Origin: an uncultured Phycisphaerae bacterium | Lineage (GTDB): Bacteria > Planctomycetota > Phycisphaerae > Sedimentisphaerales > Anaerohalosphaeraceae | Assembly (NCBI GenBank): GCA_937949545.1 | Contig: CALEDR010000039.1 | Span: 1-55,756, forward strand | Direction of reading: 5' to 3' | DNA length: 55,756 nt | Part shown: piece after piece, positions 1 through 55,756 of the stretch | Layout: each line of letters begins with the position of its first letter | Position numbering within the stretch: position 1 is the stretch's first letter | Translations under genes and position numbers: made by a program | The notes under the pieces: generated by a model | Databases searched by the model: none | What the model was told of the DNA's origin: nothing | The model's input: only the letters and a program-made list of their open reading frames with translations

Positions 1-506
1 ATCACAAACTTGGCCTCTGTCTGCCCTTCAAACTTGGATTTCTTCCTTAAATCCAGCTGACGGATCTTCGTGATTCGATCCAGCCGCTCCAATTCCAGCA
101 GAAAGGCATAATACGAATGAAAATCCCCGTGCAGCTCCATCTCGAGGGGCTGCTCAATATATCCGCCGTTGGTCGTTATCTTAAGAGTCCGAATCATCTT
201 CGGCACCAGACCATGCCGCTGGGCAATGAGCGTCACATTCTCCAGCACCGTGTGAATTTCGCTGCTGGGAGGCAGTTTGCTCTCAAATTCCCGAATAATT
301 TTCTCCATCTGCTCCAGCTGACTGCTGAGATCTTCCGAAGCCGCCGTGGCTCGACGGAGCTCCTCGAGTTTCGCCCGCCCGGCCTCCACCTGCATCCGCT
401 GCTGCGTCAGATGCTCATTGGCCGGGCGAATCATATAGGCGTACGAAACGTACACCATCGCAATAATCATCATAAAAAAGACAATATGCCGAATTCCGCT
501 GTTCAT
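1..506 (-). CDS. pilO: PilO-like type IV pilus inner-membrane protein (3' end outside window)
   Basis: The reading frame opens at an ATG at 506 behind an AAGGA box 7 nt upstream and runs off the left edge with no stop, so only about the first 168 residues are present. The visible protein has a short cytoplasmic start, one hydrophobic segment (about residues 7-26), a coiled-coil stretch (about 32-75) and then an alpha/beta region. That is the architecture of PilO, which pairs with PilN in the inner-membrane alignment complex of type IV pili or type II secretion. It lies 16 nt after pilN. The order pilM-pilN-pilO supports the assignment; pilP and pilQ would be expected beyond the edge. It could equally be a GspM-like protein of a type II secretion system. 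Confidence 0.75.
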   Translation of the reverse strand, partial: MNSGIRHIVFFMMIIAMVYVSYAYMIRPANEHLTQQRMQVEAGRAKLEELRRATAASEDLSSQLEQMEKIIREFESKLPPSSEIHTVLENVTLIAQRHGLVPKMIRTLKITTNGGYIEQPLEMELHGDFHSYYAFLLELERLDRITKIRQLDLRKKSKFEGQTEAKFV

Positions 507-522
507 CGGATTTTCCTTTCCG

Positions 523-1257
523 TCAGATGGTTTGGTCGCGCTTTTTGCGGATTTCCTCAATGTCCTTTCGGGTCAGCTTCAGGTCCGGACGAATCCGCGC
601 CGTCAGACGAAACTCCCGAAACTTGATTCCCTCCACATCCCGCTCCTGGCTCTGAACCAGCTGCACCTGGTCAAACAAAACGGCCTCACTCAGATTGGCA
701 ATGTAGTTGGCCACTTCAATATCACTGGGAGCCAACCCCTGAATGGTCAGCGTCACTTCCGGTTCCGCGGGAGCGGCCGGCACCGCAGGAGCGGCATTCG
801 CCGCCGCCGGACCCGGTTTGACTGCAAAGCCCGGCTTCTGCGCCGCGCCCGCTTTGGGAACCGCAGACGCCGGTATCGGGGTTTTGGGGATTTCCCGTTC
901 TTTCATATCCAGAGCCGTCAGAGATACCCCTCCCGGCAGGTTGTTGGTCAGACAGGCCAGCAGGATGCTTCGCGGCACCGGCTCGATCAGTGCAGCCGTC
1001 ATCATCATCACATTCAGCCGCGTCTTGTTCTTGCTCTTTAACTCCTCCAGTTTGGCGATTTGCTCTTTGGCCTGACTGAGCTGGCGGCTCAGTTCATTCA
1101 GCTCGGCCTGAACCGAACGCTGCCGCATCTTCAGCACAGAAAAGGTGGCTCCGATCCCGCACAGGACCGCCACCAGCAGAATCAGATACAGAGAATTCGC
1201 ACGGCTGGACTGCCGCTGCTGAATATAATCATCCGGGACAAAATTAATCGTTGCCAT
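523..1257 (-). CDS. pilN: PilN-like type IV pilus assembly protein
   Basis: The protein has 244 residues when started at the ATG at 1257, which has GGAG 9 nt upstream. An upstream in-frame ATG at 1275 has no Shine-Dalgarno sequence. The N-terminus (MATINFVPDDYIQQR) matches the PilN signature that contacts PilM. A single membrane segment (about 23-42) follows, then a coiled coil rich in E, Q and K (about 45-80), an Ala/Pro-rich linker (about 125-165) and a small alpha/beta domain ending near 244. PilN links cytoplasmic PilM to periplasmic PilO. The long Ala/Pro linker is unusual and may be a spacer. It sits between pilM and pilO and is probably co-transcribed with them. Confidence 0.8.
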   Translation of the reverse strand: MATINFVPDDYIQQRQSSRANSLYLILLVAVLCGIGATFSVLKMRQRSVQAELNELSRQLSQAKEQIAKLEELKSKNKTRLNVMMMTAALIEPVPRSILLACLTNNLPGGVSLTALDMKEREIPKTPIPASAVPKAGAAQKPGFAVKPGPAAANAAPAVPAAPAEPEVTLTIQGLAPSDIEVANYIANLSEAVLFDQVQLVQSQERDVEGIKFREFRLTARIRPDLKLTRKDIEEIRKKRDQTI

Positions 1258-1293
1258 GTTCGTATTCTCCGTCATTCAGAACGGTTGGATTCT

Positions 1294-2268
1294 CTACCCT
1301 TTCACACCCTGCAGGCTCAGCCCGAAGGCCAGAGACCAGTCCACCTTGGAATTGCGCCGGTCAATCATCATTTTCTGTTCCACCGGGTCCAGCCGAATCG
1401 CTGAGAGGACATCGCCGACCTGGGCGGCAATCTGCATCCGCTGGGCCAGCTGAGCAACTCCGTCACACACCGCCCGGCTGACCCCGCTGCCGGTCAGAAA
1501 AACCAGCCGCTAGATCGGGGCGGCCGAGGGCATCGTTTGATAATAGCGGGCACACGCATCCAGCTCGGCAATCAGCCGGTTCATCAAATCCCCTTCCCCA
1601 CTCAGTTCACTGAATCCGATGGGAACCACCCGGGCAAACAGAAGCGCTGTACCCCGGCAAATCACCACATTGCAGTGATGCGTGCCGACCGACATCAGCA
1701 TCGACACGCGGTCCTGCTCATTCCGACGGCGGCAGAAAAACCGGGCATAGCTGGTTACCATCGCCAGCGGCCACGGAATAATCCCCGCTACCTCCAGGCC
1801 TGCCTTCTCATAAATCGCCAAATGCACCTCCAGCGCCAGCCGGCCCGCCCCCATCACCATCACCTCCACTTCCGAGCCTCGGGCTTCCAGATGTTCGACC
1901 GGAATGTATTTCAGCAGCCCCTCTTCCGGCTTAAACGGAAGCTTGCCCTGAACTTTGGCAAAAGCTGCCTGTTCAATCGCCGCCGCAGACGAAGACCGCG
2001 GAACGCGAACCTGATCAATAAACAAATCATCGGAAGGCAGGGCCGTCATCACCTTGACTCCCTTGAAGGAATTTTCGCGAATGATTTCCCGCAGGGCCTC
2101 CAGTGCCCACCGCTGCCAGTCCGGCGTGCCGAACTTGATTTCTTCAGGTTTTGTTTTGATTCCTCCGGCCTGAAGAAACAGACCCTGTCCGTTCTGCCCG
2201 AGCTGGACCGCCCGCAGATGGCCGCTACCTAAATCCACTCCGATTGGACCATACTTCTTACCGAACAT
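1294..2268 (-). pseudogene. pilM: PilM-like actin-fold pilus assembly protein interrupted by in-frame TAG
   Basis: Codons 1-252 encode a PilM/GspL-like actin-fold ATPase: an N-terminal GVDLGSGHLRAVQL phosphate-1 motif, and a later SVGTHHCNVVI phosphate-2-like strand. A TAG at 1510-1512 (codon 253) then stops the frame. The same frame stays open for 71 more codons to a TAG at 1294-1296, and this tail (RLVFLTGSGVSRAVCDGVAQ...) is the C-terminal LxLTGGG-type segment expected of PilM. So the gene is a 324-codon unit with a nonsense codon, not two genes. The tail has no start codon or ribosome site of its own. Possible explanations are a true null allele, a base error in the assembly, or suppression. 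A one-base change (CAG or TGG) would restore the frame. Confidence 0.8.
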
Positions 2269-2692
2269 ATTATTCCGTTCCCTGGCACATGGCCTCTTGA
2301 CACTCTGTCCGCTTCACCACCCATACCGTCCGGAGAACACCGTCGAAAGACAATTTGTCTGCTCTTTCGTCGTCAGGAACCTCCCTCAACATTAGCACTG
2401 TCTGAGAGGGTTTTTGCCGACTACAACACCGGCTCATTTAAAGTGTACATAATCTTCCGCTTTTCAGTCTCGCCGAAACAGAACCGACATTCTGCATAAG
2501 AGTTCGTCCGATAAAATCACGCAGATTTTCTTTGCAGAAGAGAGATATTTTTCCCCGAAAGCTCTCTTTTCTTTTCCAAAAACCAAATCAAAAGAGGAGG
2601 TTTCGAAAAGAAAGACCGTCGGCTTGTTCAGGTCCTATAACGAGAAAGGATAAAAAGGCAGAATCAGACATAGAATATTGTTTTTGCGGCAC
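2269..2692. other. Intergenic region between pilM and gpsA
   Basis: This 424-base stretch separates the start of pilM from the stop of gpsA; both genes lie on the minus strand. I see no convincing coding frame. It should hold the pilMNO promoter, but no good -35/-10 pair is visible. A weak CCCTC...GAGGG dyad with a following T run (about 2378-2415, plus sense) has an 18-nt loop and no plus-strand gene to terminate, so it is not called. Confidence 0.4.
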
Positions 2693-3688
2693 TTACTCCG
2701 CCTTCAGAGAACGGCCCATCAAAGCCGAAATGGCCTCCTTGGTTGTCATCCGGCCGGACACCACAGCCAGGACCGCTTCGGAAATCGGCATCTCGACCCC
2801 CCACTTGGCCGCCAGGTCCACCACCGAACGGCAGGTCGTCACTCCCTCGACAACGCCTGCCGTCTGTGCCAGGGCCTCCGCGGCGGTCATTCCCCGCCCG
2901 ATTCGCTCACCGAAGGTGCGGTTGCGCCCTTTGGGAGATATGCAGGTAGTCACCAAATCGCCCAGGCCGCTCAAGCCCGCAAAGGTGCTCTCCTGCGCCC
3001 CCATGGCTACACCCAGCCGCTTGATTTCCGCCAGCCCCCGTGTAATCAGAGCAGCCTTGGCGTTGTCTCCGGCCCCGATGCCGTCAATCCCGCCGGCGGC
3101 AATCGCAATCACATTTTTCATTGCTCCGGCCAGTTCAACCCCTTTTAAATCACTGTTGGTATATACCCGGAAAAAGGGAGTCGAAAAGGTCTTTTGAATC
3201 GCCTCCGCCAAAGACAAATCTTCACAGGCCGCCGTCGCCGTGGCCGGAAGACCCTGCATCAATTCTTCCGCAATCGTCGGTCCCGACAGGGCGGCAAACA
3301 TTCGATCTGCGCCGAGGACATCCGACAGAATCTCCGACGGACGAAGCAGGGTGCCATTTTCGAGCCCTTTGGTAACGCTGACAATCGGAACCATCGGCGG
3401 CACAAACGGCTTCAGACGGCTCCAGACGGAGCGAACATACTGACAGGGAACCGCCGACACCAGCAGCTGGGCTCCAACCATCGCTTTCGAGTCATCCGGC
3501 TCCAGCCGCAAATCCTCCGGCAGCCGATAGCCGGACAGAAAACGGGTATTTTCCCGTGCTTTCTCAAATTGAGCCAGCTGAGCGGCATCATGGCCCCACA
3601 GGGTGGTCCGGACCCCGTTGCGGCACAGCAGCATTCCGCAGACGGTCCCCATCGCCCCATCGCCGATAATCGTCACCTGTCGAAACAT
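2693..3688 (-). CDS. gpsA: Glycerol-3-phosphate dehydrogenase [NAD(P)+]
   Basis: The enzyme reduces dihydroxyacetone phosphate to sn-glycerol 3-phosphate for phospholipid synthesis in the cytoplasm. The start at 3688 gives 331 residues, the normal family length, beginning with the Rossmann loop GDGAMGTVCG. The longer frame starting at 3820 would run into hflX and adds non-family sequence. Further marks are the SVTKGLE segment, the catalytic region with VELAGAMKNVIAIAAGG (conserved Lys), and a C-terminal GLGDLVTTC...GRN segment. It lies 62 nt behind hflX in the same direction, so the two are probably one transcription unit. The Shine-Dalgarno sequence before the ATG is weak. Confidence 0.93.
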   Translation of the reverse strand: MFRQVTIIGDGAMGTVCGMLLCRNGVRTTLWGHDAAQLAQFEKARENTRFLSGYRLPEDLRLEPDDSKAMVGAQLLVSAVPCQYVRSVWSRLKPFVPPMVPIVSVTKGLENGTLLRPSEILSDVLGADRMFAALSGPTIAEELMQGLPATATAACEDLSLAEAIQKTFSTPFFRVYTNSDLKGVELAGAMKNVIAIAAGGIDGIGAGDNAKAALITRGLAEIKRLGVAMGAQESTFAGLSGLGDLVTTCISPKGRNRTFGERIGRGMTAAEALAQTAGVVEGVTTCRSVVDLAAKWGVEMPISEAVLAVVSGRMTTKEAISALMGRSLKAE

Positions 3689-3750
3689 ATCGACAGTAAA
3701 ACATACAAAGCGGCGTTTGGCAAGAAATGTTCGCGAACTTGACGGGAGGA

Positions 3751-5073
3751 TCAGAGGCAGACTTCTTCGGGCTGGGCCCCCAAATGGCGCAGATGAGGCA
3801 GCTGATTGCGGCCCAGCCACCCTTCCAGAAGCACCCCCTGCTCATCGTAGGACTCTTTCAGACCCGCCGCATGCGTTCGCAGAAAAGCGATGATTCTGCC
3901 TTCGGAAGCCCCGCAGCGCAGGCGGATATAGATATTCTGTCCTTTGACGTAATCCAAAACCCGCTGCGCCAGCAAATCCAGATTCAGACCGGAGCGGGCT
4001 GAAATGCACAGGGCATCCGGATAGACAGACTGGAGGGAATCGAACAGCCCCCCATCGGCGATTCGGTCGCACTTGTTCAGCAGCAGCAGAACGGGTTTGC
4101 CGCCGCAGCCGATTTCCTCCAAAACAGTCTGGACGCTGCGAATCTGTTCAAAAGCTTCGGGGCTGGAGGCATCCGCCACGTGAAGCAGCAGGTCGGCATG
4201 GACGGCCTCTTCGAGCGTGGCCTTAAACGAAGCAACCAAATGATGCGGCAGTTTGCTGACAAACCCGACGGTATCACTCAGAAGCACCTCCAGACCGCCG
4301 TCAATCCGCCACTTGCGGGTGCGGGTATCCAGCGTCGCGAAAAGACGGTCCTCCACAAGCACATCAGCCCCCGTCAGGGCATTCAGAAGTGTGCTTTTGC
4401 CCGCATTGGTATAGCCCACCAGACAGATCTTGAAAAAGTCTTTTCGAGCGGCGATTTCCCGCAGAATCCGACGGTCAATCTCGGCCAGTTCACGCTTAAG
4501 GTCCGTAATGCGTTTGCTGACAAGTCGGCGGTCGATTTCGAGCTGCTTTTCGCCGGTGCCGCGTGTGCCGATGCCGCCGACTGCACCGGCCGCCGTACCG
4601 CCCCCCGCGCCGGCCACGTTATCCAAATGACTCCACATTCGCGTCAGACGGGGATAGGTATATTCGAGCTGGGCCAGTTCCACCTGAAGTTTGGCCTGTT
4701 TGGTCTGTGCCCGCGTGGCAAAAATATCCAGAATCAGTTCGCTGCGGTCCAGGACCCGCACTTTGACGATTTTTTCAAGTTCTCGAATCTGCCCGGGCGT
4801 CAGGTCATTGTCAAAGATGACCAGATTGGCCTGGGTTTCCTGAACCTTTTGGGAAAGGTATTCGGCTTTGCCTTTGCCGATATAAGTAGAGGAGTTGATG
4901 CGGCTGAGCCGCTGCTGCAGGCGGCCCACGACAATCGCCCCGGCACTTTCCGCCAAGGCCGTCAATTCCGCCAAATTATCATTTTTCTGCTGACCGTTTC
5001 GTTCCTTCGGATAGGCCCCGACAAGAATGGCGCGTTCCTGCTGGACCTTGATATGCTCTCTGATTTTTTCCAA
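3751..5073 (-). CDS. hflX: GTPase HflX
   Basis: HflX is a ribosome-associated GTPase that splits stalled 70S ribosomes under stress. The 440-residue protein has the N-terminal HflX domain (about 1-200), including STYIGKGKAEYL and the glycine-rich GAGGGTAAGAVGGIGTRGTGE loop region. The G domain follows, with P-loop GYTNAGKST (about 218), DTVGF G3 motif (about 263) and NKCD G4 motif (about 336). The start is a TTG at 5073: an in-frame TAG lies only three codons upstream, so no earlier start is possible. A GGAGGT box is about 13 nt away, farther than usual. It precedes gpsA and has an extended -10 promoter at 5120-5128. Confidence 0.93.
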   Translation of the reverse strand: MEKIREHIKVQQERAILVGAYPKERNGQQKNDNLAELTALAESAGAIVVGRLQQRLSRINSSTYIGKGKAEYLSQKVQETQANLVIFDNDLTPGQIRELEKIVKVRVLDRSELILDIFATRAQTKQAKLQVELAQLEYTYPRLTRMWSHLDNVAGAGGGTAAGAVGGIGTRGTGEKQLEIDRRLVSKRITDLKRELAEIDRRILREIAARKDFFKICLVGYTNAGKSTLLNALTGADVLVEDRLFATLDTRTRKWRIDGGLEVLLSDTVGFVSKLPHHLVASFKATLEEAVHADLLLHVADASSPEAFEQIRSVQTVLEEIGCGGKPVLLLLNKCDRIADGGLFDSLQSVYPDALCISARSGLNLDLLAQRVLDYVKGQNIYIRLRCGASEGRIIAFLRTHAAGLKESYDEQGVLLEGWLGRNQLPHLRHLGAQPEEVCL

Positions 5074-5119
5074 TTCCCGCTAAAACACCTCCAAAAACAA
5101 CTTCCTATTTTGTTTATCT

Positions 5120-5128
5120 ATTATAACA
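5120..5128 (-). promoter_or_regulatory. Extended -10 promoter element for hflX-gpsA
   Basis: On the minus strand this reads TGTTATAAT, a perfect extended -10 (TGn plus TATAAT). The -35 position is T-rich and does not match consensus, as is common for extended -10 promoters. Predicted transcription would start roughly 40 nt before the hflX TTG. Confidence 0.5.
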
Positions 5129-5197
5129 TTTCTTTGAAAAAAAAGAAAGGTTCACGGCAAAGACAGTTGAAATCACAGAGGAGTTCAGTCGCCGTCT

Positions 5198-6469
5198 TCA
5201 AAAACTATAACGGATTGCTGCATAAAGATTTGTGTTGTCTCGGAATTGTCCAAAAAAGGTGTTTTGGTAGTCGCCGAAAAAGATATTGGACCCCATCTCC
5301 ATTGACCAGCTGTCACTGGCTTTGTAGTGCACGTTCGGCCGAAGATACGCATCCTTGTCGGAGGGCGAATAATACCCAAAAAACGACAGCGTCAGGTTCT
5401 GATTCATCAACAGTTTCGTCAGCCGCCCCGTTACCACGTGGCGATACTCATCCCGCGTCATCCCCGGTGTCCGCTTGTACGCCTCATAATCCAGCATTTG
5501 CTCCACATAATACTGAATCCCTGCCGTAAAATCCGTTCCGATTTCCTGGGTATAGCCTACCAGATAGCGCATCTCGGAATTGGCCGTCATCGGGTCATCG
5601 CCGTTTTCATCGTCGCGCGACTGATAATAGCCGATTTCCGCATTCCCGATGCCCTTGCCGACCTGCCCGCGGACGCTGGCCCCATACACATTCAAATCCG
5701 GAAAGGTGGCGCGTCCTGCCGCATCCTGTCCGGCAGGACTTTTCCAGAATCCCTGATAACCATACAGCGCAAATTCATAATTGTTAATGTTTTTATACAA
5801 TCGCAAGGCAACTTCATCGTCCTGGAACCAGCGGTCGGGCTTGTCGGTATGAACCTTGGCATCGCGTCCGGCCGTTCGACCCAGATTGGCATTCCAATAA
5901 GAAATATACTCCCCCCGGATAAACCGGTCCCTGTCAAACTGGGGAGTATAAACCACATCCAGATTCGCCCAATCGCTGAACAGACTGACCTTAACCGCAT
6001 CCGACGGGGCTTTCAAGTATTCCACATCACGGCCGATGAAAAACGATTGCCAGTCCTTAGGAAACAGATCGTTGATAAACAGCATATCCCCGGTGCCCCA
6101 CGTGAGCACCTGCCGGCCCAGTTTCACATCCATCCACTCGCTGGGACGAAAGAACATCCACGTCTCCCGTGTCTGGTAGCGGCCCTTCTCCTGAACCCAG
6201 TCCCCGAAAACATCTCCTTTGTATTTGAACTCCGCCCACTCAGAATAGCTAAACAAATCCAGCTGGAAGCGGGATTCCATCACCGACATATCTTTTTGAG
6301 TGCGGTCATTCTGCAGCCGATAGCCGCCGCGAACCTCCCAAAAACCGTGAACCTCCGGCGGCAGAGCCCATTGACTCCAAAAAGATTGATGCTCCGTATC
6401 TTCGCCACCAGCCGCCCCAGCTGCCAAAACCAAAACAGCCGCCGCACATCCTCCCCAAATCTTTCTCAT
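5198..6469 (-). CDS. Outer-membrane beta-barrel protein (DUF1302/alginate-porin-like)
   Basis: The 423-residue protein starts with a signal peptide (about 1-22, ending AAGAAGG). The rest alternates aromatic and polar residues in the way of outer-membrane strands and ends in a terminal Phe (AAIRYSF), the usual barrel-assembly signal. The FKYKGDVFGDW, LGRQVLTWGTGDMLFINDLFPKDW and DVVYTPQFDRDR segments resemble the DUF1302-type porin that often accompanies an RND/MMPL exporter and a LolA-like protein. Its ATG overlaps the stop of the LolA-like gene (ATGA-type overlap), so translation is coupled. It is the last gene of the operon and probably the outer-membrane exit or acceptor for whatever the exporter moves. 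Confidence 0.7.
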   Translation of the reverse strand: MRKIWGGCAAAVLVLAAGAAGGEDTEHQSFWSQWALPPEVHGFWEVRGGYRLQNDRTQKDMSVMESRFQLDLFSYSEWAEFKYKGDVFGDWVQEKGRYQTRETWMFFRPSEWMDVKLGRQVLTWGTGDMLFINDLFPKDWQSFFIGRDVEYLKAPSDAVKVSLFSDWANLDVVYTPQFDRDRFIRGEYISYWNANLGRTAGRDAKVHTDKPDRWFQDDEVALRLYKNINNYEFALYGYQGFWKSPAGQDAAGRATFPDLNVYGASVRGQVGKGIGNAEIGYYQSRDDENGDDPMTANSEMRYLVGYTQEIGTDFTAGIQYYVEQMLDYEAYKRTPGMTRDEYRHVVTGRLTKLLMNQNLTLSFFGYYSPSDKDAYLRPNVHYKASDSWSMEMGSNIFFGDYQNTFFGQFRDNTNLYAAIRYSF

Positions 6470-7299
6470 CGCATCGCCTCCCGCGGCGGTCGCCGCAGAT
6501 ACCGTTCCGTAAACAAATCATCATTCAGCCCAATGTTATACTGCACATTACTGAACTTCATTTCCGTCGTGCTGCCGGTCCTCAAATCCCGAACAACGGA
6601 TTCCGTCACCGTCAGATACTCCACAGAACGCTCGCCTTCTTTGGCGGCTATCGGCTCAACCTTTTGGGACTCAATGACCCGATAGAGTACGCCGCTTTTA
6701 TCAAAATATTCCATCTTCATCGGAATAGAAGTCTGGCGGTCAATTTCCACCGTAAAATACGAAAACTCCACCGAAGAGGGATTTTTCGGTGTGTTCTTGA
6801 TGACGTACCGCTCCTCGGTTACACCAGCCAACTCGTGGACATCCTCCTCCAGACTGCGTCCGGAGACGTCCTCATAAAGAAAATCCGAACCGACAAAACT
6901 GGTGCGCTTATCCGAAGCGGCTATCCGATTGACCAAATCCAGCGAAGGCAGATACAGCCAGCGGTCATCATCCTTATCCAACGCCGAAAATTTGTGCACC
7001 ATAAAAACCATCCTCCGAACATCCGGCGGCTGGAGAAAATACACAAAGTATTTCTGATTGCCACCCTGACCGTTCTTGCGCAGGATGATAAACTCCCGGG
7101 TGCGGACGTTGCCGTTTTTGTCGGTAATCTTCATCGATACGGTGCTCTTGCCGTCCAGGCCCTGATAATAGGCCATATGATTAGCCCGCTGAACAATCTG
7201 ATCCACCGAGGGGATATCCGCCGGCTCCTGCGCCGTTGCCGGCAAAGCCGTCAATCCGGCCGTCACACAAACCGTCAGACAAAATCCGACTATCTTCAT
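6466..7299 (-). CDS. LolA-like outer-membrane lipoprotein-sorting protein
   Basis: The start at 7299 has AAGGAG 7 nt upstream and gives 277 residues; the longer frame to 7362 lacks a ribosome site. A signal peptide (MKIVGFCLTVCVTAGLTALPATAQ) precedes a LolA/LolB-like beta half-barrel (COG2834 type), with DGKSTVSMKITDKNG, FVYFLQPPDVRRMVFMV and DDRWLYLPSLDLVNRI segments typical of the sorting protein found beside MMPL exporters. It is expected to be periplasmic and to carry a lipid or lipid-like ligand between the inner-membrane exporter and the outer-membrane barrel. It starts 14 nt after the DUF2892 gene and overlaps the barrel gene by 4 nt. Confidence 0.8.
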   Translation of the reverse strand: MKIVGFCLTVCVTAGLTALPATAQEPADIPSVDQIVQRANHMAYYQGLDGKSTVSMKITDKNGNVRTREFIILRKNGQGGNQKYFVYFLQPPDVRRMVFMVHKFSALDKDDDRWLYLPSLDLVNRIAASDKRTSFVGSDFLYEDVSGRSLEEDVHELAGVTEERYVIKNTPKNPSSVEFSYFTVEIDRQTSIPMKMEYFDKSGVLYRVIESQKVEPIAAKEGERSVEYLTVTESVVRDLRTGSTTEMKFSNVQYNIGLNDDLFTERYLRRPPREAMR

Positions 7300-7313
7300 T
7301 CTGAATCTCCTTT

Positions 7314-7502
7314 CTATCCTTTTACACCAAACTTCCTTAATATCGTCATCATCGGACACCAATTGGTAAAGGCCGACTGCAGAAGATTGACTCCTACAAA
7401 GGCCGTAAACCAGAGCCAGTACAAGCTGTGCTTGTACGCCAGAATCACACTCAGCAGAACAAAAAAACCTGCCAGACCCCGCAACATTCGTTCTACCGTC
7501 AT
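7314..7502 (-). CDS. Small DUF2892 (YgaP-type) inner-membrane protein
   Basis: The 62-residue protein starts at an ATG behind a strong GGGAGGT box (5 nt). It has two hydrophobic segments (about 7-23 and 28-45) and ends with TNWCPMMTILRKFGVKG, the NxCPM...LxKxG signature of DUF2892. The same domain forms the membrane half of E. coli YgaP, where it is fused to a rhodanese. Here the rhodanese is on the separate CoA-disulfide-reductase protein of the same operon. It starts only 3 nt after the exporter stop codon. The Cys in the CPM motif is a possible sulfur-accepting or redox residue. The exact role of the domain is not known. Confidence 0.75.
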   Translation of the reverse strand: MTVERMLRGLAGFFVLLSVILAYKHSLYWLWFTAFVGVNLLQSAFTNWCPMMTILRKFGVKG

Positions 7503-7505
7503 AGT

Positions 7506-10358
7506 TTACCTCCCTTCTTCAGAAGATACAGATTTTTCTGATTCACTCATCCGGCAGGCCTGACGCCGCGACAGGATCCCGCACGTTAAGGCCAGCAGCG
7601 GAATCAATCCAAGACTAATCCAGGTTAATTTCCCCACACCGACCTGCCAGTATTGATGCACATTCAGCACAATCAAAACCACCGTGGAAAGCGAAATAAC
7701 CAGACAGAACCCGCAGTTGCAGGTCGGTCCGACCGGCTGGGCAATCGGGCGGAACAGAACTTTTTCGCCGATTTTCAGCAAAGCCGGCAGCACCAGCAGC
7801 GTAACCACACCCGAGAGGGCCATAATCGCACACAGAAAGATGCCCACGGTCTTATACGGCACCAGCGGAGCCGCCAGCAGCGGCAGAAAGCCGATGGCAA
7901 TCACCAGCACATTGCGGGTGATGGCCCGGGCCGGTTCGCCGAACATCTCTTCGGACACCTTCTCCCACGAACCGGCCTTTTTGTAATGCTCCCGCGCCCG
8001 TTCGAGGAAATGAATGGCAAAGTCCACCGCCATTCCGAGTGTCAGGGCGCTGAGCACTGCCACGGGCATATCATAATCCTTGCCCAGCCAGCCGATCAGA
8101 CCGTATATCATCACAATCGTGATGGTCAGCGGAATCATGCAAATCAGACCCCACAGCACGGAGCGGAACAAAAGCGCCATCATAATAAAGACCACCAGAA
8201 AACTGCCGAGGAACGACTGGAGCATCCCCCAGACCATCTTGTTCTGCCAGATGATATTGATATAAGTCAGCCCCGCCCACTGATGCTCCAGCGCAATCGG
8301 CGGCGGACTGTTCTTCCAGTATTCCTCCACCGCCCGCACGACCCGTTCCATATCCCGGTTGTCGCCGCTGGTCAGCTGCATCCAGATAACCGCTTCGGTC
8401 ATCTCCTGCGTAACCATGTGCCACAAATCCTGCGGACGATGGCTGTTCTGGTACTGGATCAGACATTCCGCGACCTGTTCGAGTTTGTCGGGAACCCGGA
8501 AACTTTCCGGTCGGCCGTCCACCAGTTCCTGATTGACCTTCATCACAATATCCGCAATGGAATTGCTCTTGCCGACCAGACCGGCCTTTTCCAGATGGGT
8601 CTGAAGCTCTTTCATCCAGACCAGAACCTCCGGCCTTTTGAACGGCCGAAGCCGCTCCCGCTCCACCCCGAAAAAGGCCTCCAGTTCCTGCCAGCCGTAA
8701 AAGTCCTGGTCCGAGGCCTGCTCCATCCGGGCCTGAGCAAACCGAATCATCTCTTCCATCAGGGCCGTCGCCGTTGAACCTTTGGCCGCCAGCTCCCGCA
8801 GTTTGTCCCCAGCCGAAACAGCAGCCTTCTCGATGGACGGCTCTTCGGCTCTGCGGATCTCCGCAAGCTGCCGGAGCCGCTCCTGGACTTCCTTGACAAA
8901 CTCCGCCTGGACCGGATGTTCATCCGGACTTCGAAGCACCAGATAAGCCATATACGTGCCGCCGAAGTGTTCATTGAGTGCGATGTCCGCCTGCCGAATC
9001 GGGTGACGTTTGGAGAACCATTTGACCGGATTGTCGTTGATGACAATCTGTGTAATGCCGTACACGGCCCCCGCCGACAGCAGCATCAGCACCGCCAGAA
9101 TCGGCTTGGCCTGCCGCACGGTCATTCGTCCGGTCCGGGCCAAAAGCCGCGTCAGCCAGGTCTGGGCCTCTTCCTGATGCACCGCCAGACCGAAATTCGC
9201 CAGGGTTCGCTCCGGAAGCAGCATCACATAAGCCGGTACAAACGTCACCGTAAAGACCCAGGCAATCATAATCCCAACCGACACAAACACGCCGAATACC
9301 TGCACCGGCGGGATCGGCGTCAGGGCCAGCGATAAAAAGCCCGCCGCCGAGGTCAGCGAGGTGTACAGCATCGGAACAAACAGAACATGCATCACTTCCA
9401 TAATGGCCTGTCGGCGGCCTTTTTCTCGCGTATAGCGGTCAAAAAACTCCGACAGAATATGCACGGAATCGACCACCGCTATCGGCATCAGAAAGATAGG
9501 AATCATCGAGCTCATAATATGAACCGGATAGCCGAAGCCGATGAGAAGCCCCATTGTCGAAATCACCGAGACCATCGCGATAATCATCGGCGACAGAATC
9601 AACGCCAGTTTGCGGAAGAACAGCAGCATCAGAAGAAAAATCGTCACCATCGCCAGCGGTGCAGAGACCGCCATCTGAATGAACATCTCCACCCCGAAAG
9701 TATCCTCCGCCACAGGAAGGCCGGTGATATGATACGACTCAGTTCCTCCCAGCTGCGCAATCTTCTTATTCAGGGCCGAATAGACGCGATAACTGAGGTG
9801 CTTATCTGTCAGCGGCAGCAGCAGCATCAGGGCCTTGCCGTCTTCGGATACCATCGTGCCACGCAGCAGCTGGTTGGACATCACCTTATCGCGAATTTCA
9901 AGGGCCTCCTCGTCCGTTTTCGGCGGCTGAGGCATCAGCCATTCAAACCGCACCATACCCCCGCCCCCTTCAATATGGTCAATCAGAGAAGGAGCAATGA
10001 TGTCCACTTCCACCACACCGGCCGGATGGCCCGGATGCTTCGGATCCTCCCACCGCAGCGTCTTGGCAAACTCCGTCAACTCATAAACACGCCCCAGCGT
10101 GGCCGCATTAAACACGCCCGCCGGATGTTTTTCATTAATCACTCCCAGCACCACGATGTCGCTCAAATCAAACCGCTGTTTGGTCTGATTGTGAAAAACC
10201 CGCACCGGTTCATCCGACGAAAGCATATTCTCCGGGTCTGTATCCACCCGAATCATCGGAATCATCCCAGCACAGGCAAGTGTAAACAGAACCATCGTCC
10301 AGGTAATCCATTGGGGATGATCTGCTGAGAACGCAATGATTTTATCTTTCAGTTCCAT
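7506..10358 (-). CDS. MMPL/RND-superfamily exporter with extra C-terminal CxCxxC segment
   Basis: The start at 10358 (MELKDK) has AAGGAG 5 nt upstream and gives 950 residues; the frame to 10382 would use a TTG without a ribosome site. The protein has two RND halves, each with one helix, a large periplasmic loop and a bundle of helices. The proton-relay type motifs are PIAVVDSVHILSEF in the first half and LGMAVDFAIHFLERAREH in the second. It belongs to the COG1033-type exporters, which usually work with LolA-like and DUF1302-like partners. After the last helix of the second half there is an added tail of two more hydrophobic segments, opening with CNCGFC (residues about 880-885) and containing two further Cys. 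The substrate is unknown; a lipid or hydrophobic thio-compound is possible. Confidence 0.88.
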   Translation of the reverse strand: MELKDKIIAFSADHPQWITWTMVLFTLACAGMIPMIRVDTDPENMLSSDEPVRVFHNQTKQRFDLSDIVVLGVINEKHPAGVFNAATLGRVYELTEFAKTLRWEDPKHPGHPAGVVEVDIIAPSLIDHIEGGGGMVRFEWLMPQPPKTDEEALEIRDKVMSNQLLRGTMVSEDGKALMLLLPLTDKHLSYRVYSALNKKIAQLGGTESYHITGLPVAEDTFGVEMFIQMAVSAPLAMVTIFLLMLLFFRKLALILSPMIIAMVSVISTMGLLIGFGYPVHIMSSMIPIFLMPIAVVDSVHILSEFFDRYTREKGRRQAIMEVMHVLFVPMLYTSLTSAAGFLSLALTPIPPVQVFGVFVSVGIMIAWVFTVTFVPAYVMLLPERTLANFGLAVHQEEAQTWLTRLLARTGRMTVRQAKPILAVLMLLSAGAVYGITQIVINDNPVKWFSKRHPIRQADIALNEHFGGTYMAYLVLRSPDEHPVQAEFVKEVQERLRQLAEIRRAEEPSIEKAAVSAGDKLRELAAKGSTATALMEEMIRFAQARMEQASDQDFYGWQELEAFFGVERERLRPFKRPEVLVWMKELQTHLEKAGLVGKSNSIADIVMKVNQELVDGRPESFRVPDKLEQVAECLIQYQNSHRPQDLWHMVTQEMTEAVIWMQLTSGDNRDMERVVRAVEEYWKNSPPPIALEHQWAGLTYINIIWQNKMVWGMLQSFLGSFLVVFIMMALLFRSVLWGLICMIPLTITIVMIYGLIGWLGKDYDMPVAVLSALTLGMAVDFAIHFLERAREHYKKAGSWEKVSEEMFGEPARAITRNVLVIAIGFLPLLAAPLVPYKTVGIFLCAIMALSGVVTLLVLPALLKIGEKVLFRPIAQPVGPTCNCGFCLVISLSTVVLIVLNVHQYWQVGVGKLTWISLGLIPLLALTCGILSRRQACRMSESEKSVSSEEGR

Positions 10359-10382
10359 CGCTGCTCCTTTCCGCTGCTCCAA

Positions 10383-12080
10383 TCAGACAACACAAAATTC
10401 TTCTTTTAACTGTTTGGCTGTTTGGGAATCCGCAGAATGCCGGCGGGCAATCGAACACCAGGTCTGGTATCCGCCGCTCAGGTTGCGCACATCAAAACCG
10501 TTTTGCAGAAGAATCCGCGTCGCGGCATAACTGCGCACCCCGACTCCGCAATAGGGATAGATCGTGCGGTCTTGGGGCAGCTCGTTCAGACGCTGCCGCA
10601 ATTCATCCAGCGGAATATGGACCGCGCCCGGGACATGGCCGCGCTTCCATTCCCCGTCCGTGCGGACATCTAGAACAAAATCCCCTTCCCGGAGGCTTTC
10701 AAAATGCGCCAACGGCATCGTCCCATCCAGCACGTTGGCCCCGACAAACCCAACCATATTGATGGGGTCTTTGCCGCTGCCGTACGGCGGAGCATATGCC
10801 AGTTCCAGCTCCATCAGGTCAAAAACGGTCATCCGCTTTTGAACCGCCGCTGCCAGCAAGTCGATACGCTTGTCCACCCCATCCCGGCCGACAATCTGGG
10901 CGCCCAGAATCCGCCCGTCCGGTTTGCTGAACAAAACCTTCATATGCAGCGGAGCCGCCCCAGGATAATAACCTGCATGATGGGCCGGATGCAGATAGAT
11001 TTTCTCGTAATGCAAGTTCGCTTTCTTTAAAGCCGCTTCGGTGGCCCCCGTCATCGCCGCCGTCAAGCCAAAGACCTTCAAAATGCCGGTTCCGATGGTA
11101 CCGCTGTACCTGCGATTCAGGCCGCAGATGTTGTCGGCCGCCATACGACCCTGCTTGTTGGCCGGTCCAGCCAGCGGTATCAAAACCGCTCCGCCGAGAA
11201 CCGGATGTTTTACCTCGACTGCATCACCAATTGCATAAATCGACGGGTCACTCGTTTGCAGGGTATCTGACACCTCTATCCCCCCCAAAACCCCCAGTTT
11301 CAAGTCGGCCTCTTTGGCCAGTTTTACTTCCGGCTTGACGCCGACTGATAAAATGGCAAAGTCGCACTGCAAAAGCATCCCGGATTTCAGACGTACGCGA
11401 AGAGCATCGGCCGTTTCCTCAAAAGCCGAAACGCCGTCATTCAGCCACAGGGCAACATTCTGCTGCTGCAAATGTTCCTGCAGATAGAAGGCCGTCTCCG
11501 GGTCCATGGCGGTGGGCAAAACGAATGGGGCCAACTCGACAACAGCCGTCAGCAGTCCGCGATGATGAAGATTTTCCGCCATTTCCAGCCCAATATAGCC
11601 CCCGCCGACAATTACAGCACGTTTGGGATGATGGGCCTGAATAAACGAATCAATCGCATCCGCATCCGGAACCGTGCGCAGGGTAAAAATTCGTTTCGAG
11701 CCGACTCCCGGAATCGGCGGTCGGAACGGCTCAGCGCCGGGAGAGAGAATCAAAAAATCGTAGGATTCCCTGTATGTCCTGCCTGTGCGGCGGTCCTGAA
11801 TCTCAATTTGCCTGTTTTCCCGTTCGATTCGAACGGCTTCCTGCTGAACCCGAACATCCACTCGGTACCGTTTGGAGAAGCTTTCCGGGGTCTGCAAAAG
11901 CAAATCCTGGCGATTGGCAATCGTCCGCCCCAAATAATACGGCAGCCCGCAATTAGCAAAAGAAATGTAAGGGCCCCGTTCAAGAAGGATAATCTCGGCT
12001 TCTTCATCAAGACGGCGAAGGCGTGCCGCCGCCGTCGCCCCGCCTGCTACACCCCCAACGATGACAATCTTGCGGCTCAT
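10383..12080 (-). CDS. CoA-disulfide reductase / polysulfide reductase with C-terminal rhodanese domain (CoADR-RHD type)
   Basis: The 565-residue flavoprotein starts behind GAGGAGG (7 nt). Residues 4-24 hold the FAD-binding VGGVAGGATAAARLRR loop. SFANCGLPYYLG places the active-site Cys at 44, as in single-Cys CoA-disulfide reductases. A second GGGYIGLEMAENL loop binds NAD(P)H, and a dimerisation domain follows. A rhodanese domain with catalytic Cys511 in YPYCGVGVRSY fills the C-terminus. Length and domain order match CoADR-RHD enzymes that reduce CoA-persulfide and polysulfide with NADH. It lies 22 nt after the ArsR-type regulator and 24 nt before the exporter. With the DUF2892 gene it makes a split version of YgaP (rhodanese plus membrane domain). 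Confidence 0.9.
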   Translation of the reverse strand: MSRKIVIVGGVAGGATAAARLRRLDEEAEIILLERGPYISFANCGLPYYLGRTIANRQDLLLQTPESFSKRYRVDVRVQQEAVRIERENRQIEIQDRRTGRTYRESYDFLILSPGAEPFRPPIPGVGSKRIFTLRTVPDADAIDSFIQAHHPKRAVIVGGGYIGLEMAENLHHRGLLTAVVELAPFVLPTAMDPETAFYLQEHLQQQNVALWLNDGVSAFEETADALRVRLKSGMLLQCDFAILSVGVKPEVKLAKEADLKLGVLGGIEVSDTLQTSDPSIYAIGDAVEVKHPVLGGAVLIPLAGPANKQGRMAADNICGLNRRYSGTIGTGILKVFGLTAAMTGATEAALKKANLHYEKIYLHPAHHAGYYPGAAPLHMKVLFSKPDGRILGAQIVGRDGVDKRIDLLAAAVQKRMTVFDLMELELAYAPPYGSGKDPINMVGFVGANVLDGTMPLAHFESLREGDFVLDVRTDGEWKRGHVPGAVHIPLDELRQRLNELPQDRTIYPYCGVGVRSYAATRILLQNGFDVRNLSGGYQTWCSIARRHSADSQTAKQLKEEFCVV

Positions 12081-12102
12081 TGACTGACCTCCTCAGAAGA
12101 AA

Positions 12103-12387
12103 TTAGGGCTCACAATGATTATAAACACAATGGAGAAGATGAATCACGTTTTTATTTTTGATGCGGTAAAAAACGTTAGTCCCTTCTCTGCGACATTCGA
12201 GAATATTCTTATCCCGCAGGATGGCCAGCTGCTGGCTGACCACGGCCTGCGGACAGCCAATCCGCTCCATAATCTTGTTGACGCAAAGTTCCTCCTCGTT
12301 GGCCAGCGCTTCAATAATCTGAAGCCGAATGGGATGGGCCGCCGCCTTCAGAACCGCCGCCGCTTTTTGCGCTAATCTTGCATCCAT
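12103..12387 (-). CDS. ArsR/SmtB-family repressor, candidate sulfane-sulfur sensor
   Basis: The 94-residue winged-helix protein starts behind AAGGGA (7 nt). It has the family HPIRLQIIEAL segment, a recognition helix in CPQAVVSQQLAILRDK and the ECRREGTNVFYRIKN wing. It has five Cys (35, 45, 65, 87, 92). Cys35 in ELCV, with Cys87 or Cys92 in the last helix (HCVYNHCEP), is placed roughly like the reactive pair of the persulfide sensors BigR and SqrR. Classic arsenic or zinc sensing cannot be excluded. Its position as first gene of the CoADR-RHD operon, parallel to ygaV-ygaP, favours sulfane-sulfur sensing. It is probably autoregulated through dyads at 12402-12413 and 12438-12451. Confidence 0.85.
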   Translation of the reverse strand: MDARLAQKAAAVLKAAAHPIRLQIIEALANEEELCVNKIMERIGCPQAVVSQQLAILRDKNILECRREGTNVFYRIKNKNVIHLLHCVYNHCEP

Positions 12388-12401
12388 AAATATATCCCTT
12401 C

Positions 12402-12451
12402 ATTCATAGGAATATCTATATATCTATATATCATTATATTCAGAAAAGAAT
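12402..12451 (-). promoter_or_regulatory. Two ATTC/GAAT dyads, candidate ArsR operators
   Basis: ATTC-N4-GAAT at 12402-12413 lies between the predicted transcription start and the ATG. ATTC-N6-GAAT at 12438-12451 fills much of the -35/-10 spacer. A run of TATATC repeats lies between them. Half-sites of this type are typical of ArsR-family operators. The location would block RNA polymerase, so autorepression is the simplest reading. Confidence 0.5.
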
Positions 12452-12462
12452 TTTCGGTTCAA
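12433..12462 (-). promoter_or_regulatory. Sigma-70-type promoter of the ArsR/CoADR/MMPL operon
   Basis: On the minus strand, TTGAAC (12457-12462) and TATAAT (12433-12438) are separated by 18 nt. This is one of the best consensus promoters in the window. It lies about 45 nt ahead of the regulator ATG. Confidence 0.65.
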
Positions 12463-12576
12463 AGTGTTTTTAAAAAATCTTTATCTTACGGTATGATAAG
12501 ACGTTATGTCTGTTTTTAACAAAAGACAGACCAGAGAGAACTGTAGATTTCTGACTTCAATAAGCTATTTTTGTGC

Positions 12577-14892
12577 TTAAAACTTATAGGTCATTGACAC
12601 TCCAACAGATGGGGCATGCGAACGGAATGCTCCGCTGGCACCATAATTACGTTTATTCAAATCCTTATCGAAGACCCCCAGCAGATTCATCCCGTCAATC
12701 CGGAAGGTTAGGTTTTGATTGGGTCGATACTGAAGGCCTAAATTCAGATAATAATTGCCCCGATAGCCGCGCTTCCAGTCCGGATCGATCGGATAGTACT
12801 CGTTTTGACTGAGCTGGTATTCATCAAAATCCTTCAGACCGCCGAATCCCCAGTAAATCCGCATCGACCCATCGGCAGTCCATTGTTCGCTCAGCTTATG
12901 CTGAAGAGTCAGCTTCGTTACATGATTGGACCACAAGGCCCCGTCATCTCCATAACCGTAGGCCTGCGAGGTAATAATAGTGCTCTGCCCCGGCGCCAGC
13001 GAAAAATCATACAATTTAGTAAATCCGTGGGAAACCGTGAATCGTGTCGTCTCTGTATGATAAGAGCCCTCCAATTCGAAACCCCAATTTCGCTGAGTCC
13101 CCACCGGCACGGCAGCCCCAGCGGCAGCCGAATACGAAATCAATTCCAAATTATAGTGCCAGAACAACGACGCCGCTAAATCCAGGTTCTCACTCTGGAC
13201 CCGTTCATACCGCAGCTCAACATTATCCAGAATCTCCGGGGCGCCGTCCGGCAGATTCATCAATGCATTCGCCCGCATTTCTTCTTCAAAATTGGTCCGC
13301 ACAGAACGCGCCCACAAAAGTTTGTAAACATCTCGTCTCGTAGGGGCATAAATCAGCGAAGCCCGAGGAGAAAACATCCGACTGCTGTAGGTATGATCAT
13401 CCATCCGACCGCCAAGAAACACCGTCCATTGATCACTGATAGTCCACTGGTATTCCCCAAACAGCGAATACAAATTTGTGGACCAGCGATTCATGGGAAC
13501 CCCGGCATTCTTCATCGCATCATCGGTAAAATCCATATCCGGATATCCATGGGCTTTTAATCCCAATTCATGATGCGAAACCTCCACCCCCAAGGCCGCT
13601 CGATGACGGTCATTGAAGGAATGGCGAATCATAGCTCGCCCATAGTATTCATCTTCTCGATAGACCTCGTTAAACCAGTTCACCGTATGGCGGCGATAAT
13701 CGAACAAATCATAACTGAAGGCCAAACTCAAATCCGTCTGTTCAGACAAATTGGTCTCATAGCCGACATATCCTGTCAGCTGCTGATACTGATAAAAATT
13801 TTGTTCCAGTGCCGATGACGCTTCATACTCCGGATACCAGATGATACGTGGATCCCCCCAGTCTCCCTCCCAATCCGGCGGAAAAATCGGCAGCCAATTT
13901 CCTGTCATGCGGCTCCGGATATAATCCGTCCATCCGTAAGGAACCCGCGCCAGAGCCCCTGTTGTCCAAGGAAAGGCCTGCCCCCCGCGCGTATAACGAA
14001 GCCAATAGGTCCAGTTTCCCTCATTATATTGAGCGAACAACTTGATCGGCGGAAGCCCCCGTGCGGCCGCCTGATCAGCGGGCATATTGATGCGGGTCAT
14101 CGCCTCCCCGGCAGCCGTACCGTCACCCGGCAGATACGGAGCCCCGGGAGATTCATTCCAGCCAAAATCAGACGTAGTCGGAAAATCAAATCCATAATGC
14201 ACGGGAGCATCATACTTGTCGGCTCCGTTGTACTTGCCAATGCCCACATAGGTAAACAGTCCGCCGTCTCCGTCAGAAAAACGTCGGCCATGTCGAATTT
14301 CCGTCGAATAGAACTCCTCCACCGCCCCGCTGCGGAACGTCACATCCGTCCCTTCAAACGTCAGCCCGCTGTGCGTAACAATGTTGATGACCATCGAAAC
14401 CGCCCCGGGACCGTACAACGCCGAGCCGGGCCCTCGGATAATATCAATATGATGAATATCCTTCAGAAGAACCAGGTCCCGTTCGCTGACAGCTCCATAA
14501 TGCATTCGGTCGTTCATCACTTTCCCATTCACAGTCAGCAGATACTTATCATCCCGGTCACTGATGATTCCCCGCAGCCCCAGATTATCCGGCTCCCAGG
14601 TATTGCGAAGCCACTGCAGGTTGGGCACATAGATATCCAGCAGTTCAAAAAGATTCCGAGCACCGGATGCCGCAATGTCCTTCTCGGTAATGGTTGTAAC
14701 AGACGCCGGCACCAGTCGCGGGGCCGACTGGGTCAGGGAGGCCACAGAGTCAATTCGGACCTCCATCAGCTGCTCCAGTGACATCTCAAAAAAATTTTCG
14801 GACGTCACCCCCTCCGTCTCAACAGCATACAAAATACCCGACAGACAAATCCACAAGACCCCCCTGATAACCCAATACCGATGACAGGACAT
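12577..14892 (-). CDS. TonB-dependent outer-membrane receptor
   Basis: The ATG at 14892 has AAGGAG 5 nt upstream and gives 771 residues with a signal peptide (about 1-24). A short SLEQLMEVRIDSVAS box precedes the plug domain (about 45-170), which contains ITEKDIAASGARNLFELL and the IDIIRGPGSALYGPGAVSMVINIVT plug signature. The rest is a 22-strand-type barrel ending in SMTYKF with a terminal Phe. It belongs to the group of receptors for chelated iron, cobalamin or oligosaccharides; the substrate cannot be read from sequence. It is transcribed divergently from a second receptor. No TonB/ExbBD genes are in the window. Confidence 0.88.
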   Translation of the reverse strand: MSCHRYWVIRGVLWICLSGILYAVETEGVTSENFFEMSLEQLMEVRIDSVASLTQSAPRLVPASVTTITEKDIAASGARNLFELLDIYVPNLQWLRNTWEPDNLGLRGIISDRDDKYLLTVNGKVMNDRMHYGAVSERDLVLLKDIHHIDIIRGPGSALYGPGAVSMVINIVTHSGLTFEGTDVTFRSGAVEEFYSTEIRHGRRFSDGDGGLFTYVGIGKYNGADKYDAPVHYGFDFPTTSDFGWNESPGAPYLPGDGTAAGEAMTRINMPADQAAARGLPPIKLFAQYNEGNWTYWLRYTRGGQAFPWTTGALARVPYGWTDYIRSRMTGNWLPIFPPDWEGDWGDPRIIWYPEYEASSALEQNFYQYQQLTGYVGYETNLSEQTDLSLAFSYDLFDYRRHTVNWFNEVYREDEYYGRAMIRHSFNDRHRAALGVEVSHHELGLKAHGYPDMDFTDDAMKNAGVPMNRWSTNLYSLFGEYQWTISDQWTVFLGGRMDDHTYSSRMFSPRASLIYAPTRRDVYKLLWARSVRTNFEEEMRANALMNLPDGAPEILDNVELRYERVQSENLDLAASLFWHYNLELISYSAAAGAAVPVGTQRNWGFELEGSYHTETTRFTVSHGFTKLYDFSLAPGQSTIITSQAYGYGDDGALWSNHVTKLTLQHKLSEQWTADGSMRIYWGFGGLKDFDEYQLSQNEYYPIDPDWKRGYRGNYYLNLGLQYRPNQNLTFRIDGMNLLGVFDKDLNKRNYGASGAFRSHAPSVGVSMTYKF

Positions 14893-15117
14893 AATTACTC
14901 CTTTTCTTCCTTTGCCCTGAAAACCTCCCCGACTGCCGTCCTTCCATTTGTTCCAAATCGTATTTTTGGACCTCCCCATTCAGTTTTTCAATCAAGGCCC
15001 TCCCAAAAACAGCCAACAACCCCCTTCAAAACCGCTCCCCCAACAATTTCTTTTCTCCCGGACGTCCGATAACAGAAATAAAAATTCGAGTGAACCCCAC
15101 TGTCTGTTTTGCCGATA

Positions 15118-15140
15118 CCCGAAGTGTTTCTTTGTTCGGG
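15118..15140. promoter_or_regulatory. Inverted repeat in the divergent TonB-receptor intergenic region
   Basis: CCCGAA (15118-15123) and TTCGGG (15135-15140) form a perfect 6-bp inverted repeat with an 11-nt spacer, about 25 nt before the plus-strand receptor ATG. It could be an operator or an mRNA leader hairpin. No consensus promoter is obvious in the 273-base intergenic region. Confidence 0.3.
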
Positions 15141-15165
15141 ATTCCGATTCTTCAAAGGGACCCTT

Positions 15166-17139
15166 ATGATGTCGGCGACGAAAAAAAAGAGGAGGCAAGC
15201 GGCGCAATGGATTGTGCTTTTTATCCTCCGTTCAGCGTTCGGAGCAGACCCTGCGGAAAACTTAGCATCCTCCGACCTCTTTAATCTCTCCCTCGAACAG
15301 CTGCTGAATATTGACATCTCTGTCGTCTCCAAAAAAGAAGAGACTCTCTTCGAAGCGCCGGGAATCGCTTCCGTGGTCAAACGGGATGAATGGACCCTGT
15401 TCGGCGACCGGTCCCTCTTTAGCCTGATGCAGCGGCAGCCCAGTGTTTATACCCGAAACTCCTTTGTCTTTTCCGACAATCTGGCGGGCTTCCGCGGGAA
15501 TATGTCCACCCACGCAGAAATGCATACCCTCATCCTGATCAACAACCGGCCCGTTCGCGAAAGTGCTCTCGGTTATAACTTTCCTTTGTATATGGCCTAT
15601 CCGCTGGAGGCCCTGGAAAGCGTCGAAATAATTCGCGGACCCGGTTCCGTGCTCTATGGAACCAACGCCTTCACCGGGGTGGTCAATCTGAAAACCCGAC
15701 GTCCTCCCGATAAACCGCAATGGACCCTGTCCGGTATGGGCGGCTCCTGCGACTATTACCAAACCGGTTTCTCCGGCGGAGGACGATTCGGCTCTCTGGG
15801 CCTATTCGGCACCTTTCAATCGCTCGGCCAGCAGGGTGAACCCTACAAAATGTTCGACGGATTGGGAGTTCCCGGTCAAGACAACCGACACAGCCGAAAC
15901 ATTTCCGGCACCCTGCATCTGTCCTACGAGGGCTTTACAGCCGACCTTTTCGCCGCCGACATCGACACCTATTCCATGGGGGTCATGCCATTCTGGTCCA
16001 ATCCGCACCACGCCTCCCAAACCAGCCGCCTGTTTGCGAATGTCGGCTATCGGCACACCCTCACCGAATCGGTCGAACTGGAAATGAATCTGACCTACAA
16101 CCAGCAGAAAGACAGTCTGTCCAGCCCTGCTCCGCGGAAAATCGGCACCAACACCGAGGACTGGCTGGGCGAAATCACCCTCTACGCAGAACCCTCGGAA
16201 AACCTCAATCTCGTGTTCGGATATCTGAAAGAACAACGCCGAAATTTCCGCGCCGATGAGGATCACTTTCAGTCTATACCGCCCTACAAATACGTTCCCC
16301 AAAGTGCCTATGCCCAGGCGGATTACAAAATCACATCGTGGGCCAAACTCATCACCGGAACCCAATGGAATGAATCCGGGCAGGGAAAAGAAGATTTTGT
16401 CTTCCGTCACGGCCTGATTCTGACCCCTTGCCAACGCTGGGGAGTCAAACTGCTCTATGGAGAGGCTTTTCGGGCCCCGGTGGCAATGGAGTCGGACCTG
16501 TATGACCCGCCGATTCTGACAGGAAATCCAAATCTGCAGCCGGAAACCATCGCCACCTACGATGCACAGATTTTCTACCACACCGGGAAAACCTTTGCCG
16601 CCCTGACAGTCTTTCAAAGCACAATCGAAAAATTAATTATTTACGATACCTCCGTCTCGCCGTGGTCCTATATGAACGGCGGCAAACAGACCTTCAAAGG
16701 CCTCGAATTCGAATGGAAGCACTATCTGTCCCCGCACTGGCAGATTTTGGGGTCGTATCTGCACCAAGAAAATCAGGCCGATGCGGGGTTGAACCCCACC
16801 GTCGTGCCGGAAAACCTCTTCAAAGCAGGAACCGCCTATGAATGGCCAAAAGGGTCAATCGGCATCTTCTTAACCCATTTCGGCAAACCGCCGCAAATCG
16901 ACTCCCCGCTGAATATCAATCCCAAACCGGACGCCGTAACCCTTTTGTCCGTCAACCTGCAAATAGACATCTCCGAATGGATGGGAATGACAAAAGGACG
17001 CTCCATCCTGCTCCTCAAAGGAGAAAACCTTCTGAACGACAAGGAATTCGCCCCCACATTCGCCTATACCGGCTCCCCCAACTCTTTCCCCTACGGCGCC
17101 GGCCGAACGTTCTATGCCGGCGTAAAAATGACATTCTAA
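15166..17139 (+). CDS. TonB-dependent outer-membrane receptor
   Basis: The ATG at 15166 follows AAGGGA by 5 nt; a second ATG follows at once. The protein has 657 residues. A basic, hydrophobic N-terminal signal (about 1-27) ends before GADPAENL. The conserved LSLEQLLNIDISVVSKKEE box and a plug domain follow, with VEIIRGPGSVLYGTNAFTGVVNLKT. The barrel ends in GVKMTF with a terminal Phe. It is shorter than the divergent neighbour and only moderately similar to it, so the two are not recent duplicates. The substrate is unknown. It converges on the arabinofuranosidase locus across a bidirectional-looking terminator. Confidence 0.88.
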   Translation: MMSATKKKRRQAAQWIVLFILRSAFGADPAENLASSDLFNLSLEQLLNIDISVVSKKEETLFEAPGIASVVKRDEWTLFGDRSLFSLMQRQPSVYTRNSFVFSDNLAGFRGNMSTHAEMHTLILINNRPVRESALGYNFPLYMAYPLEALESVEIIRGPGSVLYGTNAFTGVVNLKTRRPPDKPQWTLSGMGGSCDYYQTGFSGGGRFGSLGLFGTFQSLGQQGEPYKMFDGLGVPGQDNRHSRNISGTLHLSYEGFTADLFAADIDTYSMGVMPFWSNPHHASQTSRLFANVGYRHTLTESVELEMNLTYNQQKDSLSSPAPRKIGTNTEDWLGEITLYAEPSENLNLVFGYLKEQRRNFRADEDHFQSIPPYKYVPQSAYAQADYKITSWAKLITGTQWNESGQGKEDFVFRHGLILTPCQRWGVKLLYGEAFRAPVAMESDLYDPPILTGNPNLQPETIATYDAQIFYHTGKTFAALTVFQSTIEKLIIYDTSVSPWSYMNGGKQTFKGLEFEWKHYLSPHWQILGSYLHQENQADAGLNPTVVPENLFKAGTAYEWPKGSIGIFLTHFGKPPQIDSPLNINPKPDAVTLLSVNLQIDISEWMGMTKGRSILLLKGENLLNDKEFAPTFAYTGSPNSFPYGAGRTFYAGVKMTF

Positions 17140-17176
17140 AAAAACAGGGCCGCCTCGTTGCCCGAAGCAGCCCTGT
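17137..17176 (-). terminator. Rho-independent terminator at the end of the arabinofuranosidase locus
   Basis: On the minus strand, ACAGGGC (17170-17176) pairs with GCCCTGT (17144-17150) across a 19-nt GC-rich loop and is followed by seven T. It lies about 27 nt after the stop of the last GH51 gene. It overlaps the stop of the converging receptor gene, so it may work in both directions. Confidence 0.65.
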
Positions 17177-17202
17177 CAAACCATCAGCTCCGCAAAATCT
17201 GT

Positions 17203-20200
17203 TTACTGCTTGTTCACGGTAATCACCCCCGCAGAATAGGCCGGCATCCGCAGGCGAAGGGTCTGTCCGTTCACGCCGACAACCTTGGCCTGCACGCGAA
17301 CAGCATTCGGCTCCGCCAGCGTGTTGCGGGCATACAGACTGCCCGGAGCTACATACTGCATCACGGCCGTCTGAGGTATAAAGGAACCGTCAATCTCGAA
17401 CGCCAGGGATTTATCCGTCGGGTCCGGATTGACCACACGAATCGTCAGCGTCCGTCCATCCCCCGACAGCAGACTGACTGCATTCAGATTCGTATCCTCG
17501 CCGCTCATCTGAACCCGATAGGGTGCATAATGATCGCGCCACAGTTTCATCACCACATAATTCGGAGCCGCAAACCATCCGGTATGGTCAAAATTGATAA
17601 AAGCATTGTCCCAGCCGCTGGCCGACGTGTGCCGCAGGAACAAGGCCGGCCCCCCAATTTTGAAATGGGCACCCTGCCGCTCATATACATTCAGAATCCC
17701 ACCGGCATACAGACCCGTCCGCCAGTCCGTACTCTGGGCATTCCATTCCGAGTTGTAAATCTTGATGTCCGGATTGGCGGAATTGGCAATCCGGTTGGCC
17801 AGATTGAGCAGATAATTCTCGTAGTTCACCGGCCCGGATTTGAAGTTGCTCGGATCTTCGTAATGATGCACACTGATAAAATCAATCAGCGGCGCACAGC
17901 CGTTCAGAATCGCCTGATTCCAGCTCTGGTCATAGCCGCCGCTGCCGACCGCTATCAGATAAATCGGCACACCCAATTCATCTGCCTTGGCCCGCATCGC
18001 CGGAGCAAACAGCTGTACACGGGCAATATAGGCCGCCGAACCGGCTGCCCAGGTCTCGTTGTCAAGTTCCCAATAGACCACATGGTACGGTTCTGGATGG
18101 CCGTTGGCCGCCCGCACAGATCCCCAATAGGTCGTTTGGGCATCACCATTGCAGTATTCCATCCAATCGAGGGCATACTGCAAATACGTCTCCGGCGTAT
18201 CCGGACTTAATTTCCACTGCGCCGGAGCCCCGCAGGCACTGTTCAAAACACCCGTGTTGATGCATATCAGCGGTTCAGCGCCAATCCGCTCACACATCCG
18301 CAGAAACTCATCCGTCCCAAATGAGTTGGTATCCTGGTCATCCCACATATACGCCGGGTATTTCCGCCTCTGATGCTGCGGTCCGATTCCGTCTTTCCAC
18401 AGATACAGCGAAGCAAAACAGCCGCCCGGCCAGCGAATAATCGGCGGACGCAGCGCCTCCACGGCCGCCAGCAGGTCCGGACGATAGCCGCCCGTCGCCA
18501 GAGCATCCGCTCCCATCATGCTCACCTGGTCAAGAATCACGGTCCCCGGCCCCAGCAGCACAATCCGCAGCGAACCGCTGTTCGTCGAACCCGTCGAAGC
18601 AATCTGGAACGGATACTCCGCCCACTGAGCCGTTGGGGCCGGCAAATCCGCCTGCCCAAGCACGGTCGAGCCGTTCCTCAGCTCAACCCGAACCCCGGCC
18701 GGCAGCGTCCCCTTCATCCACAGCGAGCCGCTGTATGCCTGCGGGATAAACCGAAAGTTATCCTGCTGAAGACACGCACCCGCGGACGGAGCCTCAATCT
18801 TTACGCTTACATTATCATTGAGGGCATCGGATACCGTCGAAGCCGTGCCGTCGCCGAAGAACGTCCAGTTTTTCGCCGCAAATTGTCCGGACGGCAGGGT
18901 CGGCAGACCGCTGAACAGCACGGTCGAATTCGGAATTGAAACAACCTGGATGTTCCGATAGCGGGCCTGGGTCGCCCACGTCCCTACCCCGACCATGCCG
19001 GTCAGGTGCGGGCCGCTGCTGTCGGTATAGTCAAACAACAACGCATCATTCAGCCAAACCCGGTAGCGATTGCCCTCGCAGCGGATGCGAATGGAATACC
19101 AGACGCCGGTCGAAATGCTGCCGGAAACAAAAGAAGTCACAACGCTTCGGCCGCCGTTGACTTCTTTTTCAATCGCGTGCTGCGTATTGTTCCAGCCGCC
19201 GATATTGCACCAGTAGAAATTGTCCGCATCGGACGCCCGAAACAGAATCAAAAACGCCTCGTTGCCGCCGTCTTTTTTCGCTTCGAGCGTCAATTCATAA
19301 TTACCCCATGATGGATCGCCGAACTCCATATGCACATCCGTTGAAAGCGACGACTGCACCAGTTCATCCCCTTCAATCGACCAAAGCCCGCCGCCGCTGG
19401 AGGCGTCCAGTTCAAAACTGCGGTTCCAAACCAACTCCCCCCACAGACCCCCGTTGGCCGAATGATAGATATGTTCGAGAAAATGCCCATAGACCTTCTC
19501 ATCAATCGTATTGACGACAACGGAAGGATTGACGGCAAAGGGCTGGGGCGAAATCTGAATCGACCGCTCGTACAGGTCTTCCTGATACATCAGCGTATCC
19601 CGCAGCCAGTCCCCCGCCAGCAGCTCCAAATCCAGCGGCGGCTCCGTCGCCAGCCAGACTCGGCTCAAAATCGCCAGGTCCTCCAAATCCACAACACAAT
19701 CCAGATTGTAGTCGGCCTCCACATAGCCCCAGACACCGCAGACATCCGCATAAATAGCCGCCTCAACCTCATAGAGTCCCCCGTTATAGGCGGGGTCGCT
19801 GCTGGAAACCGTATGAACGATTCGTTCAGTCGTTCCCAACTGCCCGACATTCGCAATCCCCACCGTCACCGTCTGCGGCTGATTCCAGTCAGCAGGAGTA
19901 AAGGTGAGCACAATCGGCTGTCCGCCGCCGCTGCCGACGGTCAGAGAAGCCGGCGGCTGAACCGTAACAACCACATTGGAAACCGGTGCAGCCAGAAGCT
20001 GAATCGTATAACTGTCGGTTCGAGACGGCTGACTGATAAACAAAACCGTCCGTCCGTCGCTTTCAGTAATCCGAACCAGCGGCTCGCTGAGGGCATTCGG
20101 TCCCCAAGCCGCATGCTGGGCAATTTCGGCAGCAGACAAGGCCGAATCCCAAATCCGAAACTCATTGATGGAGCACTGCACATACGGGTCGGCATTGTAA

Positions 20201-20799
20201 AGGCTGCGGGCCAGATAGGCATAGGTCGTGCGAAGTCGGCTGAGGGTGGTCGTCCCTAATTCCGCCGTGCCCTGCAGAACACCGTCGATATAATACGCCA
20301 GTGTGGTTCCGTCGATGGTCAGGGCATAGTAGTGCTCCTGCCCGTCATTGAGTTCCGGCCCGTTGACGCCGACCTCATAAGACCACGGAGCGGAACTGCT
20401 TTCGGTATTGGCGATGGCCGCCCGCGAGACCTCATCCCCCCGGGTTGTGCACAGCATCAGATAATCCCGCCCAAAACCGTTGCTGTAACGGCCGCCGAAC
20501 GCCGCTGTCATGGAATACGACTGATTGACGGCCGGCTGAGCGGACCACAGCTCGAGGGTAATCGCTGAATACGTATTGACGGCAATCGTCTCCCCAGGCA
20601 GCTCCACATAATCATCGCTGCCGTCACAGACGACCTGTCCGCCGGAAATATATGCACCATTGGTCAGCGTTCCGTGCGCTGTACCAACGCTGTCTGAGGC
20701 ATCGGCAGTAAAACTGTACCGATGACGAAGAGCCCCCGAAGCCGAGCCCCAGGAAAAGACAACAACCAGAAGCAAACCCACCCACGTTTGTGTTTTCAT
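17203..20799 (-). CDS. Secreted multidomain GH51 alpha-L-arabinofuranosidase with LamG and dockerin-like domains
   Basis: Started at 20799 (GGGGGT just upstream), the protein has 1198 residues. After a signal peptide (about 1-23) come a LamG-type lectin fold (25-230), a beta-sandwich segment (235-355) and a dockerin-like repeat (about 365-400, YNLDCVVDLEDLAILSRVWL). The GH51 start (DEKVYGHFLEHIYHS, about 435) follows. A second jelly-roll of DUF1080/LamG type (about 470-625) and a CBM-like segment are inserted before the catalytic barrel. The catalytic acid/base is the Glu of WELDNET (about 915) and the nucleophile is the Glu of YNSEWN (about 1018). It should release arabinose from arabinan or arabinoxylan outside the cell. 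A dockerin-like repeat in the middle of the chain is unusual. Confidence 0.85.
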   Translation of the reverse strand: MKTQTWVGLLLVVVFSWGSASGALRHRYSFTADASDSVGTAHGTLTNGAYISGGQVVCDGSDDYVELPGETIAVNTYSAITLELWSAQPAVNQSYSMTAAFGGRYSNGFGRDYLMLCTTRGDEVSRAAIANTESSSAPWSYEVGVNGPELNDGQEHYYALTIDGTTLAYYIDGVLQGTAELGTTTLSRLRTTYAYLARSLYNADPYVQCSINEFRIWDSALSAAEIAQHAAWGPNALSEPLVRITESDGRTVLFISQPSRTDSYTIQLLAAPVSNVVVTVQPPASLTVGSGGGQPIVLTFTPADWNQPQTVTVGIANVGQLGTTERIVHTVSSSDPAYNGGLYEVEAAIYADVCGVWGYVEADYNLDCVVDLEDLAILSRVWLATEPPLDLELLAGDWLRDTLMYQEDLYERSIQISPQPFAVNPSVVVNTIDEKVYGHFLEHIYHSANGGLWGELVWNRSFELDASSGGGLWSIEGDELVQSSLSTDVHMEFGDPSWGNYELTLEAKKDGGNEAFLILFRASDADNFYWCNIGGWNNTQHAIEKEVNGGRSVVTSFVSGSISTGVWYSIRIRCEGNRYRVWLNDALLFDYTDSSGPHLTGMVGVGTWATQARYRNIQVVSIPNSTVLFSGLPTLPSGQFAAKNWTFFGDGTASTVSDALNDNVSVKIEAPSAGACLQQDNFRFIPQAYSGSLWMKGTLPAGVRVELRNGSTVLGQADLPAPTAQWAEYPFQIASTGSTNSGSLRIVLLGPGTVILDQVSMMGADALATGGYRPDLLAAVEALRPPIIRWPGGCFASLYLWKDGIGPQHQRRKYPAYMWDDQDTNSFGTDEFLRMCERIGAEPLICINTGVLNSACGAPAQWKLSPDTPETYLQYALDWMEYCNGDAQTTYWGSVRAANGHPEPYHVVYWELDNETWAAGSAAYIARVQLFAPAMRAKADELGVPIYLIAVGSGGYDQSWNQAILNGCAPLIDFISVHHYEDPSNFKSGPVNYENYLLNLANRIANSANPDIKIYNSEWNAQSTDWRTGLYAGGILNVYERQGAHFKIGGPALFLRHTSASGWDNAFINFDHTGWFAAPNYVVMKLWRDHYAPYRVQMSGEDTNLNAVSLLSGDGRTLTIRVVNPDPTDKSLAFEIDGSFIPQTAVMQYVAPGSLYARNTLAEPNAVRVQAKVVGVNGQTLRLRMPAYSAGVITVNKQ

Positions 20800-20856
20800 A
20801 ATACCCCCAATCGCAAGAAATAATCCGTTTTCATTCCCCCCGCAGGATACACAAAT

Positions 20857-20891
20857 CCGCTCCGGCACGGACTTGAGCCGTGCCGGAGCGG
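20857..20891 (-). terminator. Perfect 14-bp intercistronic hairpin
   Basis: Bases 20857-20870 pair perfectly with 20878-20891 around a 7-nt loop. On the minus strand the stem is followed only by a short T stretch (GGATTTGTG). It lies between the LamG/dockerin gene and the last GH51 gene. It may be an attenuator that lowers expression of the distal GH51, or an mRNA 3'-end stabiliser, rather than a full terminator. Confidence 0.55.
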
Positions 20892-20936
20892 CTAAAACCT
20901 CAACTCACTAAAACCAGGTTGGCAAAATCCTGCTGA

Positions 20937-23012
20937 TTACTGGCAGGCACTGGCCGGATAGATACCGCAGTTGAGCCACTCCGAAGCAATCAGGGCAAAA
21001 TCAGCCAGCGTCACTTCGCAGTCATTGTCAATGTCATACGAAGGTTTCCACCGGCAGTACGGACCCGCATCGGCCACGTACAGGTCGGCCACCTGGTCCG
21101 CCGTCAGAGCATAGTTGTAAATGCGGAATTCATCCAGACCGCCGTTGTAATACTGGTCGCCGGACCAGGCACTGCGTCCAATCCAGCTGTTGGTGCGGGT
21201 GACAATATTCGGCAGCGGAACCGTGCCGGAGGCAACCGGCAGACCATTCTTGTAAATCACCACATTGCCGTTTTGGTTCATCGTCACCACAAACATCTGC
21301 CACTGGTTGAGCGCCAGAGCACCCGCCGCATCGACCAGACCGCCGCTGGAGGCTCCCAGATAAACATGGAACCGCAGGGTTGTGCCCGTCCCGACACGGC
21401 TGAAGAAAATGTTGTCACTGGGAGCACCATTGTTGAGCGAAATGAACCGAGCCCAGTTGGCCGCCGCCGCAGGGTTGGCCCAGAAGGAGAAGGTCAGACC
21501 CGGCGTGAAGTTGTCAAAAACATCCGGCAGGTCCACATAAGCCGTGCCGCCCGACAGGAAGATGGCCTGGCCGACTTTGCCCGCTGCATAACTGAAGGTA
21601 TCTCCGGTTGCTGTTCCGTTATTGCCGTTGCCGGAGTAATCATTCGAATCTCCGTTGAACGGATAGTAAGCCAGCATCCGCTTGACCGCCAGACGGACCG
21701 AGTTGGAATCCTTGGTGCCGCCGGTATTGGTCGCCCGGGCAAAGTATGTGCCTTCATCCGCCACTTCCAGATTGGCAATGCTCAGTGTGGTCGTCCACTC
21801 ATCCCCGACATTGGTCAGCGTAATCGTCACATCCGGATCGGCACCGGTCACTTCCACATTGTTGCGGAACCACTTGACCGTCGACGGCTGAGTGCTCAGG
21901 AATTTGGCCGACAGAACCGCCGTTTCACCCGGGAAGGCGGCTGTGTGAACCGGCTGAACCGTAAAGACCGGGCCTTCCGGAGCGGTTGTAAACAGATACA
22001 TCGGGCCGACATACCGTTTGCCTGTACCGGACTCAATCACATCCACACGCCAGGCATAGGTCTTCTCTTTTGCCAACGTAGAAGCATTCAGATACAGATT
22101 CGTCGTCGTGGCATAGGGAGTTCCCGGATTCACCGTCAGCGCATAATTGGGATCGATAACGTTCGGGTCTGTGGAGATGAAAACCTCAAAATGATCAACA
22201 GAAATCCCCGAATCGACCGTCCAGCTCAGCGGCGCGTAAGGATTGTAAGGTACATCCTGGGCATTGTTCGCCGGAGACATACTCAGAATGACGCAGTCCT
22301 GATAGGTATCCGGACCCAACTGATTGCTCAGTATCACACCCGCCTGCGTGAGCGCATGATTGTAGATGCGGTATTCATTGATGTAGCCGGCCCAGGTGCC
22401 GTCCACGGTATAGACGCCCTTGCCGATGTAGGCCTTGGCATTGCTCAGATTGGCCAGAGTCGTGCTGCCCAGCGGAGCCGTTCCCTGCAGAACCCCGTCG
22501 ATATAGAGGGCCACGTTTGTGCCGTCCACAGTCATGACATAATGATGCTCAATGCTGTCATTGTATTCCGGACCGTTGACGCCGACTTCATCGCCCCAGG
22601 GGGCATCCGAATCGGGCGTGTTGGCAATAGCGGCACGGGCAACATTGTCGCCGCGGCCGGCAGTCAGGAACAGATAGTCCTTTCCATAGCCGTTGCCCCA
22701 CGTATCCCCGAACGATGTGGTCATCGTCCAACCGTTATCAGTAGTTTGAGTGGACCAGTACTCAATCGTAAGCTGCGAATAGGTATTGATCGCAATGGTC
22801 GATGCCGGCAGATTGACAATGGCACCTGTGGCATCCGACCCGCCGAAAAATTGGATCCGACCGCCGGCAATTACAGGACCATTGACCAGCGTCCCATCCG
22901 CCCCGCCCACAGAATCGCTGGCATCAGCCGTAAAACTGTAGCGGTGAGTTATCGCCGCCGAAGCCGGCCAGACCAGCAGACCTGCCAAAACCAAAATCAT
23001 CAATCGCTTCAT
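20937..23012 (-). CDS. Secreted LamG / Ig-like / LamG protein with C-terminal dockerin-like repeat
   Basis: The 691-residue protein starts behind GGGAGGT (7 nt). A signal peptide (about 1-19) is followed by LamG 1 (20-235), a fibronectin-like beta domain (about 240-345), an Ig-like domain (about 350-445, with W and the D.GTY.C-like DEGTYFARATN strand), LamG 2 (about 446-645, starting YYPFNGDSNDYSGNGNNG) and one dockerin-like repeat at the C-terminus (YDIDNDCEVTLADFALIASEWL). No catalytic domain is seen, so it is probably a carbohydrate-binding or surface-scaffold protein. Its first LamG domain shares HRYSFTADASDSVG and most of its layout with the neighbouring GH51 protein, suggesting domain duplication inside the locus. 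Confidence 0.8.
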   Translation of the reverse strand: MKRLMILVLAGLLVWPASAAITHRYSFTADASDSVGGADGTLVNGPVIAGGRIQFFGGSDATGAIVNLPASTIAINTYSQLTIEYWSTQTTDNGWTMTTSFGDTWGNGYGKDYLFLTAGRGDNVARAAIANTPDSDAPWGDEVGVNGPEYNDSIEHHYVMTVDGTNVALYIDGVLQGTAPLGSTTLANLSNAKAYIGKGVYTVDGTWAGYINEYRIYNHALTQAGVILSNQLGPDTYQDCVILSMSPANNAQDVPYNPYAPLSWTVDSGISVDHFEVFISTDPNVIDPNYALTVNPGTPYATTTNLYLNASTLAKEKTYAWRVDVIESGTGKRYVGPMYLFTTAPEGPVFTVQPVHTAAFPGETAVLSAKFLSTQPSTVKWFRNNVEVTGADPDVTITLTNVGDEWTTTLSIANLEVADEGTYFARATNTGGTKDSNSVRLAVKRMLAYYPFNGDSNDYSGNGNNGTATGDTFSYAAGKVGQAIFLSGGTAYVDLPDVFDNFTPGLTFSFWANPAAAANWARFISLNNGAPSDNIFFSRVGTGTTLRFHVYLGASSGGLVDAAGALALNQWQMFVVTMNQNGNVVIYKNGLPVASGTVPLPNIVTRTNSWIGRSAWSGDQYYNGGLDEFRIYNYALTADQVADLYVADAGPYCRWKPSYDIDNDCEVTLADFALIASEWLNCGIYPASACQ

Positions 23013-23140
23013 AAGAACAACCTCCCAAAAGAAATCGTTTTGGTTTACGGCCTTGAAAACACACCCTCCAAAGCCGTTTGCTTGAATTACCCTGTTTCCT
23101 CGAAAAGCAGCTTCTTGACTCTGCTGAAATTACAACCTTT

Positions 23141-23995
23141 TCAGGACCGCTTGCGTCCCAGCATCAGAGCCCCGAGTCCCAGCAGCATCATCGTCGCCGG
23201 CTCCGGAACCAGAAACTCACTCGGACTCAAAGCCGCATCCGAAAACCGAATGTCATCCATATAGCCGTTGATATGGTCCACAAACCAGGTATTGTACCAG
23301 CCGCGTCCGAAGGTCCAGTTGGCGCTAATCAGGGCCAGCGAATTATCTCCGCTGCCCATTGGCGTCTCCGCCGCTAACACCCAGCCGGCACTGCTGTTGG
23401 GAGTTCCGTTAACCCACAGCCGAAGCGTACTGCCGTCGCTGGTCGCCGCAATCCGGTACCACTGATCCTGCTGCATCGTAAACGTCGAAGTCGCCAGATA
23501 CCGGGACCCATCCGCCGTTCGGAAGTTAATCCGGAAATAGTTATCCCATGTCTTCTGCAGATACAGAATCGACTCCGGATCCACGCCCGGATCCGCACTG
23601 CCGTCACGGCCGATAAATGTCTGCCAGCGATTATCGGAAATCCCCCCGACCAGCTTGACAGCGCATTCAATCGTCCACTGCGACGGAGCCCAACCCACCA
23701 GACCTCCATCAAAGGAATACCCGTCCTGATGATGGTCGGCATTCCGCATCGCAAGCCCAACCCCCGTCGGCGTATGGTCTGTCCACGACGGGCCTCAGTA
23801 GTCATTCCAGCCCCGCATCATATAGTGATTCACCGTGTCATAGGTCCCGCCGGAACCCTCTGGCTGCCCAGCCGGGGTAAACGGCTGACCAGCCACACCA
23901 TCCTCAAAATCCCAGTAGGCAATCGTCGTGGCCAAACTCGCCGCACTCATCGAAAGCATCAAAACCAATACCATTTGCATTTTCGTTTTCATCAT
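23141..23995 (-). pseudogene. PEP-CTERM lectin-like exported protein interrupted by in-frame TGA
   Basis: A start at 23995 (GGAGGT box, followed by a second ATG) opens a signal peptide and the beginning of a concanavalin/LamG-type domain (TIAYWDFEDGVAG). TGA at 23795-23797 is codon 67, directly after GWNDY. The same frame is then open to the true stop at 23141, and the rest is the remainder of the lectin-like domain followed by a textbook PEP-CTERM tail (VPEPATMMLLGLGALMLGRKRS). PEP-CTERM is the sorting signal processed by an exosortase; no exosortase is in the window. The downstream half lacks a ribosome site. TGG or CGA in place of TGA would restore a 284-residue protein. It is either a pseudogene or a base error. 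Confidence 0.8.
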
Positions 23996-24076
23996 TCCGC
24001 CACCTCCAAAAAAGTCAGTAAAACCGTTTGATAAACCCAACCACACACTCCACACTTCACACGCTTTTCACACACA

Positions 24077-26080
24077 CTAGGGTTTCAGCGTCAGCACCGT
24101 CAGCGAAAACGGAGCAAACTCGTACACAAATCGGCTCCCGACGCCGTCATATTCGCTTTCCTTTGGAACCACCTGATCCGGACGATCCAGCGTATTCTCG
24201 TCCTCGGCCCCGCCCCTAAGCACAACCACACGGGCCTTCGGGGAAAATGCCTTGCCTCCCTCCAGACGGATCTCCGCCAAAATCGACTGCTCCGAGGGAT
24301 TAACTGCCTTCAGATAGACCTTGCCATCCGCCTCTTCGGTCACCGACACATACAGCCGCTCTGAACCTTCCACCTTCACCTCACTCCTCAGATACCCCGC
24401 CCCTTTGTGCTGACTGAACAGTTTCTGCACATAATAATTCGGCGTTCCAAAGCAGGTCAGATTGTCAAACCAAATCAGATTCGGCTTCCACTGCCAGCCC
24501 TCCACATGCGCCGTCAGCGGCGCATACGCCGTCATCACAACCACATCCCCGTTTCGCTCCAGACCCGTCAGAAACGCCGCCTCCGCCAGGGCACATATCA
24601 GATTGTTGCGGTTTTCCGGACTGGCGACCCCGTGCGACATCGCCGCATATTCACCCACAAAAATCTTCGGCCCCTGCCGGTCATAGGAATCATAGTGATC
24701 GAGCAGTTCAAAAAACCGCGGATAGCGCCGGTAAAAATGCTCATCGACGATATCGGGCTTTAAAATTCGCCACTGAGACCAGAGATACGCAACCTCCGCC
24801 GGACCGTTGGGGAAAATCTCCGGCTCGGAACCGCAGCCGGCAATCAGCTTGATATCCGGATAGTTCGCACGGATGGCCTTTTCAAAAACCTTGTAGCGTT
24901 CGATATACTGCGGCCCCCACTGCTCATTGCCGATTCCGAGGTATTTGAGACCGAACGGTTCCGGATGGCCCATCTGAACCCGCACCCGCCCCCATGGGCT
25001 GTCGGCGGGCCCGTTGGCAAACTCAATCAAATCCAGGGCATCCTGAACGTACGGCCCGAGTTTATCCAGTGCGCAGACCTCACCGGAATTAAACTGACAG
25101 GCCATTCCGCAGTTGAGAATCGGAACAGGTTCCGCACCGATCTGTTCAGACAGCAGAAAATACTCAAAAAACCCCAGCCCGAATGACTGATAGTAATCCG
25201 GAGTCAGGCGATGCCGAAACTCCGTATTCCATCGATTAATCAGTGTTTGGCGGTCTCGAAGGTCCCCGATGGTGTTTTTCCACTGATAGCGAAGCGCCAG
25301 CGTCGAACCTTCGACAATGCATCCGCCCGGAAAACGCAGAAAGGCCGGCCGAACCTCCGCCAGCAGCTGCACCAAATCCTTCCGCAGTCCGGGAATCGGA
25401 CGGTCGGCCTGCCGAGCCGTATCAACCGGGAACAGTGAAATCATATCCAATTCGACCGTCCCCTTCGACATCGCCAGCACATTCAGTCTGGCCTTCGGCT
25501 CTGTAACGGCCGCTTTCATTGTAATCTGATAAAACGCCCAATCCGCCCCTTTGACCTCCAAGGACCCTTCAAGCACCTTGAGGTCTGAGGGAGATACGGC
25601 TTCAATCCGAAGCGGCATCGAGGCCCCGCTCGGAACCCGGGCAAAGACGGTAAAATAATACTCCCGGCCCTGATGAAGACCGATTCCCCGGAAGCCCTCG
25701 TTGGAGACCCCGAAACCCTTTCCGGATTCGTCCACGGTGATTCGCAGAGCACGGGCATCCGATTCTTTATATGGCTGTTTCGAAACGACGGCGGCCTCTC
25801 CTTGGGCCCCTTCCCGCCGGATGACAGTCCAGCCCATCATCGCATCCGGAAACTCGAACGAACGGTTCTTGACCTTCTCTTCATACAGCCCGCCGTCCGC
25901 CCCGAAATTGATGTCTTCAAAAAACAGCCCGTACATCATCGGGCTGATCGCATGCGTCGGCCGATCGGTATAAACCGTCACACTCGCCTGCCGCTGAGCC
26001 AGACAAAACACACCCATCCACAAGAACATCCCCGCGGCGGCCGCCCTGCCGCTATCTCGCATTCCCTTCCACGCTCTCAA
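24077..26080 (-). CDS. Secreted GH51 alpha-L-arabinofuranosidase
   Basis: The best ribosome site (GGAGGGAG) is 4-6 nt ahead of a TTG at 26080, giving 667 residues; an ATG at 26062 with closer GGAAGG is the alternative. A signal peptide (AAAAGMFLWMGVFCLAQ) is followed by the GH51 N-terminal strand (AISPMMYGLFFEDINFGADGG), a CBM4-like region and a TIM barrel. The acid/base Glu is in GIGNEQWG and the nucleophile Glu in FVGEYAA. The C-terminal beta-sandwich closes the protein. Expected activity is removal of alpha-L-arabinofuranosyl side chains. It is simpler than the second GH51 of the locus and has no dockerin, so the two enzymes may differ in location or substrate. Confidence 0.9.
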   Translation of the reverse strand: MRAWKGMRDSGRAAAAGMFLWMGVFCLAQRQASVTVYTDRPTHAISPMMYGLFFEDINFGADGGLYEEKVKNRSFEFPDAMMGWTVIRREGAQGEAAVVSKQPYKESDARALRITVDESGKGFGVSNEGFRGIGLHQGREYYFTVFARVPSGASMPLRIEAVSPSDLKVLEGSLEVKGADWAFYQITMKAAVTEPKARLNVLAMSKGTVELDMISLFPVDTARQADRPIPGLRKDLVQLLAEVRPAFLRFPGGCIVEGSTLALRYQWKNTIGDLRDRQTLINRWNTEFRHRLTPDYYQSFGLGFFEYFLLSEQIGAEPVPILNCGMACQFNSGEVCALDKLGPYVQDALDLIEFANGPADSPWGRVRVQMGHPEPFGLKYLGIGNEQWGPQYIERYKVFEKAIRANYPDIKLIAGCGSEPEIFPNGPAEVAYLWSQWRILKPDIVDEHFYRRYPRFFELLDHYDSYDRQGPKIFVGEYAAMSHGVASPENRNNLICALAEAAFLTGLERNGDVVVMTAYAPLTAHVEGWQWKPNLIWFDNLTCFGTPNYYVQKLFSQHKGAGYLRSEVKVEGSERLYVSVTEEADGKVYLKAVNPSEQSILAEIRLEGGKAFSPKARVVVLRGGAEDENTLDRPDQVVPKESEYDGVGSRFVYEFAPFSLTVLTLKP

Positions 26081-26146
26081 AGTCTCCCTCCGAAAAAGGT
26101 TCCCTGTTCTTTCCTTTCTCAACACGGCAAGAGGCACCAAGATCTA

Positions 26147-27013
<867 letters not shown>

Positions 27014-27073
27014 CTTTTCTTTCTCGCTTTTTGAATAAGGTTTCACGTTCCAGTTTGGCTTACAATTCGACGT

Positions 27074-28738
27074 TTATGGCTCCAATCGTAAAACCGGCGC
27101 CCCAAACAGGCACCAGTCTCCGTGCTCTTCATTGTAGCCGGCCGGCACCAGCTTGCCCGGATGCACAACCGCCGCCAGCGTCAGAAACCGGTCCTTGGGG
27201 TCCAGCGGCACAGAAATCCGGCAGAACTGCCCTTTCCCAACGGCCCTCTGAAAGAACCGGACCTTGCCGTCCACCAATACATACAAGTCGGACAGCCCAT
27301 ACTCCGGCGCCGTCGCAGAAATGCCTCCGACCGACTCAAAACCAAGAATGCGGATGCCTTTGAGGGCCTGACGCATCGACTCCAAATCAAAGGTAATCCC
27401 CTGATTGGCATGGATAAAGATCGCCGGACTTTCTGCATTCCCATAGGAAACGCCATTCAAAACCAGCCCGGGGCCGCCGCCGCCGAATGACTGCTGCGTT
27501 CCGTTGACAATGCTCACATAATAGTGACGGTTGGTCTTCGGACATTCCTCAAAAACATCTCCGCGGCTGGAAACAATCTGCGGCCCCTGAGAACTGTCCG
27601 GAACAAACACCCCATCAATAAACGGATGCCACTCCACCGTCCGGTACCGATTGTCCACAAACGGAAACCGGTCATAATAAAAAACATCCATTCGCATCCC
27701 CCGGGCATTGGCCGGGTCGATCCCGCACTCCAGACATCCCGTCCCCAGACCGTTGCCTCCCCCAACCATATCCGCCAGATTCAGGGTCCTTTGCCCCTTC
27801 CAGACCATCTGGGTTTTTGTGTCGATCCGCTGGGCAAAATGGACTTCTTTGAGAGCAATTTCCTCCACCGTCGCCCCGCCGTCACGAACCCGGCGAGCCT
27901 GACCAGCCTGCACAGAATACACATCCTGCTCCCCCCGCCCAGTCACCAGCGAGGTCCTTCCTTTGGTCACATGCAGCTCCACCGAACAGTCCACATTCGC
28001 CAGAACCCCGAACTCCGTGCCCAAATCCACAATCCTCATTCCATTGGCCAGAACCGTAAAACCAGACGCATAATCCGGAACCCGGGCATAAACCCGCCCG
28101 TACGCCAGCGAAAGCATATTGTCGGATTTGCAGACAAACTCCGCTGGTCCCTCAAGGACAGCCCTCGCCCCAGAGTAAAACTCAATCTCCAGGATCCCCG
28201 ACCGAAGAATTCGCGGCTCATCCGTATTGTACAGCAAATCCTGAATCTTCAGTCCTTCCTCTCCATTCTGCCACCTGGGCTCCACAGCCTCCGCTACAAA
28301 AGCCACCGGTTCCCGTTCCGGCAGAAACTTTACGGAGGCAAAAAAAACCACCAGCGCCGCCATCGAGGCCGCCAGGACCCACAGCGCCGCCTTCTGCCGG
28401 TCCGGACGAGATGCAGCCGTCCGGCGAACCGGTTCCTCCGCCGGTTCCTCTTCTTCCTCCGGCAGCTCGATGGAAGGAGCTATTCGCTCCTCCTCAGCAA
28501 ATATTTTCAGCAGATGGAACTGTTCATCAATTTCATCCTGGGTCCCCAGAGACGCCGACGGGATCACCGTGCTTTTGCGCAGTGCCGAAGCCACTAAATA
28601 AAAATCCATCGCATACCGCAGAGCGTCAGCATCGCCAGACAAAAACGCATTCAGACGCGCTATCTGTTCGCCCGTGGCCTCGTTCTCGAGAACCTGATAC
28701 AAAAGCACATCCAGTTCCTGACGCCGTACGTCTTCCAT
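27074..28738 (-). CDS. FecR-domain membrane protein, partner of the ECF sigma factor
   Basis: The ATG at 28738 (14 nt after the sigma stop) gives 554 residues. The N-terminal cytoplasmic part (about 1-115) begins with an anti-sigma-like helical region and ends in an acidic stretch (ELPEEEEEPAEEP). One membrane helix is at about 117-136. The periplasmic FecR domain (about 170-285) includes VDLGTEFGVLANVDCSVELHVTKG. The C-terminal part (about 330-554) resembles a NPCBM/jelly-roll domain and may bind sugar. This would let the protein sense an external glycan and release the sigma factor. It is inferred from layout; no experimental case is known to me for this exact architecture. Confidence 0.8.
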   Translation of the reverse strand: MEDVRRQELDVLLYQVLENEATGEQIARLNAFLSGDADALRYAMDFYLVASALRKSTVIPSASLGTQDEIDEQFHLLKIFAEEERIAPSIELPEEEEEPAEEPVRRTAASRPDRQKAALWVLAASMAALVVFFASVKFLPEREPVAFVAEAVEPRWQNGEEGLKIQDLLYNTDEPRILRSGILEIEFYSGARAVLEGPAEFVCKSDNMLSLAYGRVYARVPDYASGFTVLANGMRIVDLGTEFGVLANVDCSVELHVTKGRTSLVTGRGEQDVYSVQAGQARRVRDGGATVEEIALKEVHFAQRIDTKTQMVWKGQRTLNLADMVGGGNGLGTGCLECGIDPANARGMRMDVFYYDRFPFVDNRYRTVEWHPFIDGVFVPDSSQGPQIVSSRGDVFEECPKTNRHYYVSIVNGTQQSFGGGGPGLVLNGVSYGNAESPAIFIHANQGITFDLESMRQALKGIRILGFESVGGISATAPEYGLSDLYVLVDGKVRFFQRAVGKGQFCRISVPLDPKDRFLTLAAVVHPGKLVPAGYNEEHGDWCLFGAPVLRLEP

Positions 28739-28752
28739 CTGCTGTCCCCGTC

Positions 28753-29271
28753 TTAAGAATGCATCCGGACACACTGAACCAGCTGGCTGTGAATCCGGCT
28801 TAAAATCTTATACACATTTAGGACAGAAAGTCCCAAAAGAACGGCTATCTGTTTGGGTTTTAAATCCTGATAATAACGCAATTCAATAAACCGCCGACCG
28901 CGGGGGCTCAGCTCCTTAAGACACCGCTTAAGCTTCTCGAGCACTTCCTCGCCTTCCTTATCCAAATTTCGGCTGGCCGCCATCAGCTCATCAAACAGCC
29001 CGCTGTGCAAATCCACATGGACAGTTCGCTCGTTCCTCTTGCGGTATTCGAGGATCTTGTAATAGGCCACCTGAATCCCCCAGGCCACAAAATCCTCTAT
29101 CGGCCGGCAGTCTTCATATTTCTGCCACATCGTATGAACCGTCTCCTGCAGAATGTCATCCGCATCTTCAAAATTGCGGACAACGCTCAGAATAAACGCG
29201 TAAATCCGCATCTGCTTCTGCATCAGCAGGTTCAAAAACTCATCCGGCTTTACCTGGTCCTTTTTGTCCAC
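28753..29271 (-). CDS. ECF sigma factor (planctomycete/Verrucomicrobium subfamily)
   Basis: The 172-residue protein starts at a GTG (29271) with a weak ribosome site. Region 2 includes RNFEDADDILQETVHTMWQKYED. Region 4 includes LSPRGRRFIELRYYQDLKPKQIAVLLGLSVLNVYKILSRIHSQL with the helix-turn-helix. It is the first gene of a minus-strand run through FecR protein, pseudopilin, two GH51 enzymes and two lectin-like proteins. It probably directs transcription of this locus, and perhaps others, in response to the FecR partner. No clear ECF-type promoter motif was recognised upstream. Confidence 0.85.
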   Translation of the reverse strand: MDKKDQVKPDEFLNLLMQKQMRIYAFILSVVRNFEDADDILQETVHTMWQKYEDCRPIEDFVAWGIQVAYYKILEYRKRNERTVHVDLHSGLFDELMAASRNLDKEGEEVLEKLKRCLKELSPRGRRFIELRYYQDLKPKQIAVLLGLSVLNVYKILSRIHSQLVQCVRMHS

Positions 29272-29434
29272 TATATGCTCTATCGAACAATCTTTCCTTG
29301 TGTAGTGCCCGAAAATGGAAAAAATTAGACATCAAAAACACAAAAAATTGTAAGTTTTTTTAAAATCCAATTAAAAGAGGGCAATCTATGTCTTTATTGA
29401 GATGTATACCGGAAACTGAGTGTCATAAAAAAAG

Positions 29435-29509
29435 GGTGGAAGAAGGGATTCGAACCCTCGACCCTCAGAACCACAATCTGATGCTCTAACCAGCTGAGCT
29501 ACTTCCACC
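29435..29509 (-). tRNA. tRNA-His (anticodon GTG)
   Basis: The minus strand folds as a standard cloverleaf. The acceptor stem GTGGAAG/CTTCCAC has an extra G at -1 opposite the discriminator C, the hallmark of tRNA-His. The anticodon stem TCAGA/TCTGA encloses TTGTGGT, with anticodon GTG at 29472-29474, and the T arm is GAGGG-TTCGAAT-CCCTT. CCA is not encoded; the 3' end runs into a T tract that can serve as terminator. A good promoter lies at 29546-29574. Confidence 0.95.
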
Positions 29510-29545
29510 GCACACGCCGCCGAAAACCAGCGGACCGAAATTGCC

Positions 29546-29574
29546 ATCCTATCGAATGGAAGGCCGCTTGTCAA
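29546..29574 (-). promoter_or_regulatory. Promoter of tRNA-His
   Basis: On the minus strand, a perfect TTGACA (29569-29574) and TAGGAT (29546-29551) are separated by 17 nt. Transcription would start about 30 nt before the tRNA 5' end. Confidence 0.65.
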
Positions 29575-29625
29575 TCCCCTCGAAAAATCGCCTGGTTTTC
29601 CGGGTCTGTTTTTCTTTTTTGCGTC

Positions 29626-29653
29626 TTGCTTTACCCCCGATGTCCCGTATAAT
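29626..29653 (+). promoter_or_regulatory. Promoter of the PPi-phosphofructokinase gene
   Basis: TTGCTT (29626-29631) and a perfect TATAAT (29648-29653) are spaced 16 nt apart, about 50 nt before the ATG. It is divergent from the tRNA-His promoter. Confidence 0.55.
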
Positions 29654-29704
29654 TGTTCCCCCGATAGACCCAAAACAATCTGGTTGAAGAAAGGGGAAAA
29701 TTCG

Positions 29705-30910
29705 ATGGCAAACGCAGTAGTCAGTCAATCCGGCGGCCCTACGGGGGTCATCAACGCCTCGCTGGTCGGCGTGATTACGGAAGCAATCAAGCACAAAGAA
29801 ATCGACAATCTTTATGGGGCGGTCCACGCCGTTTCCGGCATTGTAAAAGAAGACTTTATCGACCTGAAAAAACTGTCCGTGGAAACCCTCCGCCGACTGG
29901 CCCTTTCGCCTTCGTCGGCTCTCGGCTCCAGCCGCGACAAGCCGGATGAGGAATACTGCAAAAAAATTCTCGATGTATTCCGCAAATACAATGTGGAGTA
30001 TTTCTACTACATCGGCGGCAACGACTCCGCCAACACCTGCTACATTATTAACAATATGGCCGAGAAGGTCGGCTATCAATTCCGGGCCTTTCACGTACCC
30101 AAGACCGTGGATAACGACCTGCTGGTGACCGATCACTGCCCGGGCTACGGCACCGCCGCCAAGTTTGTCGCCTGTGCCCTCATCGGTGATGATCTCGACA
30201 ACCGCGCCCTTCCGGGTATCAAAATCGATGTCATCATGGGCCGGCACGCCGGTTTCCTGACGGCCGCCTCCGTCCTCGGCAAGCAGCGGGATGACGACGG
30301 TCCGCATCTGGTTTATGTGCCCGAACGGCCGATTACGATGGACAAGTTCCTGGCCGATGTCGAGGCCGTCTATAAGAAGCTGGGCCGATGCGTCGTGGCC
30401 GTCAGCGAAGGCATCTGCGATACCGATCATGTCACCTGGACAGAGAAAATCGCCCAGACCGGCGAAAAGGACGCCCACGGCAACGTGCAGCTGTCCGGCA
30501 CCGGTGCGCTGGCCGACTTCCTGGCCGCTCAGGTGAAAACTAAACTGAAGGTCAAACGCGTCCGAGCCGACACCTTCGGATACCTGCAGCGCAGCTTTGC
30601 TGGCCTGCAGTCCGAAGTGGACCGGCAGGAAGCCGAAATGTGCGGGCGGATGGCCGTGCAGTACTCGATGAAGTACGACAACGGCTCTGTGGCGATGAAG
30701 CGAACCGGAAGCGGCAAGAACTACGGTGTGGAATACTTCCGCACCGAGCTGGCCAACGTGGCCGAAAAGACCAAATCCCTGCCGGATGAGTTTATCAATG
30801 CGGAAGGCAACGGGATTACCCAGGCCTTTGTCGAATACGCCCTCCCGCTGGTGGGTCAGCTGCCGCAGACTGAATATCTGGGCAATTACCCGCGAATCAA
30901 GAAAAAATAA
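29705..30910 (+). CDS. pfp: Pyrophosphate-dependent 6-phosphofructokinase
   Basis: The enzyme phosphorylates fructose 6-phosphate using pyrophosphate, reversibly, in glycolysis and gluconeogenesis. The ATG at 29705 has a GGGGA-type ribosome site and gives 401 residues; an upstream TTG at 29684 overlaps that site and is not used. Motifs are SQSGGPTGVINASL at the N-terminus, YYIGGNDSANT (Asp after GGN, where ATP enzymes have GGDGS with Gly) and HVPKTVDNDL. The Lys of PKTVDND and the Asp of GGNDS are the known determinants of PPi use. MGRHAGFLTAA and the GYLQRS segment complete the site. It is followed by a strong terminator, so it is probably monocistronic. Confidence 0.92.
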   Translation: MANAVVSQSGGPTGVINASLVGVITEAIKHKEIDNLYGAVHAVSGIVKEDFIDLKKLSVETLRRLALSPSSALGSSRDKPDEEYCKKILDVFRKYNVEYFYYIGGNDSANTCYIINNMAEKVGYQFRAFHVPKTVDNDLLVTDHCPGYGTAAKFVACALIGDDLDNRALPGIKIDVIMGRHAGFLTAASVLGKQRDDDGPHLVYVPERPITMDKFLADVEAVYKKLGRCVVAVSEGICDTDHVTWTEKIAQTGEKDAHGNVQLSGTGALADFLAAQVKTKLKVKRVRADTFGYLQRSFAGLQSEVDRQEAEMCGRMAVQYSMKYDNGSVAMKRTGSGKNYGVEYFRTELANVAEKTKSLPDEFINAEGNGITQAFVEYALPLVGQLPQTEYLGNYPRIKKK

Positions 30911-30930
30911 ATATTATTCTCAGTAAAACA

Positions 30931-30969
30931 AAAACGCCTGTCGGACTCATGTTCCGGCAGGCGTTTTTT
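30931..30969 (+). terminator. Rho-independent terminator after the phosphofructokinase gene
   Basis: ACGCCTGTCGG (30934-30944) pairs with CCGGCAGGCGT (30954-30964), with one G-T wobble, around a 9-nt loop. It is followed by a T run and preceded by an A run, so it may also act on the opposite strand. Confidence 0.85.
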
Positions 30970-31011
30970 AGCCAGGTTATTTTCTGCAATAATCGGTCTT
31001 GTATTCCGTGA

Positions 31012-31170
31012 TTACCGCCTCCACCCTGCTTTCCGTACCATCAGCGGCGGCATCTGCTCGGGCTTGACCCGATTCATATCCGGCTTTACACAGCTGCGTA
31101 AATTCGGATAAACTTTAATCTCATAATTGAGCATAAGCCAAGGTACCGGTTTCTTCTCCAAACGCTTCAT
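31012..31170 (-). CDS. Short hypothetical ORF (52 residues)
   Basis: The frame opens at an ATG at 31170 preceded by AGGGG (6-7 nt) and reads MKRLEKKPVPWLMLNYEIK, then VYPNLRSCVKPDMNRVKP and a basic end, closing at TAA 31012-31014. Composition looks protein-like, with K/R, P and aromatic residues spaced naturally. It overlaps another short frame (31121-31294) in a different phase. The two together may be the decayed or frameshifted remnant of one gene. I do not recognise a family. No neighbour suggests a role. Confidence 0.35.
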   Translation of the reverse strand: MKRLEKKPVPWLMLNYEIKVYPNLRSCVKPDMNRVKPEQMPPLMVRKAGWRR

Positions 31171-31294
31171 AGTCGGCCCCTATTTTGACGTTTCGGACTT
31201 CCTCCCTCTCATCGGCCGAATCTTTGCCCATCTTAACTGCCGCAATCAGAGTTTTCCCCTGTCCCCACACGCCCGATAATCGTATAATAAACAA
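31121..31294 (-). pseudogene. Short overlapping ORF, possible gene remnant
   Basis: This frame is open from a TTG at 31294 (a GTG at 31270 and an ATG at 31228 are inside it) to TGA at 31121-31123. The middle part (MGKDSADEREEVRNVKIGAD, then YEAFGEETGTLAYAQL) has the acidic/basic alternation of a folded protein. It is in the +1 phase relative to the 31012-31170 frame, and a single indel near 31130-31170 would join them. It has no clear ribosome site and runs toward the start of the plus-strand gene at 31316. Treat it as a candidate remnant only. Confidence 0.3.
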
Positions 31295-31315
31295 TGCCAA
31301 GAACAGGAGATGTTT

Positions 31316-32047
31316 ATGGATTTGATTTTACGTGAATCAAAAACTTCGGCACACTTCAGCATCAGTTATGTGCTCGCAGGCGGCTGGAATGCCGACCCGA
31401 GCGTCCAGATTGATTTTCAGAAAGCCCTGCTCGAAAACGGACTGGAGTTTTCCCAATCGCTGTTTTACAAAAACGGCTTTCAGCTTCGCCGAGAGCCGCC
31501 GTCTTCCCCGCTGCAAATCCTCCTCGAAAGTCCGGCGCCCCAGATTCACAATCTGAAGATTATTGCCCTGAATCCCAACTGCGATCTGGATTACTTCTGC
31601 CGGGAGGCGGAGGCCGTAACGGCTGCCTATCAGCAAATTTGGCCGGCTGAACAATACCAGCTCCTGAACACCAGCGCCCGCATCGACCATTTGTACAGCA
31701 CAAAGGTTCACGCCTTTCAATATCTGTGGGAAAATCGGCTCAATCAGTCGCCGGAGGATTTTAAGACATTAGGCGGACGGCCCGTGCACGGCGGCGGACT
31801 GCGCCTGCTGATTCCGCCTCACGCCGCCGAAGGACAGGAGCCGGTCACCATTGAACTGCGGGTCGAATCCTTCCTTCGCGAACCCCGCAAGCTTCTGGTG
31901 GAAACCGCCTTCACATGGCCCAAGCCGCGCGTCCTGACAGACAGGGAACGCTTTGACCCAAGACCTTATCTGGAAGCCGTCGAAAACTATGCAGCAACCG
32001 AGGTATGGAACTTTATCACCCACGGTTCCGGTCCAGCCGGCATATGA
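31316..32047 (+). CDS. Conserved-looking hypothetical protein
   Basis: The ATG at 31316 is 6 nt after AGGAG; an ATG at 31310 directly abuts that box and is unlikely to be used. The 243-residue protein is soluble in appearance, without signal peptide or membrane segment. Notable parts are QIDFQKALLENGLEFSQSL, the region IIALNPNCDLDYFCREAEAVT, and a C-terminal half with ELRVESFLREPRKLLVETAF, which resembles a beta-sheet scaffold seen in proteins that compare paired ligand-binding halves. I do not recognise the family. It converges with the methionine/folate gene (19-nt gap). Confidence 0.75.
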   Translation: MDLILRESKTSAHFSISYVLAGGWNADPSVQIDFQKALLENGLEFSQSLFYKNGFQLRREPPSSPLQILLESPAPQIHNLKIIALNPNCDLDYFCREAEAVTAAYQQIWPAEQYQLLNTSARIDHLYSTKVHAFQYLWENRLNQSPEDFKTLGGRPVHGGGLRLLIPPHAAEGQEPVTIELRVESFLREPRKLLVETAFTWPKPRVLTDRERFDPRPYLEAVENYAATEVWNFITHGSGPAGI

Positions 32048-32066
32048 AAAAAATGGACGCGGGATG

Positions 32067-33923
32067 TTACAGCTCCTGAATCGGAATCCGTCCCAGGGCC
32101 GCTAGGGCCATATCCACCTGTCCCAGCGGGGCACTGACAGCAAAGCCCGCCACGTGCGAGGCCAGCTGGGCAATCATTTCGTGAGCAATTTCCGCCCCGA
32201 TGCGGCGTCCCTCCTGGCGGGTTTTGGCTTTGGCCATGCGCTTCAGCAGCGCCTCCGGTACAACGACCCCCGGCACCTCATTGGCCATAAACTCGGCATT
32301 TTTATAACTGACAAACGGCCAGATGCCCGCCAGAATGGGGATGCGGCAGTTCTTCACCGCCGCCTGAAACGCAAAAAACATCTCCAAATCAAAGACCGGC
32401 TGCGTAATGGCATACTCCGCCCCGGCCTGCACCTTCAGCCGAAACCGGTCAATCTCCCGATGAATGTCCGAGGCAACCGGATTGGCACCAACACCGATAG
32501 TCAGCCCCAGCGGCTCCGGCAGAGGATTGCCCGCAATGTCAATCCCGCGGTTGAGATTCTGAACCACGCGGGTAAGGGCTATCGAATCCAAATCAAAAAC
32601 CGCCGTGGCATTGGGATAATCGCCCAGTTTGGGCGGGTCGCCCGTAATAATCAGTACATTCCGAAGACCGACGGCATACAGCCCCAGCAAATCGGACTGA
32701 AGGCCGATGAGATTTTTATCCCGGCAGCAGACGTGGAGAATCGTCTCAATTCCGACCTCTTGCTCAATCTTAACGGCCGTAACCATCGGACTGAGCCGGG
32801 CGCTGGCACGAGGGCCGTCCGGAATATTGACCGCATCAATCCCGTGCTGGGCACACAGGCGGGCCCGCTCGAGCACCCCGCGAAGGTCCACCCCGCGCGG
32901 CGGCGTCAATTCCACGCACACAATCGGCTGACCGGCAGCCAGTTTCGCCCCCAGTTTGGACCGTTCTTTGAGCAGTCTGGGCTCGACACCCGCGGGGGCG
33001 GATACTTCTACTCGGCTTGCAGACACGGACACGGCCGACGTCACCCGGTCCAGCGGACGGACAGCCTTGGCAATCTGACGAATATGTTCCGGCGTCGTGC
33101 CGCAGCAGCCCCCGATAATCCGCGCCCCGTTTTCGAAGAACCGCTTGGCATATTCCGCCATATACTCCGGTGTGCACATATACAGCATCCGTCCCTCCAC
33201 CTGCCGGGGCAAGCCTGCATTGGGCTGCACGGAAATCGGCTTGTCGGTAATGCCGCGAATCCGCTGGAGGGCCTCGAGCATATGAGAAGGCCCAACCGAG
33301 CAGTTCAGTCCGACCGCCGCTACCGCCGGATGCTGGGCGGCAGCCAAGAGGGCCTGTTCAATCGGGGTCCCGAAGACCGTCTGGGCATGTTCCAAACAAG
33401 TCATCTGTGCCAGAATCGGCAGCTCGCAGACGGACCGGACCGCCTCTACAGCAATCAGAAGTTCCGCTTCGCTGCTGAAGGTTTCCAGCAGAAAGAAATC
33501 CACTTCCCCTTCGAACAGCGCCCGCGTCTGTTCGGCAAAAACCTGATGGAGCATGGAGGTTAATTCCGGGTCCGGTACCGGAATATTCAGCCCGCTGGGA
33601 CCAATCGAGCCGGCCACCAAAACCTCCACGGGCACAGCGTCTTTGGCGATTTCCGCCGCCGTCTGGTTGATGGCCGCCGTCTTGTCCGCCAGCCCGAACC
33701 GCCCCAGTTTGATGCTGTTGGCGCCGAAGGTATTCGTTTCAATAAAATCACAGCCCGCCTGAACATAGGCCTGATGAATCTCCCGTATCCAGTCCGGCCG
33801 AGATAAATTGAGCTCCTCAAAGCAGGTGTTGACAAAGGCCCCCCGCTGATAGAGCATCGTCCCCATTGCCCCATCACCGATAACAATGCCTTCCCGAAGC
33901 CGCTGAATCAATCCTTTTTTCAT
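32067..33923 (-). CDS. Bifunctional homocysteine S-methyltransferase / methylenetetrahydrofolate reductase
   Basis: With the ATG at 33923 the protein has 618 residues. Residues about 1-300 form the homocysteine methyltransferase barrel, with IGDGAMGTMLYQRG and zinc ligands Cys208 (GLNCS) and Cys273-Cys274 (GGCCGTTPEH). Residues about 330-618 form an FAD-dependent MTHFR barrel (CVELTPPRGVDL, ITGDPPKLGDYPNATAVFDLDS, GVGANPVASD). This is the MetH-N-terminal-plus-MetF fusion known from several anaerobe and Gram-positive groups; without a cobalamin-binding domain the methyl donor needs a partner or another cofactor. There is no Shine-Dalgarno sequence, and the promoter sits so close that the mRNA may be almost leaderless. 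Confidence 0.92.
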   Translation of the reverse strand: MKKGLIQRLREGIVIGDGAMGTMLYQRGAFVNTCFEELNLSRPDWIREIHQAYVQAGCDFIETNTFGANSIKLGRFGLADKTAAINQTAAEIAKDAVPVEVLVAGSIGPSGLNIPVPDPELTSMLHQVFAEQTRALFEGEVDFFLLETFSSEAELLIAVEAVRSVCELPILAQMTCLEHAQTVFGTPIEQALLAAAQHPAVAAVGLNCSVGPSHMLEALQRIRGITDKPISVQPNAGLPRQVEGRMLYMCTPEYMAEYAKRFFENGARIIGGCCGTTPEHIRQIAKAVRPLDRVTSAVSVSASRVEVSAPAGVEPRLLKERSKLGAKLAAGQPIVCVELTPPRGVDLRGVLERARLCAQHGIDAVNIPDGPRASARLSPMVTAVKIEQEVGIETILHVCCRDKNLIGLQSDLLGLYAVGLRNVLIITGDPPKLGDYPNATAVFDLDSIALTRVVQNLNRGIDIAGNPLPEPLGLTIGVGANPVASDIHREIDRFRLKVQAGAEYAITQPVFDLEMFFAFQAAVKNCRIPILAGIWPFVSYKNAEFMANEVPGVVVPEALLKRMAKAKTRQEGRRIGAEIAHEMIAQLASHVAGFAVSAPLGQVDMALAALGRIPIQEL

Positions 33924-33940
33924 AATAATAGAAGTAATTA

Positions 33941-33969
33941 TATATACAAAATCTGACCCGTCTTGTAAA
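33941..33969 (-). promoter_or_regulatory. Promoter very close to the methyltransferase/MTHFR start codon
   Basis: On the minus strand, TTTACA (33964-33969) and TATATA (33941-33946) are spaced 17 nt apart. Only 17 nt separate the -10 box from the ATG, so the predicted 5' leader is about 10 nt and contains no ribosome-binding site. Confidence 0.45.
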
Positions 33970-34039
33970 GAAACCTCTGCAAAGACCTTATGTAGACAGT
34001 ATAGACCCATTATGTTGCTTATTGGAAAACCAAAAATCC

Positions 34040-34067
34040 TTGCAATTTTTGAATCTTTGCCTATACT
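34040..34067 (+). promoter_or_regulatory. Promoter of accB-accC
   Basis: TTGCAA (34040-34045) and TATACT (34062-34067) are spaced 16 nt apart, about 50 nt before the accB ATG. It is divergent from the methyltransferase/MTHFR promoter. Confidence 0.5.
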
Positions 34068-34119
34068 GACCCCTCAGTCTCAAAACTCAAATCCCCCTTT
34101 TAATTAAGGATAGACTGGA

Positions 34120-34596
34120 ATGGCTGACAAACTGGATGACCTGAAAAAGGTACGGGAATTGATTCACTTAATGAAGGAAAATGATCTCGTTGAGGTGGAA
34201 ATTGTGGATGGGGACCAGAAAATCCACCTGAAACGTCCCCAGCCGGCGACGACTGCTTATATTCCTTCTGCGGTTCCGATGGCACCTGCAGCGTCTGCGG
34301 CGCCTGCCCCTGCCGTCCAGAAACCTCAGCCGGATATGGCTATGCCGGAAGAAAGCGGCCTGCTGGAAATCAAATCCCCGATTGTCGGCACCTTCTACCC
34401 CGCCCCCAATCCGGAGGCCGCTCCTTATGTCAAACCAGGGGACAAGGTCAAGCCCGATACGGTCGTCTGCATTGTCGAAGCGATGAAAGTGATGAACGAA
34501 ATCAAGGCCGAAGTGTCCGGAACTATCGTGGAAGTCCTCGTCAAAGACGGCCAATCCGTCGAATTCGGCCAGCCCCTTTTCCGGGTGCGTCCTTAA
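34120..34596 (+). CDS. accB: Biotin carboxyl carrier protein of acetyl-CoA carboxylase
   Basis: The 158-residue protein has an N-terminal helical region ([24 protein letters not shown]) that docks to AccC, an Ala/Pro-rich swinging linker (about 41-75) and a C-terminal biotinyl domain. The biotinylated Lys123 is in VEAMKVMNE. It carries CO2 from biotin carboxylase to the carboxyltransferase for malonyl-CoA synthesis. accC follows 36 nt downstream, the usual operon order. Confidence 0.95.
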
Positions 34597-34632
34597 TCCC
34601 ACCAAACTGTTCCGGAACAATTTGAGGAAATT

Positions 34633-35976
34633 ATGTTCAGCAGAATCCTGATTGCCAATCGAGGCGAAATCGCTCTGCGGATTATCCGGGCCTGCCACGA
34701 ACTGGGCGTCGAGGCCGTGGCGGTCTTTTCCGAAGCCGACCGCGGAGCCCCGTATCTTGAAACCGCAGACGAAGCCATTTGCATCGGACCGGCTGCGCCG
34801 GCCAAAAGTTATCTGAATATCCCAGCCATCATCAGCGCCGCCGAAATTGCGGATGTGGACGCCATTCACCCCGGCTACGGCTTTCTGGCTGAAAATGCCC
34901 ATTTCGCGGAGATCTGCCAGGAATGCGGCATCTCCTTTATCGGCCCAGACCCCAAATCCATGCGCATGCTCGGAGACAAGGTCCAGGCCCGACTCGTTGC
35001 CCAAAAAGCCCGCGTGCCCCTCGTCCCCGGATCCGATGGCGAGCTGAAGGATGAATCGGAGGCAATCAAATTGGCCAACAAAATCGGCTATCCGGTCATC
35101 CTCAAAGCCGCCGCAGGCGGAGGCGGACGCGGAATGCGGGTCGCCCACAACGACATCAGTCTGCACAAGGCCTTCGCTGCCGCACGCGCCGAGGCTGAAG
35201 CCGCCTTCAAAAACGGGACTCTGTATCTGGAAAAATACATCGTGGAGCCCCGACATGTCGAAGTGCAGGTGATGGCCGACAAAACCGGCAACGCCGTGCA
35301 TTTTTACGAGCGCGACTGCACCATTCAGCGCCGGCATCAGAAACTCATTGAAGAATCCCCCTGTCCGGTGCTGGACGAAAAAACCCGCGAGGAGCTGTGC
35401 CGCTCGGCCCTCCGGCTGGTGCACGAGGCCAAATATCACAACGCCGCTACGGTCGAGTTTCTTCTCGACCGCGACAAAAACTTCTATTTCATCGAGGTCA
35501 ACACCCGCATTCAGGTGGAGCACCCCGTCACGGAACTGGTTACGGGCCATGACCTGATTAAATGGCAGATTCAAATCGCCGCCGGAAACCCGCTCACGCT
35601 GCGCCAGCGCGACATCAAACAAATCGGTGTCGCTATGGAATGCCGCATCAACGCCGAAGACCCCGCCCGAAACTTTGCCCCCTGTCCGGGTCCGATTCAC
35701 CGCTTTATTGTCCCCGGCGGGCCGGGCGTGCGGGTCGATACCCATCTGGCTCAGGGCTCCGTCATCTCTCCGTATTACGACTCAATGGTCGCCAAACTGA
35801 TTGTCCATCAACCCACCCGCGAACAGGCCATCGCGACCATGAAGCGGGCCCTGCGGGAGTTTCGCATCGAGCCGATAAAAACTACGATTCCGGCGTGCCT
35901 GAAGATCCTTTCGCACAACCTGTTCGTAAAAAATCAGGTGGATACGAGTTTTATCGAACGGCACATGAGTTCCTGA
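34633..35976 (+). CDS. accC: Biotin carboxylase subunit of acetyl-CoA carboxylase
   Basis: The 447-residue ATP-grasp enzyme carboxylates the biotin on AccB using ATP and bicarbonate. It starts behind GAGGAA (4-5 nt). It has the N-terminal [16 protein letters not shown] motif, the [10 protein letters not shown] segment, the glycine-rich ATP lid [12 protein letters not shown] and the active-site loop [16 protein letters not shown]. The C-terminal domain includes [10 protein letters not shown]. Length and motif order are standard. The next gene starts 18 nt downstream, so the transcript probably continues. Confidence 0.96.
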
Positions 35977-35994
35977 TTCGAAAGGAAATGCTCC

Positions 35995-37170
35995 ATGCAT
36001 CCGCAGCGGACCATCGTTCCGTTCCTGCTGCTTTTGCTGCCCCTGACGGCCTTTCTGGCGGTCATCGCGGCCCATCGTCAGGCCATCCTTCAGAAAAAAA
36101 TCTCAACCCAAGAGCCCGCCGTCCGGCAATCCTTCGGAACTGACACCTGGCCAATCTTTCGCGGAAATCCCCAATTGACCGGAACCGCTGACGGCGAACT
36201 GCCCGACCAACTGACCCTTGCCTGGAAATTCAAAACCAACGGCCCCGTCAAATCCACTCCCATCGCCGCCGAAAGCAAAGTCTATCTAACCTCCACAGAC
36301 CAAAAACTTTACGTCCTCGACCTCAAAACAGGTTCCCTTCTCTGGAGCAAAGAATTGGGAGAGATGGAGGCTTCCGCCCTCTGGACCGAATCCGCCCTCT
36401 ACGTCGGTACCACAACCGGCTGGCTCTACGCCCTCCGTCCCGCTGACGGCACCGTCCTCTGGAAATATCAAACCAATGGCAAAATCGCTAGCTCCGCCAA
36501 TTTCCTCCACGATCGGATTTTCTTCGGAAGTTATGACGGTACCCTCCACGCCCTCCGCCCAGACGGCCAACTCCTATGGACCTACCAAACCGAAAGTTAT
36601 CTGAACGGAACACCCGCCGCCGCTCCTTCGGCCGTCATCGCCGGCGGCTGCGACGCCAATCTTTACCTCATTCATCCAGATGACCCTAATCAGGTTCGCC
36701 GAATCGACACCGGCTCCTATATTCCCTCCAGCCCCGCCCTCTTCCAAAACCTCGCTTACGTCGGAAACTTCAAAGGACAAATCTTCTGCGTAGACATCCA
36801 AACCGCAAAAGTCCTCTGGACCTCCAGCCATCCTGACGAGGCCTTTTTTGCCGCACCCGCCGTCAATGAACAATACCTCGTCATCGGATCCCAAAAAAAC
36901 AAAGTCCTCGGCCTTGACCGAAAAACAGGCCGGCTTCTCTGGACATTCCGTACGGAAGACGCCGTCAACACCAGCCCAGTCATCTGCGGCACGAAAGTCC
37001 TGTTCGGCTCCGACGACGGCTTCCTCCGAATCCTTTCCCTCAATGACGGCAAGCAACTCTGGTCCGCCAACCTCGCCCGGCCGATCGCATCCTCTCCGGC
37101 CGTCGTGAATAATCTCGTCCTAATCGGCTGCAATGATGGCTTTGTTTACGCCTGGAAACAACCGGACTGA
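35995..37170 (+). CDS. PQQ-type beta-propeller protein with N-terminal membrane anchor
   Basis: The 391-residue protein starts behind AAGGAA. Residues about 7-26 form a signal or anchor helix. From about 40 onward there are seven or so repeats of the pattern [KV]YxxD..TGxLLW.[YF].., for example LYVLDLKTGSLLWSKELG and LLWTFRTEDAVNTSPV, which fold as a PQQ/BamB-like propeller. It is probably periplasmic or membrane-attached. No ligand-binding acid pair for PQQ dehydrogenase is evident, so a binding or scaffold role fits better than an enzyme. It follows accC closely and precedes a zinc-ribbon membrane protein by 6 nt. Confidence 0.8.
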   Translation: MHPQRTIVPFLLLLLPLTAFLAVIAAHRQAILQKKISTQEPAVRQSFGTDTWPIFRGNPQLTGTADGELPDQLTLAWKFKTNGPVKSTPIAAESKVYLTSTDQKLYVLDLKTGSLLWSKELGEMEASALWTESALYVGTTTGWLYALRPADGTVLWKYQTNGKIASSANFLHDRIFFGSYDGTLHALRPDGQLLWTYQTESYLNGTPAAAPSAVIAGGCDANLYLIHPDDPNQVRRIDTGSYIPSSPALFQNLAYVGNFKGQIFCVDIQTAKVLWTSSHPDEAFFAAPAVNEQYLVIGSQKNKVLGLDRKTGRLLWTFRTEDAVNTSPVICGTKVLFGSDDGFLRILSLNDGKQLWSANLARPIASSPAVVNNLVLIGCNDGFVYAWKQPD

Positions 37171-37176
37171 AAACGC

Positions 37177-37638
37177 ATGTTCTTTTTTGTATTCAGCACA
37201 TCCAATCAGGAAACCGAAGGGCCTGCCCTCACAATAGACTGTCCATCCTGCGGCGAAAGGGGGCCGGCGGATTCCGCAGAAATGGTGGAGAACGGAACTC
37301 TTTTCTTCTTTATTCCTGCAATTCGTAATCGCACAACGCGATTAACCTGCCGAAACTGCGGAAAGAGCTTTCACCTGAATCTCCCGCTCAAAGACGTCTC
37401 CCAACTGCCTTCTGCCGACCTTCACCAAATGCTCTGGGATACTCCGTCCTCCGTGCTCCCGAGTGTGCTGGCCATGATTGCTTTGGCCGCCTCTATAATC
37501 CCCTTCGCCGGGCTCCTTATCGCACTCATTATCCAGCCCTTCATCTGGAAAACCCCCAGCTGGCAGAGAATCCTTTCATTAATCACCGCAATAATTTCCT
37601 TCTTCACAACATTTTTTTACATCGCTTTCTATTCGTAA
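37177..37638 (+). CDS. Zinc-ribbon membrane protein of unknown function
   Basis: The 153-residue protein has two CxxC pairs (Cys22/25 in CPSCG and Cys58/61 in CRNCG) that form a zinc-ribbon-like unit. Two hydrophobic segments follow (about 93-125 and 132-152). It has no signal peptide; the ribbon should face the cytoplasm. There is no strong ribosome site, but the start lies 6 nt after the propeller gene, so translation may be coupled. No family name can be given. Confidence 0.65.
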   Translation: MFFFVFSTSNQETEGPALTIDCPSCGERGPADSAEMVENGTLFFFIPAIRNRTTRLTCRNCGKSFHLNLPLKDVSQLPSADLHQMLWDTPSSVLPSVLAMIALAASIIPFAGLLIALIIQPFIWKTPSWQRILSLITAIISFFTTFFYIAFYS

Positions 37639-37713
37639 GCTCATAAATAAAAAATACTTGCAACTTTATCGGACGCAAACACTTTAAAAGCCAAACTATT
37701 CTATAAATAAATC

Positions 37714-37743
37714 TTGCAATATTTGAAATATTTGCCCTATAAT
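37714..37743 (+). promoter_or_regulatory. Promoter of the MarR gene
   Basis: TTGCAA (37714-37719) and a perfect TATAAT (37738-37743) are spaced 18 nt apart. The TTG at 37714 is thus part of the -35 box and not a translation start. Confidence 0.65.
37718..37732. promoter_or_regulatory. Perfect 15-bp palindrome inside the marR promoter
   Basis: AATATTT-G-AAATATT is a perfect palindrome with 7-bp arms that overlaps the end of the -35 box and fills the spacer. MarR proteins bind palindromes of about this size, so it is the likely autoregulatory operator. Confidence 0.6.
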
Positions 37744-37788
37744 CCGCGTATAAACTTACAGAAAACACAACAGTTCTTGGACAGCCCC

Positions 37789-38259
37789 ATGGGACCGGAA
37801 TTGAAAAAGGCCATACAGGATTTGAGTTTGCGGATGCGACTGATTCGCGCCGCCCAGGAAGGCGAAGCGTCCACCAATCTGACCGAACGCGAAGCCCTGA
37901 TTCTCCAGCAGCTGTTGGAGCGTTCGGAAATGACCGTCTCTGAAATCGCCGAATCCTGGCCGAACGTCAGCGAAAGCACCATCTCCCTAACGATCACTCG
38001 GCTTTGGCGTGAAAAGGGACTCGTATCCAAGACCATCAAGCCCGACAACCAACGGATTACTTTGGTCCAACTCACCGACAAAGGCCGACAGACGATTCAA
38101 AAATATCTCGAGCAGCAGACCGAACGATTCAACGCTCTTTTCCATGCAATCCATGTAACACCGGAAGAAAAAGACGCCCTGATCCGCATTTGCACACGCG
38201 CATCCAAATTCCTGGATGAATACCTCTCAACAATGCAGAATCAGCCGTCAAAGCCCTAA
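37789..38259 (+). CDS. MarR-family transcriptional regulator
   Basis: The ATG at 37789 gives 156 residues. The longer frame begins at a TTG that is the -35 box of the promoter, so it is rejected. The winged helix runs through LTEREALILQQLLERSEMTVSEIAESWPNVSESTISLTITRLWREKGLVSKT, with the wing at KPDNQRITLVQLTDKG; flanking helices form the dimer interface. The recognition helix has an unusual Trp-Pro (ESWPNVSESTIS). The ligand is unknown. A perfect palindrome in its own promoter suggests autorepression. The next gene, a low-complexity/TPR protein, begins 58 nt downstream and may be its main target. Confidence 0.85.
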   Translation: MGPELKKAIQDLSLRMRLIRAAQEGEASTNLTEREALILQQLLERSEMTVSEIAESWPNVSESTISLTITRLWREKGLVSKTIKPDNQRITLVQLTDKGRQTIQKYLEQQTERFNALFHAIHVTPEEKDALIRICTRASKFLDEYLSTMQNQPSKP

Positions 38260-38317
38260 GAATCACACAACCAAACCGGACCTCAAAGGCCCGTTCTTCC
38301 ATGAAAGGAGATAGGCC

Positions 38318-40366
38318 ATGAATCCAAAAAACACAAAGTGGATCCTGCTGATCTTTGTTTTTCTTGCCGCCTCGACAACCGCATCAGCCCGCAGCAAGCC
38401 AGACCAACGCGGCCAACCGCACCCAAACAGCCGACCCAGCTCCGCAGAACCCCAAAAACCACAACCCCAACCTCCAGCGGCTCCGTCAGATAACTCCGAC
38501 AAAGCCCAAAACTCAACAGACACCTCAGAAAATCCCTCTCGAATCATCTTCTTTTCAACCGCTCAAGCCGCCCCAAACCGAATCCCCCTCCCCCGAACCG
38601 TTCCGACCGCCGCCACACCGGCCCGCCCTTCTCCTGACCAAACAGCATCGCTTCAGCCCGCAACCCAAAAACACAACAAGACAGCCGACAGCTCCGTCTC
38701 GTCCGAAAAAACCGCACATAGAACCGTCCCAACCTCCGCTTCCAAGCCGACAGACAAACAGAATGCCTCCAAAGCCCTCCCAGCCGACTCAAAAACCCTT
38801 CTCCGACCGCCTTCATCGGAAAACCAACCTTCTACCCAAACACAACCCCAGGCCGACACCTCCTTGACCCCCTCCGCGCGTTCGCCCAGCCGTCTGAATA
38901 CCTCACGCCGCGTCATCATCGCCAATCGTTCCTCCGAGCAATATACCCAACGCCCCCAAGAGAACTCTGACAAAGCAAAAGAAACTCAAGCAGCCAACGA
39001 CAAATCCAAACCGGATCGACCGCTGACACCACGCAGCATGCTGACTTCAAAATCAATAAAATCTCCAACGGACACGAAAAACCTTGCACCCGCTCGGCTC
39101 ACGGACTCCAGCCAAGCCGTCTCAGACCGTTCCAGCCCACGCGTCATTGCCTCCAAAATTGAACGACCCAATCCTCCTGGAAACCGCGACAGTCGACCCA
39201 AAACGGTTGCCCTTTCCGCAAGCCCCGCTACACAACCCACACGCTCTGAAAGCCCAAACATCCTCCAAGCGGATGAACTGGCCAGCCCGTCTCGACACGA
39301 CCACGGCAAGAACGAAAAACTCTCACGGCCGGAAATCCGCCGTGACCACAAAGACCAATACGACAGCAAAATCACCATCACCCCAGAAAAGAAAATCGTT
39401 ATCGTCGGCGACATCACCCCTCATCACCCGCGGCCCTACATTCCCCCCCGACTCCACCCGGACCTGGTCATTGTCCGCAGCAGTCCGAACTGGCAACATT
39501 CCGGTTCTTACTTTTCCCTGACATTCTCCTTAAATTCTTGTGCTCGACTGGCCTGCGTTCCCTATCGGTCCTGCTGGGGGCTTACCTATTACTACCCACG
39601 TTATCATCGCCGTTATGTCTTTGTGAGCATCGGCGGATGGTGGCCCTATGAATACCGCTATATCCGCTATTACTGGTACGGCTGTCATCCCTATTACTGG
39701 TACGGCCCCACCGTCATCTCCCCCGCCCCCGTCCTCGAGCAGAACACCTACAACACATACAACTACTACGGATCAACCGCTGTCACCTCCCAAAAAAGCT
39801 CAACCGCTTGGAAGTATCCCTTTGGCGACACAAATTATGACGTAAGCGGCTATATCGAAAAGATTTCCGCACCCGATGCCCCCCAGTTCCAGACCGCCGC
39901 AGACCTGTGCTTTGATCGAGCCGTCAATCTCTTCCTAACTGGGAAATATGCGGAGGCCGCCGATCAATTCCGAGAAGCCATACGGATTTCTCCAGAGGAC
40001 ATCATCCTGCCTTTCACCTACAGCCAGGCCCTTTTGGCTGATGGGGACTATGCCCGTGCTGCGGCCGTGCTCCGTTCGGCCGTCTTAGCTGTTCCCGATG
40101 ACCAGTTGACGATTTACTATCCGCGCGGGCTCTATGACAAGGAAGAAACGCTGCTGGCTCAGATTCAAGCCCTCCAGAAAGCTGCCGAGGAGGAACCCTT
40201 TGCGGCAGATTTCTATCTCCTTTTGGGGTATCAGTACATCGGTATGGAACAGTACGACAAAGCCGCTGAATACCTCGAAAAAGCGGCCAAAGACCCGGCC
40301 AACCAACCTGCCGCCCAAAAGCTCCTCGACCTGCTCGCCCAGCTCCAGCAGCCCGAAGACGATTAG
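38318..40366 (+). CDS. Exported low-complexity protein with Tyr/Trp-rich segment and C-terminal TPR domain
   Basis: The 682-residue protein starts behind GGAG (7 nt) with a signal peptide (about 1-24, ending TASARS). Residues about 25-345 are low complexity, dominated by Pro, Ser, Thr, Ala, Gln, Lys and Arg, with recurring RVIIANRSSEQ / RVIASKIERP-like islands. Residues about 420-480 are extremely rich in Tyr and Trp (YYYPRYHRRY, YEYRYIRYYWYGCHPYYWYG). Residues about 525-680 are TPR repeats (GKYAEAADQFREAIRISPED, EQYDKAAEYLEKAAKDP). It should be periplasmic or surface-associated. The long disordered part suggests a wall- or matrix-spanning tether; no enzyme motif is present. A strong terminator follows. 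Confidence 0.8.
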   Translation: MNPKNTKWILLIFVFLAASTTASARSKPDQRGQPHPNSRPSSAEPQKPQPQPPAAPSDNSDKAQNSTDTSENPSRIIFFSTAQAAPNRIPLPRTVPTAATPARPSPDQTASLQPATQKHNKTADSSVSSEKTAHRTVPTSASKPTDKQNASKALPADSKTLLRPPSSENQPSTQTQPQADTSLTPSARSPSRLNTSRRVIIANRSSEQYTQRPQENSDKAKETQAANDKSKPDRPLTPRSMLTSKSIKSPTDTKNLAPARLTDSSQAVSDRSSPRVIASKIERPNPPGNRDSRPKTVALSASPATQPTRSESPNILQADELASPSRHDHGKNEKLSRPEIRRDHKDQYDSKITITPEKKIVIVGDITPHHPRPYIPPRLHPDLVIVRSSPNWQHSGSYFSLTFSLNSCARLACVPYRSCWGLTYYYPRYHRRYVFVSIGGWWPYEYRYIRYYWYGCHPYYWYGPTVISPAPVLEQNTYNTYNYYGSTAVTSQKSSTAWKYPFGDTNYDVSGYIEKISAPDAPQFQTAADLCFDRAVNLFLTGKYAEAADQFREAIRISPEDIILPFTYSQALLADGDYARAAAVLRSAVLAVPDDQLTIYYPRGLYDKEETLLAQIQALQKAAEEEPFAADFYLLLGYQYIGMEQYDKAAEYLEKAAKDPANQPAAQKLLDLLAQLQQPEDD

Positions 40367-40400
40367 CCCTTGTAAATGTGAACGATTACGCACTCCTTGC

Positions 40401-40437
40401 AGACCGCCGGCTCATCCCCGGCGGTCTCTTTCTTTCA
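40401..40437 (+). terminator. Rho-independent terminator after the TPR protein gene
   Basis: AGACCGCCGG (40401-40410) pairs perfectly with CCGGCGGTCT (40418-40427) across a 7-nt loop and runs into a T-rich tract. It lies 35 nt after the stop codon. Confidence 0.85.
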
Positions 40438-40454
40438 CTCTTTTTCTCTCTTTT

Positions 40455-40602
40455 CATTCATGTCCATCCATGTTTTTTTATCCGGGTTAATCCGTGTCCA
40501 TCCGTGGTTTTCTTTAATCTGTGTAATCGTGAAATCTGTGGTTCTTTTTTATCCGGGTTAATCCGTGGTTAATTCTTGAATCCGTGTCTATCCGTCGTTC
40601 AC
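40455..40602. repeat. Degenerate ATCCGTG / ATCTGTG repeat cluster
   Basis: About ten variants of (T/A)(A/C)ATCCGTG(G/T) follow each other in 150 bases, mixed with T runs. One 23-base unit (T6, then ATCCGGG, TTAATCCGTG) occurs twice exactly, at 40474-40496 and 40545-40567. It does not encode protein in a plausible frame. Clusters of CACGGAT-type short repeats are known from many environmental genomes; function is unknown. Confidence 0.7.
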
Positions 40603-40626
40603 TTTTGGGTTTTTTTCTGGTATAAT
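40598..40626 (+). promoter_or_regulatory. Orphan promoter ahead of a short ORF
   Basis: TTCACT (40598-40603) and a perfect TATAAT (40621-40626) are spaced 17 nt apart. A ribosome site (AAGGAG) and an ATG follow within 30 nt. Confidence 0.45.
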
Positions 40627-40654
40627 ATTTCTCGTTTTGAGAAGGAGCAACGAA

Positions 40655-41029
40655 ATGGACTTCAAACGGAGGAACAAACAAGCGACCTCAAGGTTTTTGG
40701 CCTCCTCAAATCCTGGTCTTGTTGCCTTGGCGATTTTCTGCCTTGTCTGTCTTCTTCTGACCTTTTCTGGGCACATCGATGGGTTTTGCCTGTTCTTTTT
40801 CGGCACGTTTGCTGGTTGTTTTCGGCACGTTTGCAGCGTGTTCGGGCGCGTTTCAATCGGTATTTTCCCCGATACATTTCCGACAAAATCCCCGTTTTTC
40901 GTCAAAAAACGCATATTCCCCCTATTTTCCGCTTTTTTAAATGGTCAAAATTTTCATTCACCAAGTGTCCGCCTTCGCTGTCCATTCAGAACCCCTCCTT
41001 GCTCCATCCAAACATTCGGATTATACTGA
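40655..41029 (+). CDS. Doubtful Phe/Cys-rich ORF in a gene-poor region
   Basis: The frame starts at 40655, 7 nt after AAGGAG, and has a promoter upstream, so the start looks real. The predicted 124-residue product has one hydrophobic segment (about 17-35, LVALAIFCLVCLLLTF) and then a Phe-, Cys- and Arg-rich tail with no recognisable fold. The tail is encoded by T-rich DNA that includes a 16-base unit repeated at 40797-40812 and 40819-40834, so the tail may not be a selected protein sequence. It could be a small membrane protein that reads into noncoding sequence, or the transcript could be a noncoding RNA. No family is recognised. Confidence 0.3.
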   Translation: MDFKRRNKQATSRFLASSNPGLVALAIFCLVCLLLTFSGHIDGFCLFFFGTFAGCFRHVCSVFGRVSIGIFPDTFPTKSPFFVKKRIFPLFSAFLNGQNFHSPSVRLRCPFRTPPCSIQTFGLY

Positions 41030-41062
41030 CACCTTCGAAAACCAAACGGACAAGACAAAACG

Positions 41063-41875
41063 ATGCTCGAACAACTTAAACAACTCCATCCGATCCTGCA
41101 GGCCCTGCTGGCCACGCTCTTTACCTGGGGCCTGACCGCCCTCGGAGCGGCCACCGTTTTCTTCTTCAAAAGCATCAACCGCCGCACGCTCGATGCGATG
41201 CTGTCCTTTGCGGCGGGCGTGATGATTGCCGCCGGCTACTGGTCCCTTCTGGCTCCGGCCATCGAGATGGCCTCTAATCAGGGACAAATCGCCTGGATTC
41301 CCGCCGCCGTCGGATTCCTGCTGGGCGGAGCATTTCTGCGGGGAGTTGATGTCCTCCTGCCCCACCTGCATCTGGGCTATCCGACCGAAGAAGCCGAAGG
41401 CATTCATACATCCTGGCGGCGGAGCGTCCTGCTGGTTCTGGCCATCACTCTGCACAATATCCCGGAGGGACTGGCGGTCGGTGTCGCCTTCGGTGCCCTC
41501 AAATACGGCCTGTCCGAAGCCAGCTTCAGCGGGGCTCTGGCCCTGGCTATCGGCATCGGCATCCAGAACTTCCCCGAAGGAGCGGCCGTATCGGTTCCGC
41601 TTCGCCGCGAAGGGTTTAGCCGCCTGAAAAGTTTCTGGTACGGCCAGTTGTCCGGGGCCGTCGAACCAATAGCAGGCGTAATAGGGGCCTGGGCGGTCAT
41701 GAGCATGACCCCCCTGCTGCCCTATGCCCTGGCCTTTGCGGCCGGGGCCATGATTTTCGTCGTGATCGAAGAGGTCATCCCCGAATCGCAGCGGGCAGGC
41801 CACGTGGACCTGGCCACCACCTTTGCGATGCTCGGTTTTACCGTGATGATGATTTTGGATGTGGCCCTCGGCTGA
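41063..41875 (+). CDS. ZIP-family divalent metal transporter (ZupT-like)
   Basis: The 270-residue membrane protein has about eight hydrophobic segments and the two metal-binding helix motifs of ZIP transporters, [10 protein letters not shown] and [11 protein letters not shown] His-containing [18 protein letters not shown] loop lies between helices 3 and 4. It should import Zn, Fe or another divalent ion into the cytoplasm. A weak promoter-like TATACT lies about 40 nt upstream. The gene is followed, after 6 nt, by the end of a converging lipoprotein gene. Confidence 0.9.
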
Positions 41876-41881
41876 CCGCCG

Positions 41882-43186
41882 TCAGGAATTTGCCTGCGTC
41901 TTTTTTCTGCGAGTGAGAACGTGATAAGCCAGCATCAGGACAAACAAGACCAGCAGCAGCTGCAGGACCCGCCAGGCGGCATGGTCCACAGAGGCGTTTA
42001 TCTGACGGGTAATCTGGTCCTGGGTCTGGGGCATCTGCTGCAGTGATAAAACAACCTGATGGATTTGGTCGGCCGTCCGACCAATATTCGACACGAGGGC
42101 ATCAAAGTCCCGCATCGTAAAGGGCGGCCCCGCCTGCGGGTCCCGCTCTTTGGTAACCATAAAGGGAGCGACCAGCTCGCGGGCCGCCGCAGCCGCCTTG
42201 GCGGTTTCCTCGGCCGTCTCCTTGAGCGTCCGCCCTGTCGTGTCCAGCGATTCAATCGCCGCCCGCACTTCCGCCGCCGTCCCTCGAGCCGAAACCAGTG
42301 TCTGATTCATCGCCGATTGGGAAGCATCCTCTTCCAGCATCGCCGTCAGCTTTTCGGCGGCTGTCGACAGCCGAACACTGCTTTCCGAAAACCGCTCCAG
42401 ACTGGTCAGCAGCGACTGCATCTGTTCAGAACCGGCCCACTCATCCATAAACAGCTGGGCCTCCCAATGCATCATTTCCGGCAGGTCGCGGACGACATCT
42501 GTAAACCGCTCGGCGGTATTGCGGAACTGATAGACGGCATCCGCCGTGCGGTCCACCCCGCGCATCGCACTGAACGGCGCCATCGGAATCGTAACCACAT
42601 TCATCAGCGGACTGGAGCCATCCTTCTGCTCCTTGGCAGCCATCACAACCAGATTGGAATAGGTGCCCCGAATCGGATTCCTCCGTGCAAACTCCAGCAG
42701 ATTTTCATAGGCGGTCTGATACTTCTGTTCATCCAGAAACAGCTGGGCGATTCGTTCGATTTCCTTCTCCACGTGGCGGGTAAAATCAATAGCGATGTCT
42801 TGTTTCTCCCCATAGAGGTCCTTTCCGTCTCCCTGCTCCAAATACAGCCGCATCCGGAGCGTAAAACCCCAAATCTCCAGAAACGCCACCACCGGATCGG
42901 ATGGCTCAAGCATGGTATCAATGGCCGAGATGATCCGCATGCGCATCTGCAGACTGGTGCGCTGAGTTCGGCGCCCGTTCTGCATATCGAGCTGTTCGCC
43001 AATCCGCTTCAGCTCCGCCACATAATAATCCCGAAAGGTATTCAGCAGTTCCCGCAGCTCCTCTTTGGTAATCATTCCTTCCTGAGGGGTTCTCATCCCG
43101 CCGAGCATCGAACGCTGCCCTGCCTCACAACCCAGTCCGACGAAAAACAGCCCCCCCATCAGAAAAACTGCCGCAGCCCACTTCAT
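41882..43186 (-). CDS. Predicted lipoprotein with coiled coils and C-terminal membrane helix
   Basis: The ATG at 43186 has GGAGGT 4-5 nt upstream and gives 434 residues. The signal peptide ends in a lipobox (VGLGC, Cys20). The chain is mostly helical and acidic, with likely coiled coils (about 200-340; many A, E, T, R heptads such as LKETAEETAKAAAAARELV), and a C-terminal membrane segment (about 409-427) followed by RRKKTQ. A lipidated N-terminus together with a C-terminal transmembrane helix is uncommon. If the C-terminal helix sits in the inner membrane and the lipid in the outer, it could bridge the periplasm. No family is recognised. It has its own good promoter, divergent from rmuC. Confidence 0.75.
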   Translation of the reverse strand: MKWAAAVFLMGGLFFVGLGCEAGQRSMLGGMRTPQEGMITKEELRELLNTFRDYYVAELKRIGEQLDMQNGRRTQRTSLQMRMRIISAIDTMLEPSDPVVAFLEIWGFTLRMRLYLEQGDGKDLYGEKQDIAIDFTRHVEKEIERIAQLFLDEQKYQTAYENLLEFARRNPIRGTYSNLVVMAAKEQKDGSSPLMNVVTIPMAPFSAMRGVDRTADAVYQFRNTAERFTDVVRDLPEMMHWEAQLFMDEWAGSEQMQSLLTSLERFSESSVRLSTAAEKLTAMLEEDASQSAMNQTLVSARGTAAEVRAAIESLDTTGRTLKETAEETAKAAAAARELVAPFMVTKERDPQAGPPFTMRDFDALVSNIGRTADQIHQVVLSLQQMPQTQDQITRQINASVDHAAWRVLQLLLVLFVLMLAYHVLTRRKKTQANS

Positions 43187-43224
43187 ACCAACCTCCACAA
43201 GTACGGGTTTGAGTTTCTGCTTTC

Positions 43225-43254
43225 ATTATATGGCAAAGACAAAAAAGCGGTCAA
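43225..43254 (-). promoter_or_regulatory. Promoter of the coiled-coil lipoprotein gene
   Basis: On the minus strand, TTGACC (43249-43254) and a perfect TATAAT (43225-43230) are spaced 18 nt apart, about 40 nt ahead of the ATG. Confidence 0.65.
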
Positions 43255-43304
43255 ATGGAAAATGTCCAGGCCCTTAATCAGAAATTCCAAAGATCGATTC
43301 CTTT

Positions 43305-43333
43305 TTGACCAAGTCCTTCCCGACCGTTATAAT
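43305..43333 (+). promoter_or_regulatory. Promoter of rmuC
   Basis: TTGACC (43305-43310) and a perfect TATAAT (43328-43333) are spaced 17 nt apart, about 40 nt before the rmuC ATG. It mirrors the divergent lipoprotein promoter. Confidence 0.65.
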
Positions 43334-43374
43334 CTTGTTCATATTTTTATCCGAACACTTTCGGAGGATTTGAT

Positions 43375-44397
43375 ATGCAAACAATCCTGCCGGCGGTGCT
43401 GCTGGCAATGGGGCTTCTGCTGGTTGCAGCCGTCATCGGGATGATGCGGATGCTGGCGGCGCTTCGCCGGGATACCGCCGCACAGCAGAAAACCAGTGAA
43501 TTGTTTCAGCAGCAGCTGGAACAAATCCGTCAAAGTCATCTGCAGTTATCGCAGACCCTGGAAAAGAATCTTCAGTCGGGTCAACAGAGTATCAGCCAGT
43601 TTCTGGCCCACAGCGGACAGACGCTGGGCGAACTGAAGGAACAGCTGGGCCGACTCAAAGGCGACAGCGAACAGATGCTGCGCATCGGCCAGGAGGTCCG
43701 CAAACTTCAGGACATTCTGAAAGCCCCCAAGCTGCGAGGACAAATCGGCGAATATTCGCTGGAGGGGCTTTTGGGCAATATTCTGCCTGCCGAACATTTC
43801 ACCATTCAGCATACCTTCAAAAACGGCAAAATTGTCGATGCGCTGGTACGCCTGCCGGATTATACGGTTCCGATTGATGCGAAGTTTCCGCTGCCGGCTT
43901 TTGAAAAGATTGCTGCCGCCGAAAGCGAAGAGGACCGCAGCAAAGCACGCCGGCAGTTCCAAACAGACGTCTGCAGACACATCGACAAAATCGCCGAAAG
44001 TTATATCCTGCCCGCTGAGGGTACAGCGGACTTTGCCCTGATGTACATTCCGGCAGAAAACGTCTATTACGAAACCGTCATCCATTATGACTCAGACAAA
44101 GTAAATCTGCCGGACTATGCCCTTGCCAAAAAGGTCATTCCGGTCTCCCCCAACCTGCTGTATGCCTATCTGATGACGGTCGCCATGGGGCTTCGCGGGA
44201 TGCAGATTGAGAAACAGGCCGCCGAAATTCGGACGGCTTTGGAACGGCTGAACGGCACATTCGGCTCATTCGTCGAAAGCTGGGGAGTGCTGGGCCGGCA
44301 TCTGCGAAACGCCCAGAATCAATACGAGGAAGGCGACAGCCGCCTGAACAAGTTTACGCTTCAGCTGGAACAAATCCGCCGTGCAGACAAGTCATAG
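43375..44397 (+). CDS. rmuC: RmuC-family DNA recombination protein
   Basis: The 340-residue protein starts behind GGAGGA. It has an N-terminal membrane helix (about 5-26), a coiled coil (about 35-120) and the RmuC nuclease-like core. The core includes KAPKLRGQIGEYSLEGLLGNILP, IVDALVRLPDYTVPIDAKFPLPAFEKI and FALMYIPAENVYYETVI. The family limits chromosomal rearrangement and inversion at short repeats. It is shorter than E. coli RmuC, mainly in the coiled coil, but the core is complete. The hydrolase gene follows 11 nt downstream. Confidence 0.92.
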   Translation: MQTILPAVLLAMGLLLVAAVIGMMRMLAALRRDTAAQQKTSELFQQQLEQIRQSHLQLSQTLEKNLQSGQQSISQFLAHSGQTLGELKEQLGRLKGDSEQMLRIGQEVRKLQDILKAPKLRGQIGEYSLEGLLGNILPAEHFTIQHTFKNGKIVDALVRLPDYTVPIDAKFPLPAFEKIAAAESEEDRSKARRQFQTDVCRHIDKIAESYILPAEGTADFALMYIPAENVYYETVIHYDSDKVNLPDYALAKKVIPVSPNLLYAYLMTVAMGLRGMQIEKQAAEIRTALERLNGTFGSFVESWGVLGRHLRNAQNQYEEGDSRLNKFTLQLEQIRRADKS

Positions 44398-44408
44398 GAG
44401 AGCGAACG

Positions 44409-45224
44409 ATGGCAAAACAGCGAATGATTGTGATGGGGCTGATGGTGTTTGAACTTGTGCCATTCATCGGCTGCCGGCAGCAAACAAACCCCTCCAAAGG
44501 TGTGATTGTTCTCGTTCACGGGGCCTGGGGCGGCGGCTGGGGATTCCGGCAAATGGAGGAGCTGCTGCAGGCCAAAGGGTATCGGGTTTATCGGCCTACG
44601 CTGACCGGTCAGGGGGAAAGAGTGCATCTGGCCAGCGAAGAAATCGGCTTGGAAACACATATCCAGGATATTGTAAACGTGGTTTTATATGAAGACCTCA
44701 AAGATATTATTCTCATCGGCCACAGTTACGGCGGGATGGTGATTACAGGAGTGGCCGACCGCATCCCGGAGCGAATCAGCCGGCTGATTTATCTGGATGC
44801 TGTTCTCCCAGAGGATGGAGAAAATCTGCTGGACCATCCGGCTTTCGCAACGAACAAATCCCAGCTGCTGGCTGGGGCTCGCGAAGGTTTTATCCTTCCT
44901 GTGTGGGTCCAGGAAGATCAGAGCCTGCCCAAGGATGTTCCGCATCCCTTAAAAACACTGACAGACCGAATCTCCCTAACCAACCCAAAACGTTTGGAGA
45001 TTCCTGCGGACTACATTCTAACAGTTGACCCCGGCGGAGTGGAGCAGCTGGACACATTTTATCCATTTGCCCAGCGGGTGGCCGGCTATGAATGGCCGGT
45101 GCACCGAATGGAGGCCGACCACAACCCGCAGCGGTCCAAACCAAAGGAACTGGCTAAACTCTTAGACGAAATCATCCAAAATAAGCCGGTCAAACGACCA
45201 CACCCTTCTTCAGAATCAAATTAG
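44409..45224 (+). CDS. Alpha/beta hydrolase, probable lipoprotein esterase
   Basis: The 271-residue protein starts behind AGGAG (8 nt). A short signal peptide leads to a lipobox-like FIGC (Cys22), so it may be membrane-anchored. The oxyanion strand VIVLVHGAWGGGWGF, nucleophile Ser106 in GHSYGG, acid near YLDAVLPEDGE and a C-terminal His in EADHNP place it with the plant-esterase/hydroxynitrile-lyase-like group (AB hydrolase_6). The substrate is unknown. It is probably co-transcribed with rmuC. Its last 35 bases overlap the 3' end of the converging fucU-like gene. Confidence 0.85.
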   Translation: MAKQRMIVMGLMVFELVPFIGCRQQTNPSKGVIVLVHGAWGGGWGFRQMEELLQAKGYRVYRPTLTGQGERVHLASEEIGLETHIQDIVNVVLYEDLKDIILIGHSYGGMVITGVADRIPERISRLIYLDAVLPEDGENLLDHPAFATNKSQLLAGAREGFILPVWVQEDQSLPKDVPHPLKTLTDRISLTNPKRLEIPADYILTVDPGGVEQLDTFYPFAQRVAGYEWPVHRMEADHNPQRSKPKELAKLLDEIIQNKPVKRPHPSSESN

Positions 45225-45618
45225 CATAAAGGGCCGGTTCACTGGTGGCCACAATCGCAAAGGCATTTCGAGCACGAGCATAAAAGGCGTGCCGTTCAAT
45301 GTGTTCAAAATCGATGAATTTTTCACCGCTGGCTCGAATGATTTTTCTGTATTCCTCCCAAATTATCGGCCGTGTTGGGTCGCCGGGCACAACCTGCATC
45401 AGCGCGACCGGATGCTCCACATACTGGTCCAGCGGGAAAAATTTCAAAATGGCTTCCAGCAGCGGAGGAATCATCATCCCATCGGCCCGAATCAGCCGGC
45501 GAGCGTTGGAGACGGCCGGAAAGTTGCCGTCCGCCAGCACCAGTTCATCCCCGTGGCCCATTTCCATCAGAACTTTCAGCATGTCTGGCGAAAGAATCGC
45601 CGGAACTCCCTTGAGCAT
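45190..45618 (-). CDS. fucU: L-fucose mutarotase (RbsD/FucU family)
   Basis: The 142-residue protein starts behind AAAGGGA. The N-terminal MLKGVPAILSPDMLKVLMEMGHGDELVLADGNFPA holds the catalytic His and Asp of the family. YARARNAFAIVATSEPALYANLILKKGVV is the C-terminal signature that separates FucU from RbsD. It interconverts alpha and beta anomers of fucose (or a related sugar) in the cytoplasm. The 3' end overlaps the converging hydrolase gene by 35 bases. No other fucose genes are nearby. Confidence 0.9.
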   Translation of the reverse strand: MLKGVPAILSPDMLKVLMEMGHGDELVLADGNFPAVSNARRLIRADGMMIPPLLEAILKFFPLDQYVEHPVALMQVVPGDPTRPIIWEEYRKIIRASGEKFIDFEHIERHAFYARARNAFAIVATSEPALYANLILKKGVVV

Positions 45619-45687
45619 ACTATCCCTTTCCGAAACTATTCGGCTCCTATTCTACTCAAAAAAGGCTCGGCAGGCAAGAAAACAGAT

Positions 45688-48600
45688 TTAGTAGGTTCCC
45701 GGCGAAGGAGCCCCGGCGGTCCAGTTGGCCGGGTCGTTTCCATACGCAGAAAGAGAAATTCGCTGCAGGGCCGCCCCATAGCCGTCCGGCTGCGTCGGCC
45801 ATGGGGGCTCATCATCATAGGTTACCTGATCCACGCGAATCCAGGAACGAGTTTTGCCGAAGGGCTGTTCCCCGGGCCGACAGAGACGGACCTTCTCACC
45901 TCCGTTGCTTAAAGAAGTTTCATTCTCAAAGGGACCGAGAATGGGTATGTTCGCCGGAATCTGGGAACCGTAATAAGCCTGCAGAGCGGACGGGCTTTTG
46001 GCGATAATCAGCACACCGCCGGCCGGAATCTCCGTATTCGGCGGGAAGACAAAATCAATGCCATCCTCAAAGGCCCAGGGAACCAACTCCTGAACGATAA
46101 CCCCCGGAGCCGTTTCCGTATCGACCCAGTCCTGCAGCAGAACCGGCTGCGAGGAAATATTAACCAATTCAATATATTCATTGCCCGTGTTGCCGGGGCC
46201 TGGATTGTACTGGATTTCCGATATCACAATCGGGCCGACCTGCGGATAGGCGTTGGGACTTCCGGGAGTCGGAACACTCATCGCCACAAAATCCATATCG
46301 CCGTCGCTCTTGAGATAGCGTCCGAAAGAAACCCCGCTCAAAGATGCACCGAACGGCTGCACGGCCTGATATCCGCCCAGTTGGCCGCCCTGGCCGGAGG
46401 TCAGATAAACCGTTTCTCCGTTCTCGCTGAGAGCAAATGCGGATCCGAAATGAAGGTCTTCATAAAAGACAATATATCCATAGGGAGCCAGCACGGTTTC
46501 CTCCGGGATTTGATATTTCATCAGACTGCTGCCGCTGTCGCTGAGGAACCAGCCGCTGATGGATACCGCCTGAGGGGTCGGGTTATACAGTTCAATCCAG
46601 TCGGGCGCTGAGCCATGAGAATGGGCCAGCAGTTCATTGATCACAACACTACCGGGGGCCAGCCCGATTTCCTCCCGGCCGGGCGAGCCGCCGGCGGTCG
46701 TGCTGACCCGCCAGCCCGCCTTCCGACCCCAGACCGACAAGTCGCTTTCCTGCGGATTCAATAAAGTCAGAGAAAATCCTGCACCGTCGGTCAGCGGATG
46801 CCACGAATCCTTGTACGCAAACGACAAAATGACCTCGCCCAGCGCATCCGTGAGCGTCAGGGTCTCACCGGCATTGTCCAGAACCCCCTCGTCCCATTGT
46901 ACAATCGGTACGCCGGCGGGGACATCAGTATAAACGGCCTCAAAGGCAGCCTTGTTTTTAACCAGCACCAGAAAACCGCCGCCTTCGATGGAAATATTTC
47001 GGAACGTATGCCGGATACCTTTAGTAAAACGAACCCAGTCCAGATGAATCGTCTGAGAGCCGATATTTTTCAACTCAAGAAACTCCAGCTCCGGGTTTGT
47101 CGGGTGATACATGATTTCCGTGATGCGGAGATAGTCCCGCACCGAGCCGACCTCAAAGACGGCTTCCGCCAGCGCGCTCCACAGTCCCACACTGGTTCGG
47201 GCACGCGCCTTGATAAACAGAGTCTTGGAAAGGGTCAGCGGAGCATTGTAAACCGCCGCCGAAGCCGTATTGATCGCTCCGCCCGGCAGCCGCGGGTCTG
47301 TGTCGTCAAGGGTGTACCAGATTGTATTTTCGCCGGCAGAGATCGTCAGAACGGCCCCGCCGGCGGCCCGTCCGCCGTACTGCAAAACACCGTTGACAAA
47401 GAACTCCGGAGCCGCAATCGTCGGATACCACGGCGGATTTTTCGAGGTAAACTGCGCCAGGACAACATCCCGCCGCGTCGGAATAAAATTCGTCCGCAGC
47501 CGATTGCATTCGTTGAGCCATTCGACATTTCGGGTATAGGGAGTAGCCGGACGCCGGTTGTCGCCCCAGCGGGCGGACTCCCCGACAATCGCCCGGTCTA
47601 TCCAGCCGGTTAATCGGTTAAACAGAGCAGCGAAGTTTTCCGGCGTCAAGGCACCATTGTGAAAGAAATGTTTGTGAACCCGGTCGGCAAAAAGAATTCG
47701 ATACTCGGGATTGACAATCCACTTCTGATGCAGTCCGGTCGGCGCCATCGCCGTATTCTTTGTGGTGGCATCCACTACGGTAAACGTGTCGTCATCCATC
47801 ACATGTTCGCCGTCCCACATATGCCAGCGCCAGCGTCCGGACGGGTCAAACCGATTCCGCGTCGCGTACCAGTTTTTGTGGTCCCAGTCGCCGTTGCCCA
47901 GATAGAAGTTGGCCAGCAGGTAATCGATGAAATCGGGAACATCCAACTTTTGTTTAAGATTTTCAAATGCCGTCAGAACATTCGGACTGGTCGGCGAAAG
48001 AGCAAACAGCGCCAGATAATCCTCGTTGCTGCCGCTGACGACATTTGTATAGTCGTGCTTGATGACATCATAATCATCTTTCTCACCGCCCAGATAGGCC
48101 GCCGCGAAGGAATCATCCGGCCGCTCATGCAGCCAGTACAGTCCCCAGTACAGACCGTTCAGATACAGATGCACGGGTCTGCCGTGACAGGCATAACCGC
48201 CCATCGCCAGCTGCGTATCGGAGGCCGCCTGATCGCGCACATATTCTCCCCGCAGACGCTGTGTGGCATTCGGATGCACCCAGCTGTTCTGCGGGCGTGA
48301 ATCCAAAATAACCGTATCAAACCAGTCCGCCGCATCCAGCCCGAACAAAGGATACCGGAGCTGACCGCCGTAAACCCCTCGGAAGGTCAGACGGAAGGAC
48401 AATTTATAACTCTTCCATCGATTGAGAGTCGTGCCGCCTCCGCTGACGCCGCCCTGCATCCGAACTCCGCAGTTGGTGTGGAAGGACTCAATACCCTGCG
48501 GGTCCAGCCATTCTATGGAGCCGGCTCGTTCCGTTCCGTCCTGACTCTGATTGATATAGATTCCCGTGCCGGAACCGAAAAGCTGAGCAATCGGTACCAC

Positions 48601-50979
48601 CAGCGAAACCGACGGAATTGCTTTCAGGTCGTCTTTAAGGGTTGCCGCATACAAAGGTCCGAACGGCCCGCTCGGCGAGGCGATATCCGGGTCCACCTGA
48701 TAATCCCCTGTGACGGAGCCGCTGTACGTGCCGCCGGGCCAGGTCGTCGGATAGCCGGCAGGCACCACCTGCGCTCCGGTGGACGGATTGGTTGCCTGCA
48801 TAAGAACATTATCCAGAAACAAATAGGTCTGCGTATCCACATTCGAAGGCAGCCAGCCGGTTTTGAAGGCCGCTGCACGCAGGCAAGTCGTCCGGGTAAT
48901 TTGAATCGGATTGGCCGGATTGTAGATTTGGCCGTTTGTTGCAGTCGGCTCGGTTGTGTCTGTCGTATAGCGAATAACCGCATCCGGTGTGGAACAGGAA
49001 ATATGAACGGTAAACGGGGTCTCAAAGAACCCGCGTTTGACGCTGAATTGGGTGTCCCCGACAACCCCTTCATAAATCCCTGTATTGGCGGCCCCCCGGG
49101 TCGGTGAAGTCAGATAGCCGATTCGCCCGTCGGAGCCGACACCGTAGGAGACCAGTCCCCGCTGAGGCGGATACGGGTCAAAACGGTCTTCGATCCATTG
49201 ACCATCCGGACGAACCAGGGCCAGAAACTCCCCATCCATCGACAATTCAAAATTGGTATGCAGATTCCCCCCGTCGTCTGCAAAAGGATAGCCGTATTTT
49301 GCTTCGTCTTTGTTGGACGCATAAACGACCAAATAACCCCATGGACCGATGGAGACACCGGACGGAAACCGCCACTTGGTCAGATTGTTTTGACTGTCCG
49401 TCAAATACCATCCTTCCAAAGAAACAGTCTGATCGGACAGATTGCGGATTTCAATCCAATCCTCATAAGCAGGCTGCCCGTTGACCTGGGTATAGAGATT
49501 CACCGCCGGCAACGGACGCAAATCGCTGATATTGGAGTTAACCGCCATAAATTCATTGATTGCAAGCACCTTCGGCGGACGGGTGTATTCCGCCGCAAAA
49601 GCAGTCAGCTGACCCTGGGAAACAAAAATCTCCTGAGGCGGCGGAGAAAACCAGCCCGAAAGCGGCAAAAATTCAACCGTATGAGGCCCCTGCGGCACCG
49701 AAGATAGAACGGTCTGGGAAGACAGCCAGGTTCCCCTGTCCAGCCGCCACTGAGCCCCGGCCGAAGCGGCTTCCTGAGGCAAAATCGTCACCTGTACCGA
49801 CCCCAATCTCTCTTCCAGCCAGGAAGAGGCCAGAAAATAAAGGTCCGACAAGTCCGTCCGCCCGCTGCCGTCTAAATCGAATTGATTCGGTTCACTTTCA
49901 GCCAGCCAGCCGGCGGCCCAGTCGCTCAGGTCCGCCAGATTCACCTGACAGTCCCCATTTACATCCCCCAAAGGACAGAGCGGCTCTTCCACCGTGATAA
50001 CCACTGTATCGGCCGCTTCCAGTTCGCCATCGCTCGCCCGCAGCTGCAATTCATAGCGGCCGGCTGTCGGAAAACGCACCGAGACCTGCGGCTGATTAAG
50101 AGAAGAAACAAATACCGCATCCGCCGGTCCGGAAATCTGCGACCAGACAATTTGGACAGTCCCGTCCGGATTTCCAAAGCCGTCATCGAATACGGAACCG
50201 TTTAAGGTCAGATACTCACGCGGACGCCGGAGGATTTTGTCTGGTCCGGCATCCACTCGGGGAGCTGTGTTGCCCTCCTCGGCCAGCATAAATCCGCCGA
50301 AGGGATACGCCCGATAGTCGCTGCCGTAGGCCTGAGCCCGCACCTTGAAACTTCCGGTCCCGTCTCCAAGGTCTGCTACGCGAATTTGGTCCCAGCGGAC
50401 AACATATCCGGTGGTGCTCAGATGATTGCCGCCGGCCCGTAAAACGGTTTGTTCCCCGCTTTTCAAATAAACGCCCTCTGAACTGTTATTAACCGCGCCG
50501 ATATGACCGGAGAGGGTAAAAAGCGTAAGGCGTTCTGGATAGAGGTACCCCCGAATTGCCGTTGTAACGAAGGTGTAGTTTTTTTGGGGATTTAAACCAG
50601 TAAATTCAATCTCGACCCACCAGCCGCTGCTGCCGTAATAAATCAGCCGATTCGAGAAGTCCACAATCCCGCCGAAAATGTCATAGGCCGGGGTACCAGA
50701 CCGCGGCTGACTTTCCCCTTCGGCGGAACCGCTGGTTTCACTGACACCCAAACCAGCCGATGCATTCCATTGAAAGGAAACCCTGACAGGGGTTTGGAGG
50801 CCGGTTGCAAAATCAATCAAATACCCAGAGGTTTGTGATGTAAAACCGTTATATATAGTCCAGTTTGTTACATTCGGGGCTGTAGTATCATCCGTTCCCC
50901 GAATGCAGTCATTGTAGGCAATGAAATTACAAACACCCAGAGACGACAAGAACAAGACAAAAAAGAGGCGTTTTTTCAC
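45688..50979 (-). CDS. Giant secreted CotH-kinase / lamin-tail / dockerin-like surface protein
   Basis: The 1763-residue protein starts at a GTG (50979) just after GAGGGA, with a signal peptide (about 1-21). In order: a beta-rich N-terminal domain (about 22-235), a PKD/Ig-like domain (about 240-330), two dockerin-like repeats (about 338-390, GDVNGDCQVNLADL...WL and FDLDGSGRTDLSDL...WL), a lamin-tail domain (about 470-630), a chitobiase C-terminal-like domain (about 640-725), a CotH atypical kinase domain (about 775-1160), a second chitobiase-like domain (about 1190-1275) and three more lamin-tail domains to the C-terminus. CotH marks are LNGLYWGLYWLHERPDD, NGDWDHKNWY and WHMWDGEHVMDDD. CotH proteins can phosphorylate secreted proteins. 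The role is probably cell surface or extracellular matrix. Confidence 0.85.
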   Translation of the reverse strand: MKKRLFFVLFLSSLGVCNFIAYNDCIRGTDDTTAPNVTNWTIYNGFTSQTSGYLIDFATGLQTPVRVSFQWNASAGLGVSETSGSAEGESQPRSGTPAYDIFGGIVDFSNRLIYYGSSGWWVEIEFTGLNPQKNYTFVTTAIRGYLYPERLTLFTLSGHIGAVNNSSEGVYLKSGEQTVLRAGGNHLSTTGYVVRWDQIRVADLGDGTGSFKVRAQAYGSDYRAYPFGGFMLAEEGNTAPRVDAGPDKILRRPREYLTLNGSVFDDGFGNPDGTVQIVWSQISGPADAVFVSSLNQPQVSVRFPTAGRYELQLRASDGELEAADTVVITVEEPLCPLGDVNGDCQVNLADLSDWAAGWLAESEPNQFDLDGSGRTDLSDLYFLASSWLEERLGSVQVTILPQEAASAGAQWRLDRGTWLSSQTVLSSVPQGPHTVEFLPLSGWFSPPPQEIFVSQGQLTAFAAEYTRPPKVLAINEFMAVNSNISDLRPLPAVNLYTQVNGQPAYEDWIEIRNLSDQTVSLEGWYLTDSQNNLTKWRFPSGVSIGPWGYLVVYASNKDEAKYGYPFADDGGNLHTNFELSMDGEFLALVRPDGQWIEDRFDPYPPQRGLVSYGVGSDGRIGYLTSPTRGAANTGIYEGVVGDTQFSVKRGFFETPFTVHISCSTPDAVIRYTTDTTEPTATNGQIYNPANPIQITRTTCLRAAAFKTGWLPSNVDTQTYLFLDNVLMQATNPSTGAQVVPAGYPTTWPGGTYSGSVTGDYQVDPDIASPSGPFGPLYAATLKDDLKAIPSVSLVVPIAQLFGSGTGIYINQSQDGTERAGSIEWLDPQGIESFHTNCGVRMQGGVSGGGTTLNRWKSYKLSFRLTFRGVYGGQLRYPLFGLDAADWFDTVILDSRPQNSWVHPNATQRLRGEYVRDQAASDTQLAMGGYACHGRPVHLYLNGLYWGLYWLHERPDDSFAAAYLGGEKDDYDVIKHDYTNVVSGSNEDYLALFALSPTSPNVLTAFENLKQKLDVPDFIDYLLANFYLGNGDWDHKNWYATRNRFDPSGRWRWHMWDGEHVMDDDTFTVVDATTKNTAMAPTGLHQKWIVNPEYRILFADRVHKHFFHNGALTPENFAALFNRLTGWIDRAIVGESARWGDNRRPATPYTRNVEWLNECNRLRTNFIPTRRDVVLAQFTSKNPPWYPTIAAPEFFVNGVLQYGGRAAGGAVLTISAGENTIWYTLDDTDPRLPGGAINTASAAVYNAPLTLSKTLFIKARARTSVGLWSALAEAVFEVGSVRDYLRITEIMYHPTNPELEFLELKNIGSQTIHLDWVRFTKGIRHTFRNISIEGGGFLVLVKNKAAFEAVYTDVPAGVPIVQWDEGVLDNAGETLTLTDALGEVILSFAYKDSWHPLTDGAGFSLTLLNPQESDLSVWGRKAGWRVSTTAGGSPGREEIGLAPGSVVINELLAHSHGSAPDWIELYNPTPQAVSISGWFLSDSGSSLMKYQIPEETVLAPYGYIVFYEDLHFGSAFALSENGETVYLTSGQGGQLGGYQAVQPFGASLSGVSFGRYLKSDGDMDFVAMSVPTPGSPNAYPQVGPIVISEIQYNPGPGNTGNEYIELVNISSQPVLLQDWVDTETAPGVIVQELVPWAFEDGIDFVFPPNTEIPAGGVLIIAKSPSALQAYYGSQIPANIPILGPFENETSLSNGGEKVRLCRPGEQPFGKTRSWIRVDQVTYDDEPPWPTQPDGYGAALQRISLSAYGNDPANWTAGAPSPGTY

Positions 50980-51073
50980 TTATCCCTCAACAAACTATTG
51001 GTCTTTTTTAGTTAAATATCATGAAAAGAATGAATTTTACAAAGTAAATTCGTTTTTCTATTAAAATAGGAAA

Positions 51074-52522
51074 TTACAATTCACTCAAGGCTCGCAATGC
51101 TTCTTCCTGATCGCTGAAGTGGGCTTTTTGTGTTCCGATAATCTGATAGTTTTCATGGCCCTTTCCGGCTATCAGGACAATATCCCCCTCTTTGGCTTCA
51201 TGGATAGCCAAACGGATGGCCTTCCTTCTGTCTGGTTCAATCACGACAGATTGAGTCCTGAACGCAGAAGTAAATCCCTTTACTATATCTTGAATAATGG
51301 AATTTGGTTCTTCAGTTCGCGGATTATCGCTGGTTACGATGACCCAGTCAGCAAGCGCTTGGGCCACCTGGGCCATACGGGGACGCTTGGTTTTGTCTCG
51401 GTCGCCGCCGCATCCGAAAACCACAACCAAACGACCCCGACAAAGAGGACGCAGGGTGGTCAAAACGTTTCGGAGCGCATCATCCGTATGGGCATAATCA
51501 ACAAAAACACGAATCCCGGCCTCCTGGGCTTGGCCGCAAAGAATCGGTTCCAGACGCCCCGGAACCGTCTGAAGCGCCGACAGCCCGGCCGCCACCGTGG
51601 ACACATCCAGTCCCACGGCAAAACAAAGCCCCGCCGCCGCCAGATAATTGCTGATATTATGAAGACCCGGCAATGGCGTCTGCACCTTTTCTTTCACATT
51701 TCGAAAGACCAGATAAAATTCACTGCCCGCGGCGTCCATCGTCTCGATTTCTGCAGAAATATCGGCTTCCTGATGCGTTGAATACCACAGAATCCGACGA
51801 TTGATTTTGGCAGCAATCTGAGCGGAAGCATCGGAATCCGCATTCAGCACTGCCAGAGCGTGAATAGGCAGCCCCGTGAAGAGTTTGGTTTTCGCCGCCA
51901 GATAGGCATCCATCGTTTTGTGATAATCCAGATGGTCTCCGGTCAAGTTGGTAAAAGCCGCTGCGGAAAAGGAAATCCCCGCCAGCCGATTCTGGTCGAG
52001 GGCATGGCTGCTGGCCTCAATCATCATAAAGCGTCCGCCGTGCTCAACCATTTTGGCCGCCGCTTCCGCCAGTGTCAGCGGGTCCGGCGTGGTCAGAGGT
52101 GAATCGACGATTTCGCCGATCAAATCATACTGAATGGTTCCGATTAATCCGCAGGGCAGCCCGGCTGTATTCAGGACTGAACGGACAAGGTATCCGATTG
52201 TGCTCTTGCCGTTTGTGCCTGTAACGGCCAAATTGGTCAGTCGGCTGTTCGGATTGCCGTACGAGGCCTGAGCCAGCTGACCGAGCGCCGTCGAGCTGTC
52301 CTGAACAAGAATGAGTTCCACCGAAGGCGGCAAAACCATCGGGCGTTCCGCCACAATGTATTGGGCCCCCTGCCGGACGGCCTGGTCAATAAAAGTATGC
52401 CCATCTGCATGGGCTCCGCGAACCGCCACAAATACATCCCCCGGCTGCACCTTCCGGGAATCATTCCGCACACGAATTAACCGAGAACCATTTACTCGAG
52501 CCAGCAATTCCGTCAACGTCAT
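51074..52522 (-). CDS. murE: UDP-MurNAc-tripeptide synthetase MurE
   Basis: The enzyme adds the third amino acid to UDP-MurNAc-L-Ala-D-Glu. The 482-residue protein has the N-terminal DSRKVQPGDVFVAVRG segment, ATP loop TGTNGKST, the TTPDPLTL and EASSHALDQNR segments, and the DNPRTEEP motif. DNPR contacts meso-diaminopimelate, so a DAP-type peptidoglycan is predicted. GKGHENYQ lies near the end. It is not embedded in a cell-wall gene cluster here, since its neighbours are a surface protein and a transglutaminase. A dyad (52557-52579) lies about 35 nt upstream. Confidence 0.95.
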   Translation of the reverse strand: MTLTELLARVNGSRLIRVRNDSRKVQPGDVFVAVRGAHADGHTFIDQAVRQGAQYIVAERPMVLPPSVELILVQDSSTALGQLAQASYGNPNSRLTNLAVTGTNGKSTIGYLVRSVLNTAGLPCGLIGTIQYDLIGEIVDSPLTTPDPLTLAEAAAKMVEHGGRFMMIEASSHALDQNRLAGISFSAAAFTNLTGDHLDYHKTMDAYLAAKTKLFTGLPIHALAVLNADSDASAQIAAKINRRILWYSTHQEADISAEIETMDAAGSEFYLVFRNVKEKVQTPLPGLHNISNYLAAAGLCFAVGLDVSTVAAGLSALQTVPGRLEPILCGQAQEAGIRVFVDYAHTDDALRNVLTTLRPLCRGRLVVVFGCGGDRDKTKRPRMAQVAQALADWVIVTSDNPRTEEPNSIIQDIVKGFTSAFRTQSVVIEPDRRKAIRLAIHEAKEGDIVLIAGKGHENYQIIGTQKAHFSDQEEALRALSEL

Positions 52523-52556
52523 TTGAGAGCAACTCCGCTGCAGTTTGACTGCTGTT

Positions 52557-52579
52557 TTGTAGACAACGCTACTCTACAA
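52557..52579. promoter_or_regulatory. Inverted repeat between murE and the transglutaminase gene
   Basis: TTGTAGA (52557-52563) and TCTACAA (52573-52579) form a perfect 7-bp inverted repeat with a 9-nt spacer in the divergent intergenic region. It is a candidate operator for one or both genes. Confidence 0.4.
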
Positions 52580-52596
52580 TTGTCTTGTTCGTTTCA

Positions 52597-52625
52597 TTGC
52601 AAATCCCTTCCGTCAGGATTATAAT
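52597..52625 (+). promoter_or_regulatory. Promoter of the transglutaminase-like gene
   Basis: TTGCAA (52597-52602) and a perfect TATAAT (52620-52625) are spaced 17 nt apart, about 50 nt before the ATG. Confidence 0.6.
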
Positions 52626-52676
52626 TCTTTATCGACCAAACAACCTCCGGCTCCTGAATATATTAGGAAGGACGGA

Positions 52677-54272
52677 ATGATGAAAAATGCAAAGAGATTT
52701 CAGAACAGTCGGACATCGGATCTGCACCCCATCATTTGGATTGCAGCCCTCTGGTGTCTGTCTGTCGATGTCCGGCTGCTTTGGGCAGCCGACGAAGAAC
52801 CCGCCTATATGGCCGTCTTTCTGGAGGGCAAAAAGGTCGGGCATTCCATTCGCACTCGACAGACAAAAAACGGCCGAATTGTTTCCACGGAAGAAATGAC
52901 CTTTACCGTCTATCGGGGAGGGCAGACAACTCGCCTATACACCCGGGAAACCCATATCGAAACTGAAGACGGAAAACCTCTCAGTTTTGAAATGATTCAG
53001 GACATCGGCGGAGGCATCCAGAAGCGAAGCGGGGTTATCCGGCCCGACGGACAAATGGATGTCACCCTTGAAATCGGCAGCACGAAACAAACCCTTTCGC
53101 TGGTCTATCCGCCGGGCGCCTTGATGAACGAAGGGATGCGGCGGCTCCAGAAACAAAAAGGGCTGGCGGAGGGAACAGAGTTTCAAGCCGTTATCTTTCG
53201 GCCCGACATGCTCGAAACAACCGGCGGTATCCTCTCGATGACCGTCAAAGGCGGCCCCAAAAAAGAAATTGATTTGCTCGGCAGGAAGGTTCGGGCCTAT
53301 GAAACGGAAACGCTGCTCCGCGTTCCCCTGCCTTTCGGGAATCAGATTCAGACCATTCGAACGGTCAACTATTGTGATGACAATCTTGAACCGCTGAAGA
53401 TTCTGGTTCCCTTTGGAGACAAAGCCCTCGAACTGATTGCCTGCCAGAAAGAACTGGCCTTACGGCCGGAGGATATCTTCGACTTCCTGGCCCTGATGAC
53501 CGTGCCCAGTCCGATTCCTCTGCCTCCGCTCGGGACGGTCTCGGCGATTGCCTACGAAATCACCGTTCTGTCGCCTCAGGAGATTCTTCTTCCTTCAGAT
53601 AACAATCAGAGCGTCGAGCCGCTGGGAGACAAACGGTTTTTGCTGACGGTTCGTCCGGCTGTGCCGCCTTCCGACGTGCCCTTCCCCTATACCGGCAGCG
53701 ACCCGGAGATTCTGGACGCCCTGAAACCGACAGAATATCTCCAGAGCACCGACCCGAAAATTGTCGAAATGGCCCGGACCGCCGTCGGCACGACAACCGA
53801 TGCCGCCAAAGCCGCCCGGCAGATTGAGGCCTTCGTCCGAGGATACATCAAAACCGCCGACTTCTCCGTCGGCTATGCCTCCGCTCGCGAAATCGCCGAA
53901 AGCCGCCAGGGCGACTGTACTGAACACGCTGTCCTGACCGCCGCCCTCTGCCGGGCCGCGGGAATTCCCGCCCGGGTCGTCAGCGGACTGGTTTACACGG
54001 ACAACCTGGCTGGACAAAAAAATGTATTCGGAGGACACGCCTGGGCGGAGGCCTATGTCGGCGGAGTCTGGATGGGACTGGATGCCACGCGGGCTCCGCA
54101 GGGGTATGGACCGGGCCATATTATGCTGGCCAAAGGCAGCGGCAATCCGACCGATTTTCTGAATCTGACAACCGTCTTTGGAAGTTTCAAAATTGATAAG
54201 GCGACGGTGCTTCCCGCCCTGCCGACCCAACCCCCCAAAACTCCGGAACCCTCCCCATCTGGTTTCCAATAA
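52677..54272 (+). CDS. Exported transglutaminase-like (papain-fold) protein
   Basis: The 531-residue protein starts at a double ATG after an AGGAAGG-type site. It has a signal or anchor helix (about 18-37). A beta-rich N-terminal half (about 40-340) precedes the transglutaminase-like domain (about 365-475), with catalytic Cys414 (RQGDCTEHA), His454 (GGHAWAEAYV) and Asp469 (MGLDATRAP). The triad is complete, so it is likely active as a protease, amidase or crosslinking enzyme in the periplasm. The C-terminus is Pro-rich. It starts with its own promoter, divergent from murE, and is followed 27 nt later by a small Cys-rich protein. Confidence 0.88.
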   Translation: MMKNAKRFQNSRTSDLHPIIWIAALWCLSVDVRLLWAADEEPAYMAVFLEGKKVGHSIRTRQTKNGRIVSTEEMTFTVYRGGQTTRLYTRETHIETEDGKPLSFEMIQDIGGGIQKRSGVIRPDGQMDVTLEIGSTKQTLSLVYPPGALMNEGMRRLQKQKGLAEGTEFQAVIFRPDMLETTGGILSMTVKGGPKKEIDLLGRKVRAYETETLLRVPLPFGNQIQTIRTVNYCDDNLEPLKILVPFGDKALELIACQKELALRPEDIFDFLALMTVPSPIPLPPLGTVSAIAYEITVLSPQEILLPSDNNQSVEPLGDKRFLLTVRPAVPPSDVPFPYTGSDPEILDALKPTEYLQSTDPKIVEMARTAVGTTTDAAKAARQIEAFVRGYIKTADFSVGYASAREIAESRQGDCTEHAVLTAALCRAAGIPARVVSGLVYTDNLAGQKNVFGGHAWAEAYVGGVWMGLDATRAPQGYGPGHIMLAKGSGNPTDFLNLTTVFGSFKIDKATVLPALPTQPPKTPEPSPSGFQ

Positions 54273-54299
54273 ATATACCTTTTTTGCAGGAGTTTTTCT

Positions 54300-54497
54300 A
54301 TGCAGCCCTGTTCAGACAGCCAAAACCATTCGAAGCACTTGTGCAAACTGACTGCCGACGGTCTTCACCGCCGCTGCCCGGAAGACTACAAGGGGCTTGT
54401 CGAAAATCCCCAATACGTCTGCAAAAGCTGCGGGCGGGTTGCTGTTCAAAAAGACTTCCTATGCACCCCGGTCGCACTGGGAACCTGGGAAGAATAA
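54300..54497 (+). CDS. Small Cys-rich, probably zinc-binding protein
   Basis: The 65-residue protein starts behind AGGAG (7 nt). It has six Cys (4, 15, 26, 41, 44, 55), including CKSCG, within a compact pattern HLCKLTADGLHRRCPEDYKGLVENPQYVC. This suits one or two zinc sites. It has no membrane segment or signal. It follows the transglutaminase gene by 27 nt and converges on the channel gene with a 10-nt gap. Function unknown. Confidence 0.75.
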   Translation: MQPCSDSQNHSKHLCKLTADGLHRRCPEDYKGLVENPQYVCKSCGRVAVQKDFLCTPVALGTWEE

Positions 54498-54507
54498 GCA
54501 GACCGGA

Positions 54508-55756
54508 CTATTGCGGGCTTCCGGAATCCCGGCTCGGCTCCGACGGCTGGACCGGCAGCACCGCATGAATCGACCGGATATGCAAATCGCGCTGCGGGAA
54601 GGCGATTTCAATGCCTTCTTTGCGGAACTCCCGGTCAATCGCGCAATTGATCTGATGCTTAACATCCACCAGACAGTCCATTGAAGGAATATAAACCCGC
54701 AGCTCAAACTGCAAAGCACTGTCCCCGAAGCTGTCAAACACCACACGGGGAGCGGGGTTGTCCTGAATGACATTCGGATGAGAACGTGCAATCCGATATA
54801 AGACCTCTTCGACTTTCCTGACATCCGAACCGTACGCAACCCCCACTGGAAACGCCAGACGCAGCACCGTATCCGAAAGGGTCCAGTTAATCAGCCGGCC
54901 TGTGATAAATTCCCGATTGGGCACCACCAGTTCCTTGCGGTCCCACAGTTGAATCGTCGTCGCTCGGGTCTGGATTCGAGTGACCCGCCCGGTAATCTCT
55001 CCGATGGTCACGACATCCCCCACCCGCAGCGGACGCTCCAGCAGAAGCAGCAAACCGCAGATAAAGTTGGCAAAAACCTCCTGCAGGCCAAAGCCCAAAC
55101 CGACGCCAAGGGCGGCAATCAGCCATTGAATCGACGACCAGCGGATGCCCAGTTCAGAGGATACCAGCATAATTCCGACAATCACCAGGACATACCGGCA
55201 GACGGAGGTGATGGCAAACCGCACCCCGGCATCCAGCGGGAACCGCCGCAGAAGACTCACTTCCAGAAAGCCGGGAATGTTTCGGGTCAGAATCACCGTC
55301 AGAATTGTGATAATCAGCGCCCGGAACAGTCCGGCCATCGTAATGAGTTTCACCTGCCCCTGGGCATCCGATGAGGTCCACAGATGGACCTTTTCCAGCA
55401 CGCCGAATGCGGGCAGCACAGACCTCCAAATCCAGAAGACCCCCGCCGCCGTCAGCACAATCACCAGTGCATTAATCAGTTTGCGGGTCTGCCCGAACAG
55501 ATGAGCGAACCATTCCGGAGAATGCTCTGTCCGGCCTTCTTTCCACGGAGCGGCTGACTCCGCAGGCGCAGCCGGTCCGACAGGTTCAATCGGCTGAAGA
55601 TGCAGGGCCTGCTGAAGCACAGAAAGCCAGCGAATCAGCATCCCGTAGACAAACAGCACGGCCAGCAGAAACAAAATGGTCCCCTGCAGATGCTGCTCAA
55701 GCTGCCGGGCGGTAAACCCGTATCCGAGAATGGACAAATAACAGAGAAACAGCGGT
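54508..55756 (-). CDS. MscS-family mechanosensitive channel (5' end outside window)
   Basis: The frame is open to the right edge, and the first in-window TTG (55737) is an internal codon, so the protein is longer than the 415 or so residues seen. Visible are several membrane helices (for example LQGTILFLLAVLFVYGML, LVIVGIMLVSSELGI, IAALGVGLGFGLQEVFANFICGLLLLLERPL), the last being the pore-lining TM3. The MscS beta domain follows (GDVVTIGEITGRVTRIQTRATTIQLWDRKELVVPNREFI), then the C-terminal alpha/beta domain. The extra helices upstream suggest a large MscK/MscM-type channel in the inner membrane. It protects against osmotic downshock. Confidence 0.92.
   Translation of the reverse strand, partial: PLFLCYLSILGYGFTARQLEQHLQGTILFLLAVLFVYGMLIRWLSVLQQALHLQPIEPVGPAAPAESAAPWKEGRTEHSPEWFAHLFGQTRKLINALVIVLTAAGVFWIWRSVLPAFGVLEKVHLWTSSDAQGQVKLITMAGLFRALIITILTVILTRNIPGFLEVSLLRRFPLDAGVRFAITSVCRYVLVIVGIMLVSSELGIRWSSIQWLIAALGVGLGFGLQEVFANFICGLLLLLERPLRVGDVVTIGEITGRVTRIQTRATTIQLWDRKELVVPNREFITGRLINWTLSDTVLRLAFPVGVAYGSDVRKVEEVLYRIARSHPNVIQDNPAPRVVFDSFGDSALQFELRVYIPSMDCLVDVKHQINCAIDREFRKEGIEIAFPQRDLHIRSIHAVLPVQPSEPSRDSGSPQ

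Follow-up and report, generated by a model that had tools for sequence, protein, structure and literature searches.

A CoADR-rhodanese joined to a conserved HAE3-type export line in a Phycisphaerae bacterium

Organization of the six-gene run

The six-gene operon described here is real and conserved, and represents an HAE3 export line of the AmeABCD kind in a variant associated with reactive sulfur. Its conserved core comprises a regulator, an HAE3-type MMPL pump, a DUF2892 protein, a LolA-fold carrier and a DUF1302 barrel. The CoADR-rhodanese is an added part of the operon and does not belong to the core. In several unrelated lineages, the exporter is located beside either a sulfide:quinone oxidoreductase (SQR) or a CoADR-rhodanese. 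In the window, i.e., the whole analysed stretch of 55,756 nucleotides, all six genes are encoded on the minus strand between positions 5198 and 12462:

5198..6469, minus strand: DUF1302-type outer-membrane barrel, 423 aa (PF06980, 23.7 bits)
6466..7299, minus strand: predicted LolA-like periplasmic carrier, 277 aa (PF17131, 173 bits)
7314..7502, minus strand: DUF2892/YgaP-like transmembrane protein without rhodanese, 62 aa (PF11127, YgaP-like_TM, 57.3 bits)
7506..10358, minus strand: MMPL/RND pump of the HAE3 kind, 950 aa (PF03176, 105.7 bits, two stretches)
10383..12080, minus strand: predicted CoADR-rhodanese of the CoA-disulfide/CoA-persulfide reductase type, 565 aa (PF07992, PF02852 and PF00581)
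12103..12387, minus strand: ArsR/SmtB-type regulator, 94 aa (PF01022, HTH_5, 43.7 bits)
12433..12462, minus strand: candidate sigma-70-like promoter TTGAAC-18-TATAAT and possible operator (consensus scan, 10/12)

Pfam searches recovered the six genes named in the initial annotation in the order ArsR, CoADR-rhodanese, MMPL, DUF2892, LolA-like protein and DUF1302 barrel. The tight spacing reported there (gaps of 3–24 nt and a 4-nt overlap) was retained after refinement of the start codons: from ArsR to the barrel, the genes are separated by 22, 24, 3 and 14 nt, followed by the 4-nt overlap, and the next gene downstream, hflX, is 124 nt away from the barrel gene. The refined starts are ATG at 10358 for the MMPL gene and ATG at 7299 for the LolA-like gene, each preceded by AAAGGAG; position 7302 was rejected as a start of the latter, because the codon is AGA. 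None of the nine terminator-like sites found (10.6 ± 3.2 expected by chance) is located in an intergenic gap. As judged from the sequence, an operon-like run of six genes is supported. The −35/−10-like pair lies approximately 45 nt ahead of the ArsR start in an AT-rich region, which was aligned with its counterparts from three relatives and compared by eye. Among the 12 sites of this type within 8.7 kb (6.9 ± 2.4 in shuffled sequences), it scores highest. The consensus match makes the pair a candidate for the single strong promoter proposed earlier, but not proof of it.

Components of the export line and related systems

The three-layer lipid-type export line suggested for this locus is supported by Pfam, structure models and structural matches, which identified an MMPL pump, a LolA-fold carrier and an outer-membrane barrel. 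The pump carries the MMPL domain in two stretches, as in HAE3 proteins, and its best NCBIfam family is TIGR00921 (HAE3, 192.8 bits), the cut-off of which (351.9) was missed. The LolA-like protein has a signal-like N-terminus, as judged by eye. It scored far above the PF17131 cut-off of 30 bits, missed the Pfam LolA family (PF03548, 17.7 versus 23.6 bits) and passed DUF1329 (PF07044, 29.1 versus 23.1 bits). Its model (pLDDT 84.1) matched LolA3 of P. gingivalis best (9tp6, Z 27.2) and also the DUF1329 protein 4z48 (Z 25.6). The DUF1302 match of the barrel barely passes the cut-off of 23.2 bits. The barrel model (pLDDT 88.6) contains about 18 strands by our count and resembles AlgE and Occ porins (Z about 22); the segment joining strands 5 and 6 is conserved.

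The closest characterised system found for the exporter is AmeABCD of Castellaniella defragrans. In the parts of the publication used here, it is described as an apolar monoterpene efflux system linked to the tolerance of monoterpenes and to the efflux of Nile Red. Its HAE3-type RND pump is encoded together with an outer-membrane protein of the DUF1302 family and a periplasmic protein of the LolA superfamily (DUF1329; PMC6394551). Compared by family and by the DUF1329 structure, the window has the same kind of pump, the DUF1302 barrel and a DUF1329-matching carrier; unlike AmeABCD as depicted in those parts, it adds ArsR, DUF2892 and the CoADR-rhodanese, and the exporter adjoins SQR in other loci. 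An AmeC-like COG4447 second periplasmic protein had no match among the six window proteins (Pfam, E ≤ 0.01). The hopanoid transporter HpnN, to which the window pump shows a weak match (NCBIfam 91.3 bits, cut-off 751.85), has no dedicated periplasmic or outer-membrane partners according to the same parts of that publication (PMC6394551), in contrast to the window line. In operons of Porphyromonas and Prevotella, an MMPL gene also adjoins a gene for a LolA-like protein. These iron-dependent operons, however, are given as TetR-ABC-ABC-MMPL-lipoprotein-sorting, and the sections of the source considered here name no DUF1302, CoADR or SQR for them (PMC10434189).

The CoADR-rhodanese combines a pyridine nucleotide-disulfide oxidoreductase (Pyr_redox_2, 187.1 bits) with a C-terminal rhodanese domain (69.1 bits), as in CoADR-RHD and Npsr. 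The nearest solved structures are the CoADR-RHD 3icr (609 bits, residues 2–544 and thus near-full-length), 3nta (566 bits), which we take to be Npsr, and the CoA-persulfide reductase 8a56 (514 bits), all of which the window enzyme resembles over nearly its full length. The presumed active-site Cys44 and the presumed rhodanese Cys511 are aligned with cysteines of 3icr and 3nta in the two alignments inspected. The cut-off of the CoA-disulfide reductase model TIGR03385, which covers the 439-residue reductase only, was missed (502.7 versus 578.8 bits). In contrast to the known enzymes, the window enzyme is encoded between ArsR and an MMPL exporter.

Conservation of the exporter core

Among 136 non-redundant LolA loci, MMPL was found on the same strand within 4 kb in 126 and DUF1302 in 130. 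The complete six-gene order is also present in a genome of the same genus (L062, identical to G251), in the near relative L102 and in SG8_4 (L130); five of the six genes follow in order in L104, which has no DUF2892 hit, and in L121, which has no ArsR hit. The core is apparently a widespread apparatus, so far undescribed, by which greasy molecules are exported across the envelope.

The operon-like run, the three-layer export line and the recurrent link to sulfur hold from the earlier interpretation, but the division into two halves, a split YgaV/YgaP module and a separate exporter, does not. ArsR and DUF2892 accompany the exporter, also where CoADR is not nearby: a same-strand DUF2892 gene lies near the exporter in 49 of the 136 loci, and in 44 of these 49 the stretch gave no CoADR hit. 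A genome of the same genus, G157, likewise argues against the YgaV/YgaP grouping. It retains a CoADR (76%), whereas close relatives of the LolA-like protein, MMPL and the window ArsR are absent; this genome thus lacks both the exporter and this ArsR. E. coli YgaP unites rhodanese and DUF2892 in one protein. The window protein shares the DUF2892 domain, but it is a stand-alone protein of 62 aa encoded after the exporter gene rather than after the rhodanese enzyme. Its CP motif is present in 46 of 50 DUF2892 proteins. DUF2892, familiar from YgaP, travels with the exporter, at times also with SQR.

The remaining composition of the 136 loci bears on a general efflux of apolar toxicants or displaced lipids, comparable to that of monoterpenes by AmeABCD. 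The cargo would then be free of reactive sulfur, and CoADR-rhodanese, SQR, OsmC, peroxiredoxin and DUF302 would be merely co-regulated stress enzymes. We regard this as a serious possibility, with a probability clearly below one half. It agrees with the monoterpenes and Nile Red handled by the nearest characterised system, as far as the cited parts of its description go, and with the mixed redox stress indicated by OsmC (5/136), DUF302 (8/136) and peroxiredoxin (5/136). MarR-type regulators replace ArsR in 12 loci; the one member scanned has FabT as its best named match (51.3 bits, cut-off 200). At 106 loci, none of the five scored redox families was detected; in 55 of these, the sequence on at least one side runs out within 6.5 kb. 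A generic toxicant pump, however, predicts neither SQR nor a CoADR-RHD-TusA-DsrE fusion in the neighbourhood, and both were found.

Linkage to enzymes of sulfide and persulfide metabolism

The initial annotation had conceded that the two halves are merely adjacent if their linkage is unique to this genome. The neighbourhood check revealed that it recurs in other genomes, so this objection falls away. A CoADR-rhodanese is linked to the exporter in one Phycisphaerae clade (branch support 100/99, six of seven rows linked), in G341, in L177 (Cloacimonadota) and in L219 (Desulfobacterota). Gene orders vary by lineage, the enzyme gene being upstream, downstream or divergent; the last applies to the CoADR-RHD-TusA-DsrE fusion of G341. 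In a quick LolA tree, the well-supported branches require at least four changes for the CoADR linkage and at least five for the SQR linkage.

The CoADR does not need the exporter, because G157 keeps it without ArsR or exporter. Exporter and CoADR are both present in 10 Planctomycetota, but in seven of these they are unlinked (four far apart on one contig, three on different contigs), and CoADR occurs in 180 of the 277 genomes of the Desulfobacterota sample, in which only one CoADR-rhodanese was seen beside the exporter (L219, 33% identity). The absence of linkage in most genomes with both genes, together with G157, would fit a chance adjacency with accidental promoter sharing. We consider this very improbable, since the linkage arose in several separate lineages with differing gene orders, and SQR takes the same position elsewhere: in L161, an SQR-type protein occupies the slot held by CoADR in the window. 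The co-occurrence of SQR, the tree changes and the neighbour clustering weaken the chance explanation further.

In the Desulfobacterota sample, the exporter was found in 52 and SQR in 13 genomes. Ten of the 13 SQR genomes are exporter-positive, which also speaks against general efflux (Fisher p 4.6e-6, ignoring relatedness, with an SQR query taken from an exporter-linked locus and with the centre genomes of both samples, picked for having the exporter, included in the counts). SQR lies within 6 kb of LolA in eight of the 10 genomes with both, and in G491 MMPL and DUF1302 hits are located on the SQR contig. When same-strand neighbours of 43 non-redundant loci of this sample were clustered without preset families, three families reached three or more loci, namely SQR (8), ArsR (8) and a methyltransferase (5). 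SQR, level with ArsR, is thus the commonest non-core neighbour, again at odds with a general efflux. Of 53 Gammaproteobacteria with SQR, 51 are without the exporter, and in one of the two with both, the genes are adjacent. At E ≤ 1e-15, SQR was detected in none of the 17 Planctomycetota examined, including the genome of the window.

Both SQR-type cysteine motifs are kept in nine of 10 aligned SQR-type proteins; L258:9425, which does not keep both, was excluded from the SQR counts. L259 matched the solved sulfide-quinone reductase 3hyv with 316 bits, L252 reached about 114 bits to SQRs and matched FCSD_central, and for the remaining seven the comparison consisted of the alignment. The L161 protein, the only one scored against NCBIfam, matched the type III selenoprotein SQR best (98.1 bits) and missed the cut-off of 525. 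The presence of sulfide and persulfide enzymes beside the exporter points to a role in the removal or management of reactive sulfur.

The ArsR-type regulator

The window ArsR contains cysteines at positions 35, 45, 65, 87 and 92. Its best match to a solved structure by sequence is BigR (3pqj, 51.5 bits), followed by 6o8k, which we take to be SqrR; the NCBIfam BigR equivalog cut-off was missed (66.6 versus 155 bits). A BigR/HlyU-type cysteine pair was rejected for the window ArsR, as the alpha-2 position is occupied by Glu and the helix-5 cysteines are C87 and C92. Unlike SqrR, BigR, YgaV and HlyU, the window ArsR and 16 of its type lack the alpha-2 cysteine and carry CxxxxC in helix 5, which amounts to 17 of 46 exporter-linked ArsRs with C87 and C92 together. 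Both sensor cysteines are kept in 14 of the 46, and neither is present in six of seven SQR-linked ArsRs. For HlyU, conversion of the cysteine pair to a tetrasulfide is reported in the portion of the paper cited here (PMC10509353).

The regulator would also fit a thiophilic metal or metalloid response, in which ArsR would sense a soft metal via C35, C87 and C92, and a metal- or arsenic-organic compound would be the cargo of the exporter. The general metalloregulator model HTH_metalloreg is the best NCBIfam match of the window ArsR (86.8 bits), and the joint presence of C87 and C92 in 17 of 46 linked ArsRs points in the same direction. So do a methyltransferase near 11 of the 136 loci and the CxCxxC pump tail, found in 45 of 127 pumps and represented in the window by a C-terminal CxCGxC extension (Cys 880, 882, 885, 926 and 935 according to the alignment). 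We nevertheless rate a metal response as improbable: six of the 17 ArsRs with C87 and C92 have Ser or Thr in place of C35, no metal or arsenic gene was recognised among the scanned recurrent neighbour families (part of the clusters annotated), and neither SQR nor CoADR-rhodanese is a metal gene. A comparison with G127 also speaks against the split into a YgaV/YgaP module and an exporter. The ArsR encoded immediately ahead of MMPL in this genome, at a place without CoADR, shares 54% identity with the window ArsR; the ArsR adjoining CoADR elsewhere in G127 matches it with 25%.

Proposed function

We consider it an evenly balanced proposition that the six genes specify a line exporting an apolar, membrane-soluble compound from the inner membrane to the outside and are tied to reactive-sulfur metabolism. 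Against it stand the 106 loci without a scored redox family, the mostly unlinked CoADR genes and the retention of CoADR in G157, the lack of SQR in the 17 Planctomycetota and of the exporter in most Gammaproteobacteria with SQR, and the sensor cysteines missing from the window ArsR (alpha-2) and from six of seven SQR-linked ArsRs. ArsR would repress from the AT-rich upstream region and would be released by a thiol-reactive signal via C87 and C92 in helix 5. By analogy with AmeABCD, the MMPL pump might lift the cargo from the inner membrane, the LolA-like protein might carry it across the periplasm, and the DUF1302 barrel might serve as its exit. Persulfides and polysulfides remaining in the cytoplasm would be reduced by the CoADR-rhodanese with NADH, and a single signal would induce reduction and expulsion together.

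Among cargo classes, hydrophobic sulfane-sulfur species or hydrophobic products of sulfur stress are the most likely; that the cargo is itself a sulfur species is doubtful, and export of a hydrophobic thiol or persulfide is a guess. Rather unlikely, in our estimate, is a dedicated export route for zero-valent sulfur dissolved in the membrane (S8 or organic polysulfanes). In such a route, SQR or incoming polysulfide would load the membrane, the MMPL pump and the LolA-like carrier would bring the sulfur to the DUF1302 barrel, and the CoADR-rhodanese would reduce sulfur staying inside. A 2025 study on Chlorobaculum, in the sections relevant here, calls the mechanism by which elemental sulfur crosses the envelope unknown and tentatively assigns it to vesicles (PMC12285230). 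If true, the zero-valent-sulfur route would provide a protein mechanism for the passage of elemental sulfur across the Gram-negative envelope. A conserved export module that in several lineages keeps company with SQR or CoADR-rhodanese offers a concrete gene set on how hydrophobic sulfur crosses the envelope. It would also give a testable role to many genes whose annotation goes no further than "MMPL", "outer membrane lipoprotein-sorting protein" or "DUF1302"; a single search yielded at least 586 matching stretches.

Organisation of the operon and its flanks

The run of six genes on short spacing described in the initial annotation, including its 4-nt overlap, was confirmed. The genes and their closest upstream neighbours are arranged as follows.

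12387-5198, minus strand: six-gene run in the order ArsR regulator, CoADR-rhodanese, MMPL pump, DUF2892 protein, LolA-like protein (PF17131) and DUF1302 barrel
12577-14979, minus strand: TonB-dependent receptor adjoining the operon
15109-17139, plus strand: second TonB-dependent receptor, divergent from the first

With the refined starts of MMPL (10358) and LolA (7299), both preceded by AAAGGAG, the intergenic gaps are 22, 24, 3 and 14 nt, and the last junction is the overlap. A single promoter-like pair lies ahead of ArsR at 12462-12433, in a region inspected by eye only for an operator, and terminator-like sites were not found within the operon's gaps. The gene hflX starts 124 nt past the operon end and may have its own promoter; an AT-rich hairpin and a TATAAT-like box were seen by eye ahead of it (5074-5197). 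Beyond the receptors, proteins with an arabinofuranosidase domain and with Laminin_G_3/Ig domains are encoded at 17203-26140 (minus strand), which suggests that the source organism degrades polysaccharide.

The exporter as conserved core

LolA matches at E <= 1e-10 were obtained in 38 of 392 Planctomycetota genomes, of which 16 carry close relatives (at least 51% identity; next best match 35%). The best 80 of at least 586 contig matches, which are no random draw, have titles of Planctomycetota, Desulfobacterota, Pseudomonadota, Nitrospinota, Hydrogenedentota and Cloacimonadota. Profile searches detected the exporter (MMPL pump, LolA-like carrier and DUF1302 barrel) in 52 of 277 genomes of a Desulfobacterota sample; for a Gammaproteobacteria sample, the figure was 5 of 166. 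The samples are named after the phylum of the centre record L119 (Desulfonema magnum) and the class of the centre record L179 (Aestuariicella hydrocarbonica). The three drawn samples, including that of the Planctomycetota, contain their centre genomes (G000, G392 and G395).

Because long antisense frames hid some LolA genes from the ORF caller, neighbours were counted from tblastn. The non-redundant set comprises 136 of 148 loci after removal of 12 duplicates. The loci L064-L066 were dropped as same-contig copies from the ORF-based neighbour comparison; among the pairs that they form, L064, L065 and L178 were kept in the non-redundant set. The 52 exporter genomes of the Desulfobacterota sample yielded 51 loci (L212-L262; G393 is represented by L109), 43 of them non-redundant with respect to the rest.

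On the same strand and within 4 kb of LolA, MMPL was found in 126 and DUF1302 in 130 of the 136 loci; within 6.5 kb, DUF2892 was present in 49, ArsR in 44 and a MarR-type regulator in 12. Depending on the lineage, DUF2892 follows MMPL, precedes it or comes after DUF1302, and no CoADR match was seen at 44 of the 49 DUF2892 loci. In genome G127, an ArsR 54% identical to that of the window immediately precedes MMPL without CoADR, and the separate CoADR site has its own ArsR, which matches the window's at 25%. Genome G157, from the window's genus, retains a CoADR 76% identical to the window's, with hflX and gpsA as neighbours in both (L077:1067-2764 onwards). Its genome gave no LolA match at E <= 1e-10, MMPL matches of at most 28 bits and ArsR matches of at most 34% identity; in the same MMPL and ArsR searches, the control G251 of the same genus gave 95% and 96% identity. 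Because ArsR and DUF2892 track the exporter and G157 keeps CoADR alone, the exporter is the conserved core, ArsR and DUF2892 are part of its set, and CoADR is an added gene. The reading of the operon as a split YgaV/YgaP module joined to a separate exporter half was therefore rejected on the evidence of G127, G157 and the 136 loci; the dividing line was misplaced, and the G157 searches make this case firmer. G157 and the window also form a natural comparison pair for exporter loss.

SQR beside the exporter

At locus L161, a flavoprotein of the sulfide:quinone oxidoreductase (SQR) type is encoded between ArsR and MMPL, where the window has CoADR. SQR-type genes occur near the exporter at 9 of the 136 loci and additionally at L270, outside this set, where SQR is divergent from MMPL. 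Both SQR-type cysteine motifs are present in 9 of 10 aligned proteins, and the two proteins compared with solved structures both match SQRs; L258:9425 was dropped as it is not an SQR. Neighbour clustering over the 43 Desulfobacterota-sample loci, in which families were not chosen beforehand, returned three same-strand families in at least 3 loci: SQR (8), ArsR (8) and a methyltransferase (5).

SQR was found in 13 of the 277 genomes of this sample, and 10 of these 13 possess the exporter, compared with 52 of 277 overall (Fisher odds ratio 17.6, p 4.6e-6, relatedness ignored). In 8 of the 10, no more than 6 kb separate SQR from LolA. Genome G491, whose SQR contig also has MMPL and DUF1302 matches, was kept out of these 8, and in G581 the two are about 480 kb apart. 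Loci differ in the order of genes around SQR, and on a quick LolA tree the well-supported branches require SQR linkage to have changed five times or more.

That SQR supplies the sulfur in the window's own organism is unlikely and was rejected, because a query that did find matches in the other two samples gave none at E <= 1e-15 in the 17 Planctomycetota searched, namely the 16 exporter genomes and G157. Nor does SQR in general need the exporter: it was found in 53 of the 166 Gammaproteobacteria-sample genomes, of which only 2 possess the exporter. In G514 (L274:6245-8230), ArsR, DUF2892 and SQR stand in a row with no exporter match nearby, so that regulator, DUF2892 and SQR are linked there, yet apart from export. 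The DUF2892 protein of this locus has the C-terminal end CCTTA.

Linkage of CoADR

CoADR was detected at E <= 1e-60 in 10 of the 16 Planctomycetota exporter genomes. It lies near the exporter in three: G000, its congener G251, and G341, where the genes are divergently oriented. The other seven show no linkage, with the genes far apart on one contig in four and on different contigs in three. Further linkages are found on contigs L102, L104, L121 and L130 (Phycisphaerae and kin) and L177 (Cloacimonadota). In the Desulfobacterota sample, where the rarity of CoADR linkage is judged from exporter neighbourhoods, L219 is linked to a CoADR-rhodanese of 33% identity; L241, which lacks a rhodanese match, and L153, at 61 bits, were left out of the count. 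Enzymes of the Phycisphaerae group in a single clade (100/99) in which six of seven rows are linked, the seventh being G157, whose CoADR is kept without the exporter and so does not need it. L072 (G341) and the long-branched L177 fall outside this clade, so the linkage arose more than once. The initial annotation had made its proposal depend on a linkage beyond this genome, and the neighbourhood search across Planctomycetota and other phyla found it to be recurrent. Chance adjacency of CoADR and exporter was rejected in view of this recurrence, the SQR co-occurrence, the changes on the tree and the unselected neighbour clustering.

The G341 enzyme is a CoADR-rhodanese-TusA-DsrE fusion. The CoADR proteins of L072, L079 and L093 measure 812-827 aa, compared with 565 in the window; the extra TusA and DsrE domains are shown for L072 only.

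Regulators

By sequence, the nearest solved chain to the window's ArsR is the persulfide sensor BigR. Glu takes the place of its alpha-2 sensor cysteine, and on that ground it was ruled out as a standard BigR/YgaV sensor. Both BigR/HlyU cysteines are present in 14 of 46 exporter-linked ArsRs (assigned by title or sample to Desulfobacterota and Pseudomonadota), and 17 of 46, the Planctomycetota type including the window's, have a CxxxxC pair in helix 5 instead. Among seven SQR-linked ArsRs, six have neither cysteine (L246, L253, L255, L256, L258 and L259), and the seventh (L161) is without the alpha-2 cysteine. The HlyU pair is reported to form a tetrasulfide with persulfides and to be unreactive to peroxide (PMC10509353). 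This evidence supports a sulfur signal for one ArsR branch only, and not for the ArsRs next to SQR. Of the interpretation first put forward, the real and recurrent linkage stands; the partition and the regulator as a standard sulfur sensor do not. A MarR-type regulator replaces ArsR in 12 of the 136 loci (e.g., L137:6830-7315, from Solidesulfovibrio alcoholivorans); for the one member scanned, the best named match, FabT, was below cut-off.

Structure models and putative cargo

The LolA-like model (pLDDT 84.1) matches Porphyromonas LolA3 (Z 27.2, 232 residues, 2.1 A) and a DUF1329 protein (Z 25.6, 228 residues, 2.4 A). The barrel model (pLDDT 88.6, about 18 strands) matches AlgE and Occ porins (Z about 22). 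Such folds would suit a carrier of hydrophobic molecules and an outlet through the outer membrane; a shared fold says nothing on cargo. The pump has a C-terminal extension (7506-7721, minus strand) with CxCGxC followed by two more cysteines; a CxCxxC tail occurs in 45 of 127 pumps, most from Planctomycetota loci.

The nearest characterised system found is AmeABCD, the monoterpene efflux system of Castellaniella defragrans. It combines an HAE3 pump with an outer-membrane protein of the DUF1302 family and a LolA-superfamily protein, and its deletion is reported to decrease monoterpene tolerance and increase Nile Red accumulation (PMC6394551). The window's operon is akin to AmeABCD; as it shows no COG4447-like partner and its pump is below the HAE3 cut-off, we place it as a variant of this kind of HAE3 export line and not as a member. 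From this likeness, the cargo would be an apolar compound. SQR and CoADR-rhodanese recur beside the export line, and TusA-DsrE occurs there once, which suggests a tie between the line and reactive sulfur. As apolar molecules that dissolve in membranes, S8 and long polysulfanes would be natural candidates for the cargo. A 2025 paper states that elemental sulfur has to pass the outer membrane, calls the mechanism unknown and proposes vesicles (PMC12285230). Within titles and abstract openings, with most subscription journals outside the scope, we did not find this module described with SQR or CoADR, and found no paper joining MMPL with lipoprotein sorting and DUF1302, MMPL with DUF2892 and ArsR, or a LolA-like protein with MMPL and aryl polyene.

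Other neighbours of the exporter

At 106 of the 136 loci, no match to CoADR, SQR, OsmC, DUF302 or peroxiredoxin was seen, which speaks against a general tie to sulfur, although at 55 of these 106 the sequence ends within 6.5 kb of LolA on a side. A class I methyltransferase is encoded near 11 of the 136 (L116, L129, L131, L134, L135, L137, L242, L244, L253, L258 and L106). Three of these matches are weak, the single one scanned is Methyltransf_31/UbiE-like, and a function as thiol methyltransferase is a guess. An OsmC-like protein is encoded upstream of MMPL at L110, L117, L121, L126 and L139, in four of the five between ArsR and MMPL. DUF302 occurs in eight exporter loci, and a peroxiredoxin lies between LolA and DUF1302 at L075 and L076. 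At five loci, cable bacteria and Desulfobulbaceae by title (L141, L142, L143, L148 and L157), a protein of roughly 200 aa precedes LolA, whose L143 copy gave no Pfam match; in some of them, insertions part MMPL from LolA.
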